This document shows, one piece after another, positions 1-40,513 of a DNA stretch of 40,513 nt. The position numbers were made by a program, and so were the translations under genes. Position 1 is the stretch's first letter; every line of letters starts with the position of its first letter. The DNA lies in the IMG/VR virus record IMGVR_UViG_3300035682_000077, positions 1-40,513 of that record; one strand, written 5' to 3'. The stretch comes from a virus. The notes under the pieces are model-generated. The model searched no databases. It had not been told where the DNA came from and saw only the letters and a list, made by a program, of their open reading frames with translations.

Positions 1-185
1 CCAGGATTTGTTAATTGAGATACCCAACTTCTGGTACCACCAGTGGTTGATGCAAGAACATATCCATTAGCCGCTGGAATTCCTAAATTAGGTTCTGAGT
101 CTTGAGGGGCCAACCATTGATATCTATCTAATGGGACATCAGTAGGTAAGGTAGTTTGAACTCGTCCGGATAGTAACTTAGCCAT
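1..185 (-). CDS. Partial structural-type protein, N-terminal end only
   Basis: The first 61 codons of a leftward gene that runs off the window edge. It starts at ATG 185-183, which overlaps the TAA of the upstream 171-aa gene by one base, the translational-coupling layout common here. The visible residues begin MAKLLSGRVQTTLPTDVP and include a Gly/Thr-rich stretch (ASTTGGTRSW). I recognise no domain in the visible part. Its position after two tail/fibre-type genes and one small structural-type gene suggests a virion protein. That is inference from context only. Confidence 0.6.
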   Translation of the reverse strand, partial: MAKLLSGRVQTTLPTDVPLDRYQWLAPQDSEPNLGIPAANGYVLASTTGGTRSWVSQLTNP

Positions 186-700
186 TATGGTACAAATACT
201 CCGATATTTTGACTTGCTGGTGAAAGATCAGCCGAAACTATTACGTCAAATGTATTTGGAGCACTAGCCATAACTTGTAATTGATCCCCATCATCAGCGA
301 TAGGTTCACGTTTTAGTAAACTTCTTCCTTGAAGGGGTATATACGCTGTATCTCCAGCTGGAACAACTGCTCGTCCAACATTAATTATATCACCATCTTG
401 AGTTAAAATTTGACAATCAAGATATGCTTCTGTTACACTTTTATTTGTCACACTAAGTGGAGTTAAAAAGAATATCTGTCCTGGAAGAATAGCTCTAGCT
501 GGATCATCCGGATCACGAGTTTCATATTGTTCAGAAGGATCAGGAACACTATAGTCTGGTGCATTGGCACCAAAACCAGTGTAGGGTCCAACTGGACCAA
601 CTGTGGTAAAAACTGAATCAGACACATCTATTGAGTAAAGATTTTCTGGATAACCAGTAGATGGTGTACGACAATAAATTCTATTCGGTTTGGCTGGCAT
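185..700 (-). CDS. Virion-type protein of unknown function (171 aa)
   Basis: I do not recognise this protein. It is rich in Pro, Gly, Asp and beta-branched residues, has no membrane segment or cysteine cluster, and reads like a small beta-rich virion protein. The middle has a D/P-rich stretch (ETRDPDDPAR) followed by hydrophobic strands (IFFLTPLSVTN, AYLDCQILTQDGD). It lies in a leftward run after two tail/fibre-type genes, 14 bases beyond the end of the 553-aa gene, and its stop overlaps the next start. A structural role is inferred from neighbourhood and composition. It could be a baseplate, neck or fibre-associated component. Confidence 0.6.
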   Translation of the reverse strand: MPAKPNRIYCRTPSTGYPENLYSIDVSDSVFTTVGPVGPYTGFGANAPDYSVPDPSEQYETRDPDDPARAILPGQIFFLTPLSVTNKSVTEAYLDCQILTQDGDIINVGRAVVPAGDTAYIPLQGRSLLKREPIADDGDQLQVMASAPNTFDVIVSADLSPASQNIGVFVP

Positions 701-714
701 GACTTAAATCCTTG

Positions 715-2376
715 TTAAAAATTACTAAATGCAATAGCTGATTTCGTGGCAATTCTGCCAACTGCTTGATCAAATGGTGGTCCACTTAGTTCTCCAGTAT
801 CAGCACTAATTTTCATACCACCAACAAATAGAGCAGAACCTTGATCATCTTGACCACTAGCAATAACTAATCCATCATCTACTTCTATAATACTACCCTC
901 AATTGTTGTTCTATTAAACGCTGGAGGAATTTTAGTTAATGCAACACCAGATGAAACTGCAGTCCATGTATGTCCAATAGCAGTAATAGTTGATGGTTGA
1001 GTTCTTATAGTTGGAGTAAGTGTGGTTGTGTTTAAAGCTACAATTAAAGCGTTAATAATGCCTGCTGCTTCTGCATCAACATCTACAAGTGCTATCATTT
1101 GATCACGCATATTGTCCCACGAAAACAAAAAAGCATCTAATTTATCCGGATCAATAATTGATACACCAAGCGTATCATAAAAACCTTTTGCAAAATTTTC
1201 CATTGGGATTTGATCTGCAGACTGAAGAACCCAAATCATACATTGTAAAAAGTTTGCCGCATCTTCTCTTGTATATAATTCATCTGTAGGTGTCCATCCA
1301 TAATTATATACTTGACCAGTAGCTGGATCAATTGTAGTACTTAAAGCAATCCACATATCATCAATAATTGTATCAGTTGCGGCAATAATTGCAGTTGCAG
1401 CAACTGGCTTAAGAACTAAAGTAACACCAATTACACTAGTTGGAAAAATAATATTTCTTTTACCCTCTGCCCACATGGTATAGTCACCAAACTGTGTACT
1501 ACATGCAGATAGAATAATTTGACCACCCGATAGTGCTAAAAAGTGTTTGTGTGCCCATAAACTAATAGCGTTAACAGCGTTAACTAATCCACCATTCTTT
1601 GCACAATATCCAATACCATTAGCCACAACAGGTGTTGCACCCCAAGTCATTATGTTAGGGAATATACTATACGGAGAAATAATCGCGGCGTCTGCTAACG
1701 CAACACCAGATCCACGAGTAACAAATGGATTTCCAAGTAAAGGATCTAGTGGTGGTGGTACAGTACCCCAAGTAGGAATTGTTCTTACCGCAATTTTATG
1801 AGCATAAGGTACACGACGAATCACCGCTCCTGGGCGAAATGAAACCGCAAATCCTTCAGTTGGATCATCTAAACTATCTAATCTCCATCCTTCAAATACA
1901 ATACCCTCAATGAAACATCCACTACCCATGCGAAATTGATTTGTTTCTTCATATCCAACAACAGGACGTAAAAAAACACTACGATGAACTGAACGAATAA
2001 TCGTTTCATCTGGCATGTCTAAATGACCCTGTGAATAATATATACCAGCACCAACATCAATTAATGTTATTGCATATGGATCTTCTATCTTTCTAGCCTC
2101 TGCTATTGATAATGCTCTTTCAAATGTAGCTACAGAGTTATTCAATGTGGTACCATCATTGGCATCATCACCAGTAGGATATGTTTGTATAAAAATAGTA
2201 TTGGCAACTGGTAGATCAACACCAATTTCATCAATTCTATCTGTAGTACCATCATTAACTTTAAAATAAACTTTTGCATCACGATAGTTTACCGCTAATT
2301 CACCATACACCAGATCACTGAGAGTTGGTACACTATCTAGTGTACCTTTGTTTTTAAGTATAATTGTATTTGCCAT
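715..2376 (-). CDS. Tail fibre / tail-associated structural protein (553 aa)
   Basis: The N-terminus (about residues 5-40) carries a phrase typical of phage tail-fibre and tropism-type proteins: LSDLVYGELAVNYRDAKVYFK. The body (about 60-330) looks like stacked beta strands with many Gly and Asn turns (FIEGIVFEGW, ISPYSIFPN, GGQIILSACSTQFGDY), consistent with a beta-helix shaft. A helical stretch follows near 370-440. I place the start at ATG 2376 rather than at an upstream in-frame TTG (2385), because GGAGG lies 12 bases before the ATG. The stop of the preceding gene is at 2381-2379, so the two cistrons are nearly fused. Which fibre it is cannot be said. Confidence 0.7.
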   Translation of the reverse strand: MANTIILKNKGTLDSVPTLSDLVYGELAVNYRDAKVYFKVNDGTTDRIDEIGVDLPVANTIFIQTYPTGDDANDGTTLNNSVATFERALSIAEARKIEDPYAITLIDVGAGIYYSQGHLDMPDETIIRSVHRSVFLRPVVGYEETNQFRMGSGCFIEGIVFEGWRLDSLDDPTEGFAVSFRPGAVIRRVPYAHKIAVRTIPTWGTVPPPLDPLLGNPFVTRGSGVALADAAIISPYSIFPNIMTWGATPVVANGIGYCAKNGGLVNAVNAISLWAHKHFLALSGGQIILSACSTQFGDYTMWAEGKRNIIFPTSVIGVTLVLKPVAATAIIAATDTIIDDMWIALSTTIDPATGQVYNYGWTPTDELYTREDAANFLQCMIWVLQSADQIPMENFAKGFYDTLGVSIIDPDKLDAFLFSWDNMRDQMIALVDVDAEAAGIINALIVALNTTTLTPTIRTQPSTITAIGHTWTAVSSGVALTKIPPAFNRTTIEGSIIEVDDGLVIASGQDDQGSALFVGGMKISADTGELSGPPFDQAVGRIATKSAIAFSNF

Positions 2377-2378
2377 TA

Positions 2379-2729
2379 TTACCAAGTACCTCCGTCTATA
2401 ATAGCGCCGTCTATTTCAGTTGCCACAATTGTACCAACAACGGTTAAAGTATTAGTTCCGTTAGTCCAAGTGAAATTATTTGAACCAGCAAGAGCCCCAT
2501 TCTCATTATATTGAACTTCAGTATCATCACCAGCAGCCTCAATTTCAATAGTACTATATTGAGTTAATACTTCTGTATTGTCTGGGTTGGGACCAATAAC
2601 GTTTGGATCGTTACCAATGAATAACTGATATGTGTCGGTAGCCCAGCCGAATTCCCCAACTGAAAGTTGAGGAAGCTGATCTATATTACCACTTCTTACT
2701 TGTATTTTTGAAATCTGTATGATTGACAT
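2379..2729 (-). CDS. Small tail-fibre-like protein with tropism-determinant-type N-terminus (116 aa)
   Basis: The opening phrase (ISKIQVRSGNIDQLPQLSVGE then FGWATDTYQLFIG) is the motif found at the start of many fibre and tropism-determinant proteins of T4-like marine phages. Here it is followed by a short beta-rich tail ending in a repeated ID-Gly pattern (ATEIDGAIIDGGTW). At 116 aa it is far shorter than a whole fibre, so it may be an adaptor, or a head domain separated from its shaft. It is the first cistron after late-promoter motifs at 2753-2760 and 2734-2739. The second ends only 4 bases before the ATG. Confidence 0.65.
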   Translation of the reverse strand: MSIIQISKIQVRSGNIDQLPQLSVGEFGWATDTYQLFIGNDPNVIGPNPDNTEVLTQYSTIEIEAAGDDTEVQYNENGALAGSNNFTWTNGTNTLTVVGTIVATEIDGAIIDGGTW

Positions 2730-2733
2730 AGTA

Positions 2734-2739
2734 TATTTA
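2734..2739 (-). promoter_or_regulatory. Late-type TAAATA motif 4 bp from the start codon
   Basis: TAAATA followed by TACT and then the ATG at 2729. If used, the transcript would be leaderless. A fuller GATAAATA lies 14 bp further upstream, so this copy may instead be a chance AT-rich match. Confidence 0.35.
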
Positions 2740-2752
2740 CCATATTATATAC

Positions 2753-2760
2753 TATTTATC
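2753..2760 (-). promoter_or_regulatory. Late promoter GATAAATA
   Basis: GATAAATA followed by GTATATAATATGG, in the 70-bp gap before the tail genes. It is one base different from the T4 late consensus TATAAATA. It would drive the tail/fibre operon leftward with a leader of about 17 bases. Confidence 0.7.
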
Positions 2761-2799
2761 ATTGTCACACTATAACCATTTGGATTTTACATTTAGATT

Positions 2800-3516
2800 T
2801 TATCCAAATTTACTATAATATTCTTCTACTCGTTTCCACCACAATGATCTAAAATGTTCAAATTCATTACCTTCTAATATGAATTCTTGATAAATTGGTA
2901 TACCAACCATCAATCCCTGTTCATCTTCATCAGGTTTTACACACATCATGATTACACCTTTTTTAATATTTGTATTGTGTATTTCATTATGTGCTTCAGC
3001 ATAAGCACAAAGTTGTATAAAATAATCGTCAATCCATTCACGTTTCTTTGGTTTATTAGATTGTTTAAAGTCAATGATACTTTCATTAGTAAGATGACGA
3101 CCAACACAATCAGTAGTACCTGCATATATTTTTGGGAAATATAATGAAACTTCTACACCCCAATATTCATCACAGTTAACTAAACCTTGTTTAATAACAC
3201 TATCAGCCATGGCATGACTTGAACGATGAAATGGATTCTTTGGTTGATCACTTAATGCTCCATTTTTTACAAAGTTCTCTAAGTATGTATGCATCTTAGT
3301 ACCACGATTAGCGGCATCAGTAGTAATTTTCTGAGCCTTTTCTGTACCAACTCTTTTTCTCCACTCATTAAGAGCTTGTTTTTTCTCTTTGGGTTCGGTG
3401 GCTGATAAGATTGTAGTTACTGATGGTACTCTAGATTTATCTGGAGTATTATATTGACGAGCGCCATTAACATTTTCTCTTGTCAATGATTCATATTGAA
3501 ATTTTGGAATGTACAT
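2800..3516 (-). CDS. PD-(D/E)XK exonuclease (Cas4/RecB-like, 238 aa)
   Basis: The conserved core of RecB/Cas4-family nucleases is readable. A helix has G-x-x-x-H (RGTKMHTYLE, about 71-80). Glu122 sits in GVEVSLYF, Asp136 in AGTTDCVG, and Asp149-Phe-Lys151 in SIIDFKQS. The QLxxYAxA motif is at about 168-175 (QLCAYAEA). These are the metal-binding and catalytic residues of the fold, and no Fe-S cysteine cluster is seen. Likely role: DNA end processing in phage recombination or replication, or host DNA degradation. It has its own sigma70-type promoter, with the -10 box only 5 bases before the ATG. It stands alone between a structural operon and the tail genes. Confidence 0.8.
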   Translation of the reverse strand: MYIPKFQYESLTRENVNGARQYNTPDKSRVPSVTTILSATEPKEKKQALNEWRKRVGTEKAQKITTDAANRGTKMHTYLENFVKNGALSDQPKNPFHRSSHAMADSVIKQGLVNCDEYWGVEVSLYFPKIYAGTTDCVGRHLTNESIIDFKQSNKPKKREWIDDYFIQLCAYAEAHNEIHNTNIKKGVIMMCVKPDEDEQGLMVGIPIYQEFILEGNEFEHFRSLWWKRVEEYYSKFG

Positions 3517-3521
3517 GAGCT

Positions 3522-3550
3522 ATTATAGTTAATTGACTACTAATAGTCAA
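3522..3550 (-). promoter_or_regulatory. Sigma70-type promoter for the exonuclease
   Basis: TTGACT (550-545 of the 3-kb block), a 17-bp spacer, then TATAAT (3527-3522). Five bases separate TATAAT from the ATG at 3516, so the transcript is probably leaderless. Confidence 0.8.
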
Positions 3551-3552
3551 TT
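3531..3552 (-). terminator. Hairpin overlapping a promoter -35 box
   Basis: A perfect 9-bp inverted repeat (AATTGACTA/TAGTCAATT, 4-base loop) lies just after the stop of the 116-aa gene at 3565 and contains the -35 box of the exonuclease promoter. There is no clear U-run, so termination is uncertain. The shared position may couple upstream read-through and promoter use. Confidence 0.4.
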
Positions 3553-3564
3553 ATTTTGGATGTA

Positions 3565-3915
3565 TTAATCACGAGCTTTGGCTGCACGTTGAGCCATTTT
3601 GTCTAATGTACCAGTAGTATCATCTGGTTCTTCAATTTCACTACTATAATCAGAATCACCTTTGAATACAACCTCATTACCTTTTACATCAGTAATAAGA
3701 TTACTCAATGGTGGACTCTGTATCATTTCACGAAATTGTTCTTCACTGACAGATATACCGTTTTTAGATAAAATAGATAATAATGCAGTTAAAGAAAAAG
3801 GTTTTTTAGTAGCAGTATCTTTGAGTCTTCCATGCAACTGACTGATAATAGCAGTCAGTTTAACTTGCATGGAATTATCTTCTACATCTTCACGAATGAA
3901 TTCAGATGATCTCAC
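3565..3915 (-). CDS. Unknown late protein, probable GTG start (116 aa)
   Basis: I do not recognise a family. The core reads as a small helical domain (about residues 12-85, with phrases SLTALLSILSKNGISVSEEQ and LSNLITDVKGNEVVFKG), then a short acidic/Thr tail. The open frame extends upstream to 4017, but that part overlaps the end of the 232-aa gene. I choose GTG 3915-3913, separated by one base from the upstream TAA (3919-3917), with AGAGAG about 10 bases before it. Alternatives are ATG 3951, ATG 3870, or a +1 frameshift joining the two genes. Its place in a late operon suggests a virion or assembly role. Confidence 0.6.
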   Translation of the reverse strand: MRSSEFIREDVEDNSMQVKLTAIISQLHGRLKDTATKKPFSLTALLSILSKNGISVSEEQFREMIQSPPLSNLITDVKGNEVVFKGDSDYSSEIEEPDDTTGTLDKMAQRAAKARD

Positions 3916-3916
3916 T

Positions 3917-4615
3917 TTAGCGAAGCTCTCTGCCTGCAGATCCAATTTCATCAGTTTCATCTGATGATAAGTCAGGCATTTCTTCTGGTTCTGGAACATC
4001 CATGGAAGTTTCATCACCCATACCTAAATCAGCATCCATTTCACCATCTTCAAGTCCAGCATCAAAAGCCTCTGGTGCCTCGGCTGATCCAGTACCAGTT
4101 ATTTGACCAAGATTACTAGTTAAATCTGACTTGGCAGTTGACAATGATTGTAACAGTGTTGTCAAACATTGACTAGTAGATTGATTGTATGATTCACTTT
4201 CTGCTGTACCAATTTCGTTTGAAATTCCGTTAACAACAGCGGGTAATTCTTCAGCATTCATCTTTGAAACTTGTTCAATCATTTTTTGAATCTGATCAAC
4301 TAAGTCTTGAGCTGCTAGAATAACTTGTGATTTTTCAACTTCTTCGTTTTCAACTACAATAGATGTTTGAACTCTAATGTCTTGATAATGATTGCTTAAC
4401 ATTTGTTCCATCATAACTAATTTTAGATAAGATGGTGATGTTTGTGCAACACTACCACTACGGCGTGCTTCTTTTAATAACCCAGTAACACGATTAAGCA
4501 TTAAACGAGTTTTTTTCTGATTCATTTTATTTAAATCAAGATCAACTTCAAAATGCTCTTTAAGAGCTTTTTTAGTTAGAGCGGTTTTACTTCCCTGAAA
4601 TTCCATTAAGTTCAT
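3917..4615 (-). CDS. Helical protein with acidic C-terminus, possible head/scaffold component (232 aa)
   Basis: Residues 1-140 are predicted helical (FQGSKTALTKKALKEHF, NQKKTRLMLNRVTGLLKEARR, LKLVMMEQMLSNHYQ). The last 60 residues are very acidic and rich in Met, Pro and Gly (GDETSMDVPEPEEMPDLSSDE). A helical core with an acidic tail is common in prohead core or scaffold proteins, but I cannot name a T4 equivalent. The ATG at 4615 is preferred over upstream ATG 4642 because AAGGA stands 8 bases before it. The start lies 28 bases inside the preceding gene. A GATAAATA late motif at 4657-4664 gives this gene its own late transcript. Confidence 0.65.
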   Translation of the reverse strand: MNLMEFQGSKTALTKKALKEHFEVDLDLNKMNQKKTRLMLNRVTGLLKEARRSGSVAQTSPSYLKLVMMEQMLSNHYQDIRVQTSIVVENEEVEKSQVILAAQDLVDQIQKMIEQVSKMNAEELPAVVNGISNEIGTAESESYNQSTSQCLTTLLQSLSTAKSDLTSNLGQITGTGSAEAPEAFDAGLEDGEMDADLGMGDETSMDVPEPEEMPDLSSDETDEIGSAGRELR

Positions 4616-5075
4616 TTTTAATTTCCTTGTTATGACAGACATTCGCCAATTTATAGTATTTATCTATTTCGGCCATAATTCTCTTATGTTTTATATTGTC
4701 TCTTTGTAATTTATTAGTATATATTACGCTTTGACTATAATCTTTACAATTTTTCAATTTTAAATGTATTTGTTTTTCTACATTTACACTTGTTAATTGA
4801 CTATCCAATATTTTAATTCTATCTGATTCTAAAAACTTTCTATTATAATCTAATGTAATCCAGATCATTGCATGTTTCATTATATCAAATGTAAACTGTT
4901 CATTATCTCGTCTTCTTTGAACTACTATACCATTTGATTTTCTTGTTATACTGTATTTATTATATAATACATATTGATCATTGATTTTGATTATAATTTG
5001 ACTTAATAATTGTTCATATGTTCGTTCAACAATTTTTTCTAATTTACGATATGTCTTTTTTGTAGATTTTTTCAT
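4587..5075 (-). CDS. Conserved-type hypothetical, basic (162 aa)
   Basis: Not recognised by function. It is strongly basic at the N-terminus (MKKSTKKTYRKLEKI) and has no membrane segment. A central strand-rich part (DQYVLYNKYSITRKSNGIVVQRRRDN) is followed by helices with many Lys and Tyr. Its start overlaps the TGA of the 152-aa gene by 4 bases (ATGA), and its end overlaps the 232-aa gene. It is therefore the middle cistron of a late operon. A DNA- or head-associated role would fit the charge, but this is only an inference. Confidence 0.6.
   Translation of the reverse strand: MKKSTKKTYRKLEKIVERTYEQLLSQIIIKINDQYVLYNKYSITRKSNGIVVQRRRDNEQFTFDIMKHAMIWITLDYNRKFLESDRIKILDSQLTSVNVEKQIHLKLKNCKDYSQSVIYTNKLQRDNIKHKRIMAEIDKYYKLANVCHNKEIKNELNGISGK
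4657..4664 (-). promoter_or_regulatory. Late promoter GATAAATA inside the 162-aa gene
   Basis: GATAAATACT lies about 42 bases before ATG 4615, within the 3' end of the upstream reading frame (codons for K-Y-Y-K). It would add an internal late transcript for the 232-aa gene. Confidence 0.55.
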
Positions 5076-5530
5076 TTTAAAATCTCAAAATAAATATTAC
5101 GTTGTTCATCACTAATAGTCATTTGATTTGACAATTTAAATGTTTCTTCAAGTCTTAATATCATTGGTACTTGATTACAATCATCAGATAAACTACCAAG
5201 ATCATTTATACCATTATTAAAAACATCAGCATGATCTACTGAAAATGTAAAAGACCAAACATTTATTTTATTAATAGTTTTGTTATATGATTTTTCATAT
5301 AGATAACCAAAATTGAAATCTTTAAGATCATCAATATTTATTACTGTTAATTCACTTTCAGATATCTCTTCTGGTTGACTACGCATATTAATAATTTGTA
5401 ATATTGTTTCAAAATTACTTTGTTGACTGCGTTTTTTCATCTCATCTGCTGGGACGATTTCTGTATTCTTTTTTCTAAAATTAACATTGGTTTGAGTGAT
5501 ATCATACAATGTATAGCATTTGATTCTCAT
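5072..5530 (-). CDS. Conserved T4-like hypothetical (152 aa)
   Basis: The phrases KCYTLYDIT, RSQQSNFETILQIINMRSQPE and VWSFTFSVDHADVF recall, from memory, a conserved family of unknown function in T4-like marine phages (not checked). It is a soluble alpha/beta protein without obvious catalytic residues. The first candidate start is TTG 5533. ATG 5530 is preferred and sits 4 bases after a TCTAAATA late motif, so the mRNA may be leaderless. It is the first cistron of the operon 152 aa - 162 aa - 232 aa - 116 aa. Confidence 0.65.
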   Translation of the reverse strand: MRIKCYTLYDITQTNVNFRKKNTEIVPADEMKKRSQQSNFETILQIINMRSQPEEISESELTVINIDDLKDFNFGYLYEKSYNKTINKINVWSFTFSVDHADVFNNGINDLGSLSDDCNQVPMILRLEETFKLSNQMTISDEQRNIYFEILK

Positions 5531-5534
5531 CAAG

Positions 5535-5542
5535 TATTTAGA
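5535..5542 (-). promoter_or_regulatory. Late-type motif TCTAAATA next to a start codon
   Basis: TCTAAATA, then CTTG, then ATG at 5530. It follows directly after a terminator (5549-5576). The spacing implies a leaderless transcript. Confidence 0.55.
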
Positions 5543-5544
5543 AG

Positions 5545-5576
5545 AAAAAAAATCTCTTAAAAATTTAAGAGATTTT
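5545..5576 (-). terminator. Rho-independent terminator (leftward)
   Basis: A perfect 13-base inverted repeat (arms 5549-5561 and 5564-5576; core AAATCTCTTAAA) is followed on the minus strand by eight T. It ends the 82-aa / 439-aa / 25-aa operon. Confidence 0.8.
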
Positions 5577-5580
5577 AATA

Positions 5581-5658
5581 TTACGTTGGAGCGTATGGAT
5601 TACGTTTCCAATCACTATCAGTTGGTAGTTCTGGATATACTGGATAATCTATTTTCAT
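5581..5658 (-). CDS. Possible 25-residue peptide gene
   Basis: The ATG (5658-5656) overlaps the TGA of the 439-aa gene as ATGA. The frame encodes 25 residues (start [12 protein letters not shown], end [10 protein letters not shown]) and stops just before the terminator. The start overlap, Pro/Tyr/Trp-rich sequence and fit to the exact space before the terminator argue that it is translated, but the length is too short for certainty. It has no membrane segment. The function is unknown. Confidence 0.4.
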
Positions 5659-6974
5659 GGTATAGCATTAATTGTTGCTAATATTGCTTCAAGATCAGAC
5701 TTTAATAATTTAAGTTGATCTGGATCATTAAAATCTGTTCTATTAATTTTTCGAAGTAATTTTTTTCTATCTGTTTCTCTTTCAATAGAATCATCTGTTC
5801 CATCATGATCAATATCTGTAAATGATCCATATCCACCACTTTGTTTTTTACCTAATTTAGACCATGCCCATATGGTTTCCCATATTGAATCAACCAATTG
5901 ACTATTAATAGTTTTATTTTTTGCATATTCAGCATCAATTTTGTTGGCAATCATTTTAACATTGTTAGAATATGATGGATTGTTTACAAATCCTCGTGTT
6001 TGACCACGAACAAAATCTTGAACAAATTTGGATACAGATTCTGCTTCTGTTAACATACGACTTTCAACTACTCTACTGAATAATTTATATTGTTTATCTC
6101 TTGTTGATTCTTTAACCTTTGTCTCGGCATTCTTTGCGATTAACGTCTTATCATATTCTTCTTCAAAATCAAATTGAGCTTTCTCTGCCGCAGCAATTGC
6201 CTTCTCTTTGTTGTTTGATTTTGACATTTCTGCATTGAAGGCGGCCCATCCGGCGTCAGTTGATTTCTTTTTTAGATCATCCGCGGCCTGCTGTTTCGCT
6301 TTATTTTTTAGATCATCTTCTATGGATTTAGAAGTAGGAGCTGGCTTAGGCGATGGACTAGGAGCTGGTGATGGACTAGGAGCTGGCTTAGGAGCTGGAC
6401 TAGGGACTGGTGATGGACTTGGTGCTGACTTAGGCGATGGACTAGGCGATGGACTAGGGACTGGTGATGGACTTGGTGCTGGCTTAGGCGATGGACTAGG
6501 AGCTGGCTTAGGAGCTGGACTAGGGACTGGTGATGGACTAGGCGATGGACTAGGCGATGGACTAGGAGCTGGCTTAGGCGATGGACTAGGGACTGGTGAT
6601 GGACTTGGTGCTGGCGATGGACTAGGAGCTGGTGATGGACTAGGAGCTGGCTTAGGCGAAATGGCCGCAAGTTGTTTGGCTTTTCTCTGTTGAGCCAATT
6701 GTTGAGCGGCAGGACTATTCATAATATCTTTACCAGATTGTCCTAGTTGAGTAGTAGCAGATGTAGTTGTTGACGTAGAGGGTACGACTACTCCAGATTT
6801 AATCGCAGATTGTAACGAAGAAGATAATTGATTTAAAAAATCTTTACGACCATATTCTTTTATTTTTTCATCTCGCACTTTATTATTTTCATCTTTGGAT
6901 CTAAATTTACTAGCTATAGCTGAACCTAGACCCTCAGTAACATGTTTTGAGTTTGATAAATCACTGATTTTCAT
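5655..6974 (-). CDS. Proline-rich late protein with MKI-type N-terminus (439 aa)
   Basis: Three parts are visible. The N-terminus (1-100) begins [17 protein letters not shown] and continues as a charged helical region. Residues about 107-217 are an uninterrupted Pro-Ser/Ala/Lys repeat ([13 protein letters not shown] type), which should form a stiff extended linker. The C-terminus (about 220-439) is helical and charged, with [22 protein letters not shown] and an Asp-rich calcium-loop-like [10 protein letters not shown] (about 391-400). The start overlaps the TAA of the 82-aa gene (TAATG). It is expressed from the late promoter at 7227. The short MKI N-terminus resembles that of four other late proteins here, so it may be head-packaged. 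That is inference. Confidence 0.65.
6335..6655 (-). repeat. Short tandem repeats coding for a Pro-Ser linker
   Basis: About 320 bases of degenerate 6- and 12-base units (plus-strand words ggagctgg, ggcgatggac, gggactggtg) inside the 439-aa gene. All units keep the frame and code Pro-Ser, Pro-Ala or Pro-Lys pairs. The GC content is clearly above that of the surroundings. Such arrays can change length by slippage without frameshift, because the unit is a multiple of three. Confidence 0.85.
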
Positions 6975-7222
6975 TATTGACCTTTTGATCTTTTAAGACT
7001 TTTAGAAAACTTCTCTGTATCACGATTTTTAATCGCAATCAATAGTTTCTTTTCTAAAATTGCAGCCTGTTCTTCACTATAATTACGATCAATTACTTCA
7101 AGTAAATGAATAGCAGAATTGATGATATTGTTAGCACGAGATTCAATGATATGTGTGGTATCACGATTCTCAGCCACATATTCTAATTCTTCAAGAAGAC
7201 TACGAGTATTTTTTTTCATCAT
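6974..7222 (-). CDS. Small conserved-type helical protein (82 aa)
   Basis: A soluble, almost fully helical protein ([48 protein letters not shown]) ending in a basic tail. From memory, similar short proteins sit in this place in other T4-like phages, with no assigned function. ATG-ATG opens the frame at 7222. A GATAAATAC late motif ends 4 bases before it, so the message is probably leaderless. It is the first cistron of the operon with the proline-rich protein, which starts inside its stop codon. Confidence 0.65.
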
Positions 7223-7226
7223 ACTG

Positions 7227-7234
7227 TATTTATC
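7227..7234 (-). promoter_or_regulatory. Late promoter GATAAATA, 4 bp from ATG
   Basis: GATAAATA then CAGT then ATG 7222. It marks a switch from the replication genes gp61/gp41 to a late operon. Confidence 0.7.
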
Positions 7235-7243
7235 TCAGAACTC

Positions 7244-8662
7244 TTATTGTTTAGTCTTTATCTGATTTAATAAAGCGTTTAATTTACTAGATTGTACGTT
7301 TGCCACAACTTTTTTTGCAGAATCTACATTTTCAGTCACTTCACCAGTTGAAGGATCAATGATTTGACTGGATGTCTTGATCTTATTCAATAAACTACTA
7401 GCACTAGATACCGGCGCTTGACCATCTCCATTACTACCATCATCAAAAATTTTCAATGTATTAACATCAAACTGCAAATCAATCTTTTGACCTACACCAC
7501 TACTACTACGAGTCTTCATCAATTGTATCTGATATTGACCACGCTCACGCATACTACGACTAGTAAAGATACCAAATACATTATCAGCCGTATTGATTTT
7601 ACTAATACCACCTGAAATATGACTATGATCAAATTCAACTTCTTCAACTGCACTACGATTTAACTGTGATGCCGTTACAAACAATACATTAAGTTCTTTG
7701 GCCAAATTACGTAATTCTTCTGATACATATTTGTCTTTAATAAATAAATCACTTGGACTAACTTTTGTACTAACTGGCATTAACAAGTCCAAATAGTCAA
7801 CACATAAGAAATCAATCTTTACATCATATTCCATTTGTAAAGTTTTGATATAGGCTCTCATATCATTAACTGTACTTTGTGCTGGCATATATTTAATCCA
7901 GAATTTACCAGATTTCTTACTTGCCATTTTGACTTTCAATTCAACATCATCAACATGTTTAAATACATCACGAGTGGCAACATCAGTAATCATACTGTCA
8001 ATACGCCATGCAGTTAATTCTTCACTTAATTCAAGTGTAATATATACACCATTAAATCCAGCTTGTGCCCAATTGGCACTTAAGTTTTGCATAAACAATG
8101 ATTTACCACTTCCAGATCCACCAGCAAAGATTTGAAGTTCTCCACGATTAAATCCACCATAGAGTTTATTATCTAATACTGGCCAACCAGTACTGATCTG
8201 ACCATTGTTGTTCTTAATTGACATTAATCTGGCTCTTGGATCAGCAAAGTAATCTGTACCCATGTTCTTTGTCAATGAGATTTGAACCGCATCTTTGATC
8301 ATCTTTTCAACTGGATCAAAGTTACCTTTCTCCAATAGATCATAACTCTTGACAATAGCTCGTTCTAATTCTTGTCTACGAGTAAACTTTTCAAACTCAT
8401 CTAAAAACCATTCAACATCACTATCTCTCATTCCTGGAATTACTTCTAACTGAACACCAGTAGTAGCATGAATCTGTGCACTATCAGGTATAGCATTATA
8501 TTTCTCACTGAATTCCATGATAAACTTTGCCGCAGATTTTAATCCCTTGTCAAAGTTTTCACTATTCATAATGTTACTGACTCTAGTATATAACTGAGCA
8601 TCAGTCATCATCATTCGTAAAAATAATTCTTGTATTTCTCTTGTATATTCAACTTGGGTCAT
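7244..8662 (-). CDS. 41: Replicative DNA helicase gp41 (DnaB-like)
   Basis: A hexameric 5'-3' replicative helicase of the T4 primosome. The N-terminal domain (1-150) is helical. The RecA-like core follows, with Walker A GGSGSGKS (181-188), Walker B FLCVDYLDLL near 290, the DnaB-type phrase VTASQLNRSA and the late motif QIQLMKTRSSSG. At 472 aa it matches the T4 protein's length. The ATG overlaps the TGA of gp61 by 4 bases (ATGA), so primase and helicase are translationally coupled, as expected of partners. Both depend on the promoter at 9679-9707. The Ser/Gln-rich C-terminus is probably flexible. Confidence 0.95.
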   Translation of the reverse strand: MTQVEYTREIQELFLRMMMTDAQLYTRVSNIMNSENFDKGLKSAAKFIMEFSEKYNAIPDSAQIHATTGVQLEVIPGMRDSDVEWFLDEFEKFTRRQELERAIVKSYDLLEKGNFDPVEKMIKDAVQISLTKNMGTDYFADPRARLMSIKNNNGQISTGWPVLDNKLYGGFNRGELQIFAGGSGSGKSLFMQNLSANWAQAGFNGVYITLELSEELTAWRIDSMITDVATRDVFKHVDDVELKVKMASKKSGKFWIKYMPAQSTVNDMRAYIKTLQMEYDVKIDFLCVDYLDLLMPVSTKVSPSDLFIKDKYVSEELRNLAKELNVLFVTASQLNRSAVEEVEFDHSHISGGISKINTADNVFGIFTSRSMRERGQYQIQLMKTRSSSGVGQKIDLQFDVNTLKIFDDGSNGDGQAPVSSASSLLNKIKTSSQIIDPSTGEVTENVDSAKKVVANVQSSKLNALLNQIKTKQ

Positions 8663-9651
8663 TTAAATCGTTTTCTCATCATTTCAATTTTTATCTTGTT
8701 CGTTGTTTCATGTTGTAGTATACTTAGTAGAGTTGGTAGTCTTCCATAGAATTTAACTGCATCGTTTACATCTTTTATATCATCATTCCATGGTGGTATA
8801 CTAACTGAATAATTTAACTCTAACGCTCTATCACAAATGTTCATACCAGTTTTGTCTCTATCTGGAACAACAATGATTTTTCTGTATAACTTACGTAAAA
8901 TGGCAGCCTGTTCATCAAGTATAGTATTGCCCATAACGGCACAACCACCAATACTAATAGCATCAAACTGACCTTCAACTACAATACAAACTTCCCAATC
9001 TTTTTGTTGACCATCTATATTAAAAACAAAACCACGTTGTTGTTCGGATATATACTTAGGCTTACGATCATCTAGAAATCTACTAGTATTACCAACTAAT
9101 TGTTCCTGATAATAATAGGGAATAATTATTCTATTTTTGTTTCTTCCTTCCGCCTCTGGTGTAATATAAAATCTATAATCATCTAATTCAATAGAACGAG
9201 ATTTTAAATAATCAATATATACTTGATGAGTAGCATCAGTAGAATCAATTCTTTCACTATATTCTGGTAAGTCTACTGAATGAAAATTAGCCATGAAGAA
9301 GTTTGACTTTTTACTGAATCTGGCTAGAGTATTATCTTCACGAACTTTCAATGTTTCCATCATTAGACGATCAATAGTAGGTTGATCTGCGCCCATCCAA
9401 TCTAATAATTGTTTGAATCTTTCTGATAATAAATGACCAGATGAATAACCAGTTTTAAATCCACAATTGAAACAACTGTAATTTACTTTTTCATCACTGA
9501 TTATTAAACCAGCACGACCACGAGTATCTGCAGTTTCACCATTATGATGACAACATACACCATTACCAGACAACCAACCTCCTGCCGAACGTTTAATACG
9601 TCTTCCATTTTGCCATAAACTTATGATGGTTTCAATTACAGTATTGGTCAT
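8659..9651 (-). CDS. 61: DNA primase gp61 (zinc-binding and TOPRIM)
   Basis: It makes RNA primers for lagging-strand synthesis with gp41. The N-terminal zinc site is seen in GVCCHHNGE (about 31-39) and CFNCGF (60-65). The TOPRIM core shows the glutamate motif VVEGQFDAIS (about 222-231) and the DxD motif VVPDRDKTG (about 257-265). At 330 aa it is close to the T4 length (342). The start is ATG 9651, with only a poor Shine-Dalgarno sequence, after an AT-rich leader downstream of a hairpin-promoter element. The stop overlaps the gp41 start. Confidence 0.93.
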   Translation of the reverse strand: MTNTVIETIISLWQNGRRIKRSAGGWLSGNGVCCHHNGETADTRGRAGLIISDEKVNYSCFNCGFKTGYSSGHLLSERFKQLLDWMGADQPTIDRLMMETLKVREDNTLARFSKKSNFFMANFHSVDLPEYSERIDSTDATHQVYIDYLKSRSIELDDYRFYITPEAEGRNKNRIIIPYYYQEQLVGNTSRFLDDRKPKYISEQQRGFVFNIDGQQKDWEVCIVVEGQFDAISIGGCAVMGNTILDEQAAILRKLYRKIIVVPDRDKTGMNICDRALELNYSVSIPPWNDDIKDVNDAVKFYGRLPTLLSILQHETTNKIKIEMMRKRFK

Positions 9652-9668
9652 ATTAATAAAAAATAAAA

Positions 9669-9691
9669 GTCATAGTATATTATACTATGAC
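9669..9691 (-). terminator. Hairpin terminator containing a promoter -10 box
   Basis: GTCATAGTATA and its exact complement flank a single base. On the minus strand it is followed by TTTTATTTTTT, a good leftward terminator for the 267-aa structural gene. The -10 box (TATAAT) of the primase promoter lies in the centre of the palindrome. Confidence 0.7.
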
Positions 9692-9707
9692 CTGTGAAAA
9701 AAATCAA
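9679..9707 (-). promoter_or_regulatory. 61: Sigma70-type promoter for gp61-gp41
   Basis: TTGATT (9707-9702), 17 bp, TATAAT (9684-9679). Transcription would start inside the hairpin and remove its 5' arm, so the hairpin would form only in read-through RNA from upstream. Confidence 0.75.
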
Positions 9708-9720
9708 TTGTATTGGATAC

Positions 9721-10524
9721 TTATCTAGCCAATATTTCTACTACATCACCTTGAAGAAAACTAGTATTTGGTATAACTGGATATGTTCCAGTATTGACAA
9801 TCATCATTCTAACAAAAGGATGATATCCTTGAACATTAAATCCTTCAGTGATTGTTTCTGCTGTATAACTAACTGAAGCAGCAAGAGGATACCATAAACT
9901 AAAATCTCCAAGAGTACTACCTTGTAATTGAATATTACCAGTAAAGTTTTCAAAAGTTACTTGAAGTGATAATACAGGAGCTTCAGCCGTATTAATATAA
10001 CTACTATAGTATGTCACTGGTTGACCTGAACTTAATGGTGGTACATGACTTGGAATAGTTACTACTTTACTTGGTACAAATGATGGTAATACACTATTAA
10101 CAATTCTAATTATACCACGTGCACCACCTTGACTATCTACAAATACTGGATAGTCAAATGTATCAATTGGTATTTCTAAACTATAATAACAATATTGAGT
10201 ATTAATGTTTTCAATATCATCTTTAGTTAATGATAAACTGGTTAATCCAGTAACTGGTAGCACTGGTGTTAATGTCTTTTGTATAAGAATAGCAGTGCCA
10301 TCAGCGTTCAATATTCTGCAAGTTATAACTTTACCACTAATATTAACTGGTTTTTGATTTTGATTGATGAACGAAAATTCAAGCAGATTGTCCACGCCGC
10401 GACTGATTATTAGGTCTTTAGAATACACTTTTTCATAACTCCTTTGTGCGCCATCTGGTGAACGTTCCAATAAAACCACCAGCTGGCGTTGATTGTATAA
10501 ATAAACTTGTGTCTGAGCTGTCAC
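9721..10524 (-). CDS. Virion protein, baseplate-type beta protein (267 aa)
   Basis: A beta-rich protein without membrane segments. The first 100 residues resemble the N-terminal domain seen in baseplate upper-type proteins: NLLEFSFINQNQKPVNISG, then KVITCRILNADG, that is, a strand-turn-strand around an added polymer-like property. The C-terminal 80 residues are another beta domain (QVTFENFTGNIQLQGS, FVRMMIVNTGTYPV). It starts with GTG (10524-10522) behind AAAGGA and a GATAAATA late promoter, and ends before a strong hairpin. It is an isolated structural gene set among replication genes. The baseplate assignment is an inference. Confidence 0.6.
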   Translation of the reverse strand: MTAQTQVYLYNQRQLVVLLERSPDGAQRSYEKVYSKDLIISRGVDNLLEFSFINQNQKPVNISGKVITCRILNADGTAILIQKTLTPVLPVTGLTSLSLTKDDIENINTQYCYYSLEIPIDTFDYPVFVDSQGGARGIIRIVNSVLPSFVPSKVVTIPSHVPPLSSGQPVTYYSSYINTAEAPVLSLQVTFENFTGNIQLQGSTLGDFSLWYPLAASVSYTAETITEGFNVQGYHPFVRMMIVNTGTYPVIPNTSFLQGDVVEILAR

Positions 10525-10550
10525 AATAATATGTCCTTTACTCTATAGAT

Positions 10551-10558
10551 TATTTATC
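10551..10558 (-). promoter_or_regulatory. Late promoter GATAAATA
   Basis: GATAAATAATCTATAG lies 26 bases before the GTG start of the 267-aa structural gene, followed by AAAGGA as ribosome site. It lies immediately before the divergent rightward gene at 10564. Confidence 0.65.
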
Positions 10559-10563
10559 AATAC

Positions 10564-10941
10564 ATGGTCAATGAATTTTTTCAGAAATTAAGCGCGAATC
10601 ACCCGTTCATTACGGTTTGTACCTATGCAAATCTAGAATACGTTGGGATTATACAAAATAAAGATGATGTTGTTACTACATTGTATGACTATGGTAGTAT
10701 TGTTGAACATGATTTAAAGATATTATTCTTAGAATTAGGTGAAAATTGGTGGTGGGAAAGTAATAGATTGATACCAATTAATATATTTCTCAGAGATGAT
10801 TGGTCAGTATTCAGACCCTATCTAAAAACATTCAATAATAAAGGGTTAAATGTATTACATGGCCCAACAACCAGTTTAAATGAACTGGCAAAAAAACGAA
10901 TTAAACGTAGAAGTATTACTCTAGTTAAAAAGATGCTCTGA
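10564..10941 (+). CDS. Conserved-type hypothetical, only rightward gene (125 aa)
   Basis: The only gene on the plus strand. It reads MVNEFFQKLSANHPFITVCTYANLEYVGIIQNKDDVV with a small beta-barrel-like start (TYANLEYVGIIQN), then GENWWWESNRLIPINIFL, and a very basic end (KKRIKRRSITLVKKML). I recall similar proteins in other T4-like marine phages without a known function. The basic tail suggests nucleic-acid contact. It is divergent from the structural gene, and its last 21 bases overlap the end of the DnaE-like gene on the other strand. No clear promoter or Shine-Dalgarno sequence is seen before ATG 10564. Confidence 0.75.
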   Translation: MVNEFFQKLSANHPFITVCTYANLEYVGIIQNKDDVVTTLYDYGSIVEHDLKILFLELGENWWWESNRLIPINIFLRDDWSVFRPYLKTFNNKGLNVLHGPTTSLNELAKKRIKRRSITLVKKML

Positions 10942-11532
10942 TAATTGATGTACAGTTGGATCTTGTTCTAACAAATTCATATGAATTCCTACCAAATGAG
11001 CATAAGCACAGGAATGTGACTTCTTGAATGAATAACTTTCTTCATCTTTATCCCAAATTGTTTTACTAATCTCTTTCCATGTTTTACCAATTAAATGTTT
11101 TTTTCCTGGTCTAATCAATGAAATAAACATAGATAATCTTGGTATACTATTAATTGGTTCTGGAATTTTTAACATAGTTTCATAATGATAAGAATTACCA
11201 ATCTGAATCAATTTGTCAAAGAATTCACGATCTTGTAATTTTAACCAATTTGGTTCTTTCATCAATTCAATTAAATGCGATTCATCTTTGATTAGTTTAT
11301 ATAACCAAACGTTTAATAAATCTAATTTAATATATCCACGATTTTCACATTCAGTATAATCAATTGAAGTCATATCATAAGAAGAATCATAGGGTATATC
11401 AGTTACATATATACCACTACCATGTTTACGAATGGGTGATACATTTCTCATAGCCGCACTAGTATATTCAATATGTTCTAATAATATATTACGATCACCA
11501 AAATCTAAATCAATATCGGCACTAAATTTCAT
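10921..11532 (-). CDS. Miniature DNA polymerase III alpha-like protein (203 aa)
   Basis: The sequence follows, in order, short landmark motifs of the bacterial DnaE catalytic core. SADIDLDF (4-11) matches DnaE PDFDVDF, which holds two catalytic aspartates. KHGSGIYVTDIP (36-47) matches KHAGGVVIAP. SIDYTECENRGYIKLDLLN (56-74) matches the segment ending KFDFLG, whose Asp is the third catalytic residue (here Asp71). SLIRPGK (138-144) matches LFRPGP. YSFKKSHSCAYAHL (167-180) matches YGFNKSHSAAYAL. The PHP, full thumb, beta-binding and OB parts are absent. It is the last cistron of a four-gene early operon, and its start overlaps the previous stop. The role is unknown; it could be a reduced polymerase, or a host Pol III mimic or inhibitor. 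Confidence 0.6.
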   Translation of the reverse strand: MKFSADIDLDFGDRNILLEHIEYTSAAMRNVSPIRKHGSGIYVTDIPYDSSYDMTSIDYTECENRGYIKLDLLNVWLYKLIKDESHLIELMKEPNWLKLQDREFFDKLIQIGNSYHYETMLKIPEPINSIPRLSMFISLIRPGKKHLIGKTWKEISKTIWDKDEESYSFKKSHSCAYAHLVGIHMNLLEQDPTVHQLSEHLFN

Positions 11533-12236
11533 AAACCCTCAATTTGAGCAATAACTGAATTAATCATTTTTGTTTCTTCATTATCACGTTTGAATTTAAT
11601 ATTCCAACGTTCTGGATCAATATATGGATAGATAAGATTTCGTTGATCATCATTTAATCTACTTAAAAATTCTACACCAGTTTTACTTTGATATACCATC
11701 CATGGACTAATTTTACCATTGACTATCTGATAACATAATTTATTTACATTAACATATTTAAATACATCACGTAATTGTAGATTTTCATTTTCGCTTAGTG
11801 TTAACATATTATCTACTGAACGTTTGACAGCTAACATACCATCTTCACTTCTAAGATGTAGAATCAAATATTTTGTATATACTTTATCACTATTCCAATT
11901 ATCTAGTGGTGTATTATCTTTAAGTAGTTGGTTCACATATCCTAGTGGATCAACTACTGAAGCTTCTACACAATACAAACCAAACTTGACAAAACCAACA
12001 TAATAAGCACTGCCAATAAAGTCAATATATTCCTTTTTCTTTTTAAATGGTTGAATTGTTTTATAGAATTTAAGCCAAGATTCATATGCAATTCTATTAG
12101 CGGGTTTATCTTTTTCTTGCCAACGTCTTTTCTGCTCACATAAATGTTTGAGCAAATTGCCAGGTTTTACAAAATTTCTTTTGCAATGTTCACAGCGATA
12201 TTCTTCTGACTGTTCAGTTTCCACTTTCTCTTTCAT
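11529..12236 (-). CDS. Zinc-finger protein of unknown function (235 aa)
   Basis: A C2H2/C2HC-like finger opens the protein: CEHCKRNFVKPGNLLKHLC (about 14-32, with two Cys, one His and one Cys). It is followed by a basic stretch and a helical body with FVKFGLYCVEASVVDPLGYV and KISPWMVYQSKTGVEFLSRL. I recall cyanophage proteins with the same layout and no assigned role. The N-terminal finger suggests DNA, RNA or protein binding. Its start lies 23 bases inside the preceding gene, and its stop overlaps the start of the DnaE-like gene, so the two are probably made together. Confidence 0.65.
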   Translation of the reverse strand: MKEKVETEQSEEYRCEHCKRNFVKPGNLLKHLCEQKRRWQEKDKPANRIAYESWLKFYKTIQPFKKKKEYIDFIGSAYYVGFVKFGLYCVEASVVDPLGYVNQLLKDNTPLDNWNSDKVYTKYLILHLRSEDGMLAVKRSVDNMLTLSENENLQLRDVFKYVNVNKLCYQIVNGKISPWMVYQSKTGVEFLSRLNDDQRNLIYPYIDPERWNIKFKRDNEETKMINSVIAQIEGL

Positions 12237-12807
12237 AGTCTTTGATATCTTCTTCTGATATTAGTTCGCCCATTAAGTTCAAATCTGCTCGTTTCATATT
12301 AGGAAACATTTCTGCCAATTTGAATAAATGACGTTGTGTGTTAGTATATTGAACACTGACTTCTTCTAATACATCAGGCTTTAATCCAGAATATATTTTA
12401 GAAAAGTATTCTTTAACATCTTTTTTAACTGCTTTATCTTTTAACTCAATCACTTTTGGTTTCATATGTGGAATCCAAGCGTGTTTTTGATTACCAATTC
12501 CTGGACTAGCAGAACATAACATTAACCATTGTAATTCAGGATGATCTTTAACATGTTCGTTAAACAAATATTTATTAACATATTCGTTTGTACTACCCAA
12601 ATAATATTCTGCCACTGGCCCATTTTTTGTTACAGAACTAACCCAATGAGTCATCATATATGGTACAAATTTCTTTTTCTGATCTTCAGTAAGATTTTTA
12701 TACCAGTTATAATTCTTTGAATCAATAGCAGATAGTGCTTTAAATAAATCAAAGTCTTGATTGGTAAATTTCTCATCTACTGAAACTGCTGGTTTTTTAG
12801 TTGCCAT
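12214..12807 (-). CDS. Conserved-type hypothetical in the DnaE-like operon (197 aa)
   Basis: A soluble, mainly helical protein. Readable phrases are FDLFKALSAIDSKNYNWY, LQWLMLCSASPGIGNQKHAW, KKDVKEYFSKIY and the acidic end LISEEDIKDYERE. I considered the clamp-loader small subunit gp62 because of similar size (187 aa in T4) and a vaguely similar LMxxxxP pattern, but the match is too weak. The TAATG overlap with the preceding gene shows translational coupling. Its fixed company with zinc-finger and DnaE-like proteins suggests a replication-linked job. Confidence 0.6.
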   Translation of the reverse strand: MATKKPAVSVDEKFTNQDFDLFKALSAIDSKNYNWYKNLTEDQKKKFVPYMMTHWVSSVTKNGPVAEYYLGSTNEYVNKYLFNEHVKDHPELQWLMLCSASPGIGNQKHAWIPHMKPKVIELKDKAVKKDVKEYFSKIYSGLKPDVLEEVSVQYTNTQRHLFKLAEMFPNMKRADLNLMGELISEEDIKDYERESGN

Positions 12808-13307
12808 TAAAATGCCTGTGAGTAGTCCACAATTTCACAATTACGACTGATTTCTTTTACAAAATATATACAACGTGGTTTTTGATCTTCTTCAATTGGT
12901 ACACATAAGAATTGTCCATTCTTTAATCTAGGTGCATACCATGTTACATCATGATACACATCTAAGATTTCAATGTCAAGAAAACTGGGTCTAAATCCAC
13001 TTAATGGATTAAATTCAAATGCTCTAAATCCACGATCATTGATACTGGTTAATGGTAGAGTTTCTAAATCACCCATCTCACTTTCACCAATAAGAATTTG
13101 CCAATCTAACGGCATCTTAATAGTACAATCTCCAATACGTAATACTAATGCCGGACTATTAAAACTTTCTAAAAATATTAGAGGAATATAATGATAATCT
13201 ACATTTTGTGGATTACTATTATCTAATATGGCAAATCTAAGATCATCTATTTCTTCTGGTAGATTTTCCAGATTGTAAGAGCAATTGTCTAATGTTAAAA
13301 TCTTAAT
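12807..13307 (-). CDS. Hypothetical protein with apparent AUU start (166 aa)
   Basis: The first ATG of the frame is at 13115, but the open frame runs 64 codons further upstream with protein-like sequence (ILTLDNCSYNLENLPEEI, YHYIPLIFLESFNSPALVL). There is no ATG, GTG or TTG in that extension. An ATT at 13307-13305 has GGAG exactly 7 bases upstream, and an in-frame TAA lies 9 codons before it. A sigma70-type promoter gives a leader of about 15 bases. AUU starts are known for infC and allow control by IF3. The rest reads MPLDWQILIGESEMGDLETLPL and WYAPRLKNGQFLCVPI, a beta-rich protein of unknown function. It is the first cistron of the four-gene operon. Confidence 0.7.
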   Translation of the reverse strand: MKILTLDNCSYNLENLPEEIDDLRFAILDNSNPQNVDYHYIPLIFLESFNSPALVLRIGDCTIKMPLDWQILIGESEMGDLETLPLTSINDRGFRAFEFNPLSGFRPSFLDIEILDVYHDVTWYAPRLKNGQFLCVPIEEDQKPRCIYFVKEISRNCEIVDYSQAF

Positions 13308-13328
13308 TTTATTTCTCCAATAGTAAAC

Positions 13329-13357
13329 ATTTTACTATATAGGCGATGATTTGTCAA
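13329..13357 (-). promoter_or_regulatory. Sigma70-type promoter for the AUU-start operon
   Basis: TTGACA (13357-13352), 17 bp, TAAAAT (13334-13329). It gives a short leader with GGAG before the ATT. Confidence 0.85.
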
Positions 13358-13380
13358 GTGATTATGGATATTTGTCATAA

Positions 13381-14838
13381 TCATCTATATTTGAATTTCT
13401 CTATCGTGAAGGGATAGTTTGCTTCACGATAAAACTCTTTTCGTTTAGTTAAATGACGTTTAGCAAATCTACAACTACTGGTTAGATCCCAAATTTGAAC
13501 GAAATCTTTATCTTCCGCTTTTCTAATACCACGTCCAATACTCTGAATAACTCTTGTGAAACTTTTTCCAGATTCAACCATAACCAAATTAAAAATTCTT
13601 GGTATGTTAAGTCCAACTGCAGCAATACCATATGTGGCAATAATTACTTTATCATCACTGGTTGCTACTTCATCATACTCAACTTTTCTAACTTTTGTTT
13701 TATCTTTACCACTCAGAAATACACTATTAGGTATTCTAGCAGCCAATTCATGTCCAGCAGCCACACGATCAACCAAGATCAATGTATTACCAGTTTCAAT
13801 AATCTTTTCTATAATCAAACTAAGAGCATCAAGTCTATTTCTATCTTCAAGTAAATGTTTAAGTTCAGATTGATAATCACCAAATTCTAATTCATCTTGT
13901 AGTTGTACAATGTTAACATGACACTTGGATAATACATTCTTTTCTTGTAACTCTGAGGCTGATAATTTATTAATTACTGAACCAATACTAACCATTAAAG
14001 CAGCATAAGCATATTTGTCTTTGGGAATTGTACCGGTTAATCCCCAACGAATTGGTATCTGTGAGAATACACCAGTAAGTAATGTCTTAAGAGCATCTGC
14101 CTTAGCCATATGAACTTCATCTACCATAACCAATACTACATCTTCAATAAATTCTTGAATAGTTATATTTGCCGTACCGTCTTTGGTATTCTTCAATAGA
14201 TTGTTTAAACTTTGCCATGTACATATTGTATGTTTACGACCAAACTCTTTACGATCACCATAATATACACCAACATCTAGACCTAAATTAATATAATCTG
14301 CCTCTGTTTGTGTAACTAAATCTTTGTTTGGTACAATTACAATTGATCTACCATATGGTTCTACTCTATAAGACAGAGCGGCAGTCATAAGAGTTTTACC
14401 AGCACCAGTGGCAATTTCTTGTAATGATTGTGGATTGGCCAAAAAGTTATTGACAATTGCAATTTGATAGTCACGTAGAATTACAGGTTGACCTTCACGT
14501 TCATGACCTTTGGGCCAGAATTTACCATCAAATGTATGTTCATCTACTAAATCAAATGAGAATGTGGTATTATAATCTCTAGTATCTATTAGTTCAACAT
14601 CATAGTTTCGTTGATCTAGATATTCTAGTATATCGGGTAATAGATTAATGTATGTGGATCCACTCAATTGAAAATAGGATACTTTCCCATTCCAACGACC
14701 CAATCGGACACTTGGTTGATATCGTGCGCCAGGAATTTCATACTCAAACATTTTGACCAACGCTCTACGATCAACAACATCCAAGTCTTCAATTTTTACG
14801 TTTACTTCATCTTTAATTATTAATTTACACTGTCTCAT
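13381..14838 (-). CDS. uvsW: UvsW-type recombination helicase
   Basis: A superfamily 2 helicase that unwinds branched DNA and R-loops and helps switch from origin- to recombination-dependent replication. An N-terminal substrate domain (1-115) precedes the helicase: RDYQIAI (Q motif), Walker A ATGAGKT (143-149), Walker B MVDEVHMAKAD (near 240), motif III GLTGTIP, motif VI QSIGRGIRKAED. At 485 aa it is shorter than T4 UvsW (587 aa). A consensus sigma70 promoter has its TATAAT 7 bases before ATG 14838, so the mRNA is probably leaderless. Confidence 0.93.
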   Translation of the reverse strand: MRQCKLIIKDEVNVKIEDLDVVDRRALVKMFEYEIPGARYQPSVRLGRWNGKVSYFQLSGSTYINLLPDILEYLDQRNYDVELIDTRDYNTTFSFDLVDEHTFDGKFWPKGHEREGQPVILRDYQIAIVNNFLANPQSLQEIATGAGKTLMTAALSYRVEPYGRSIVIVPNKDLVTQTEADYINLGLDVGVYYGDRKEFGRKHTICTWQSLNNLLKNTKDGTANITIQEFIEDVVLVMVDEVHMAKADALKTLLTGVFSQIPIRWGLTGTIPKDKYAYAALMVSIGSVINKLSASELQEKNVLSKCHVNIVQLQDELEFGDYQSELKHLLEDRNRLDALSLIIEKIIETGNTLILVDRVAAGHELAARIPNSVFLSGKDKTKVRKVEYDEVATSDDKVIIATYGIAAVGLNIPRIFNLVMVESGKSFTRVIQSIGRGIRKAEDKDFVQIWDLTSSCRFAKRHLTKRKEFYREANYPFTIEKFKYR

Positions 14839-14845
14839 AGTAAGT

Positions 14846-14874
14846 ATTATACTTATCTTATTATACTATGTCAA
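14846..14874 (-). promoter_or_regulatory. uvsW: Sigma70-type promoter for uvsW
   Basis: TTGACA (14874-14869), 17 bp, TATAAT (14851-14846), then ACTTACT and the ATG. It is a consensus promoter with essentially no leader. Confidence 0.9.
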
Positions 14875-14884
14875 GTGATTAGGC

Positions 14885-14914
14885 AAACAAAAGCCCCAAT
14901 TAAGGGGCTTTTTT
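14885..14914 (-). terminator. Terminator, GC-rich stem, usable in both directions
   Basis: AAAAGCCCC/GGGGCTTTT arms (14889-14897 and 14904-14912) with a 6-base loop. T-runs occur on both strands. It ends the AAA+ gene and stands directly before the uvsW -35 box. Confidence 0.88.
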
Positions 14915-14928
14915 GACACTAGATAAAA

Positions 14929-15972
14929 CTAGCTATTGGTAGTACATGTATTCATAGCGAGATTTTTCCAATCAGTTGAATCCACTTTCATCAGATCGGC
15001 AATTTTAAGTGCCATACGTAAAGATACTTCACGAAGAACACTACGATTTTCCCACATGAAATCCAAAACTTGATCACCCTCATTGGATTCAAAATCATAT
15101 TCATTGAACAAACCACCATCAGCATCACGATGAACCTGACGAATACGTAACATACGATCACGTACAGTGTTAATGGTCAAATCCAGATAGTGACAACGTG
15201 ATTGGAGTGCCTCAACGTGAGCGGCAATTTTACCACGAGCTGTACTGAAATTCAAGTTAGTGATGAAAATGACACTACCATTGAAATCAAAACTTGGTGG
15301 AATTCCTTCTTCACGAAGTTTACGTGAGTCAGTGTTCCAGAAAATCTTGCGACGTTTGCCACTATCCAATGCGGCTTTCAGAATGTTAAGCGCATCTTCA
15401 TCATGGAAAATATCACAATCGTCAAACACTAAGACGTTTTTACGATCACTAAATTTGTACAGAGTGGCATATAAACCCAAGGCTGACATGGCGCCCTTGA
15501 CAATTTCGTAACGAGGTTTTTTTCCAGCAATTAAGTCCCACGATTCGTATTTTGACAATTGTTGTTCAACGCCAAATGATTTACCAACTCCCGGTGGGCC
15601 CGATACGATCAAGGCACGAATATCACTACTAACACAGGCATTTGACATTTTTTCTAGAATAGAAAAGCGAGTGGCAATGCGATTCATGGCATCTTCATCA
15701 GATTCCGCTGGAACTTCTGGTTCTTGTACGGCGGGAATAAAACTTGACACTTGTGTTGATACAGATTTGCGCCCAGTTTCCAACACTTCAATGGCGCTTG
15801 GATTGGGTACATCAATATAACACAACTTTGATTTAGTTGGAAGTTGACCTGAATTTTTCACTTGAATACGCCCATCTTTATTTGACGTAAGCGGGCGTGC
15901 CAAAGTGAAAACAGTGTTTTCAAATTTGAAGTCTTTATAAGTACCGCTGGTAACACGAATTGAAGTAGCCAT
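14929..15972 (-). CDS. AAA+ ATPase with N-terminal beta domain (347 aa)
   Basis: The ATPase core shows Walker A GPPGVGKS (125-132), Walker B VLVFDDCD (about 174-181), sensor-1-like ITNLNFS and a helical lid with arginines (LREVSLRMALKIADLM). Residues 1-62 look like a small beta domain (TSGTYKDFKFENTVF), and 63-95 are a disordered linker. I recall similar AAA+ ATPases in T4-like marine phages. The substrate is unknown; loading or remodelling of replication or recombination proteins would fit the neighbours. The coding sequence is richer in G and C than the surroundings. It starts behind AAGGGA and its own sigma70 promoter, and ends at a GC-rich terminator. Confidence 0.8.
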   Translation of the reverse strand: MATSIRVTSGTYKDFKFENTVFTLARPLTSNKDGRIQVKNSGQLPTKSKLCYIDVPNPSAIEVLETGRKSVSTQVSSFIPAVQEPEVPAESDEDAMNRIATRFSILEKMSNACVSSDIRALIVSGPPGVGKSFGVEQQLSKYESWDLIAGKKPRYEIVKGAMSALGLYATLYKFSDRKNVLVFDDCDIFHDEDALNILKAALDSGKRRKIFWNTDSRKLREEGIPPSFDFNGSVIFITNLNFSTARGKIAAHVEALQSRCHYLDLTINTVRDRMLRIRQVHRDADGGLFNEYDFESNEGDQVLDFMWENRSVLREVSLRMALKIADLMKVDSTDWKNLAMNTCTTNS

Positions 15973-16005
15973 TTATTAATCCCTTAGAATCATTGAACAG
16001 ATATC

Positions 16006-16034
16006 AGTATAACGCAAACTTGATTTATTGTCAA
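16006..16034 (-). promoter_or_regulatory. Sigma70-type promoter for the AAA+ ATPase
   Basis: TTGACA (16034-16029), 17 bp, TATACT (16011-16006). The -35 box begins 3 bases after the stop codon of the upstream OB-like gene. Confidence 0.88.
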
Positions 16035-16036
16035 AT

Positions 16037-16714
16037 TTATTGGAATTTAGTGTAGTTTAATTGCGACACAAATCCATCACGATGGGACTTGACTTTCCCA
16101 GTTAATTTAACTGTATTTCCAACAGCCAAAAGTGGCCCCCAATTACTTGTGGCGAAAAATACACTAAGATTCTCTTTAGTAATTCCAGAGATAAAATAAC
16201 AGCCATAATTCTGAGAATATGAGGCTTTGACAATCTCTACACTAAGTGTAACTTTAGTACCAATATCGCCCACATATTCATTTAAACATTCACGTAAACG
16301 ACTATCTACATCGCGACGTTTTTGTGACTTTGAAAAGGTCAATGGCATACATGCTATTGTTGCCATTTCACGTTCTGAAATTTCTTCTCCGCTGGCCAAA
16401 TTCATTGACTTCATTTGAAAATCATTAAGAATTTTACCTTTGAGAATTTCAAAAGTAAGTGCCTTGAAATGAGTACGAATATCTTTACCAAGCTCACGAT
16501 CAGAATCAGTGATTTTATGTGGTTCTGCCAAAAACCCAATCATCAATTGTTTATTTGGCAGTTTATGTTGTTGAACAGGAATATTATCGGCATCAGCAAT
16601 TTCATACTGATTTAAATCAACTTTAACGTATTCACCCTGATTGACACGATCAGCGGCGGCTGATGCGGCAAACATCAAATCCGCGGGATACATAACTGAT
16701 TTTTGTCGTGCCAT
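16037..16714 (-). CDS. OB-fold-like protein, unknown function (225 aa)
   Basis: The C-terminal 85 residues read like an OB fold: a strand set KVTLSVEIVKASYSQNYGCYF, SVFFATSN, then VGNTVKLTGKVKSHRDGF. The first 140 residues are mixed, with a charged DSDRELGKDIRTHFKALTFEI helix. I do not know the family. Single-stranded nucleic-acid binding would be typical for such a fold. The start is ATG 16714 with GGAG 9 bases upstream; an upstream in-frame ATG (16792) would overlap the preceding gene. It is co-transcribed with the 106-aa gene and followed at once by the next promoter. Confidence 0.65.
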   Translation of the reverse strand: MARQKSVMYPADLMFAASAAADRVNQGEYVKVDLNQYEIADADNIPVQQHKLPNKQLMIGFLAEPHKITDSDRELGKDIRTHFKALTFEILKGKILNDFQMKSMNLASGEEISEREMATIACMPLTFSKSQKRRDVDSRLRECLNEYVGDIGTKVTLSVEIVKASYSQNYGCYFISGITKENLSVFFATSNWGPLLAVGNTVKLTGKVKSHRDGFVSQLNYTKFQ

Positions 16715-16715
16715 A

Positions 16716-17036
16716 TTACATACTCCAATATGATTCAGAACTGGGTGAACAAAAAGAAGGCGTATCATAGCGTTCTTGAAATTCTTCGCCACTCAGAATA
16801 TTTTTACGAGTGACATAAGTTTCGTGTAATTCAACACGATAACCTTTACTAACGGGATAAGTACCGATTTGAATTGCATCTACATGAGCCTGAGCCGATT
16901 TCAGTGGTGCCTCAACAGACAGATCATACTTTTTAACCAGACTTTCGCCTGACTTGCGACGACCATCGCGTTTATAAACTTCTACAGTATACTGTTTTTC
17001 TTCTACTGGGAAATACGCTGGGTAGTTTCGTAACAT
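16716..17036 (-). CDS. Small early protein of unknown function (106 aa)
   Basis: Not recognised. It is a soluble alpha/beta protein with charged strands (KQYTVEVYKRDGRRKSGE, GYRVELHETYVTRKN) and a Ser-rich end (SFCSPSSESYWSM). The start is ATG 17036; the open frame extends further but enters the promoter. It is the first cistron after a sigma70-type promoter (17068-17096), and its TAA is one base from the ATG of the OB-like gene. Short, individually promoted early genes often act on the host, but there is no sequence evidence for that here. Confidence 0.6.
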   Translation of the reverse strand: MLRNYPAYFPVEEKQYTVEVYKRDGRRKSGESLVKKYDLSVEAPLKSAQAHVDAIQIGTYPVSKGYRVELHETYVTRKNILSGEEFQERYDTPSFCSPSSESYWSM

Positions 17037-17067
17037 ATTTACTTCCTTTTCTCTAGTGTATGTGTAT

Positions 17068-17096
17068 ATTTTACACGAAAATGGATTTGTTGTCAA
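17068..17096 (-). promoter_or_regulatory. Sigma70-type promoter for the 106-aa gene
   Basis: TTGACA (17096-17091), 17 bp, TAAAAT (17073-17068). The -35 and first half of the spacer (TTGACAACAAATC) are identical to the next two promoters upstream. Confidence 0.88.
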
Positions 17097-17126
17097 TAAA
17101 AAGTGTTGTATTTTTACAACACTTTT
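17097..17126 (-). terminator. Terminator fused to the following promoter
   Basis: A 12-bp perfect stem (AAAAGTGTTGTA/TACAACACTTTT, arms 17099-17110 and 17115-17126) is followed on the minus strand by a short T-run that leads straight into TTGACA. It ends the 101-aa gene. Confidence 0.8.
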
Positions 17127-17133
17127 ACATTAA

Positions 17134-17439
17134 TTAAGTAGTCCATTTATCACCAGTAATTACGTTAACCAACTCAACCCCAGAGCCAAAAGCGGCACGA
17201 GCTTCAAAACGCTCTTCATCACTGGGACCTTTGTAATTTTTACAATAAGATTCTAAAAATGTAGATTGTTCTTTTTCACGAACTAAATTACTTTTAGCAA
17301 CTTCTTTTTTAAGAATATTGCCGTTTTTATAAAGTTGTTCTAACATATCATTAAATGGAACTCGTTTACTTGATTTCCAACGTACAACGCCATTTGTTAC
17401 ATAAATCTCTTTTGCATGTTTTTCAATGTTATTAAACAT
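17134..17439 (-). CDS. Small early protein of unknown function (101 aa)
   Basis: Not recognised. It is Lys/Glu-rich and helical (NNIEKHAKEIYVTNG, FNDMLEQLYKNGNILKKEV, DEERFEARAAFG). I prefer ATG 17439, which has GAGAG about 6 bases upstream; ATG 17451 (four residues longer) is possible. It is monocistronic: its own sigma70-type promoter is upstream and a 12-bp terminator lies right after its stop. This isolated promoter-gene-terminator unit looks like an exchangeable cassette. Confidence 0.6.
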   Translation of the reverse strand: MFNNIEKHAKEIYVTNGVVRWKSSKRVPFNDMLEQLYKNGNILKKEVAKSNLVREKEQSTFLESYCKNYKGPSDEERFEARAAFGSGVELVNVITGDKWTT

Positions 17440-17471
17440 TTTCGCTCTCATTTATCAGTTTCAATACAAGT

Positions 17472-17500
17472 ATTTTACAGTAAAATGGATTTGTTGTCAA
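17472..17500 (-). promoter_or_regulatory. Sigma70-type promoter for the 101-aa gene
   Basis: TTGACA (17500-17495), 17 bp, TAAAAT (17477-17472). Its spacer is nearly identical to that of the promoter at 17068. Confidence 0.88.
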
Positions 17501-17506
17501 CAAATA

Positions 17507-17526
17507 GTGTTGTATTTAAGCAACAC
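17507..17526 (-). terminator. Hairpin GTGTTG/CAACAC before a promoter
   Basis: A 6-bp stem with an 8-base loop spanning the stop codon of the 61-aa gene, followed by ACTATTTG and the next -35 box. It is weaker than the related hairpin at 17097 but shares the CAACACT word. Confidence 0.45.
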
Positions 17527-17701
17527 GTTCGTATGTGGCACGAAAGTAGCAATCATAAGAACCACTTGCATATTCATCACAAAACTTCTTAGCTTCTGCC
17601 TCATTGTCAAAGAACTTAGTGCCCATGGGACGTTGACCCCAGCCACTTTCATACTCTGTCATAGTGACTTTGTACAGATGAGAAACACGGACTTCTGCCA
17701 T
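17516..17701 (-). CDS. Small early protein of unknown function (61 aa)
   Basis: A compact alpha/beta protein, MAEVRVSHLYKVTMTEYESGWG, then FFDNEAEAKKFCDEYASG. The strand-helix order and the EAEAKKFCDEY helix recall small phage proteins that sit in early regions, but I cannot assign a function. The ATG (17701) is one base after the TGA of the 45-aa membrane protein, so the two are co-translated. It is the third cistron of the unit driven by the promoter at 18184. Confidence 0.6.
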   Translation of the reverse strand: MAEVRVSHLYKVTMTEYESGWGQRPMGTKFFDNEAEAKKFCDEYASGSYDCYFRATYERVA

Positions 17702-17702
17702 A

Positions 17703-17840
17703 TCAATTATCTCCCAGTCGTTTCTGTCGTCTCACTCGACCCCATGCTAAACATGCAATGATAAACGCCGCACATGCTGCCAGTAACCCAATGAGCGATA
17801 TCGCAGTTAATACTACGAGTCCAAAAGTAATTTCAACCAT
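17703..17840 (-). CDS. Small single-span membrane protein (45 aa)
   Basis: A short gene with a perfect AAGGAG Shine-Dalgarno sequence 7 bases before ATG 17840. It encodes one long hydrophobic segment (about residues 5-32: FGLVVLTAISLIG, then LLAACAAFIIACLAW) followed by a basic tail (GRVRRQKRLGDN). By the positive-inside rule this predicts N-out/C-in orientation in the inner membrane. The stop is TGA, and the next ATG starts one base later. Candidates are a host-membrane modulator, a superinfection or lysis-timing protein. No family is recognised. Confidence 0.75.
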   Translation of the reverse strand: MVEITFGLVVLTAISLIGLLAACAAFIIACLAWGRVRRQKRLGDN

Positions 17841-17860
17841 TTTCAACTCCTTATTAACTA

Positions 17861-18145
17861 CTAGAATAACTGACCTTGTGCCAATTGTTCTTTATGTAAC
17901 TCGTATGCCTTAAGTTCAAGAGTATCTACAGTACGAGTACGACCATCGTAAAAGTGGTTGTGACATTGACCTTTTGTGTCTACTTCAGTCCACGAGGGAT
18001 CACTCACTACTTTGAACATCCAAGTGCCATCAGTAGCGGGACCGACTACCAAGTAAGTTAAACCCTTTTCTTTGCCACCAAAAGTTGTATACAATACACG
18101 ATGACGAGTTTTTACAAGAGTTCTAAGTTCTGTGCTGATTCTCAT
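17861..18145 (-). CDS. Small early protein of unknown function (94 aa)
   Basis: Not recognised. It begins MRISTELRTLVKTRHRVLY, continues with beta-like phrases (LTYLVVGPATDGTWMFKVV) and a His/Cys group (QCHNHFYDG) in the middle, and ends with a helical, Gln-rich tail. The His/Cys group could bind metal but is not a known motif. It is the first cistron after the sigma70-type promoter at 18184-18212, followed by the 45-aa membrane protein and the 61-aa protein. Confidence 0.6.
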   Translation of the reverse strand: MRISTELRTLVKTRHRVLYTTFGGKEKGLTYLVVGPATDGTWMFKVVSDPSWTEVDTKGQCHNHFYDGRTRTVDTLELKAYELHKEQLAQGQLF

Positions 18146-18183
18146 GATCTTTTCTTTTTCTACTGTTTAACTACTATAACTAC

Positions 18184-18212
18184 AGTATAGACGAAAAGAG
18201 ATTTGTTGTCAA
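18184..18212 (-). promoter_or_regulatory. Sigma70-type promoter for the 94/45/61-aa unit
   Basis: TTGACA (18212-18207), 17 bp, TATACT (18189-18184). It shares TTGACAACAAATC with the promoters at 17068 and 17472. Confidence 0.88.
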
Positions 18213-18235
18213 ATTTGAAATATTGAGAATATCTC

Positions 18236-18257
18236 AGTGTTGCATAAAAACAACACT
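18236..18257 (-). terminator. Hairpin AGTGTTG/CAACACT after the methylase
   Basis: A 7-bp stem with an 8-base loop lies just downstream of the methylase stop (18263). It is the third copy of the AGTGTTG/CAACACT stem in this early block. The T-run sits in the loop rather than after the stem, so termination strength is uncertain. Confidence 0.45.
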
Positions 18258-18262
18258 AAGAT

Positions 18263-19174
18263 TTACTCAGTAAAAAGCGTATTATATGTGGAATTTACTA
18301 CTTTTTTGACTTTGGGAATGATGATATCTGGCTGTGGGATATAATTCAATACAGCGATTTCTGTACCACGACTATTTTTCTTATAATTTTCTTGTTTATG
18401 ACCACGAGTACTAGACCAACGAAATACATCTTGACTATGCCAATGATATTGATCTTTGGGATACCATTGTTCTAATTCTGGAAAATCATAATAACTTAAA
18501 CACCATTTACCTTGAGCGTTTTTAAGTGTATCAGCCAATTCTAAATGTTTTGTATCTGGGAATTCTGCCGTATATAAATATTCTTTCTTAAAATATGGTG
18601 GATCAACATAAAAGAATGTAGTTGGACTATCATATTTTTTAATCAAGTCAATACAATCCATGTTTTCTACTTGTGTAACACCAGTTAATCTATCAGTATA
18701 AGTTTTATTTGTTAACTTATCTTTTATAGTATCATATTTGCTACCATACTTTCCATTACTGGCAGTATCACAAAAATAACTATTAGTATTCAGACCAAGT
18801 GTTGTACCACTAAAGATTTGAGTTTGAAGATAAAGATATTTTGCAGCCAATACAACATCACCAAGAATTACAGTTGATGAATTTCCAAATATATCTTGTT
18901 GAAATTGTTTATATAATGTTGGATCGCTTTTGGAATAACTTTCTAATTCTTGTAATAATTGTATATGTTTGGATCTAAAACATTCATGAATATTGGCAAT
19001 AAAGATATTAAAATCGTTATATACTCTAGTTGAACATTGTAAGATTCTTTTACTACGAATACCAACCCATCCAGCCCCACCAAATACTTCTACGAATGTA
19101 GTCATTCCAGAAACTGGAAATAATGGATCTAACCATTTAACATGATTGGCTTTACCGCCGATATATGGGAACAA
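18263..19174 (-). CDS. dam: DNA adenine methylase, copy 1 (D12 class, 303 aa)
   Basis: It transfers a methyl group from SAM to N6 of adenine. The Dam-family order is clear: FPYIGGK at the N-terminus (2-8), SAM-binding FVEVFGGAGWVGI (27-39), and catalytic DPPY (191-194) in FFYVDPPYF. The start codon is TTG (19174-19172), with GGAG 6 bases upstream and a sigma70 promoter with TATACT; no ATG fits. It is a paralogue of the gene at 20583, with the same N-terminal and catalytic motifs but clear divergence elsewhere. Likely roles are protecting phage DNA from restriction or marking it. The target site cannot be read from sequence. Confidence 0.9.
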   Translation of the reverse strand: MFPYIGGKANHVKWLDPLFPVSGMTTFVEVFGGAGWVGIRSKRILQCSTRVYNDFNIFIANIHECFRSKHIQLLQELESYSKSDPTLYKQFQQDIFGNSSTVILGDVVLAAKYLYLQTQIFSGTTLGLNTNSYFCDTASNGKYGSKYDTIKDKLTNKTYTDRLTGVTQVENMDCIDLIKKYDSPTTFFYVDPPYFKKEYLYTAEFPDTKHLELADTLKNAQGKWCLSYYDFPELEQWYPKDQYHWHSQDVFRWSSTRGHKQENYKKNSRGTEIAVLNYIPQPDIIIPKVKKVVNSTYNTLFTE

Positions 19175-19206
19175 AGATATCTCCTAAGTATACTTAATTA
19201 AATAAT

Positions 19207-19235
19207 AGTATACTATATATTGTACATTATGTCAA
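19207..19235 (-). promoter_or_regulatory. dam: Sigma70-type promoter for methylase copy 1
   Basis: TTGACA (19235-19230), 17 bp, TATACT (19212-19207). It lies in the gap after the 440-aa gene. Confidence 0.88.
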
Positions 19236-19249
19236 TATTATTTGGATAG

Positions 19250-20572
19250 TTATTTGATGCCTTGTTCTCTTTTGGCGGCTCTAACAATATCACCCACGTC
19301 CCACATATGAGGGAATGTGCCACCTTCTTTGAATCCAACATTGATTTTTACTAATTGTTCGCCTTCTTCACTTTCAATAATTAGATTACACGATACAATA
19401 TCTGGACTATCTGGAATATCATATCTAATATTGAATCCGGATTTCAACTGTTGATATAGTTGCCCAAACTCTTTACTGGTTCTACTACTAACCGGAATCA
19501 TTCTTTGACGTTCAGTTCCGACCAATAGATATACATCATCCGCACCATCTAGTCCCAAACGTTGTAGAATTCTTTCGTTGATTGCGGCTTTATCACGACC
19601 ATAAAAATCATTAAACATTCTGCCAAATAATAGATCGCGCATCTTTTGATATCCACGATTAGCGGTAACAAATTCATTTGCAGTTTTTCTATAATTTGGA
19701 TCGTTCTTTTTCTTAAGATCGTTTTTTATAACAAGCCATTGATCGGTAATAGCCAGAACTTCTTCAACTTCTTGAGTATATTCTGGATGATCTTTTAAAA
19801 ATGATTTAACAGCTTTCTTACCAGTTCCAGGATCATTTTTACCTGTTAGAACAGTAACTAGATAACTAGCAAAAGTACTATTATAAACATTAACACCGCC
19901 TGAATTTTTATATAATTTCAGACTGGCCTTGATCATGTCTTGAGTTTCTTCGGTACCTTTCTTTTTGATTTTGATCAAAATATCTTCTTTACCAGCACCC
20001 ATAGATGAGATTCCAGTCAAGACAATATCAACATCAATCAATTTAAGATCATGAGAGGATATAATTTCGTCCCATAATTTTTTAGCCATGATTTCTGAAC
20101 CATCTTCGGCTCGTTGAAGTTCAGATTGAATTGTTGCTAATGGTTTCTTGAATTTTTCTGCATTATCCAAGATAAGATTTTTATAGTTTTCAGCATGTCT
20201 TTTCAACCCACCTTCAATTGACGGATTGATATTTACACCATTGTGTTCAAAAGCATATGCAAGTTTCCATGCCACGCTGAATTCATTGAAGTAACCAATC
20301 ATTGCGGTCAAGTCAAATTTATCTCTAGTGGCCTTAGGTTTTGGTGGTTTTGTTTTTGGATCAGGAGGAAGTGAATTTGATTGATTCACTGGTGTCGTTG
20401 ATTCTGTTGATTCTCTAAGAGAGTTAAGTCCCATAGCAGTCGCTAAATTAATTTCCACTTGTTGACCAAATCCTATACGTTTAATAATTTTTCCAACCCA
20501 GTCAAATATTTTCTGAGCACTGGTTCTAGTCCAATTGATAATACCTTCGTGTAAGAGTTCGTTGATTTTCAT
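19250..20572 (-). CDS. Late protein, possible PD-(D/E)XK nuclease, MKIN N-terminus (440 aa)
   Basis: It starts MKINELLHEGIINW, a short amphipathic leader like those of other late proteins here. A Pro/Lys linker (about 60-85) leads to a globular domain. A plausible nuclease core is Glu97 in YFNEFSVAWKLA, Asp197 in GKEDILIKI, and Ser217-Leu-Lys219 in IKASLKLYK, which fits the E...D...xK order of restriction-type enzymes. No close family is recognised. I use ATG 20572; the frame also opens at 20596 but that would precede the promoter's start region. Its own late promoter overlaps the stop of methylase copy 2. The gene lies between two adenine methylases, which suggests, but does not prove, a modification/cleavage pairing. 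Confidence 0.5.
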   Translation of the reverse strand: MKINELLHEGIINWTRTSAQKIFDWVGKIIKRIGFGQQVEINLATAMGLNSLRESTESTTPVNQSNSLPPDPKTKPPKPKATRDKFDLTAMIGYFNEFSVAWKLAYAFEHNGVNINPSIEGGLKRHAENYKNLILDNAEKFKKPLATIQSELQRAEDGSEIMAKKLWDEIISSHDLKLIDVDIVLTGISSMGAGKEDILIKIKKKGTEETQDMIKASLKLYKNSGGVNVYNSTFASYLVTVLTGKNDPGTGKKAVKSFLKDHPEYTQEVEEVLAITDQWLVIKNDLKKKNDPNYRKTANEFVTANRGYQKMRDLLFGRMFNDFYGRDKAAINERILQRLGLDGADDVYLLVGTERQRMIPVSSRTSKEFGQLYQQLKSGFNIRYDIPDSPDIVSCNLIIESEEGEQLVKINVGFKEGGTFPHMWDVGDIVRAAKREQGIK

Positions 20573-20579
20573 AATATAG

Positions 20580-20587
20580 TATTTATT
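20580..20587 (-). promoter_or_regulatory. Late promoter AATAAATA overlapping a stop codon
   Basis: AATAAATACTATATT then ATG 20572. The TAA of methylase copy 2 is part of the motif. It has the same CTATAT(T/C)ATGAAAATC context as the kinase-like gene at 32370. Confidence 0.65.
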
Positions 20588-21509
20588 CAAATTCAAACAA
20601 ATTCGTATCAGCTAGATTTATCTTTGATTTAGTTATTATATCAGATTTTAAATCTGGTGTATAGTTTAATATCAATACTTCTACTCGTTTTGTTCTGACA
20701 CCTTTAGCCTTTTTACCATCTTTTCTCACAGCACCATCAACCTTGGTTAATCCATTGTTACTATATGTAACTTGTTCATGCCAGTAAAATTTGTCTCTTG
20801 GCATGATATCTTCAAGTTCTTTGAAATAGTAATAACTTAGAGCAAACTTACCCTTCATAGTACTCATTTGAGTCAATAATTCAATATGATCATCACGACC
20901 AAAACTGTTCTTAGTATAGTAATCTTCTAAATTAAAGTACGGTGGATCAACATAAAAGAAAGCATCTGAACTGTCATATTTTCTGATAACATCACGACAA
21001 TCCATGTTTTCAGTTTGTAATACTGCCAATTTGTCCAGATACTTTTTCTGTTCAAACTTCTCAGCGTAGGTAAAAAACTTAGGCTTGTATTTGGGATTAT
21101 GATAGATGTTACTACGTTCATGAATACCCATACCACCACTGAAAATTTGAGTTTGAAGCAACATATACTTGGCTGCTAGATCATAGTCAGGAATAGCAAA
21201 TTGAGTGTTATATACAGAAAATACATCATCACGATATTGTGTGAACATTTTGGCATCACCCACATCTTTATAATAACTTTGCAATACTTTATGATAATGT
21301 TTTGGATCTGTTGCTGAGCACTGAAATACATTAACCAAATGTCTATTAAAGTCATTGTATACGTTTGTTTGTACAGAAGTTTTAGCACTTTGCCAATACA
21401 TCCACATTGCCCCACCAAATACTTCTACATAAGTAGAAAAATCAGTTGGGAACAATGGGTCAATCCATTTACTATGTTGTTTCTTGCCACCGATATACGG
21501 GAACATCAT
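20583..21509 (-). CDS. dam: DNA adenine methylase, copy 2 (D12 class, 308 aa)
   Basis: An N6-adenine methyltransferase. MFPYIGGKKQHSKW at the start, SAM-binding YVEVFGGAMW (27-36) and catalytic DPPY (188-191) in FFYVDPPYF are intact. The last 60 residues differ from copy 1 (basic stretch RKDGKKAKGVRTKRVE). Starts are ATG 21509 or, better spaced from AGGA, ATG 21506. It follows UvsY by 6 bases and belongs to the gp32-UvsX-UvsY transcription unit, so it would be made with the recombination genes. Copy 1 has its own early promoter, so the two may act at different times or on different sites. Confidence 0.9.
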   Translation of the reverse strand: MMFPYIGGKKQHSKWIDPLFPTDFSTYVEVFGGAMWMYWQSAKTSVQTNVYNDFNRHLVNVFQCSATDPKHYHKVLQSYYKDVGDAKMFTQYRDDVFSVYNTQFAIPDYDLAAKYMLLQTQIFSGGMGIHERSNIYHNPKYKPKFFTYAEKFEQKKYLDKLAVLQTENMDCRDVIRKYDSSDAFFYVDPPYFNLEDYYTKNSFGRDDHIELLTQMSTMKGKFALSYYYFKELEDIMPRDKFYWHEQVTYSNNGLTKVDGAVRKDGKKAKGVRTKRVEVLILNYTPDLKSDIITKSKINLADTNLFEFE

Positions 21510-21515
21510 TGATCC

Positions 21516-21977
21516 TTAAATTGAGAAATCTTCCATACCAGCAGTTTTTAATCTAACCAGATGGCCCATCATAAAGTTTTTACTTTCTAATGCTTTCATA
21601 ATACCAAGCCATTTGTTACGTAGTAAAGCAACTTCATTACATAATGTTTCCATGTCAATAATGTCTGATTCTCCATCTACATAACGCTCAGCATCACGAC
21701 TAGTTAATGCTCTATTGTAAGCCTCTAGAAATTTTTTAAATGTCTGACTACGTAATTTTCTAAGTTGAATGTTTAAATAATTAAGAACTGCTTCAATTTC
21801 TTGAAGTTGATTGAATCGTTGTTCTGTAATTCCTGGTAAATATGCTATACTCTTTTCTATACTACCCTTGATATGAGTATCAAATTTTGCCTGATTTAAT
21901 TCAGTTTCATAATGAGAAATAAAATCAGGCAAGTTTGCTAAGTTTTGAGTAATCTTAGTATACCAATTCATACTCAC
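21516..21977 (-). CDS. uvsY: UvsY recombination mediator
   Basis: It helps UvsX displace gp32 and load on ssDNA. The family landmark is the C-terminal half: RALTSRDAERYVDGESDII, a helix LCNEVALLRNKWLGIMKAL, then ESKNFMMGHLVRLKTAGMED, which corresponds in order to T4 UvsY (WGILL..., ..IKHIQDMRAF). The preceding helix (EIEAVLNYLNIQLRKLRSQ) is also typical of the longer marine versions. At 153 aa it is slightly longer than T4 UvsY (137). The start is GTG 21977 (overlapping the previous TGA) or ATG 21971. Its place behind uvsX supports the call. Confidence 0.85.
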   Translation of the reverse strand: MSMNWYTKITQNLANLPDFISHYETELNQAKFDTHIKGSIEKSIAYLPGITEQRFNQLQEIEAVLNYLNIQLRKLRSQTFKKFLEAYNRALTSRDAERYVDGESDIIDMETLCNEVALLRNKWLGIMKALESKNFMMGHLVRLKTAGMEDFSI

Positions 21978-22255
21978 CAGTCTTCATCATCTTCATCAGA
22001 TTCATCGTCATAAAAATCAGATTGATCTTCATTCAATTCATCTTCTTCACTATCAGACCAATCTTCAGAATCCATATAATATTTTAATGCATCAATAATA
22101 TCACCCTCACCACGAAATGCTTTACGAATTTCATCTGGGCCAATATCATGATCAATCAACAGAGAAATGACATTATCCGCAACAACTGAACGATCACTAC
22201 TAATGATGCTTTCTTTAACTGCCGACCACATTTCGGCTACTAATGTTAAACTCAT
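21974..22255 (-). CDS. Small acidic protein between UvsX and UvsY (93 aa)
   Basis: A helical N-terminal part (LVAEMWSAVKESI, ADNVISLLIDHDIGPDEIRKAF) is followed by an extremely acidic tail (about 66-93, mostly Asp and Glu with Ser and Tyr). Such proteins are, from memory, conserved between uvsX and uvsY in T4-like marine phages, with no known role. The acidic tail could mimic DNA and modulate a DNA-binding partner such as UvsX, UvsY or gp32 (inference). A GAGGAGG Shine-Dalgarno and TAATG overlap with uvsX imply tight coupling. Confidence 0.7.
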   Translation of the reverse strand: MSLTLVAEMWSAVKESIISSDRSVVADNVISLLIDHDIGPDEIRKAFRGEGDIIDALKYYMDSEDWSDSEEDELNEDQSDFYDDESDEDDEDW

Positions 22256-23313
22256 TATTCAATTTCCTCCTCAATAATTGTATTTATAACCTGATCTTGT
22301 TTACCAAATTCATCCATTACTAAATCCATAATACCATTTTCATTCTTAGACCATTCTTTACGAAAGTATTTGTGAACTTCACCATTAAGATCAGTATAAG
22401 TATAACGATTACCTTCTTTCTTAATCATACTACGTTTTTCAATAAGATCAAAGAAACCACTATATGGATTCATACCAGTTTCATAAGGAATCTGAATTTG
22501 AATATCTTCAAATGGTTTGGCATAACGAGTTTTCATAATTTTACATCCGGCACGAATACCAAGAACATCAGTAACTTTATTACCAGCCTCATCTTCTTTT
22601 AGTTTGAGTTTTTTCATTGCCACTACAATTGAACTGGCATATACGAAACCACTACCACCACTGATCTTTGGATCGGGACTATATGGATCTTGTGATTCAT
22701 AACTATGATTAGTACAAATCATACCTACATTCAAACTACCAAACATGTTAACACAATTGGTTACCAATGATTTAAGAGCTTTAGGTTTGTGACCCATATC
22801 ACCCTTCATTTCACCACCTTGAAATTGATTAACTTGAACTGGTGTCATTAACATACCCAATGAATCAACTACAAATAATACTTTTGGTCTATCTTCTGGT
22901 TCCAATGCTTTATAATCTTTCATGAATACAGCTATTGTTTTAGCCACATCATCAACCATAGCCATGTTTAATTTCAATAGTTTTTCTTCACTAGTATCAA
23001 CACCTAATGCCAATAACCAACTTTCGTCAAGTGCATTTTCACTATCAATTAATACAACATAGATTCCTTGAGCTTGAGCATTTTTAATAACATTTCCACT
23101 ACAGATATATGATTTACCGGCACCACTTTCACCAGCAAATACAGTAACTTTACCAAGAGGAATACCCTTGTTAAAGTCACCACTAATCAAATAGTTTAAT
23201 GCATAATTGCCAGTACTGATCCAATCTGTTGGATCATGAAATCCAATACTCATACCTTCAATTGACTTTGTAATATCTTTTCTAAACTTTGATAGATCAA
23301 AGGGTTTTTTCAT
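22255..23313 (-). CDS. uvsX: UvsX recombinase (RecA-like)
   Basis: Catalyses homologous pairing and strand exchange for recombination-dependent replication and repair. The RecA-type core shows Walker A GESGAGKS (61-68), Walker B VLFVVDSLGML (near 145-155), and the L1/L2-region phrases QVNQFQGGEMKGDMG and SYESQDPYSPDPKISGG. The acidic, helical end is like that of phage UvsX. At 352 aa the length is normal (T4: about 390). The start overlaps the upstream TAA (TAATG) with AAGGAA as ribosome site. Confidence 0.95.
   Translation of the reverse strand: MKKPFDLSKFRKDITKSIEGMSIGFHDPTDWISTGNYALNYLISGDFNKGIPLGKVTVFAGESGAGKSYICSGNVIKNAQAQGIYVVLIDSENALDESWLLALGVDTSEEKLLKLNMAMVDDVAKTIAVFMKDYKALEPEDRPKVLFVVDSLGMLMTPVQVNQFQGGEMKGDMGHKPKALKSLVTNCVNMFGSLNVGMICTNHSYESQDPYSPDPKISGGSGFVYASSIVVAMKKLKLKEDEAGNKVTDVLGIRAGCKIMKTRYAKPFEDIQIQIPYETGMNPYSGFFDLIEKRSMIKKEGNRYTYTDLNGEVHKYFRKEWSKNENGIMDLVMDEFGKQDQVINTIIEEEIE
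22281..22288 (-). promoter_or_regulatory. Possible internal late promoter TATAAATA
   Basis: An exact T4 late consensus within the last codons of uvsX, about 26 bases before the acidic 93-aa gene, with GAGGAGG between. It may be a chance match in AT-rich coding DNA. Confidence 0.35.
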
Positions 23314-23555
23314 TATGTTCCTTTATGTAATTGCTTACCATTAGTATACGGTGAAAAGCTTTCTGTGTCAAGTAGTTCCGGACAAGAATTAGCCATTCGT
23401 TCAAGATCATAATCGGTTGGATAATGTCTTAGTACACCACGTGCTCGTTCTCTAACGATACCAGGAACTCTAGGAGTTTTTCCAGGATCGCATAATTCTT
23501 CTAATAATTTTTTACTGTACTTTAAAGCGCGAAATCGCTCATCAGGTAAAGTCAT
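23313..23555 (-). CDS. BPSL0761-like small protein (80 aa)
   Basis: The sequence MTLPDERFRALKYSKKLLEEL, then PRVPGIVRERARGVLRHYPTDYDLERMA, has the pattern of the BPSL0761 family: short proteins of unknown function found in bacteria and some phages, often with a PDERxRAxxxTRxxLxxL start and a HYP motif. Its base composition is somewhat richer in GC than its neighbours. It lies between gp32 and uvsX, behind a strong GGAG site. Transfer from a bacterial host is possible. Confidence 0.65.
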   Translation of the reverse strand: MTLPDERFRALKYSKKLLEELCDPGKTPRVPGIVRERARGVLRHYPTDYDLERMANSCPELLDTESFSPYTNGKQLHKGT

Positions 23556-23575
23556 GATTGTTCTCCAGATAAGTA

Positions 23576-23597
23576 GTACCCAGATTTCTCTGGGTAC
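23576..23597 (-). other. Stable mRNA hairpin with a GAAA tetraloop
   Basis: A 9-bp stem GTACCCAGA/TCTGGGTAC closed by GAAA on the minus-strand RNA, between the gp32 stop and the next gene. There is no U-run. It may protect the 3' end of the gp32 message or act as a processing site rather than terminate. Confidence 0.6.
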
Positions 23598-23610
23598 GTG
23601 ACCTAATTAA

Positions 23611-24642
23611 TTAGGCAGGCTTGTTCTGACGACTACGAATCAATGCTAAAATATCATTGGCATTAGATTTGGCCGGAGTTGTGACAGGAACTTTAATCTC
23701 TTCAGTTGTTGAGGCTGGTTCATCGTCCCATGGAGGAGTTGAATTAGTGGTAGCTACTGGCGTTGCATTAGCAAATGGTTCATCACTAACTGAGTCAGTT
23801 GATTCAGTTGATTGATTCGCTGGAGCAGCAACTTCCAAACCCCATGGCTTGTAATATGCAGCCCACTTATCAGCATCATATGGACGACCATCTACTGAGG
23901 CTTCAAACATATCCTTGATGATACGAAGTTCGCTTTCGCTTGGTTTCTTTGGCAAGAATTCTTTAAGATTAAACAAACCAAATGTATCAATAGCTGCCAT
24001 TTCTACTTCAGTCAACGGTGTTTCTTTACGAGCAAATGTTGAAGTTGAATAATCAGCATATTCACCTTTAGCACCCTTGATGATATTGAAATTCAAACCA
24101 CGCTGATAATCAGTTGGCAATTCTTCAATCTCTGGGTTCATCATTGCCGCTTTAATAACAGAAAACAATTGTGGTGTAACAACAAAACGACGAATTGGAT
24201 TCTCAGGTGGAGTATCTTCTGTTTTTGGATTACCTGTGTTCAATAATGGGTTTGTCTTAACAAAACCTTGAAACAGATATGTACGCTTTTTCCAATATTT
24301 ATTGGCAATATCTTTAAGTGAATCGTCTTTGTACCATGTACGAACTTCTGCCAAGATTGGACAGTTTTCGCCATACATTTCCATACAAGGAACTTTAACT
24401 GTATATTGTTTATCATCTGAAGTTCCTTTGACACCTTGAAATGTCAAATTGATAACTGCCTTTTCAATCCAAAAGAATGAATTGGTTGTATCAGCATCCG
24501 GAAGAAGACGAACTTGAGAAGTTTCACCTGTTTTAATGTTCCAGAAGGGATATAAGGCTTGATCGCCTGATGATTTGGTTGTAGTGGTTTGACTACGATT
24601 ATCTTGTGCCTGCAATTTGGCACGAATGTCTGCTAAACTCAT
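23611..24642 (-). CDS. 32: Single-stranded DNA-binding protein gp32
   Basis: Covers ssDNA in replication, recombination and repair, and contacts UvsX, UvsY and helicase loaders. The order is typical: a short basic N-terminal region (ADIRAKLQAQDNRSQ), then an OB-fold core with LYPFWNIKTGETSQVRLLPDAD, NSFFWIEKAV, CMEMYGENCPI and YLFQGFVKTNPL. The C-terminal third is Pro/Ser/Thr/Glu-rich and acidic for partner binding. At 343 aa it is longer than T4 gp32 (301). Only two core cysteines are evident, so the T4 zinc site may be altered. It has a consensus sigma70 promoter, an adjacent late motif and a structured leader. Confidence 0.92.
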   Translation of the reverse strand: MSLADIRAKLQAQDNRSQTTTTKSSGDQALYPFWNIKTGETSQVRLLPDADTTNSFFWIEKAVINLTFQGVKGTSDDKQYTVKVPCMEMYGENCPILAEVRTWYKDDSLKDIANKYWKKRTYLFQGFVKTNPLLNTGNPKTEDTPPENPIRRFVVTPQLFSVIKAAMMNPEIEELPTDYQRGLNFNIIKGAKGEYADYSTSTFARKETPLTEVEMAAIDTFGLFNLKEFLPKKPSESELRIIKDMFEASVDGRPYDADKWAAYYKPWGLEVAAPANQSTESTDSVSDEPFANATPVATTNSTPPWDDEPASTTEEIKVPVTTPAKSNANDILALIRSRQNKPA

Positions 24643-24694
24643 TGTATTTTCCTTTATGTTTAAGTGTAGTATTAACTAAGTTTTAAGTGTTGTA

Positions 24695-24710
24695 ATCAGA
24701 GGATTCTGAT
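24695..24710 (-). promoter_or_regulatory. 32: Hairpin in the gp32 leader
   Basis: ATCAGA/TCTGAT stem with an AUCC loop, about 55 bases before the gp32 ATG. The rest of the leader is unstructured and A/U-rich, with two ACACTTAAA copies. T4 gp32 represses its own translation through a leader pseudoknot. This hairpin is a candidate nucleation site by analogy. Confidence 0.4.
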
Positions 24711-24724
24711 GGCGACTTATATAT

Positions 24725-24753
24725 ATTATAAACAACTAATATCTATTTGTCAA
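24725..24753 (-). promoter_or_regulatory. 32: Sigma70-type promoter for gp32
   Basis: TTGACA (24753-24748), 17 bp, TATAAT (24730-24725): exact consensus. It gives a leader of about 75 bases. Confidence 0.9.
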
Positions 24754-24756
24754 GAG

Positions 24757-24764
24757 TATTTATC
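24757..24764 (-). promoter_or_regulatory. 32: Late promoter GATAAATA before the gp32 promoter
   Basis: GATAAATACTC stands 3 bases before the -35 box of the gp32 promoter, so early and late polymerases could each start gp32 transcripts. Confidence 0.55.
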
Positions 24765-24782
24765 ATTTATAGGACAAATGTA

Positions 24783-25370
24783 TTATTTTAAATATCCATC
24801 AGTAAAATTTGATGAATTAAAATGAATTCTATTTGTATGTTGTGATGAATGATTTTCATCTTTTGCAAATATACCTACAAAATCATTCCAAATATCGGTA
24901 ATTTTAATACCTATAAATGATTCTAATAATACACAATTGTACCCTGATCTTTTACCCCAGTTTTGAAGAGCTAATCCACTATCTGGGAAAAATCTCCAAC
25001 AATCAACAGGAAACCTATGAACCTGTCCATTTGATGGTACATTTATATATAATAATCCAGTTGGTTTAAGTATTCTTAATGATTCATTGAATATCAACCA
25101 AAAAAATTCTGAATGTTCAAAACATGAACTACTTACAATAACATCAACAGATTCATTTTCAAAAGGTAAAGAATATGGATCAGTGATTACAATATCAACT
25201 CCATTTCCCTTAACAAAATCTACTCCTATATATTTGTTATTTGGTGGTGCCACTGATCTTAAACTACCATTTACATCTTGAGATCCTATATCAACTATAG
25301 TTAAATCTTTAGTATTTTTAAGATAAGTATCAAAAAATTTACCACCGTATTCCATTGCAGTATCATGCAT
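24783..25370 (-). CDS. SAM-dependent methyltransferase, class I (195 aa)
   Basis: A Rossmann-type methyltransferase. Motif I is TIVDIGSQDVNGS, the ribose-binding acidic residue is in KYIGVDFVKG, and motif IV/post-motifs are in DVIVSSSCFEHSEFFW and LRILKPTGLLYINVPS, the Methyltransf_11-like pattern. The substrate is unknown. Together with the 261-aa gene it may modify a sugar, LPS-like structure or small molecule. I choose ATG 25370 (AAGGA 10 bases upstream); the frame opens at TTG 25391. It follows the 261-aa methyltransferase with 7 bases between, so the pair is one unit. Confidence 0.8.
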   Translation of the reverse strand: MHDTAMEYGGKFFDTYLKNTKDLTIVDIGSQDVNGSLRSVAPPNNKYIGVDFVKGNGVDIVITDPYSLPFENESVDVIVSSSCFEHSEFFWLIFNESLRILKPTGLLYINVPSNGQVHRFPVDCWRFFPDSGLALQNWGKRSGYNCVLLESFIGIKITDIWNDFVGIFAKDENHSSQHTNRIHFNSSNFTDGYLK

Positions 25371-25377
25371 ATTTAAA

Positions 25378-26163
25378 TTATCCTTTAACAATTATTGACT
25401 TATCCGTAAACGGATCTGGCCAATCTACTCGTGCGGATGAAAGACCGTTATATCTAAAATCACTAACGCTTTCAGTTGGTATCTTATTCCATATAAGATC
25501 AGGTCTTTCTTTAATATCAGGGTCAACATGATAGGCAACAAGACCAGTAAAAAATCGTACAGAATAAATTAAAGAAAATAAATCTACAATTTTTTGATTT
25601 TGTACAATCGGAAATTCACCAGGAAAAAAGTGATCGTTTTTTATAAGTAAAGAATCAGTAGAATCCTTAACATATTCCAAAAAACTATGTTCTCTATGTG
25701 CTGAAAATTCTTTTAGAAAACTTGTTACTGTATCTTCAACAGCAATTATACATTTATTTTTTGCAGCCTTAAGAGCCTCTGATACAGTTACAATTTGTTG
25801 AAAAGATTGATGACCACCATCGTCAAGTAATACATCAAAATTACCTATACTATTGAATGTGGTTTTCCAAAATTCAGGATCACCTTGATCACCAATATAT
25901 ATCTCAAAACCATATTGTTCCCATTTTTTTGCAGCAGGATTTAAATCAATACCAATAATTCTGGCATTATCACCTAACCACTTTCTCCACATGAATAATG
26001 ATCCACCATTGAAAACCCCAGTTTCAATAAAAGTACAATTAGTACCTCGTAAATGCTTAAATAATTCAGCATAAATTTTAAAGTAATTTGTTACTTTAAA
26101 TGATGATTCCTGAGATTGAAGAAAACATTGTAATAATTCTTGTTCATCATCATGATGATCCAT
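25378..26163 (-). CDS. SAM-dependent methyltransferase, sugar O-methyltransferase-like (261 aa)
   Basis: The core CTFIETGVFNGGSLFMWRKW (motif I), ARIIGIDLNPAAKKW, EIYIGDQGDPEFW and FDVLLDDGGHQSFQQIVTVSEAL is the pattern of TylF/CmcI-type methyltransferases, which often act on sugars in surface polysaccharide or antibiotic pathways. The Asp-Asp-Gly-Gly-His group is the likely metal/catalytic site. It starts at ATG 26163, 7 bases after AGGGA, and that site lies in the 3' arm of a hairpin. The start of this gene is therefore probably controlled by which transcript is made. Confidence 0.75.
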   Translation of the reverse strand: MDHHDDEQELLQCFLQSQESSFKVTNYFKIYAELFKHLRGTNCTFIETGVFNGGSLFMWRKWLGDNARIIGIDLNPAAKKWEQYGFEIYIGDQGDPEFWKTTFNSIGNFDVLLDDGGHQSFQQIVTVSEALKAAKNKCIIAVEDTVTSFLKEFSAHREHSFLEYVKDSTDSLLIKNDHFFPGEFPIVQNQKIVDLFSLIYSVRFFTGLVAYHVDPDIKERPDLIWNKIPTESVSDFRYNGLSSARVDWPDPFTDKSIIVKG

Positions 26164-26170
26164 GTAAAAA

Positions 26171-26208
26171 TCCCTATTAACAGTGTTATTTTACACGATT
26201 AATAGGGA
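26171..26208 (-). promoter_or_regulatory. Extended hairpin that would hide a ribosome binding site
   Basis: A 10-bp outer stem (arms 26171-26180 and 26199-26208) plus a 4-bp inner GTGT/ACAC stem. On the minus-strand RNA the 3' arm contains AGGGA, the ribosome site of the 261-aa methyltransferase, followed by five U. Read-through RNA would fold and either terminate or be blocked from translation. RNA started at the internal promoter lacks the 5' arm. Confidence 0.65.
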
Positions 26209-26216
26209 GTAATCAA
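26188..26216 (-). promoter_or_regulatory. Sigma70-type promoter with -10 inside the hairpin loop
   Basis: TTGATT (26216-26211), 17 bp, TAAAAT (26193-26188). The predicted start near 26181 begins the message after the 5' arm of the hairpin. Confidence 0.6.
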
Positions 26217-26239
26217 TACTTATTGGATACATTAATAAT

Positions 26240-28333
26240 TTATTTTCTATGATCCAAAAATCTTTGCATTGTAGCCATTTCTTTATGATATCTTCTAATA
26301 TCATCTTCAGTTGGTTGTTGTTGAAGACTAGTTGGAGTTCCTGGAATAGCACTTGGTGATCCCATACCGGCACCACCAAACTCTGGATTATCAGCTTCAT
26401 CCAATCCTTTATCTACTGGGAATCCCATACGTTCGGCAGCCAATTGCATATAATGTTCTACTTCACCATCATCTAAAGCATTTGGCATTGCTGATCTCCA
26501 AAGTTTAAACTTTTGTTCATAAGTAGCATCTGGATTTTTTAAGATTTCTCTCATTGGAGTGGCACGTGGCCCTTCCTCATTTGAATATTGATCGCCAGTT
26601 TCTTGACGACTAATGATATTCAATTTATCAAAGTTGAATATAATATTCCCTTCTCTTTTAGTTGGTTGACCATTATACTTGAGTAAATATTGAAATTCAT
26701 TCTTCTGATCTGCACCTACTACTACAACAGCATTCTTATAACCATCTTTATTAAGTTCATGTAATACATCTATCAAGTTTTTAGAACTTTGAAATGATGA
26801 TGAATGTTGAGGAAATACTGTACGATAGATATCTAATTTTTCATCTGGCATTAATGGATCATCTTTACCAGTAGTTTCACTAACAATAAAATATGGATCG
26901 GCATTTATTTTTTTAGCCATAGTGAATACGGCATTTGCCAAATACATATGACCTTTATGACCCATACCACGACCCCAACCAACTACACATGTGTCACTAT
27001 CACCGATTTTCTGAATGTTTTCTTTTAGAGCCGCTTTGGCACTTTTAGCAAGTTTAGGGTCAGTTTTTACTTCACTTTTTTTTGCCAAACCAACTCTACC
27101 CTGTGCTCTGTTAGCAGCAGTGAATCCACCACGCTTAACAAATTTTAAGGGTTGACTACCACCAGTTGGATCACTTACAAGTCCTTCTCCACTTTTTGCT
27201 CCACCAGGCAATTCTGCTCTAATATGAACATCTTTAAGTGTTGGTTCTTCTACTTGATCAACGATAGCATCTTTTACATTCATAATGCCACGAACTAATT
27301 TGAATGTAGCACTAAGACCAGCGCCACCATTTTTAATCATATCAATGGCTATCTGTCTACGACCCTTTGTAAATATAGGATCTGTTTCTGCCCATTGAGC
27401 CATGTTACCGCCAAGATTTTCTAATCCACCTGGATGATCTACTTGACTGTTAACATATTTATATATTGATGCTCTCCATTGTTTTGTGGCTGTCGCTGGA
27501 TCTGCAAAAGTTGCAATCCATTCTGGAGTTGGTGTAACAAAACCTTCAATAGCACTAGCATTACTAGTTAGAAAACTGTATAATTTATTGATTGCACTAG
27601 TTGGAATTTGTGCTTGAACCATTGAATACTTTGGTGGTAATATAATAACATCTTTACTACCAACACCTTGAATAAGTTGTGTTAAATTTTCAGTTCTTCT
27701 TTGTCCACCTAAACCAGGCAATTGATCAAAATAAGCTGTAATAGCTGATGCTGAAGTACTTTGAGCGATACGTTGTCCTAATGGACTATTTTGATCTACA
27801 TGATAGATAACAGTATTTGGTTTAAAGTAATATTCACCCTTGTCATTAAGTTCAGGTCTTGTTTTATATAATAAACCACCCTCTAAGAATCCACGAAAAT
27901 CTTTTGGTGTGGCTGCATCATATATACCATGTAACTCAGCCATACTATTTACAAATATCATTCTATCTTGACTAACTTCACCTTTACTACGTCCAATATA
28001 ACTACGTTTTACATCTTCTGGACTAGCATTGAATTCTTTATGAAACTTATCACCTAAATGAAAACGACCTTGTTCATCACGACCAAAAATGATAGCTGGA
28101 CTTCCGTCCCATTTGATCTCTAGATGACTACTATCTTTAGCAATACTCGCCAGCCTGTCTATGGCTCTCTTGGCGCCTGTCGGACCATAAATGTATACTA
28201 AATCTTCAATGTGTTGAAATTCACGACCAACATCCTCTACTTTATCTTCCATCAAAGTAGGATCAATTAATTCAGATACTTCTTGTCCGATAATTCTTGT
28301 TAATTGTTGTTCAAATAGTTTCAAATAATTCAT
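26240..28333 (-). CDS. Ligase-like / NMNAT-like fusion (697 aa)
   Basis: The N-terminal part has the nucleotidyltransferase-ligase motifs: motif I KWDG (Lys74-Gly77), a motif III-like GFLEGGLLY (148-156), motif IV EGLV (383-386), and motif V LKFVK (396-400). The C-terminal part has a cytidylyltransferase/NMNAT-like core: GRGMGHKGH (454-462, HxGH signature), an AVVVVGADQK strand and a GPRATPMRE end motif. A Gly/Pro/Gln-rich tail follows. It could seal RNA or DNA and make or use NAD-type cofactors; the substrates are unknown. It starts MNYLKLFEQQLTR, like the other late leaders. ATG 28333 is preferred over GTG 28345. It shares a late operon with the 467-aa protein. Confidence 0.65.
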   Translation of the reverse strand: MNYLKLFEQQLTRIIGQEVSELIDPTLMEDKVEDVGREFQHIEDLVYIYGPTGAKRAIDRLASIAKDSSHLEIKWDGSPAIIFGRDEQGRFHLGDKFHKEFNASPEDVKRSYIGRSKGEVSQDRMIFVNSMAELHGIYDAATPKDFRGFLEGGLLYKTRPELNDKGEYYFKPNTVIYHVDQNSPLGQRIAQSTSASAITAYFDQLPGLGGQRRTENLTQLIQGVGSKDVIILPPKYSMVQAQIPTSAINKLYSFLTSNASAIEGFVTPTPEWIATFADPATATKQWRASIYKYVNSQVDHPGGLENLGGNMAQWAETDPIFTKGRRQIAIDMIKNGGAGLSATFKLVRGIMNVKDAIVDQVEEPTLKDVHIRAELPGGAKSGEGLVSDPTGGSQPLKFVKRGGFTAANRAQGRVGLAKKSEVKTDPKLAKSAKAALKENIQKIGDSDTCVVGWGRGMGHKGHMYLANAVFTMAKKINADPYFIVSETTGKDDPLMPDEKLDIYRTVFPQHSSSFQSSKNLIDVLHELNKDGYKNAVVVVGADQKNEFQYLLKYNGQPTKREGNIIFNFDKLNIISRQETGDQYSNEEGPRATPMREILKNPDATYEQKFKLWRSAMPNALDDGEVEHYMQLAAERMGFPVDKGLDEADNPEFGGAGMGSPSAIPGTPTSLQQQPTEDDIRRYHKEMATMQRFLDHRK

Positions 28334-28334
28334 T

Positions 28335-29738
28335 TTAAATTCCACTTAGACGCTTAATATGATCCAACAAACTCATTGCCTCTTTAACAGGCGGTGGTGG
28401 CGGAATATTATTTTGTACTGGTGCAGCAGGTTCTTTCGGTTGTTCAGCCGGAGGTTCTGCAGGTTCTTCTGGTTCCGGAATCACTGGTTCTTCATCAGTT
28501 GATTGTACTTTATCTAATATCTCATCGTATTCACGACCTAATTGTTCTGACATCCAAGCTATGATAATTGGACGAGCATCTCTATTAGAATCAAGTGAAG
28601 CCGCTTTCATTAATCTAGCATTCAAACCATCTTTTTCTAAGATACCTGATAATTCACCAATTGCGTTTGACGCATCTGGACCAAGTGGAATAATATCACT
28701 ATCATTACCAAGTAAATCAATCAATTCTTCTTTTTGTAATGGTTGATTTGGAATTAATGCCTCTCCAATTAGATTATCTGCCCATGCTTCAAACATAGAA
28801 GCTTCATTTGTTTCTGTTATAGTTAAGTTTAAACGACTTAAAATAGGCAATGCCGATTCAATACGAGTATCTAATGTATTAGTTCTAAACAATTCAGTTA
28901 AATTACTAGTATCACCATCTTCCATAATAGTTGGCTGCCAACTTTCAAAATAGTTATTATATCCACGAGTACTTTGTAAACGTTTTAATGATTCTCTTAA
29001 ACTTTGATAGTGATTAGCGGCTTCTGTAACAATACGTTGTACACTTTCATTAAATTGTCCAGATTTTGTGGCTCTTACAAATCCACCTAGTTTCTTAACA
29101 TCTTGAACCATTTCACTGATATGACTCCAACGTTGATCGTTATATTGTCCACCTTCTGCCAAATGTCTAGCAAATACACGACCAATTGATGGTTTAGTTG
29201 AAGGTACCAATACACGTTCACCCATTTCATTTTCTAAAAAGATACGCTCAACATAACGATATCTGGCATCTGTTTCACCTAATGTCTTATTATGTTTAAT
29301 AATCATTTTAATAGTTGGTGGGCCATTATCACTATAACTTGTATGTTTGTTACCGTAATATCCTTCAGCAATATTTTTTCTGTGTTGTCTTACTTTCATA
29401 TCATCATCCAATTTACTCATATCTTTAAGTTTTTTCTTCAATCCATGAGTAATAGCAAAATGACCCATTTGATCAATAAACTTAACCCAACCAGTATTTT
29501 CATCTGATGAACGTGTCACAGATGTGTTGAAATAAATTATTAAAAATCTTGAATCATCAACAGTAATAGTAACAGTACCATAACTCTTTTCGCCACTTTC
29601 AAACTTAAATTGAAATGCTTCTGCTTCTTCTGGAATAGGAACTTGTTGACCGGCACTATCATACATAGTGACAGAGTATCCACGACCACGTAATAGATCG
29701 TATAATTCAATATTGACTGATTCAGTACTTTTTGGCAT
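28335..29738 (-). CDS. Conserved T4-like late protein of unknown function (467 aa)
   Basis: I recognise the overall pattern from marine T4-like phages: a start SVNIELYDLLRGRGYSVTMYDSAGQ, then IAEGYYGNKHTSYSDNGPPTIKMIIKH, the segment FARHLAEGGQYNDQRWSHI, and a Pro/Glu-rich tail (PEPEEPAEPPAEQPKEP) ending in a short amphipathic helix. No enzyme motif is seen. The family has, to my knowledge, no fixed function, and a virion role is likely from its late promoter. It lies between gp17 and the ligase-like gene, two bases from the next start. Confidence 0.7.
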   Translation of the reverse strand: MPKSTESVNIELYDLLRGRGYSVTMYDSAGQQVPIPEEAEAFQFKFESGEKSYGTVTITVDDSRFLIIYFNTSVTRSSDENTGWVKFIDQMGHFAITHGLKKKLKDMSKLDDDMKVRQHRKNIAEGYYGNKHTSYSDNGPPTIKMIIKHNKTLGETDARYRYVERIFLENEMGERVLVPSTKPSIGRVFARHLAEGGQYNDQRWSHISEMVQDVKKLGGFVRATKSGQFNESVQRIVTEAANHYQSLRESLKRLQSTRGYNNYFESWQPTIMEDGDTSNLTELFRTNTLDTRIESALPILSRLNLTITETNEASMFEAWADNLIGEALIPNQPLQKEELIDLLGNDSDIIPLGPDASNAIGELSGILEKDGLNARLMKAASLDSNRDARPIIIAWMSEQLGREYDEILDKVQSTDEEPVIPEPEEPAEPPAEQPKEPAAPVQNNIPPPPPVKEAMSLLDHIKRLSGI

Positions 29739-29759
29739 AGTGATTTCTCTAATATCTAT

Positions 29760-29767
29760 TATTTATC
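29760..29767 (-). promoter_or_regulatory. Late promoter GATAAATA
   Basis: GATAAATAATAG, 21 bases before ATG 29738. It drives the 467-aa and ligase-like genes. Confidence 0.7.
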
Positions 29768-29776
29768 ATAAATCTG

Positions 29777-31667
<1,891 letters not shown>

Positions 31668-31674
31668 AGTAGAG

Positions 31675-31682
31675 TATTTAGT
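31675..31682 (-). promoter_or_regulatory. Late promoter ACTAAATA, 7 bp from ATG
   Basis: ACTAAATACTCTACT then ATG 31667. It stands 11 bases after the terminator stem at 31695. A leaderless or near-leaderless message is expected. Confidence 0.6.
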
Positions 31683-31692
31683 TACATAAAGC

Positions 31693-31720
31693 AAAAACTC
31701 TAGATATTATTCTAGAGTTT
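31693..31720 (-). terminator. Rho-independent terminator (leftward)
   Basis: A 10-bp stem AAACTCTAGA/TCTAGAGTTT (31695-31704 and 31711-31720) with a 6-base loop and a short T-run on the minus strand, just after the kinase-like gene. Confidence 0.8.
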
Positions 31721-31725
31721 GTTGT

Positions 31726-32370
31726 TTAGTATTCTTCTTCAACTACCCATGGATCAAGGATAACTATTGTCCCATTGTTTCGCATCATGAAGTTTTTAGG
31801 ATTTAGATCAAATGTCCATCCTTTTCTCTCAGATATGCGAGCAAGTTCACCCATAGTTTTGTAAAATAGTTTTAACCCATTTTTTCCATCGGTTTTTTCA
31901 AAATGATCGTATAATTCTTTGTTTTTGTCGTATTTTTGAATCATTTGATCAAAACTATCGCCCATTTCCGCATCAGTTGACATATTGTATAAGTTCCATC
32001 CCCAAGTTGGTCGTAACTCAGTTAAATACTCTTGACGTATTTGTAAGTAAACGTGATCATTCCAATAGAAGCTTTCAAAGCCGCTGAACTTAGGTAGAAA
32101 TGGATTACTCTTATGATCGTTACAATACTTAGCCCAAGTAAAGAACATTTTATGATCGTTAGAGAACTTTGGGTTTGTTCTTTTTCCCGATGGAGCATGT
32201 GCAACATCATATTTAGTTCCAAATATTTTAAGAACTTGACCAGTTCCTGGTTCAAGAAATGATGTTTGATCAACACCTTTCCCTAAAAGCTTATATCCTT
32301 TATCAGTGAGATATTTAATGATTTCTGGATCAGTGTCAGTATATTCGTCTATAATTTGATTGATTTTCAT
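31726..32370 (-). CDS. Kinase-like (protein kinase fold) late protein, MKIN N-terminus (214 aa)
   Basis: A short leader MKINQIIDEYTD is followed by a minimal kinase-like core. There is a Gly-rich turn LLGKGVDQTSF (about 28-38), a lysine in QVLKIFG (Lys48), a hinge-like VYLQIRQEYL, and a catalytic loop FDLNPKNFMM with Asp188 and Asn193. A DPW (206-208) stands in the place of DFG. Spacing and order match aminoglycoside-phosphotransferase/HipA-type kinases rather than eukaryotic ones. The substrate is unknown. It has its own ACTAAATA late promoter and terminator, so it is an independent late unit. It could be packaged and injected. Confidence 0.6.
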   Translation of the reverse strand: MKINQIIDEYTDTDPEIIKYLTDKGYKLLGKGVDQTSFLEPGTGQVLKIFGTKYDVAHAPSGKRTNPKFSNDHKMFFTWAKYCNDHKSNPFLPKFSGFESFYWNDHVYLQIRQEYLTELRPTWGWNLYNMSTDAEMGDSFDQMIQKYDKNKELYDHFEKTDGKNGLKLFYKTMGELARISERKGWTFDLNPKNFMMRNNGTIVILDPWVVEEEY

Positions 32371-32377
32371 GATATAG

Positions 32378-32385
32378 TATTTAGT
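32378..32385 (-). promoter_or_regulatory. Late promoter ACTAAATA, 7 bp from ATG
   Basis: ACTAAATACTATATC then ATG 32370. It has the same promoter-start context as the gene at 20572. Confidence 0.65.
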
Positions 32386-32424
32386 ATTTTACTCAACAAA
32401 CTTTATCATGATAAAATTTTATGT

Positions 32425-33105
32425 TTATTTTACGTCTAAAGATCGTTTTTTAGTAGCTACAATACAATAAAACTGTTCTTTTACTTTCTCAACATCTTCA
32501 CCAATTGACAAATCAAACTCCATAGTTTGAAACTTATCAATGTCAAAACCAGTTCTTTGTAACAGTGCAATCAATTGACTTGGTCCAAGTATACTATAAT
32601 GATTTAAATTCCATTCATGTTTACGTTCACAATCTGGTGCTGGAACTTCAATATATATTTTACTATCTTGTTTAAGAATACGATTGTATTCCATTAATGT
32701 TATGATTGGATATGGACTATGTTCTAATGTATGACGTAAGAAAATGAAATCAACACTGTTATCATCATAACCTTTACTTTGAGGTAAAAAACTAAAGTCA
32801 TGTTTTTCTACAGTATGACCTTTACTCATACAAAGATCAACATCTTCATCACTTAGTGTTATACCAACAACATTTTTATACTTACGTTTTTTCATTTCAT
32901 CCAAGAAGTATCCTGGACCACATCCAAGATCAAGAATCTTTGCAGTTTTATTTAACTTAAGAGGATCAATGTAATCTTTAACAACTTTAGCGGTTAATTC
33001 TTTATGAAAACCACTATTACCTTCGGCATAGATATGATTTTGATAAAGCCAATCTACATAAAATCTTAGTTTAATTACATCTATAGTTGCTGCAGCATCA
33101 ATCAT
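32425..33105 (-). CDS. SAM-dependent methyltransferase, class I (226 aa)
   Basis: A Rossmann methyltransferase: motif I AKILDLGCGPGYFLDEM (about 53-69), NVVGITLSDEDVDLC (motif II), VDFIFLRHTLEHSPYP (motif IV), and YNRILKQDSKIYIEVPAP (post motif). This is the Methyltransf_11/UbiE-like pattern; the substrate is unknown. The start has AAGGA 6 bases upstream, and an exact TATAAATA lies about 23 bases before the ATG. It lies between the NTase/ART fusion and the kinase-like gene. It may act on a surface sugar or small molecule. Confidence 0.82.
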   Translation of the reverse strand: MIDAAATIDVIKLRFYVDWLYQNHIYAEGNSGFHKELTAKVVKDYIDPLKLNKTAKILDLGCGPGYFLDEMKKRKYKNVVGITLSDEDVDLCMSKGHTVEKHDFSFLPQSKGYDDNSVDFIFLRHTLEHSPYPIITLMEYNRILKQDSKIYIEVPAPDCERKHEWNLNHYSILGPSQLIALLQRTGFDIDKFQTMEFDLSIGEDVEKVKEQFYCIVATKKRSLDVK

Positions 33106-33127
33106 TATAATCCTTCAATTAGTAAGA

Positions 33128-33135
33128 TATTTATA
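33128..33135 (-). promoter_or_regulatory. Late promoter TATAAATA
   Basis: An exact T4 late consensus, followed by TCTTACTAATTGAAGGA, for the 226-aa methyltransferase. Confidence 0.75.
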
Positions 33136-33153
33136 ATGACTGATGTGTGTGTA

Positions 33154-34812
33154 TTATTTTCTTAGTAGTGGTGGACGACCATTTCTGGCTATTTTCCAAC
33201 CAAGTTTGGCAGCATTTTTTTTCATAGTATCTGGATGAATATCTACTGTTAATGCGGTCTTGAATCTAGGATCATTCTTTTCACTTTCACTAGGAATGTA
33301 ACCGCTTGCTTCTTTTAATGCCGCTTTTCTCATGTAATGATTACGCAACTCTAAATCTTTTCTGGTGGCTTTTCTGATCAGATTCAAGTATTTGTTTACA
33401 GGAACTTCTATTATTTTCATCGGCTCAATTGCGGTGACTTCAGGCACTGAATGAAACTCTCTGCTATTCCCACCTTGCACGAACTGCGGTTTCCCATCGG
33501 GATCATACATCGGCACTTTATGCAGATATACCTTTTCGCCTTTTCGTATGTTGCCACTAAACAAAACCATCTGCGGATCATTGGGGAACATTCCGGTATC
33601 TGAACCAGAAGTAGTAAGTCCCATTGCTATAGCAACTTTTGGATCGGTAGTAGCATAGATAGCATTTTGATTGCTACCAGCGGCTCCTCCTGTATCTTTT
33701 GCTTGACGAGGAATTAAAACTTCATTTCTATGTCTGGATCCGTGCCATAGATAAGTGTTCTTTGAATGTTTGACATCTTCTGCCACATTAAATGTTGGAT
33801 CTGTTTTTTGACGAGGCATATTTTTAGGCTGATCAGGGTCTATAGGATCAATATCAGTTGTTTCAAGTCCTAGTCTCTTTAAGGCATTTATATAATTGTG
33901 TTCTTCTTCTTCGCTTCCAAATGCCATTATGGTACTTGGAGGACCTTTTCCAAAAATACTTGGATCTACTTTATCTAAGTTACTAATGTTTGTTCCTAGT
34001 TTATACCAATCGTATAAATCACTAACATCTACTCTAACTGTACCTTTGGGCATAGTAGGCTTAGATTCAGGACCAGGAGGTACATCATTTGGATGCCAAT
34101 CTTCATCTAAACTTAATTGGATACTATATAATCTGTTACGATGATTATATAACTTGTCAATGATTCCGTTAGTACGTAAGATTTTAAATGCAATGTTTTC
34201 TGGTCCAAATTCACCATGTTTATCTAACCCAGCCTGACGATAACGTTTAATAGTACTAAGTACTTTGTCAATTTGATCTATATTATTACTTCTATTAGCA
34301 ATTTCAGCCATTTGAACTAATTTAGTTACTTTATTTTTTACTGAATTTTGATCTATTGATGCACGTTGTTTTCTTGGAAATTTAATCCACTTATCATTAA
34401 GTATACTATATTCACCTAAACTTTTTACTGGTTGATTTTTATCTTGAACATATAATTCTACATCATAACCACGAATTTTAATATCATGATCAGCGTTAAA
34501 TAGATTTTTCTTGGCAGTAAATAATTCTCTATATATATCATCATTATTAATCTTGTTCATATCTACTAAAATATGTAGATCAATATCACTATGATCAGTA
34601 TAGGTATAAGCAGCATTACTACCACTTAGTGTAATATCATCAATATCTAGATTATTAATTCCCAAATAGTCAATGAATTCATTTGCTATTTCTAACAATT
34701 TTTCTCTAACATCAGATGCCATACGTTCATCATTAAATAACATTGGATTTAATTCTGTGCGAAATTTAATTGCATCACTTAATTTGTAAGATTCTAATTC
34801 ATTGATATTCAT
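33154..34812 (-). CDS. Nucleotidyltransferase / ADP-ribosyltransferase-like fusion (552 aa)
   Basis: The N-terminal domain has the pol-beta-type NTase core: LSGSNAAYT with Gly64-Ser65, then SDIDLHILVD with Asp76 and Asp78, and a third acidic residue in YDVELYVQD (117-119). A middle region (about 160-330) is helical, with a Gly/Pro turn. The C-terminal domain resembles ART folds: LWHGSRHR with His357, NAIYATTDPKVAIAMG with Tyr386, and HSVPEVTAIE with a Glu (458). This fits H-Y-E-type transferases. It starts MNINELESYKL, like the other late leaders. It follows the papain-like gene by 5 bases and shares its late promoter. A toxin or head-packaged modifier is plausible. Confidence 0.6.
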   Translation of the reverse strand: MNINELESYKLSDAIKFRTELNPMLFNDERMASDVREKLLEIANEFIDYLGINNLDIDDITLSGSNAAYTYTDHSDIDLHILVDMNKINNDDIYRELFTAKKNLFNADHDIKIRGYDVELYVQDKNQPVKSLGEYSILNDKWIKFPRKQRASIDQNSVKNKVTKLVQMAEIANRSNNIDQIDKVLSTIKRYRQAGLDKHGEFGPENIAFKILRTNGIIDKLYNHRNRLYSIQLSLDEDWHPNDVPPGPESKPTMPKGTVRVDVSDLYDWYKLGTNISNLDKVDPSIFGKGPPSTIMAFGSEEEEHNYINALKRLGLETTDIDPIDPDQPKNMPRQKTDPTFNVAEDVKHSKNTYLWHGSRHRNEVLIPRQAKDTGGAAGSNQNAIYATTDPKVAIAMGLTTSGSDTGMFPNDPQMVLFSGNIRKGEKVYLHKVPMYDPDGKPQFVQGGNSREFHSVPEVTAIEPMKIIEVPVNKYLNLIRKATRKDLELRNHYMRKAALKEASGYIPSESEKNDPRFKTALTVDIHPDTMKKNAAKLGWKIARNGRPPLLRK

Positions 34813-34817
34813 ATATT

Positions 34818-35675
34818 CTATTGATTGTTAACTGATTTAATGATCCAAAAATCTGCGCTCATATTTGTGTTTTGAATCACTCGAAAAGGCATATAAAAAT
34901 ATCCCTTGTCACCCCAATTTGCACCCCAACTATTTCTTGCTATAAAATAATTATTAGTTTTATCATAGCCTACTAATAATACGGCATGACCACCTAATAA
35001 GTATTCTTTACTTATGTTAGGATATGGCATTATACCAGTTTTTGCCACCGCTTGTGTTTGAAAACTACTATATACATAAAATCCAATAGTTACAGGAAAT
35101 CCATTTGTAAGAGCATTAATACAAGCATCAAAGTTCAATGCTCGTTCATATAATGTAACTTTTCTCTTAACACCATCATTAATAGCTTGTTGAGTTGGCT
35201 TGATTTTAAATTTACTAATATTATATGGCCACAATTTTTCTTGTGGAGCTCCATAATTATAGGCTGCCTTGATTGCAGTTCTGATATAGGCACCACTATC
35301 GTAATTAATCGTTCCCTCTAATAATCTTGTATAGTAGTATATATACAATCTACTAACATCAATCCAATTATTATTTTTCTTATCTAAGTATTCAATAGCA
35401 CCAGCAATTGCATTACCAGTACAACTACCTAATCTACCCTGTTGTTCAATAGGAGAACAATATGGTCTTAAATCTACTTTATTCACTGATTGTGTTGATA
35501 CAACTTGATATTTATAATCTCTAGCGTCAAACTTATCTGGTACCCAATTATATCTAGGAATTTTGAATAATTTAGGTTCTATTCTAACAGATTCTTTATA
35601 GTTAGGATTGTATTGTTTATTTAATTGTGGATCTTGTGTAACATCAATACGTTGTGGCAATACTATTTTTGTCAT
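34818..35675 (-). CDS. Papain-family cysteine protease (C1-like, 285 aa)
   Basis: The C1 catalytic set is complete: the oxyanion-hole Gln79 and catalytic Cys85 in IEQQGRLGSCTGNA, His230 in LLGGHAVLLVGYD, and Asn248 in ARNSWGANWGDKGYF. Residues 1-66 form an extra N-terminal segment (VPDKFDARDYKY) that could be a pro-part. No signal peptide is seen. The target is unknown; virion maturation, host-protein cleavage or breach of the cell surface are options. It begins behind AGGAA and a GATAAATA late promoter and is co-transcribed with the NTase/ART gene. Confidence 0.85.
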   Translation of the reverse strand: MTKIVLPQRIDVTQDPQLNKQYNPNYKESVRIEPKLFKIPRYNWVPDKFDARDYKYQVVSTQSVNKVDLRPYCSPIEQQGRLGSCTGNAIAGAIEYLDKKNNNWIDVSRLYIYYYTRLLEGTINYDSGAYIRTAIKAAYNYGAPQEKLWPYNISKFKIKPTQQAINDGVKRKVTLYERALNFDACINALTNGFPVTIGFYVYSSFQTQAVAKTGIMPYPNISKEYLLGGHAVLLVGYDKTNNYFIARNSWGANWGDKGYFYMPFRVIQNTNMSADFWIIKSVNNQ

Positions 35676-35697
35676 GATAAGTTCCTGATAACATTAA

Positions 35698-35705
35698 TAT
35701 TTATC
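35698..35705 (-). promoter_or_regulatory. Late promoter GATAAATA
   Basis: GATAAATATTAATG, 22 bases before the protease ATG, with AGGAA as ribosome site. Confidence 0.72.
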
Positions 35706-35740
35706 AGAAAATGATAAGGGAGAGCGAACTCTCCCCATTT

Positions 35741-36811
35741 TTACTTAGATTTTACTTTTTTAATTGATTTTTCATTACTAGTATCAATCAATTGAGCTTT
35801 ACCAGATTTGACCATGATATCCATATATTGTGGTCCAATACTATCTAATAGTAATTGTTGATTTTCCATACAGTACATATATGATCCAGTATGACGTAAC
35901 AGAATACGTTTATCTACCCAAATCTTACCACCAACATCACGCCAATTTTCACAAGCAGTCCAATCTTCACTATAATATCTTCCCTGACGAACTGCAGTAT
36001 CCCAATATGTACGTAAATATTGATCATAAACTGGATCTAATCCAATATCATTCTTATATGATTTGACAGCTGGATGAGTGGCTAACTTAGAGAATACATC
36101 ACGTTTAGTCAATAAGAAACCTGTACCGGCCTTACTAACTTCTTGAAGACCATTCTCTCCAGTTTCTGCTCCATCAAACCCATTGACTACCCATTTAATT
36201 GGCATTGATTTCATTGGATATAATCCACCAATCATATCTTTATTATGATTAAGTAATGCTAATAAATGCCATGCTTCCCAACCAATATCAGCATCAATAA
36301 ACATCAAATGAGTTGATTCTTTCTGATGTAAAAATTTAGCAGTCAATGTATTTCTCGCACGACTAATTAACGATTCATTGACCATGGTTTCAATTGTCCA
36401 ATCAATTCCCATTTGTCTAGTTGCATTGCTAAATTTAATGAAACTCATAAATGTTGATTCAGTTAACATACCACCATAACATGGCATTGCAATATGACAA
36501 CGAGTTGTTTTTAGAAATTCAGTATCAATTTGAATTTGAATTTGACCTGGTTTTAATGTTGCTTTTCCATCTTTCTTAACATCTACAGATTTTTCATTTG
36601 GTTTTGGTGCTAATCCTCCAGCTCTAGCTTCTTGTGGAGCTTTGTCTGCCATCTCTAGTACAGCATCAACTGGGATTTCTTTCTTTGATTTTTTGGGAGT
36701 TTTTGGTATAATAATCGCTGGAGATTCAACTGATTTATTAGCTGACATTTTACCAGATTTTTTTGATTTTAATTCTTCTGTGAGATTAACTTCTTTTTGT
36801 TTACGTGCCAT
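35741..36811 (-). CDS. GT-A type glycosyltransferase with basic N-terminal extension (356 aa)
   Basis: About 100 N-terminal residues are Lys/Pro-rich and probably disordered (KSKKSGKMSANKS, IIIPKTPKKSKKE). The catalytic part starts CHIAMPCYGGMLTEST and has a DxD-type metal motif in LMFIDADIGWEA (Asp173-Asp175). It also has the acceptor-side phrases GGLYPMKSMP, GTGFLLTKRDVF and YSEDWTACENW. It would transfer a sugar to DNA, a virion protein or another acceptor; the target is unknown. GT-A enzymes of this outline are known in T4-like marine phages. It starts behind AGGA and a TGTAAATA late motif. Confidence 0.78.
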   Translation of the reverse strand: MARKQKEVNLTEELKSKKSGKMSANKSVESPAIIIPKTPKKSKKEIPVDAVLEMADKAPQEARAGGLAPKPNEKSVDVKKDGKATLKPGQIQIQIDTEFLKTTRCHIAMPCYGGMLTESTFMSFIKFSNATRQMGIDWTIETMVNESLISRARNTLTAKFLHQKESTHLMFIDADIGWEAWHLLALLNHNKDMIGGLYPMKSMPIKWVVNGFDGAETGENGLQEVSKAGTGFLLTKRDVFSKLATHPAVKSYKNDIGLDPVYDQYLRTYWDTAVRQGRYYSEDWTACENWRDVGGKIWVDKRILLRHTGSYMYCMENQQLLLDSIGPQYMDIMVKSGKAQLIDTSNEKSIKKVKSK

Positions 36812-36833
36812 ATAATATCCTGTAAGATACTAT

Positions 36834-36841
36834 TATTTACA
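36834..36841 (-). promoter_or_regulatory. Late promoter TGTAAATA
   Basis: TGTAAATAATAG, about 22 bases before the glycosyltransferase ATG, with AGGA in between. It has two mismatches to the T4 consensus. Confidence 0.55.
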
Positions 36842-36863
36842 GATTATTATAACAGTCAAAAAA

Positions 36864-37046
36864 TTAATTTTCGTCCAAATAGTCGTTATTTATCTCTATT
36901 GACTCAGAAGATTCTACTACTGTTTGTTTTAATGACTTATATCCTTCTTTGATCAATTTCAATAAACGTATTTTTTGTTCTGGTGTAGCAGATTCTAACA
37001 TAGTTCTGCTTTGTTGAATTAGTTTCAATAGTTGATCTTGTGTCAT
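36864..37046 (-). CDS. Short helical protein (60 aa)
   Basis: Not recognised. It is two predicted helices (LLKLIQQSRTMLESA and EQKIRLLKLIKEGYKSLKQ) with an acidic end (EINNDYLDEN), no membrane span and no cysteine. ATG 37046 is one base beyond the stop of the 132-aa gene, so it is the third cistron of a small late operon (58 aa - 132 aa - 60 aa). It may be a minor virion or assembly protein. Confidence 0.6.
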   Translation of the reverse strand: MTQDQLLKLIQQSRTMLESATPEQKIRLLKLIKEGYKSLKQTVVESSESIEINNDYLDEN

Positions 37047-37047
37047 G

Positions 37048-37446
37048 TTAATAACTCGCCGCTACTAATGATATTGCACCTTGAGTCCAATTTCTAACTG
37101 TTGCTCTAAGCCATACATAATTACCAACTAAGTTATTAAATCCTTGTTGAACGTTTAGAGTTCCTGGTGTTACATCTAATTGATATACAGTAAACCAATC
37201 ACTATCTAATGTTGGATCAGTAGCAATACTGGCTTGAATATATATATTACCAATAAAAACTGGATTACTTTGTTGATTATTACCTTGTGGTACTTGACCT
37301 AAATTCCAACTAATAGTTTGAAGATCACGATTGGCCAAAATATATGCAGCTGCCTGTTGTTTTGTTCCGTCTATAGAAATACTAACACCTGGTGGTCCAG
37401 GATATGCAGTTTGTGGAAGTAAAACAACTGTTGTTCCTTGCGCCAT
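37048..37446 (-). CDS. Small virion-type beta protein (132 aa)
   Basis: The N-terminus has VVLLPQTAYPGPPGVSISIDG, a Gly-Pro turn typical of small phage structural proteins. The body is beta-rich (IGNIYIQASIATDPTLDSDWF, YVWLRATVRNWTQGAISLV). No enzyme motif is seen. Its ATG overlaps the TAA of the 58-aa gene by one base. A decoration, neck or fibre-associated protein is likely from the fold type and late promoter, but it cannot be named. Confidence 0.6.
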   Translation of the reverse strand: MAQGTTVVLLPQTAYPGPPGVSISIDGTKQQAAAYILANRDLQTISWNLGQVPQGNNQQSNPVFIGNIYIQASIATDPTLDSDWFTVYQLDVTPGTLNVQQGFNNLVGNYVWLRATVRNWTQGAISLVAASY

Positions 37447-37622
37447 TACGCTTTCTCCACCTCAACAATAACCGAATCACCTACTAACTCTTGAACAACT
37501 TGCTCAAGTGCGGTGATCACCTCTTCAGATGCGATATCGCATAAACTTTCAGCGTCAACTGTTCCAGATTTGATCAGTTTACTTACTTTGATTACAATAA
37601 TTTCTTCGTGAATTTGTGCCAT
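37446..37622 (-). CDS. Small acidic protein (58 aa)
   Basis: A short gene of 58 codons with GGAG before ATG 37622. The sequence runs MAQIHEEIIVIKVSKLIKSG and ends VQELVGDSVIVEVEKA, a strand-helix-strand pattern with an acidic net charge. The TAATG overlap with the next gene and the strong late promoter (37644) argue that it is real. No family is recognised. It may be a small virion or regulatory protein. Confidence 0.65.
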   Translation of the reverse strand: MAQIHEEIIVIKVSKLIKSGTVDAESLCDIASEEVITALEQVVQELVGDSVIVEVEKA

Positions 37623-37643
37623 GATATATGCTCCATTATAGAG

Positions 37644-37651
37644 TATTTATC
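37644..37651 (-). promoter_or_regulatory. Late promoter GATAAATA overlapping a stop codon
   Basis: GATAAATACTC contains the TAA of the 241-aa gene and lies about 21 bases before ATG 37622. It drives the 58/132/60-aa operon. Confidence 0.72.
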
Positions 37652-38372
37652 TTTTTTGTATTGTACAGACTTTTCTAATCAAATTATCAAATTTTAAAGA
37701 TAATAACGTTATCAATGATTCTTGATCAAAATCAAAAAAGTAATTATCCCATGAATACATAAGATTATAATTTTGCATACCAGAAAAATGTTGAGTTGAT
37801 GTTTTACCAGTAACCCATTTTATCATTGATGGAGACATTGTTATATCATAACGACTTAGATAATCATATAATTTTTCTCGTTCTTCTGTAGTATATATCT
37901 TACTCTTCATATAAATTCTGAATTTTCGTTTAGGTTCTTTTTGATATACTACTCCTCTTTCGTAATTCGTCATTGGTTCTGAATAATTATAACTTATGAT
38001 AGTATCATCTTTAGAATATTTAAGTTCTGTTAATAATAGTTCAAATACAGTAAAATCATTAGCATAAATTGTGATCTTGTTTTCACCAAATCTTAATTTA
38101 AAATCAAGATTTTTCTCAATTATTGATGATCTCCATACTATTAAATTTTCTATTGGTTTTAACAAATTAGTATCAGATACTATTGAATTTATATCATTAT
38201 AATACATTCTATTAATATAATATTCATCTACTTTCTGAGAATATTCATATATGGATTTTGTTGTTCTAAAAAAATGAATACCTTTAATCCAAATTGACAT
38301 TTTATACTTGAATTTATCATGATAAAATGTCAATTGAGCAGAATCTAATTTGAAATCTGATTCAGTTATCAT
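37647..38372 (-). CDS. Unknown protein following the ClpA-like gene (241 aa)
   Basis: Not recognised. It is rich in Tyr, Phe, Ile, Lys and Asn, soluble and alpha/beta, with phrases FKYKMSIWIKGIHFFRTT, KITIYANDFTVFELLLTELKY and REKLYDYLSRYDITMSPSMI. Its start overlaps the ClpA-like stop (TAATG), so the two are co-translated and may work together, for example as an adaptor or substrate selector for the unfoldase (inference from position only). Confidence 0.6.
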   Translation of the reverse strand: MITESDFKLDSAQLTFYHDKFKYKMSIWIKGIHFFRTTKSIYEYSQKVDEYYINRMYYNDINSIVSDTNLLKPIENLIVWRSSIIEKNLDFKLRFGENKITIYANDFTVFELLLTELKYSKDDTIISYNYSEPMTNYERGVVYQKEPKRKFRIYMKSKIYTTEEREKLYDYLSRYDITMSPSMIKWVTGKTSTQHFSGMQNYNLMYSWDNYFFDFDQESLITLLSLKFDNLIRKVCTIQKR

Positions 38373-40513
38373 TATTCTAGTCTAATGATACCATCCGTAC
38401 CAACAGTAGCCATGGTTTCTGATAACTTAACTGTAATGTCAAATACAACCTGATCATTAACATAATCAGCAACTATATTAGAATTATTAACTTTCTCAAA
38501 TAAGATTTTCTTACTTAAAGGTACACGAATAAGTTCATCAATCTTACGGGCAAGTGGTCTGGCACCCATTTTAGGATCATATCCAATCTTTGCCAAATGA
38601 TCAATTAACTCTTCAGTTAATGTCATATTAATATTATGTTGATCAGTCAATTGAGTTTTCAATTCATTAACAAACTTAACTACAATCTTTTTAATTGCCA
38701 ATGTATCAAGTTTAGTAAACTTACAAATCATATCAATACGATTACGTAATTCTGGTTTGAAGAATTCTTTTAATGCCTTATCATCTTCACCAGATTTATC
38801 TTGATCGCCAAAACCAATATTATTACGTTCACTATCAGCCGATCCTAAATTACTGGTCATGATGACAATAGTATTTTTTGCGTTAACTGTCTTACCATTA
38901 GTACCAGTAATACGACCTTCATCTAATAATTGTAAGAACAAGTTATATACATCTGGATGTGCTTTTTCAACTTCATCAAACAATAAAATTGAATATGGAT
39001 TTTTACTTAAATCATTGATGATTTTACCACCACCAAGATTACCTTCACCGTATCCTACATATCCTGGTGGGGCTCCAATCAATGCGGCTACACTATGTTT
39101 CTCTTGATATTCACTCATATCATATTTAAGTAGTGGCATATTAAGATTCTCACTTAATAAACGAGCCAATTCTGTTTTACCAGTACCAGTTGGTCCCAAG
39201 AATAAGAAACTTGCCATAGGTTTTTTCTCATTAGCAATACCAGCATAACTAACATATACACGTTCAAGTACATTATTCAATGCTTTATCTTGACCATAAA
39301 GTTTAGTTTTGATATTACTTTCAAGATTAATCATTCTATCACTAACATCAGTACTGATTTTATCTTGAGGTATTCCACACATTTTGGTTACTTGTTCACG
39401 AATTTCAACATCAGTAACTTTATTATTTGCTAGTGCCAATACTCGTTCTTTTGCACAAGCGGCATCCAATAAATCAATTGACTTATCAGGATTCTTACGA
39501 TCATGTACATAACGATTACTTAATTCAACTGCTGCCTTGATAGCACTAGGTTTAATTTCAACTTTATGAAAATCACTCAATCGTTCTGATAGACCAGTTA
39601 GAATTTTCTCTGTAGTTTCCAGATCAGGTTCATCAATACTGACACGATAAAAACGACGCATCAATGCACGATCTTTCTCAAATGATTCGTAATATTCTTC
39701 CCATGTAGTACTAGCAATAATCTTTAGTGTACCTTTTGTAATAGCTGGTTTAAACATATTAGCAAAGTCAAGACTACTATTACTACCACTACCAGCACCT
39801 TTCATTGTATGTGCTTCATCAATGAATAAAATTACATTCTTTTTAGAAGTTAATGCATCAATAACATTTTTAACTTTCTCTTCAAAGTCACCACGATACT
39901 TACTACCAGCCAACAATGAACCAATTTCTAATGAATATAATTCATGATCTTTCAAGAAATCAGGTACATTGTTTTCAATAATACGACTAGCTAACCCTTC
40001 TGCAATTGCAGTTTTACCAGTTCCTGGATCCCCAACCATTAATACATTAGCCTTGAATCGTTTAGCCAAGATCATAATAATATCTTCAATCTCTTGTTCA
40101 CGACCAATTACTGGTTCAATTTTATTTTGACGAGCCAAATCTGTCAAATTAATTGTAAATTCTTCCAAAATTTCAGTTGCTTGATCATCACTTAATTTTG
40201 AAGAAGATTTATCATGTTTATAATTCTTTTGCCAAAATGTCACAAATTCATTTCGTGTTACACCCCATTTCAATAAGAAATATTGTGCATGACTATTAGA
40301 TTCTTGAAAGATACTTAAATACAAATCAATGATTTCAATTTGACGACGACCAGTAAACAATACTTGTGTTACAGCGCGACTAAACATTCGCTCTAATGCA
40401 TTTGTTTTGCGTGGTTGTAATGGTTCAGTTGAATTAGTTTTAACTAATGATGTTAATCCATCTAAATAATCGGATACATCTTTAGTCATCATTTCAGTAT
40501 CAACCCCAAACTT
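38372..40513 (-). CDS. clpA: ClpA-like AAA+ unfoldase, 5' end off the window
   Basis: A two-ring AAA+ unfoldase; positions are counted from the first ATG (40492). The second Clp-N repeat is present (ERMFSRAVTQVLFTGRRQIE). NBD1 has Walker A GDPGTGKT (154-161) and pore loop KYRGDFE. NBD2 has Walker A GPTGTGKT (433-440), DEVEKAHPDV (506-515) and pore loop GYVGYGEG. There is no long ClpB-type middle domain. A ClpP-docking-type loop, IGF (559-561), precedes FKPELRNRID, as in ClpA. The frame is open from ATG 40492 to the window edge, and the first Clp-N repeat is missing, so the true start is outside. Phage-borne control of host ClpP is plausible. Confidence 0.9.
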   Translation of the reverse strand, partial: KFGVDTEMMTKDVSDYLDGLTSLVKTNSTEPLQPRKTNALERMFSRAVTQVLFTGRRQIEIIDLYLSIFQESNSHAQYFLLKWGVTRNEFVTFWQKNYKHDKSSSKLSDDQATEILEEFTINLTDLARQNKIEPVIGREQEIEDIIMILAKRFKANVLMVGDPGTGKTAIAEGLASRIIENNVPDFLKDHELYSLEIGSLLAGSKYRGDFEEKVKNVIDALTSKKNVILFIDEAHTMKGAGSGSNSSLDFANMFKPAITKGTLKIIASTTWEEYYESFEKDRALMRRFYRVSIDEPDLETTEKILTGLSERLSDFHKVEIKPSAIKAAVELSNRYVHDRKNPDKSIDLLDAACAKERVLALANNKVTDVEIREQVTKMCGIPQDKISTDVSDRMINLESNIKTKLYGQDKALNNVLERVYVSYAGIANEKKPMASFLFLGPTGTGKTELARLLSENLNMPLLKYDMSEYQEKHSVAALIGAPPGYVGYGEGNLGGGKIINDLSKNPYSILLFDEVEKAHPDVYNLFLQLLDEGRITGTNGKTVNAKNTIVIMTSNLGSADSERNNIGFGDQDKSGEDDKALKEFFKPELRNRIDMICKFTKLDTLAIKKIVVKFVNELKTQLTDQHNINMTLTEELIDHLAKIGYDPKMGARPLARKIDELIRVPLSKKILFEKVNNSNIVADYVNDQVVFDITVKLSETMATVGTDGIIRLE

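Follow-up and report, generated by a model that had tools for sequence, protein, structure and literature searches.

Promoter-early stem-loops (PeSLs) were reportedly described in T4-type phages by Arbiol et al. in 2010 and by Comeau et al. in 2014. As presented in the excerpted text of PMC4503421, the T4-type PeSL is composed of a terminator stem-loop and an early promoter, is repeated in the plastic region of the genome, and is credited with gene shuffling. T4-type PeSLs are also cited in passages of PMC4177764 and PMC3950731. In the haloarchaeal myovirus HGTV-1, according to the same passages of PMC3950731, an inverted repeat and a promoter-like region are located ahead of most ORFs in one genome arm, and both regulation and shuffling were proposed for these PeSL-like motifs. 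For the jumbo phage CBB of the RaK2-like group, extracts from PMC5259590 give 11 of 18 RpoD-like promoters before short hypothetical early genes, as well as 74 predicted terminators. No report of hairpin-promoter composites in jumbo phages was found in the accessible passages of the open-access literature.

Genomic Context of the Window

The stretch of DNA analyzed here, herein referred to as the window, is a virus record of 40.5 kb (40,513 nt) with a GC content of 33%. It is a fragment of the genome of an uncultivated jumbo myovirus. Genes for SSB, UvsX, methyltransferases, a helicase, and a primase were found on its minus strand. In a DNA search, positions 15500-23400 of the window matched 57 named phage records. 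Among the 40 of these matches that were listed, mainly the uvsX gene was matched, with 66-70% identity, and most of the 40 belong to jumbo phages, for example PA5oct, GAP32, RaK2, and CBB. The genes and elements of the analyzed locus are as follows:

14846-14912, minus strand: composite with another stem, AAAAGCCCC/GGGGCTTTT, and a 12/12 promoter, before the helicase gene
14929-15972, minus strand: AAA ATPase (phrog_1250), the conserved anchor for finding relatives
16006-16034, minus strand: promoter P0, with a single mismatch in its copy of the core, before the AAA gene
16716-17036, minus strand: 106-aa protein with the C-terminal motif FQERYDTPYYCSPSSESYWS
17068-17096, minus strand: promoter P1, TTGACA-17-TAAAAT, then the leader ATACACATACACTAGAG, before the 106-aa gene
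17099-17126, minus strand: hairpin 1, a 12-bp stem and then a T-tract, terminator-like
17134-17439, minus strand: 101-aa protein, constant as the right neighbour across the four lineages
17472-17500, minus strand: promoter P2, TTGACA-17-TAAAAT, ahead of the 101-aa gene and its predicted driver
about 17505-17526, minus strand: hairpin 2, GTGTTG/CAACAC, overlapping the end of the 61-aa gene
17516-17701, minus strand: 61-aa cargo protein
17703-17840, minus strand: 45-aa hydrophobic cargo protein, probably a membrane protein
17861-18145, minus strand: 94-aa cargo protein
18184-18212, minus strand: promoter P3, TTGACA-17-TATACT, ahead of the 94-45-61 aa cassette and its predicted driver
18231-18262 (core 18236-18257), minus strand: hairpin 3, an extended stem ending the MT1 methyltransferase gene
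18263-19174, minus strand: D12-class adenine methyltransferase MT1, the fixed left neighbour

MT1 and a second D12-class adenine methyltransferase (20583-21509) are paralogues, with DNA tracts 73-79% alike. Internal repeats were found in a 439-aa gene (5655-6974), where positions 6335-6660 gave self-matches in a BLAST comparison.

Hairpin-Promoter Junctions

The initial annotation described three neighbouring junctions sharing an AGTGTTG/CAACACT hairpin followed by a promoter with a common start, and such junctions were indeed found at 17.1, 17.5, and 18.2 kb. All of them are read on the minus strand, and in each a GTGTTG/CAACAC hairpin is followed by the core TTGACAACAAATC and then by a -10 box. 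The three exact copies of the core in the window, all on the minus strand, occupy positions 17084-17096, 17488-17500, and 18200-18212; a copy with one mismatch, also on the minus strand, was found at 16022-16034. By a zero-order estimate, 0.003 exact copies are expected in the window by chance, and the reversed control pattern has no copies there. A sigma70-type promoter begins with each core; its spacer is 17 nt long, and 11 of its 12 letters agree with the consensus.

The hairpin as originally described is exact at two junctions (17102-17123 and 18236-18257) and was found in none of 100 shuffles; in the middle hairpin, one end pair is broken, leaving the stem GTGTTG/CAACAC. The fold energies are -15.4 kcal/mol (z -4.9) for hairpin 1, -8.2 kcal/mol (z -1.2) for hairpin 2, and -23.2 kcal/mol (z -5.8) for hairpin 3; hairpin 2 is thus weak. 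A good T-tract is present only at the 17.1-kb hairpin, the other two having no proper one. No hairpin of the AGTGTTG/CAACACT type was found at P0 (16034). Strong promoters with other stems or no stem are also present in the window, at 14874 and 24753.

From the sequence of these elements, we infer early transcription and termination at the junctions. The hairpin would end transcription of the preceding gene, and the host-type sigma70 promoter, together with a constant leader carrying a ribosome-binding site, would start the next one.

Gene Content in Four Lineages

A scan of viral contigs for the 3' arm of the hairpin plus the core yielded 23 stretches, 20 of which were taken as real; L020, L026, and L027 have no proper -10 box and were rejected as chance occurrences. 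A scan with the AAA protein yielded 488 relatives, 80 of which were kept. Four lineages were distinguished that share MT1 and the 101-aa gene as flanks. Lineage W includes the window and eight further contigs with at least 99.9% identity, four of them covering the interval completely. Lineages B (G009) and D (G010) are represented by one contig each, and lineage C by four contigs with different sample numbers and 99.7-99.99% mutual identity. The DNA identity of core genes to W is 96.6% for B, 95.8% for D, and 92.3% for C. With L035/L038 as the root, the tree places lineage C as the first branch, outside W, B, and D.

Between MT1 and the 101-aa gene, lineage W has genes for 94, 45, and 61 aa, and lineage B has a 71-aa gene, a second hairpin-promoter, and genes for 94, 87, about 87, and 53 aa. 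Only the genes for 87 and about 87 aa were found in lineage D, and no genes at all in lineage C. The expectation that gene content would vary in sister phages while the junctions stay was therefore borne out, with four gene sets between the same flanks in four lineages; identical genes in identical order in all relatives, the pattern contrary to this expectation, do not occur.

All of these sequences are metagenomic contigs, with single contigs for B and D, and contigs misjoined at repeats might produce differences of this kind. Such an artefact is considered extremely improbable. The four C contigs come from different sample numbers and carry the same join, and the additional window-type contigs, including those across the whole interval, agree with the window. 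To our knowledge, the 13-nt tract at the C join is also shorter than would be expected of any assembler word, which counts against misassembly.

Several other differences between the lineages were observed. Insertions away from the junctions were found in lineages C and D. Two methyltransferase-like genes of the window (24783-26163, about 1.45 kb) are missing in these lineages, and one end of the gap is located 37 nt upstream of the 12/12-consensus promoter at 24753. The 440-aa gene between the two paralogous D12 methyltransferases has ~3.6 kb in its place in lineage B. In lineage C (G008), a 71-aa gene that shares its family with the cassette gene of lineage B is located elsewhere (window 16712-16723), where it is inserted without a hairpin-promoter border.

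Position of the Joins

The tract common to P3 and P2 in W is TTGACAACAAATC, exactly 13 nt long. Lineage C, the empty form, consists of the left flank of P3 fused to the right flank of P2 via this core, so that the core of P2 is the join. To the left, lineage C is 98% identical to the P3 flank over 60 nt, versus 23% for the P2 flank; to the right, it is 97% identical to the P2 flank over 60 nt, versus 47% for the P3 flank. This hybrid join is consistent in 4/4 C contigs.

In lineage B, the leader TAGTTAAACAGTA is present three times (copies 0, 1, and 2). The left side of P3 in the window corresponds to the left side of copy 0 (97% over 36 nt, others 33-44%), its right side to the right side of copy 1 (97% over 80 nt, others 36-42%), and the two portions meet in a 29-nt tract. 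Lineage D combines the left side of copy 0 (94%) with the right side of copy 2 (93%), with a tract of 16-19 nt between them. Starting from a B-like arrangement, a single crossover between short direct repeats would be enough in each case to remove the 71-aa gene in W and to form the left join of D and that of C; the events in W, D, and C could also have run in the reverse direction, as gains. W and D are also unlike B in the genes adjoining hairpin 2.

The 404-bp block from P2 to P1 differs between W and B at one site (0.2%, versus 4.4% elsewhere; Fisher p 6e-7) and between W and C by 7.9%, which would fit a recent exchange of this block between W and B. Deviating values were also obtained for the genes for 151 aa (0.9%) and 225 aa (1.5%) and for MT2 (11.5%), so mosaicism is general and extends beyond the junctions. 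No breakpoints at P1 and P0 were found among the lineages compared, and the breakpoints near 16.7, 12.8, 10.6, 20.6, and 26.2 kb are at junctions without a hairpin-promoter composite. A general enrichment of breakpoints at these promoters is not claimed, because breakpoints are also present at gene borders lacking the composite.

We read the junctions as terminator-plus-early-promoter cassette borders where recombination swaps the genes lying between, and assign this reading a probability of about 0.75. Recombination is placed at the borders because several of them have 13 to about 70 nt in common. The earlier proposal that the junctions are recombination points is supported by joins located inside the promoter and leader repeats. 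Genes would be deleted, inserted, or exchanged when copies recombine, whether the two reside in a single genome or in phages infecting the same cell, and the exchange would leave a working hybrid border. The recombining enzyme and the direction of each event, as a gain or as a loss, are likewise what we infer; a UvsX/RecA-like recombinase and an SSB are among the products encoded by this phage.

The junctions may instead be ordinary gene borders, with terminators and early promoters alike by function, non-homologous turnover occurring anywhere, and products with an intact promoter surviving. Gene turnover at junctions without the composite and the strong promoters whose stem is different or missing are in line with this, as are ten more distant loci, where promoter copies are barely more alike within a locus (52%) than between loci (45%). 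However, 3/3 resolved joins are located at homologous positions inside exact common tracts (13, 16-19, and 29 nt), and the copies have loop, stem, and leader letters in common for which there is no obvious functional need. Ordinary borders are thus regarded as unlikely, and exchange at cassette borders is preferred. How lytic phages exchange accessory early genes with expression kept intact is an old question, for which these close relatives provide near base-level snapshots of joins.

The Composite in Other Viral Contigs

Counted by strand, 11 records contain 176 TGTTG-N3-10-CAACA hairpins, and a sigma70-type promoter lies no more than 40 nt downstream of 42 of them, versus 1.3 expected. Neighbouring gene families were compared for 41 composite elements in 9 records, one of which (element 11) is probably a chance occurrence; the second border of lineage B (6344 of G009) is not among the 41 because its stem is imperfect. 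MT1 is followed across the border by four different families in W, B, C, and D, and the 74-aa family F10 has a different family after it in each of G001, G003, and G004. Families F14 and F18 are each followed by two different families. The pair of the 101-aa and 106-aa genes is constant (4/4).

Collection-wide, the exact hairpin with TTGACA was found in at least 119 stretches, versus 22 with the reversed hexamer. A -10 box at 16-18 nt was found in 118 of 122 places (116 further loci); among the 18 control loci that were new with the reversed hexamer, 4 of 18 places have one. The GC content of loci with hairpin and TTGACA ranges from 33% to about 49%. In named phages, DNA matches to the element are at chance level only. 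Those with the best E-value (0.07) are annotated as motA, and the one inspected lies within the motA coding sequence.

The gap between hairpin and hexamer is 10 nt in 56 of the 122 places, which is the mode. A second gap cluster was observed at 20-22 nt (loci L322-L437), approximately one helical turn from the first. These sequence clusters hint that a spatial constraint beyond termination may operate, and the leader beyond the -10 box is also conserved. Both the fixed distance and the conserved leader would suit a system that is chiefly a regulon, with the hairpin or the core as the operator of a phage regulator and recombination incidental. That is judged very improbable, as no regulator was identified, the stems read well as terminators, and hybrid joins are seen directly.

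Variable intervals were also found around the AAA gene. In 52 of the 80 AAA loci scanned, the 151-aa gene is present together with the AAA gene. These two genes are 101-9206 nt apart (median 1349), and a core-like promoter lies between them in 49 of the 52 loci, some of which are near-duplicates, so that the loci are not independent. For the neighbouring control interval, from UvsX to the 151-aa gene, a length of 246-357 nt was measured in 42 of 43 loci and 944 nt in the remaining one. In L036, L037, and L041, the variable interval contains only a 225-aa homologue, and L035/L038 have only part of the accessory genes of the window. L303 (46.8% GC, AAA protein 52%) has homologues of the 94-aa (59%) and 71-aa (67%) proteins near hairpin-promoter borders, in a different order. 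For homologues of the 61-aa protein, a core-like promoter at most 700 nt upstream was found in 8 of 53 cases and a hairpin nearby in 11 of 53, so that most of them have no border of this kind close by, which speaks against gene and border being strictly coupled.

On the reverse strand of L017 (G003), positions 1-1600 contain a run of small genes, including two tandem paralogues, and each of the first four genes of the run has its own core promoter. The contig ends inside this array; perhaps the repeats broke the assembly.

A tentative extension, to which we give somewhat less than even odds, is that many unrelated-looking uncultivated jumbo phages have a common 'expression socket', and that small early genes move from socket to socket between lineages. 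Its parts would be a GTTGTAAAAATACAAC hairpin, a fixed gap, TTGACA-TATAAT, and a ATACACATACACTAG leader with a ribosome site. A conserved socket would make it possible to search uncultivated jumbo phages for mobile early genes.

Cargo Genes

The 45-aa hydrophobic protein noted previously is real and, among the loci compared, confined to window-type contigs. The 94-aa protein is present in lineage B and missing from C and D. The 61-aa family has 58 homologous loci in IMG/VR, with 93% amino acid identity in G001, and the 106-aa family has 155, of which 80 were kept. The C-terminus FQERYDTPYYCSPSSESYWS is near-invariant in this 106-aa early protein family across the 155 uncultivated viral loci. 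Both families are well conserved in uncultivated viruses, but 50,697 named phage records contain almost none of either, and the relatives there are weak and partial only; no named-phage relatives of the 94-aa and 71-aa proteins were found.

The initial annotation also proposed that genes for host takeover or anti-defence gather here in a hot spot. The part concerning recombination points is supported, and the part concerning gene role is not. PHROGs, Pfam, and PADLOC yielded no match of known function for the small cargo proteins. When the 61-aa (pLDDT 87) and 106-aa (pLDDT 77) families were modelled with AlphaFold, no PDB match at E<0.001 was obtained, with best values of 0.23 and 0.06, respectively, and the top BFVD matches of the 61-aa model are uncharacterised phage proteins only. 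Since neither sequence nor fold yields a function, the host-takeover or anti-defence reading is not supported. Methyltransferases adjoin the cassettes.

Comparison with Known Systems

In a T4-like control record, one AAGGACTCC/TTCG stem was found before a TTTAC...TATAAT promoter. A generic scan for hairpin-promoters gave little excess in this control (7 versus 4.3 expected) and none in CBB (7 versus 6.1 expected, in 100 kb of 378 kb). As the control itself is weak, the generic scan is insensitive, and the nulls for parts of CBB and PA5oct carry little weight. Promoters and terminators of CBB are treated separately in the extracts from PMC5259590, which mention neither a hairpin-promoter composite nor shuffling. 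The HGTV-1 motif has an archaeal TATA-box-like region, unlike the sigma70-type promoter of the window, and close relatives are not compared in the cited passages of PMC3950731.

With the T4 PeSLs, as far as these are described in the excerpts, the window composites share a terminator-like stem-loop with an early-type promoter, repetition, and variable genes. The stem-loop is located directly upstream of a sigma70 promoter, one of the three stems being weak, and several near-identical copies are present at the borders of small accessory genes. The content between copies varies in relatives while the copies persist, and three exchange joins lie inside the element, other joins of the region being outside it. 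The stem is GTGTTG/CAACAC with an A-rich loop, unlike the TTCG of the T4 PeSL, and the promoter core and phage lineage are also different. For the window elements, joins between relatives are resolved to 13-29 nt. The elements do not belong to the T4 PeSLs proper, having neither the same phage group nor sequence kinship to the T4 elements. Within the scope of the excerpted descriptions, they have the organization and apparent role of PeSLs, with a different sequence and in a different phage group.

Follow-up and report, generated by a model that had tools for sequence, protein, structure and literature searches.

In phage T4, a short N-terminal leader sends proteins into the prohead core (PMC9958956), and the T4 protein Alt is processed after ITE-6 (PMC5694885). 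Phage CBB encodes a gp21-type prohead protease, and its structural genes are preceded by ATAAATA, the expected late promoter (PMC5259590). For jumbo phages, Mom-REase fusions have been described, for which self-protection by DNA modification together with a linked REase-fold nuclease against host or rival DNA was predicted (PMC7824862). Finally, the polyvalent/injected conflict proteins of phages are virion-delivered enzymes directed against host or rivals in the recipient cell (PMC5512222). Here, we study a 40.5-kb virus contig (the window, i.e., the whole stretch of DNA that was analyzed), which derives from a larger T4-like jumbo phage genome. Our central reading, which we also regard as the most parsimonious one and to which we give slightly less than even confidence, is that its 440-aa orphan gene NUC is a virion-cargo gene for a candidate nuclease that is linked to a protective methylase, MTase A.

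Compared with RecA-like proteins from Vibrio phage 2.275.O, CBB, GAP32 and relatives, the UvsX protein of the window shows 62-66% identity. The gene order gp32-uvsX-uvsY-...-uvsW is also that of CBB, where a DNA polymerase III epsilon-like gene occupies the place held here by three genes. These are located on the minus strand in the interval from uvsY to uvsW, namely MTase A (20583-21509, with ATG at 21509 or 21506), NUC (19250-20572) and MTase B (18263-19174, TTG start). The original prediction of two DPPY methylases with a 440-aa gene between them was correct in coordinates and gene content; both methylases carry DPPYF and match MethyltransfD12 (PF02086) with about 70 bits at a cut-off of 22 (E=2.8e-19 for MTase A, E=1.7e-19 for MTase B). 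MTase A also matches phrog_56, DNA methyltransferase, with E=3.5e-41, and its closest PDB structure is DpnM of the DpnII system (2dpm, E 4e-5). Both FPYIGGK, an FxGG-type SAM motif, and DPPYF are invariant in the MTases, which Pfam as well as PHROGs place in the D12 class. By sequence, MTase A and MTase B are thus D12-class (DpnM/Dam-type) N6-adenine DNA methyltransferases. Tetranucleotide avoidance gave no hint at a target site (GATC observed/expected 0.99).

The two methylases are about 42% identical to each other. We considered a recent tandem duplication as their origin and rejected it, as MTase B is nearer to methylases of other viral contigs (45-47%) than to MTase A (about 42%). MTase B is furthermore missing beside NUC in the lineage of L030 and L032, two contigs with NUC relatives, and a related 170-kb contig holds a single D12-type methylase. 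It follows that the unit is MTase A plus NUC and that MTase B is an optional neighbor with its own history. Of the proposed island of two methylases and a nuclease, the MTase A-NUC linkage is conserved, while the inclusion of MTase B has to be given up.

Concerning expression, we predict different timing for NUC and its neighbors. Sigma-70 sites (TTGACA, 17 nt, TATAmT-like) with at least 11/12 matches are located upstream of gp32, of uvsX, of MTase B and of the small genes that come next, and within the window such sites are observed on the coding strand only. The site of the uvsX unit (23371-23343, minus strand, 11/12 matches) precedes an early recombination unit at 21516..23313 on the minus strand, which comprises uvsX (22255-23313), a 93-aa gene and uvsY (21516-21977, UvsY PHROG E=8e-12). 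The unit continues into MTase A, which we assign to it since only a few bases separate uvsY from MTase A. For MTase B there is a separate, strong promoter of the sigma-70 type (19207..19235, minus strand, TTGACA-17-TATACT, 11/12 matches), which is conserved in the sibling contig L029.

No sigma-70-type site and no Shine-Dalgarno sequence precede NUC. What is found immediately 5' of its ATG is AATAAATACTATATT, i.e., ATAAATA as in T4-type late promoters, within the element TTGAATAAATACTATATT (20573..20590, minus strand) that abuts the ATG and overlaps the stop codon of MTase A. This ATG at 20572 is the preferred start, and a TTG at 20596 can also open the ORF. The same type of element also precedes NUC in L030 and L090. 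To assess its specificity we used the 45 nt upstream of 199 genes from the window and the related 170-kb contig. Here, TAAATA occurs in 24% of the upstream regions versus 1.7% of intragenic controls and 9% of shuffled upstreams; for [GA]ATAAATA the respective values are 14%, 0.4% and 2%. The exact consensus TATAAATA was also considered as late element and dismissed, since it is not enriched in the window; ATAAATA is the element of this group. Early expression of both MTases and late expression of NUC, as had been proposed from early-type transcription units of the methylases and a separate late promoter of the middle gene, are thus well supported as predictions from promoter type and from the upstream enrichment of ATAAATA.

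Beside its promoter, NUC shows a leader, MKINELLHE/G (20546..20572, minus strand; the slash follows the (L/I)xE site LHE, residues 7-9), that resembles the capsid-targeting sequence of T4, in agreement with the packaging-type leader noted before. The leaders of NUC homologues read MKINDLLQE/S, MKIRDFTKQEQQLNE/G and MKIHDIVQE/N, with (L/I)xE sites in LLQE/S and QLNE/G and a VQE in one. Searching IMG/VR for the promoter-ATG sequence resulted in 46 stretches. In related phages this promoter-leader unit stands before many genes, which include NUC, genes for a superoxide dismutase and an amidoligase-like protein, and a large number of orphans whose leaders are of the MKI-x-E-I type; kinase-like and ADP-ribosyltransferase-like genes are also among the leader-bearing genes. 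An (L/I)xE within residues 5-18 is present in 13/21 distinct leaders with the same promoter compared to 32/199 background genes (p=1.3e-5), where the leader search itself demanded an MK start and 7/33 of the MK-starting background genes have an (L/I)xE. Beside portal or major capsid genes, contigs on which this promoter-leader unit occurs carry the gene of a protease with 49% identity to CBB_255. Within the window fragment no gp21-type prohead protease is found, and the 170-kb contig gives only a distant short match. Given the leader, on which it draws, packaging of NUC into the virion is a well-founded prediction.

One alternative would do without packaging, i.e., NUC could be a late nuclease that acts in the producing cell, either in DNA processing before packaging or in the destruction of superinfecting or host DNA. 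Its late promoter and the position within a recombination/replication cluster would fit, and related jumbo phages have uncharacterized REase-fold proteins that were proposed to be junction resolvases (PMC7824862). We nevertheless consider this unlikely. A leader with a protease site is kept in NUC while the adjoining linker varies, and leaders of this type recur on unrelated proteins under the same promoter. Furthermore, a core role in replication would hardly be expected of a gene that is confined to one clade and that a sibling has replaced by others.

Next to its targeting, the biochemical role of NUC has to be considered. NUC is a real gene because its dN/dS of 0.06-0.12 indicates purifying selection. 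There is no DNA or protein match to it among 50,697 phage and 72,556 plasmid records, and no relative in the genome contig collection that was searched. Profile searches gave no above-threshold match in Pfam and none in PHROGs, PADLOC or PDB, that is, no credible match to a known nuclease family. Weak matches to Pfam RecA_C (E 0.008) and phrog_601 (E 0.05) are judged to be chance since the L030 and L032 orthologues do not repeat them. In IMG/VR, relatives fall into four sequence groups, the most distant at about 42% identity: copies with 90-100% identity (the group that includes the window), L030 and L032 (about 51-53%), L075/L090 (about 45%) and L104 (about 42%).

Given these relatives, the original prediction of an E-D-xK nuclease core can be split into a residue pattern and a fold. 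E97, K195-E196-D197, K215, S217 and K219 are invariant in all relatives that cover them, down to about 42% identity, which includes the three residues (97, 197, 219) that had been singled out. The stretch IKASLKLYK is likewise invariant, while the linker of residues 50-85 varies freely and the leader sequence is variable too. The most conserved stretch is E...GKED...IKASLK, a set of the metal-dependent nuclease type. In place of (D/E)xK the third motif reads SLK, such that the acidic residue would have to be E97. Its elements are arranged as expected for a PD-(D/E)XK core, with E on a helix, then a strand, D on a strand, SLK and a helix.

The residue pattern thus stood, while structure modeling did not bear out the fold. 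AlphaFold models are poor, with a mean pLDDT of 46.8 (9 near-identical sequences) and 55.0 (6 more diverse ones) and mostly values below 50 around K219. Of the core, they contain two strands and the flanking helix, correctly ordered, and lack the third strand. Foldseek with these poor models reported nothing at E<=0.001, and due to the model quality we discarded its list. The pattern D-h-x-h...S-[LIV]-K is present in 3/254 ORFs, two of which are NUC orthologues (shuffled rate 0.5%); this count is descriptive, since D-h-x-h...S-h-K was picked after seeing NUC. It is motif and conservation from which we infer the PD-(D/E)XK fold of NUC.

The link of NUC to MTase A is visible in all lineages found. 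Every NUC relative is located directly after MTase A in the gp32-uvsX-uvsY order, and the adjacency holds in four sequence groups over which MTase A is 61-100% and NUC about 42-100% identical. Synonymous divergence gives a similar picture. Comparing the window with its siblings L005 and L008, dS is 0.26-0.42 for MTase A and NUC, 0.05-0.11 for MTase B and 0.12-0.18 for uvsX; thus, MTase B is also outside the exchanged MTase A-NUC block. The exchanged block varies at its upstream edge, as uvsY has a dS of 0.08 in L005 and of 0.61 in L008. MTase A and NUC therefore appear to recombine as one block. It is strongly supported by sequence that the two are a linked pair within one clade of T4-like jumbo phages and have stayed together in inheritance across large distances. 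Hitch-hiking could likewise account for linkage and block exchange.

A further alternative is that there is no joint function and that the locus combines two anti-restriction methylases with an unrelated passenger gene in a recombination hot spot. It would explain the optional presence and separate history of MTase B as well as the coming and going of foreign genes between the methylases. We regard it as improbable given that MTase A and NUC are still adjacent where MTase A has dropped to 61% and NUC to about 42% identity, and that raised dS covers both as one block.

How such an exchange may proceed can be seen in the sibling L029. Its flanking DNA is mostly 92-100% identical to the window until the start of MTase A, and about 97% DNA identity returns just past the NUC stop (19252). 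In between, MTase A has diverged to 88% at the protein level, most strongly in its first half and at the 3' end, compared to 98-99% for uvsY and MTase B. NUC is missing in L029. Instead, there are three genes that all start with an MK-leader behind the promoter seen at NUC. They encode a protein with DUF4116 repeats, a kinase-like protein with a relative at 31726-32370 of the window, and a 398-aa protein. It is thus strongly supported that the NUC slot in this sibling phage holds other leader-bearing and, judged by their promoters, late genes. Since kinase-like and DUF4116 genes are among them, the slot is not for nucleases alone. The 398-aa protein carries D-VEF...GVSIK, i.e., a D...SIK motif. 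A profile comparison of this protein with NUC found no similarity, such that any common function would be convergent or too distant to see.

These observations bear on the alternative that NUC is packaged and ejected without being a nuclease. It could then be an effector of host takeover or anti-defence, comparable to the kinase-like and ADP-ribosyltransferase-like genes with leaders, in a recombination-prone cargo slot, next to methylases that independently counter restriction. The kinase-like and DUF4116 repeat genes in the L029 slot, the superoxide dismutase and amidoligase-like protein with the same promoter-leader unit, and the lack of any nuclease family match for NUC all speak for such an effector. 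On the other hand, the top-conserved stretch of NUC is exactly the E...GKED...IKASLK expected from a metal-dependent nuclease, the replacing 398-aa protein has a comparable D...SIK, and MTase A is kept beside NUC in all lineages found. We take the effector reading as a serious possibility, although at clearly less than even confidence.

Turning back to NUC as a packaged nuclease, the joint claim that it is a nuclease, that it is packaged and that it is blocked by MTase A can be made only tentatively, and we consider it somewhat less likely than not. The corresponding model is virion-delivered restriction. MTase A would be made early and mark the genome such that progeny DNA is protected. The cognate nuclease NUC, a PD-(D/E)XK-type DNA nuclease with E97 on the first helix, D197 and S217-x-K219, would be made late and enter the prohead core, where the protease would trim it after LHE, and it would leave the virion alongside the DNA. 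Within the new cell, it would cut DNA without the MTase A mark, i.e., the host chromosome, resident prophages or plasmids, or rival phages. The methylated DNA of the incoming phage would be spared. MTase B would add a second mark, most likely against host restriction, and methylase-nuclease pairs would be swapped as cassettes at one cargo slot. As a whole, this model is possible, with the greater part of our expectation lying elsewhere. If true, one half of the restriction-modification logic would lie in early synthesis and the other in delivery by the particle. A phage could in this way destroy host or rival DNA as soon as it enters and remain unharmed. Should NUC turn out to have another function, the promoter-plus-leader signature still serves to predict genes for virion cargo in jumbo phages that have not been cultured, and a cargo slot open to exchange is defined next to uvsY.

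Compared to known systems, the internal proteins IPI/II/III and Alt of T4, with their capsid-targeting sequence (CTS), are like NUC in being late genes whose short N-terminal leader contains an (I/L)xE site (PMC5694885, PMC9958956), and the gp21-type prohead protease is also encoded in phages related to the window phage. There is no sequence similarity beyond the leader pattern, and the T4 proteins are an inhibitor or an ADP-ribosyltransferase while NUC is a candidate nuclease with packaging predicted from its leader. With Type II restriction-modification systems, which combine an MTase with a PD-(D/E)XK nuclease, the locus shares an adjacent adenine methylase and nuclease-like gene that move as one block. 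In contrast to these systems, the pair is found in a lytic-type phage, its genes belong to opposite timing classes, the nuclease candidate bears a leader and NUC matches no known REase family. The polyvalent/injected conflict proteins (PMC5512222) resemble the delivery proposed for NUC, although no domain of that class was found in it. The closest published idea is the Mom-REase fusion (PMC7824862), which likewise couples predicted self-protection to a linked nuclease. There, both parts are fused and the modification is momylation, whereas the window phage has separate genes for methylase and candidate nuclease; their early/late separation and the virion-type leader on NUC are the new elements.

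One class of late promoters, of the ATAAATA type, is placed directly 5' of the ATG at positions 20573-20590 (the copy of the 440-aa candidate nuclease gene) and 32371-32390 of the window, and likewise at the equivalent positions of two contigs from related phages, L029 and L030. Because the promoter abuts the ATG and no Shine-Dalgarno sequence is present, the respective mRNAs would be leaderless or nearly so. The second of these window promoters abuts the ATG of a kinase-like protein (window 31726-32370; phrog_15752, E 8e-6), whose N-terminal leader, i.e., a short stretch with a putative prohead protease site, reads MKINQIIDE.

A second version of this protein is found in L029 (contig 3300028025_003690), where the candidate nuclease gene between the two adenine methylases is replaced by three other late genes with leaders (4158-7767), i.e., DUF4116 repeats, a kinase-like and a D...SIK protein. 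An iron/manganese superoxide dismutase gene (L088 714-1262; also in L094 and L118) shows the same kind of late promoter and a leader ending in LVE|A (bar: presumed cut), which suggests a virion-carried enzyme in another phage.

In L005, a sibling of the window, an HNH-type homing endonuclease-like gene (13992-14771, opposite strand, identified by eye) directly follows uvsW; the window is without this gene.

Among further window genes, one encodes a 701-aa protein (26240-28345) that is cytidyltransferase-like in its C-terminal part (phrog_3041), whereas its N-terminal part is of the DUF6267 type and contains the motif KWDG. Others encode a 439-aa protein (5655-6974), in which Pro-Ser/Ala is repeated over a long stretch ([11 protein letters not shown]) and which starts with MKISDL, and a phage-encoded papain-family cysteine protease (34818-35675; Peptidase_C1, E 8e-19). 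Finally, a 552-aa protein (33154-34812) starts with MNINEL and combines an N-terminal nucleotidyltransferase-like domain (weak Pfam match; phrog_36119) with a C-terminal region that, judged by eye, is ADP-ribosyltransferase-like (HGS...YATTDP). From its sequence, it is possibly a cargo protein similar to Alt, the packaged ADP-ribosyltransferase of T4.
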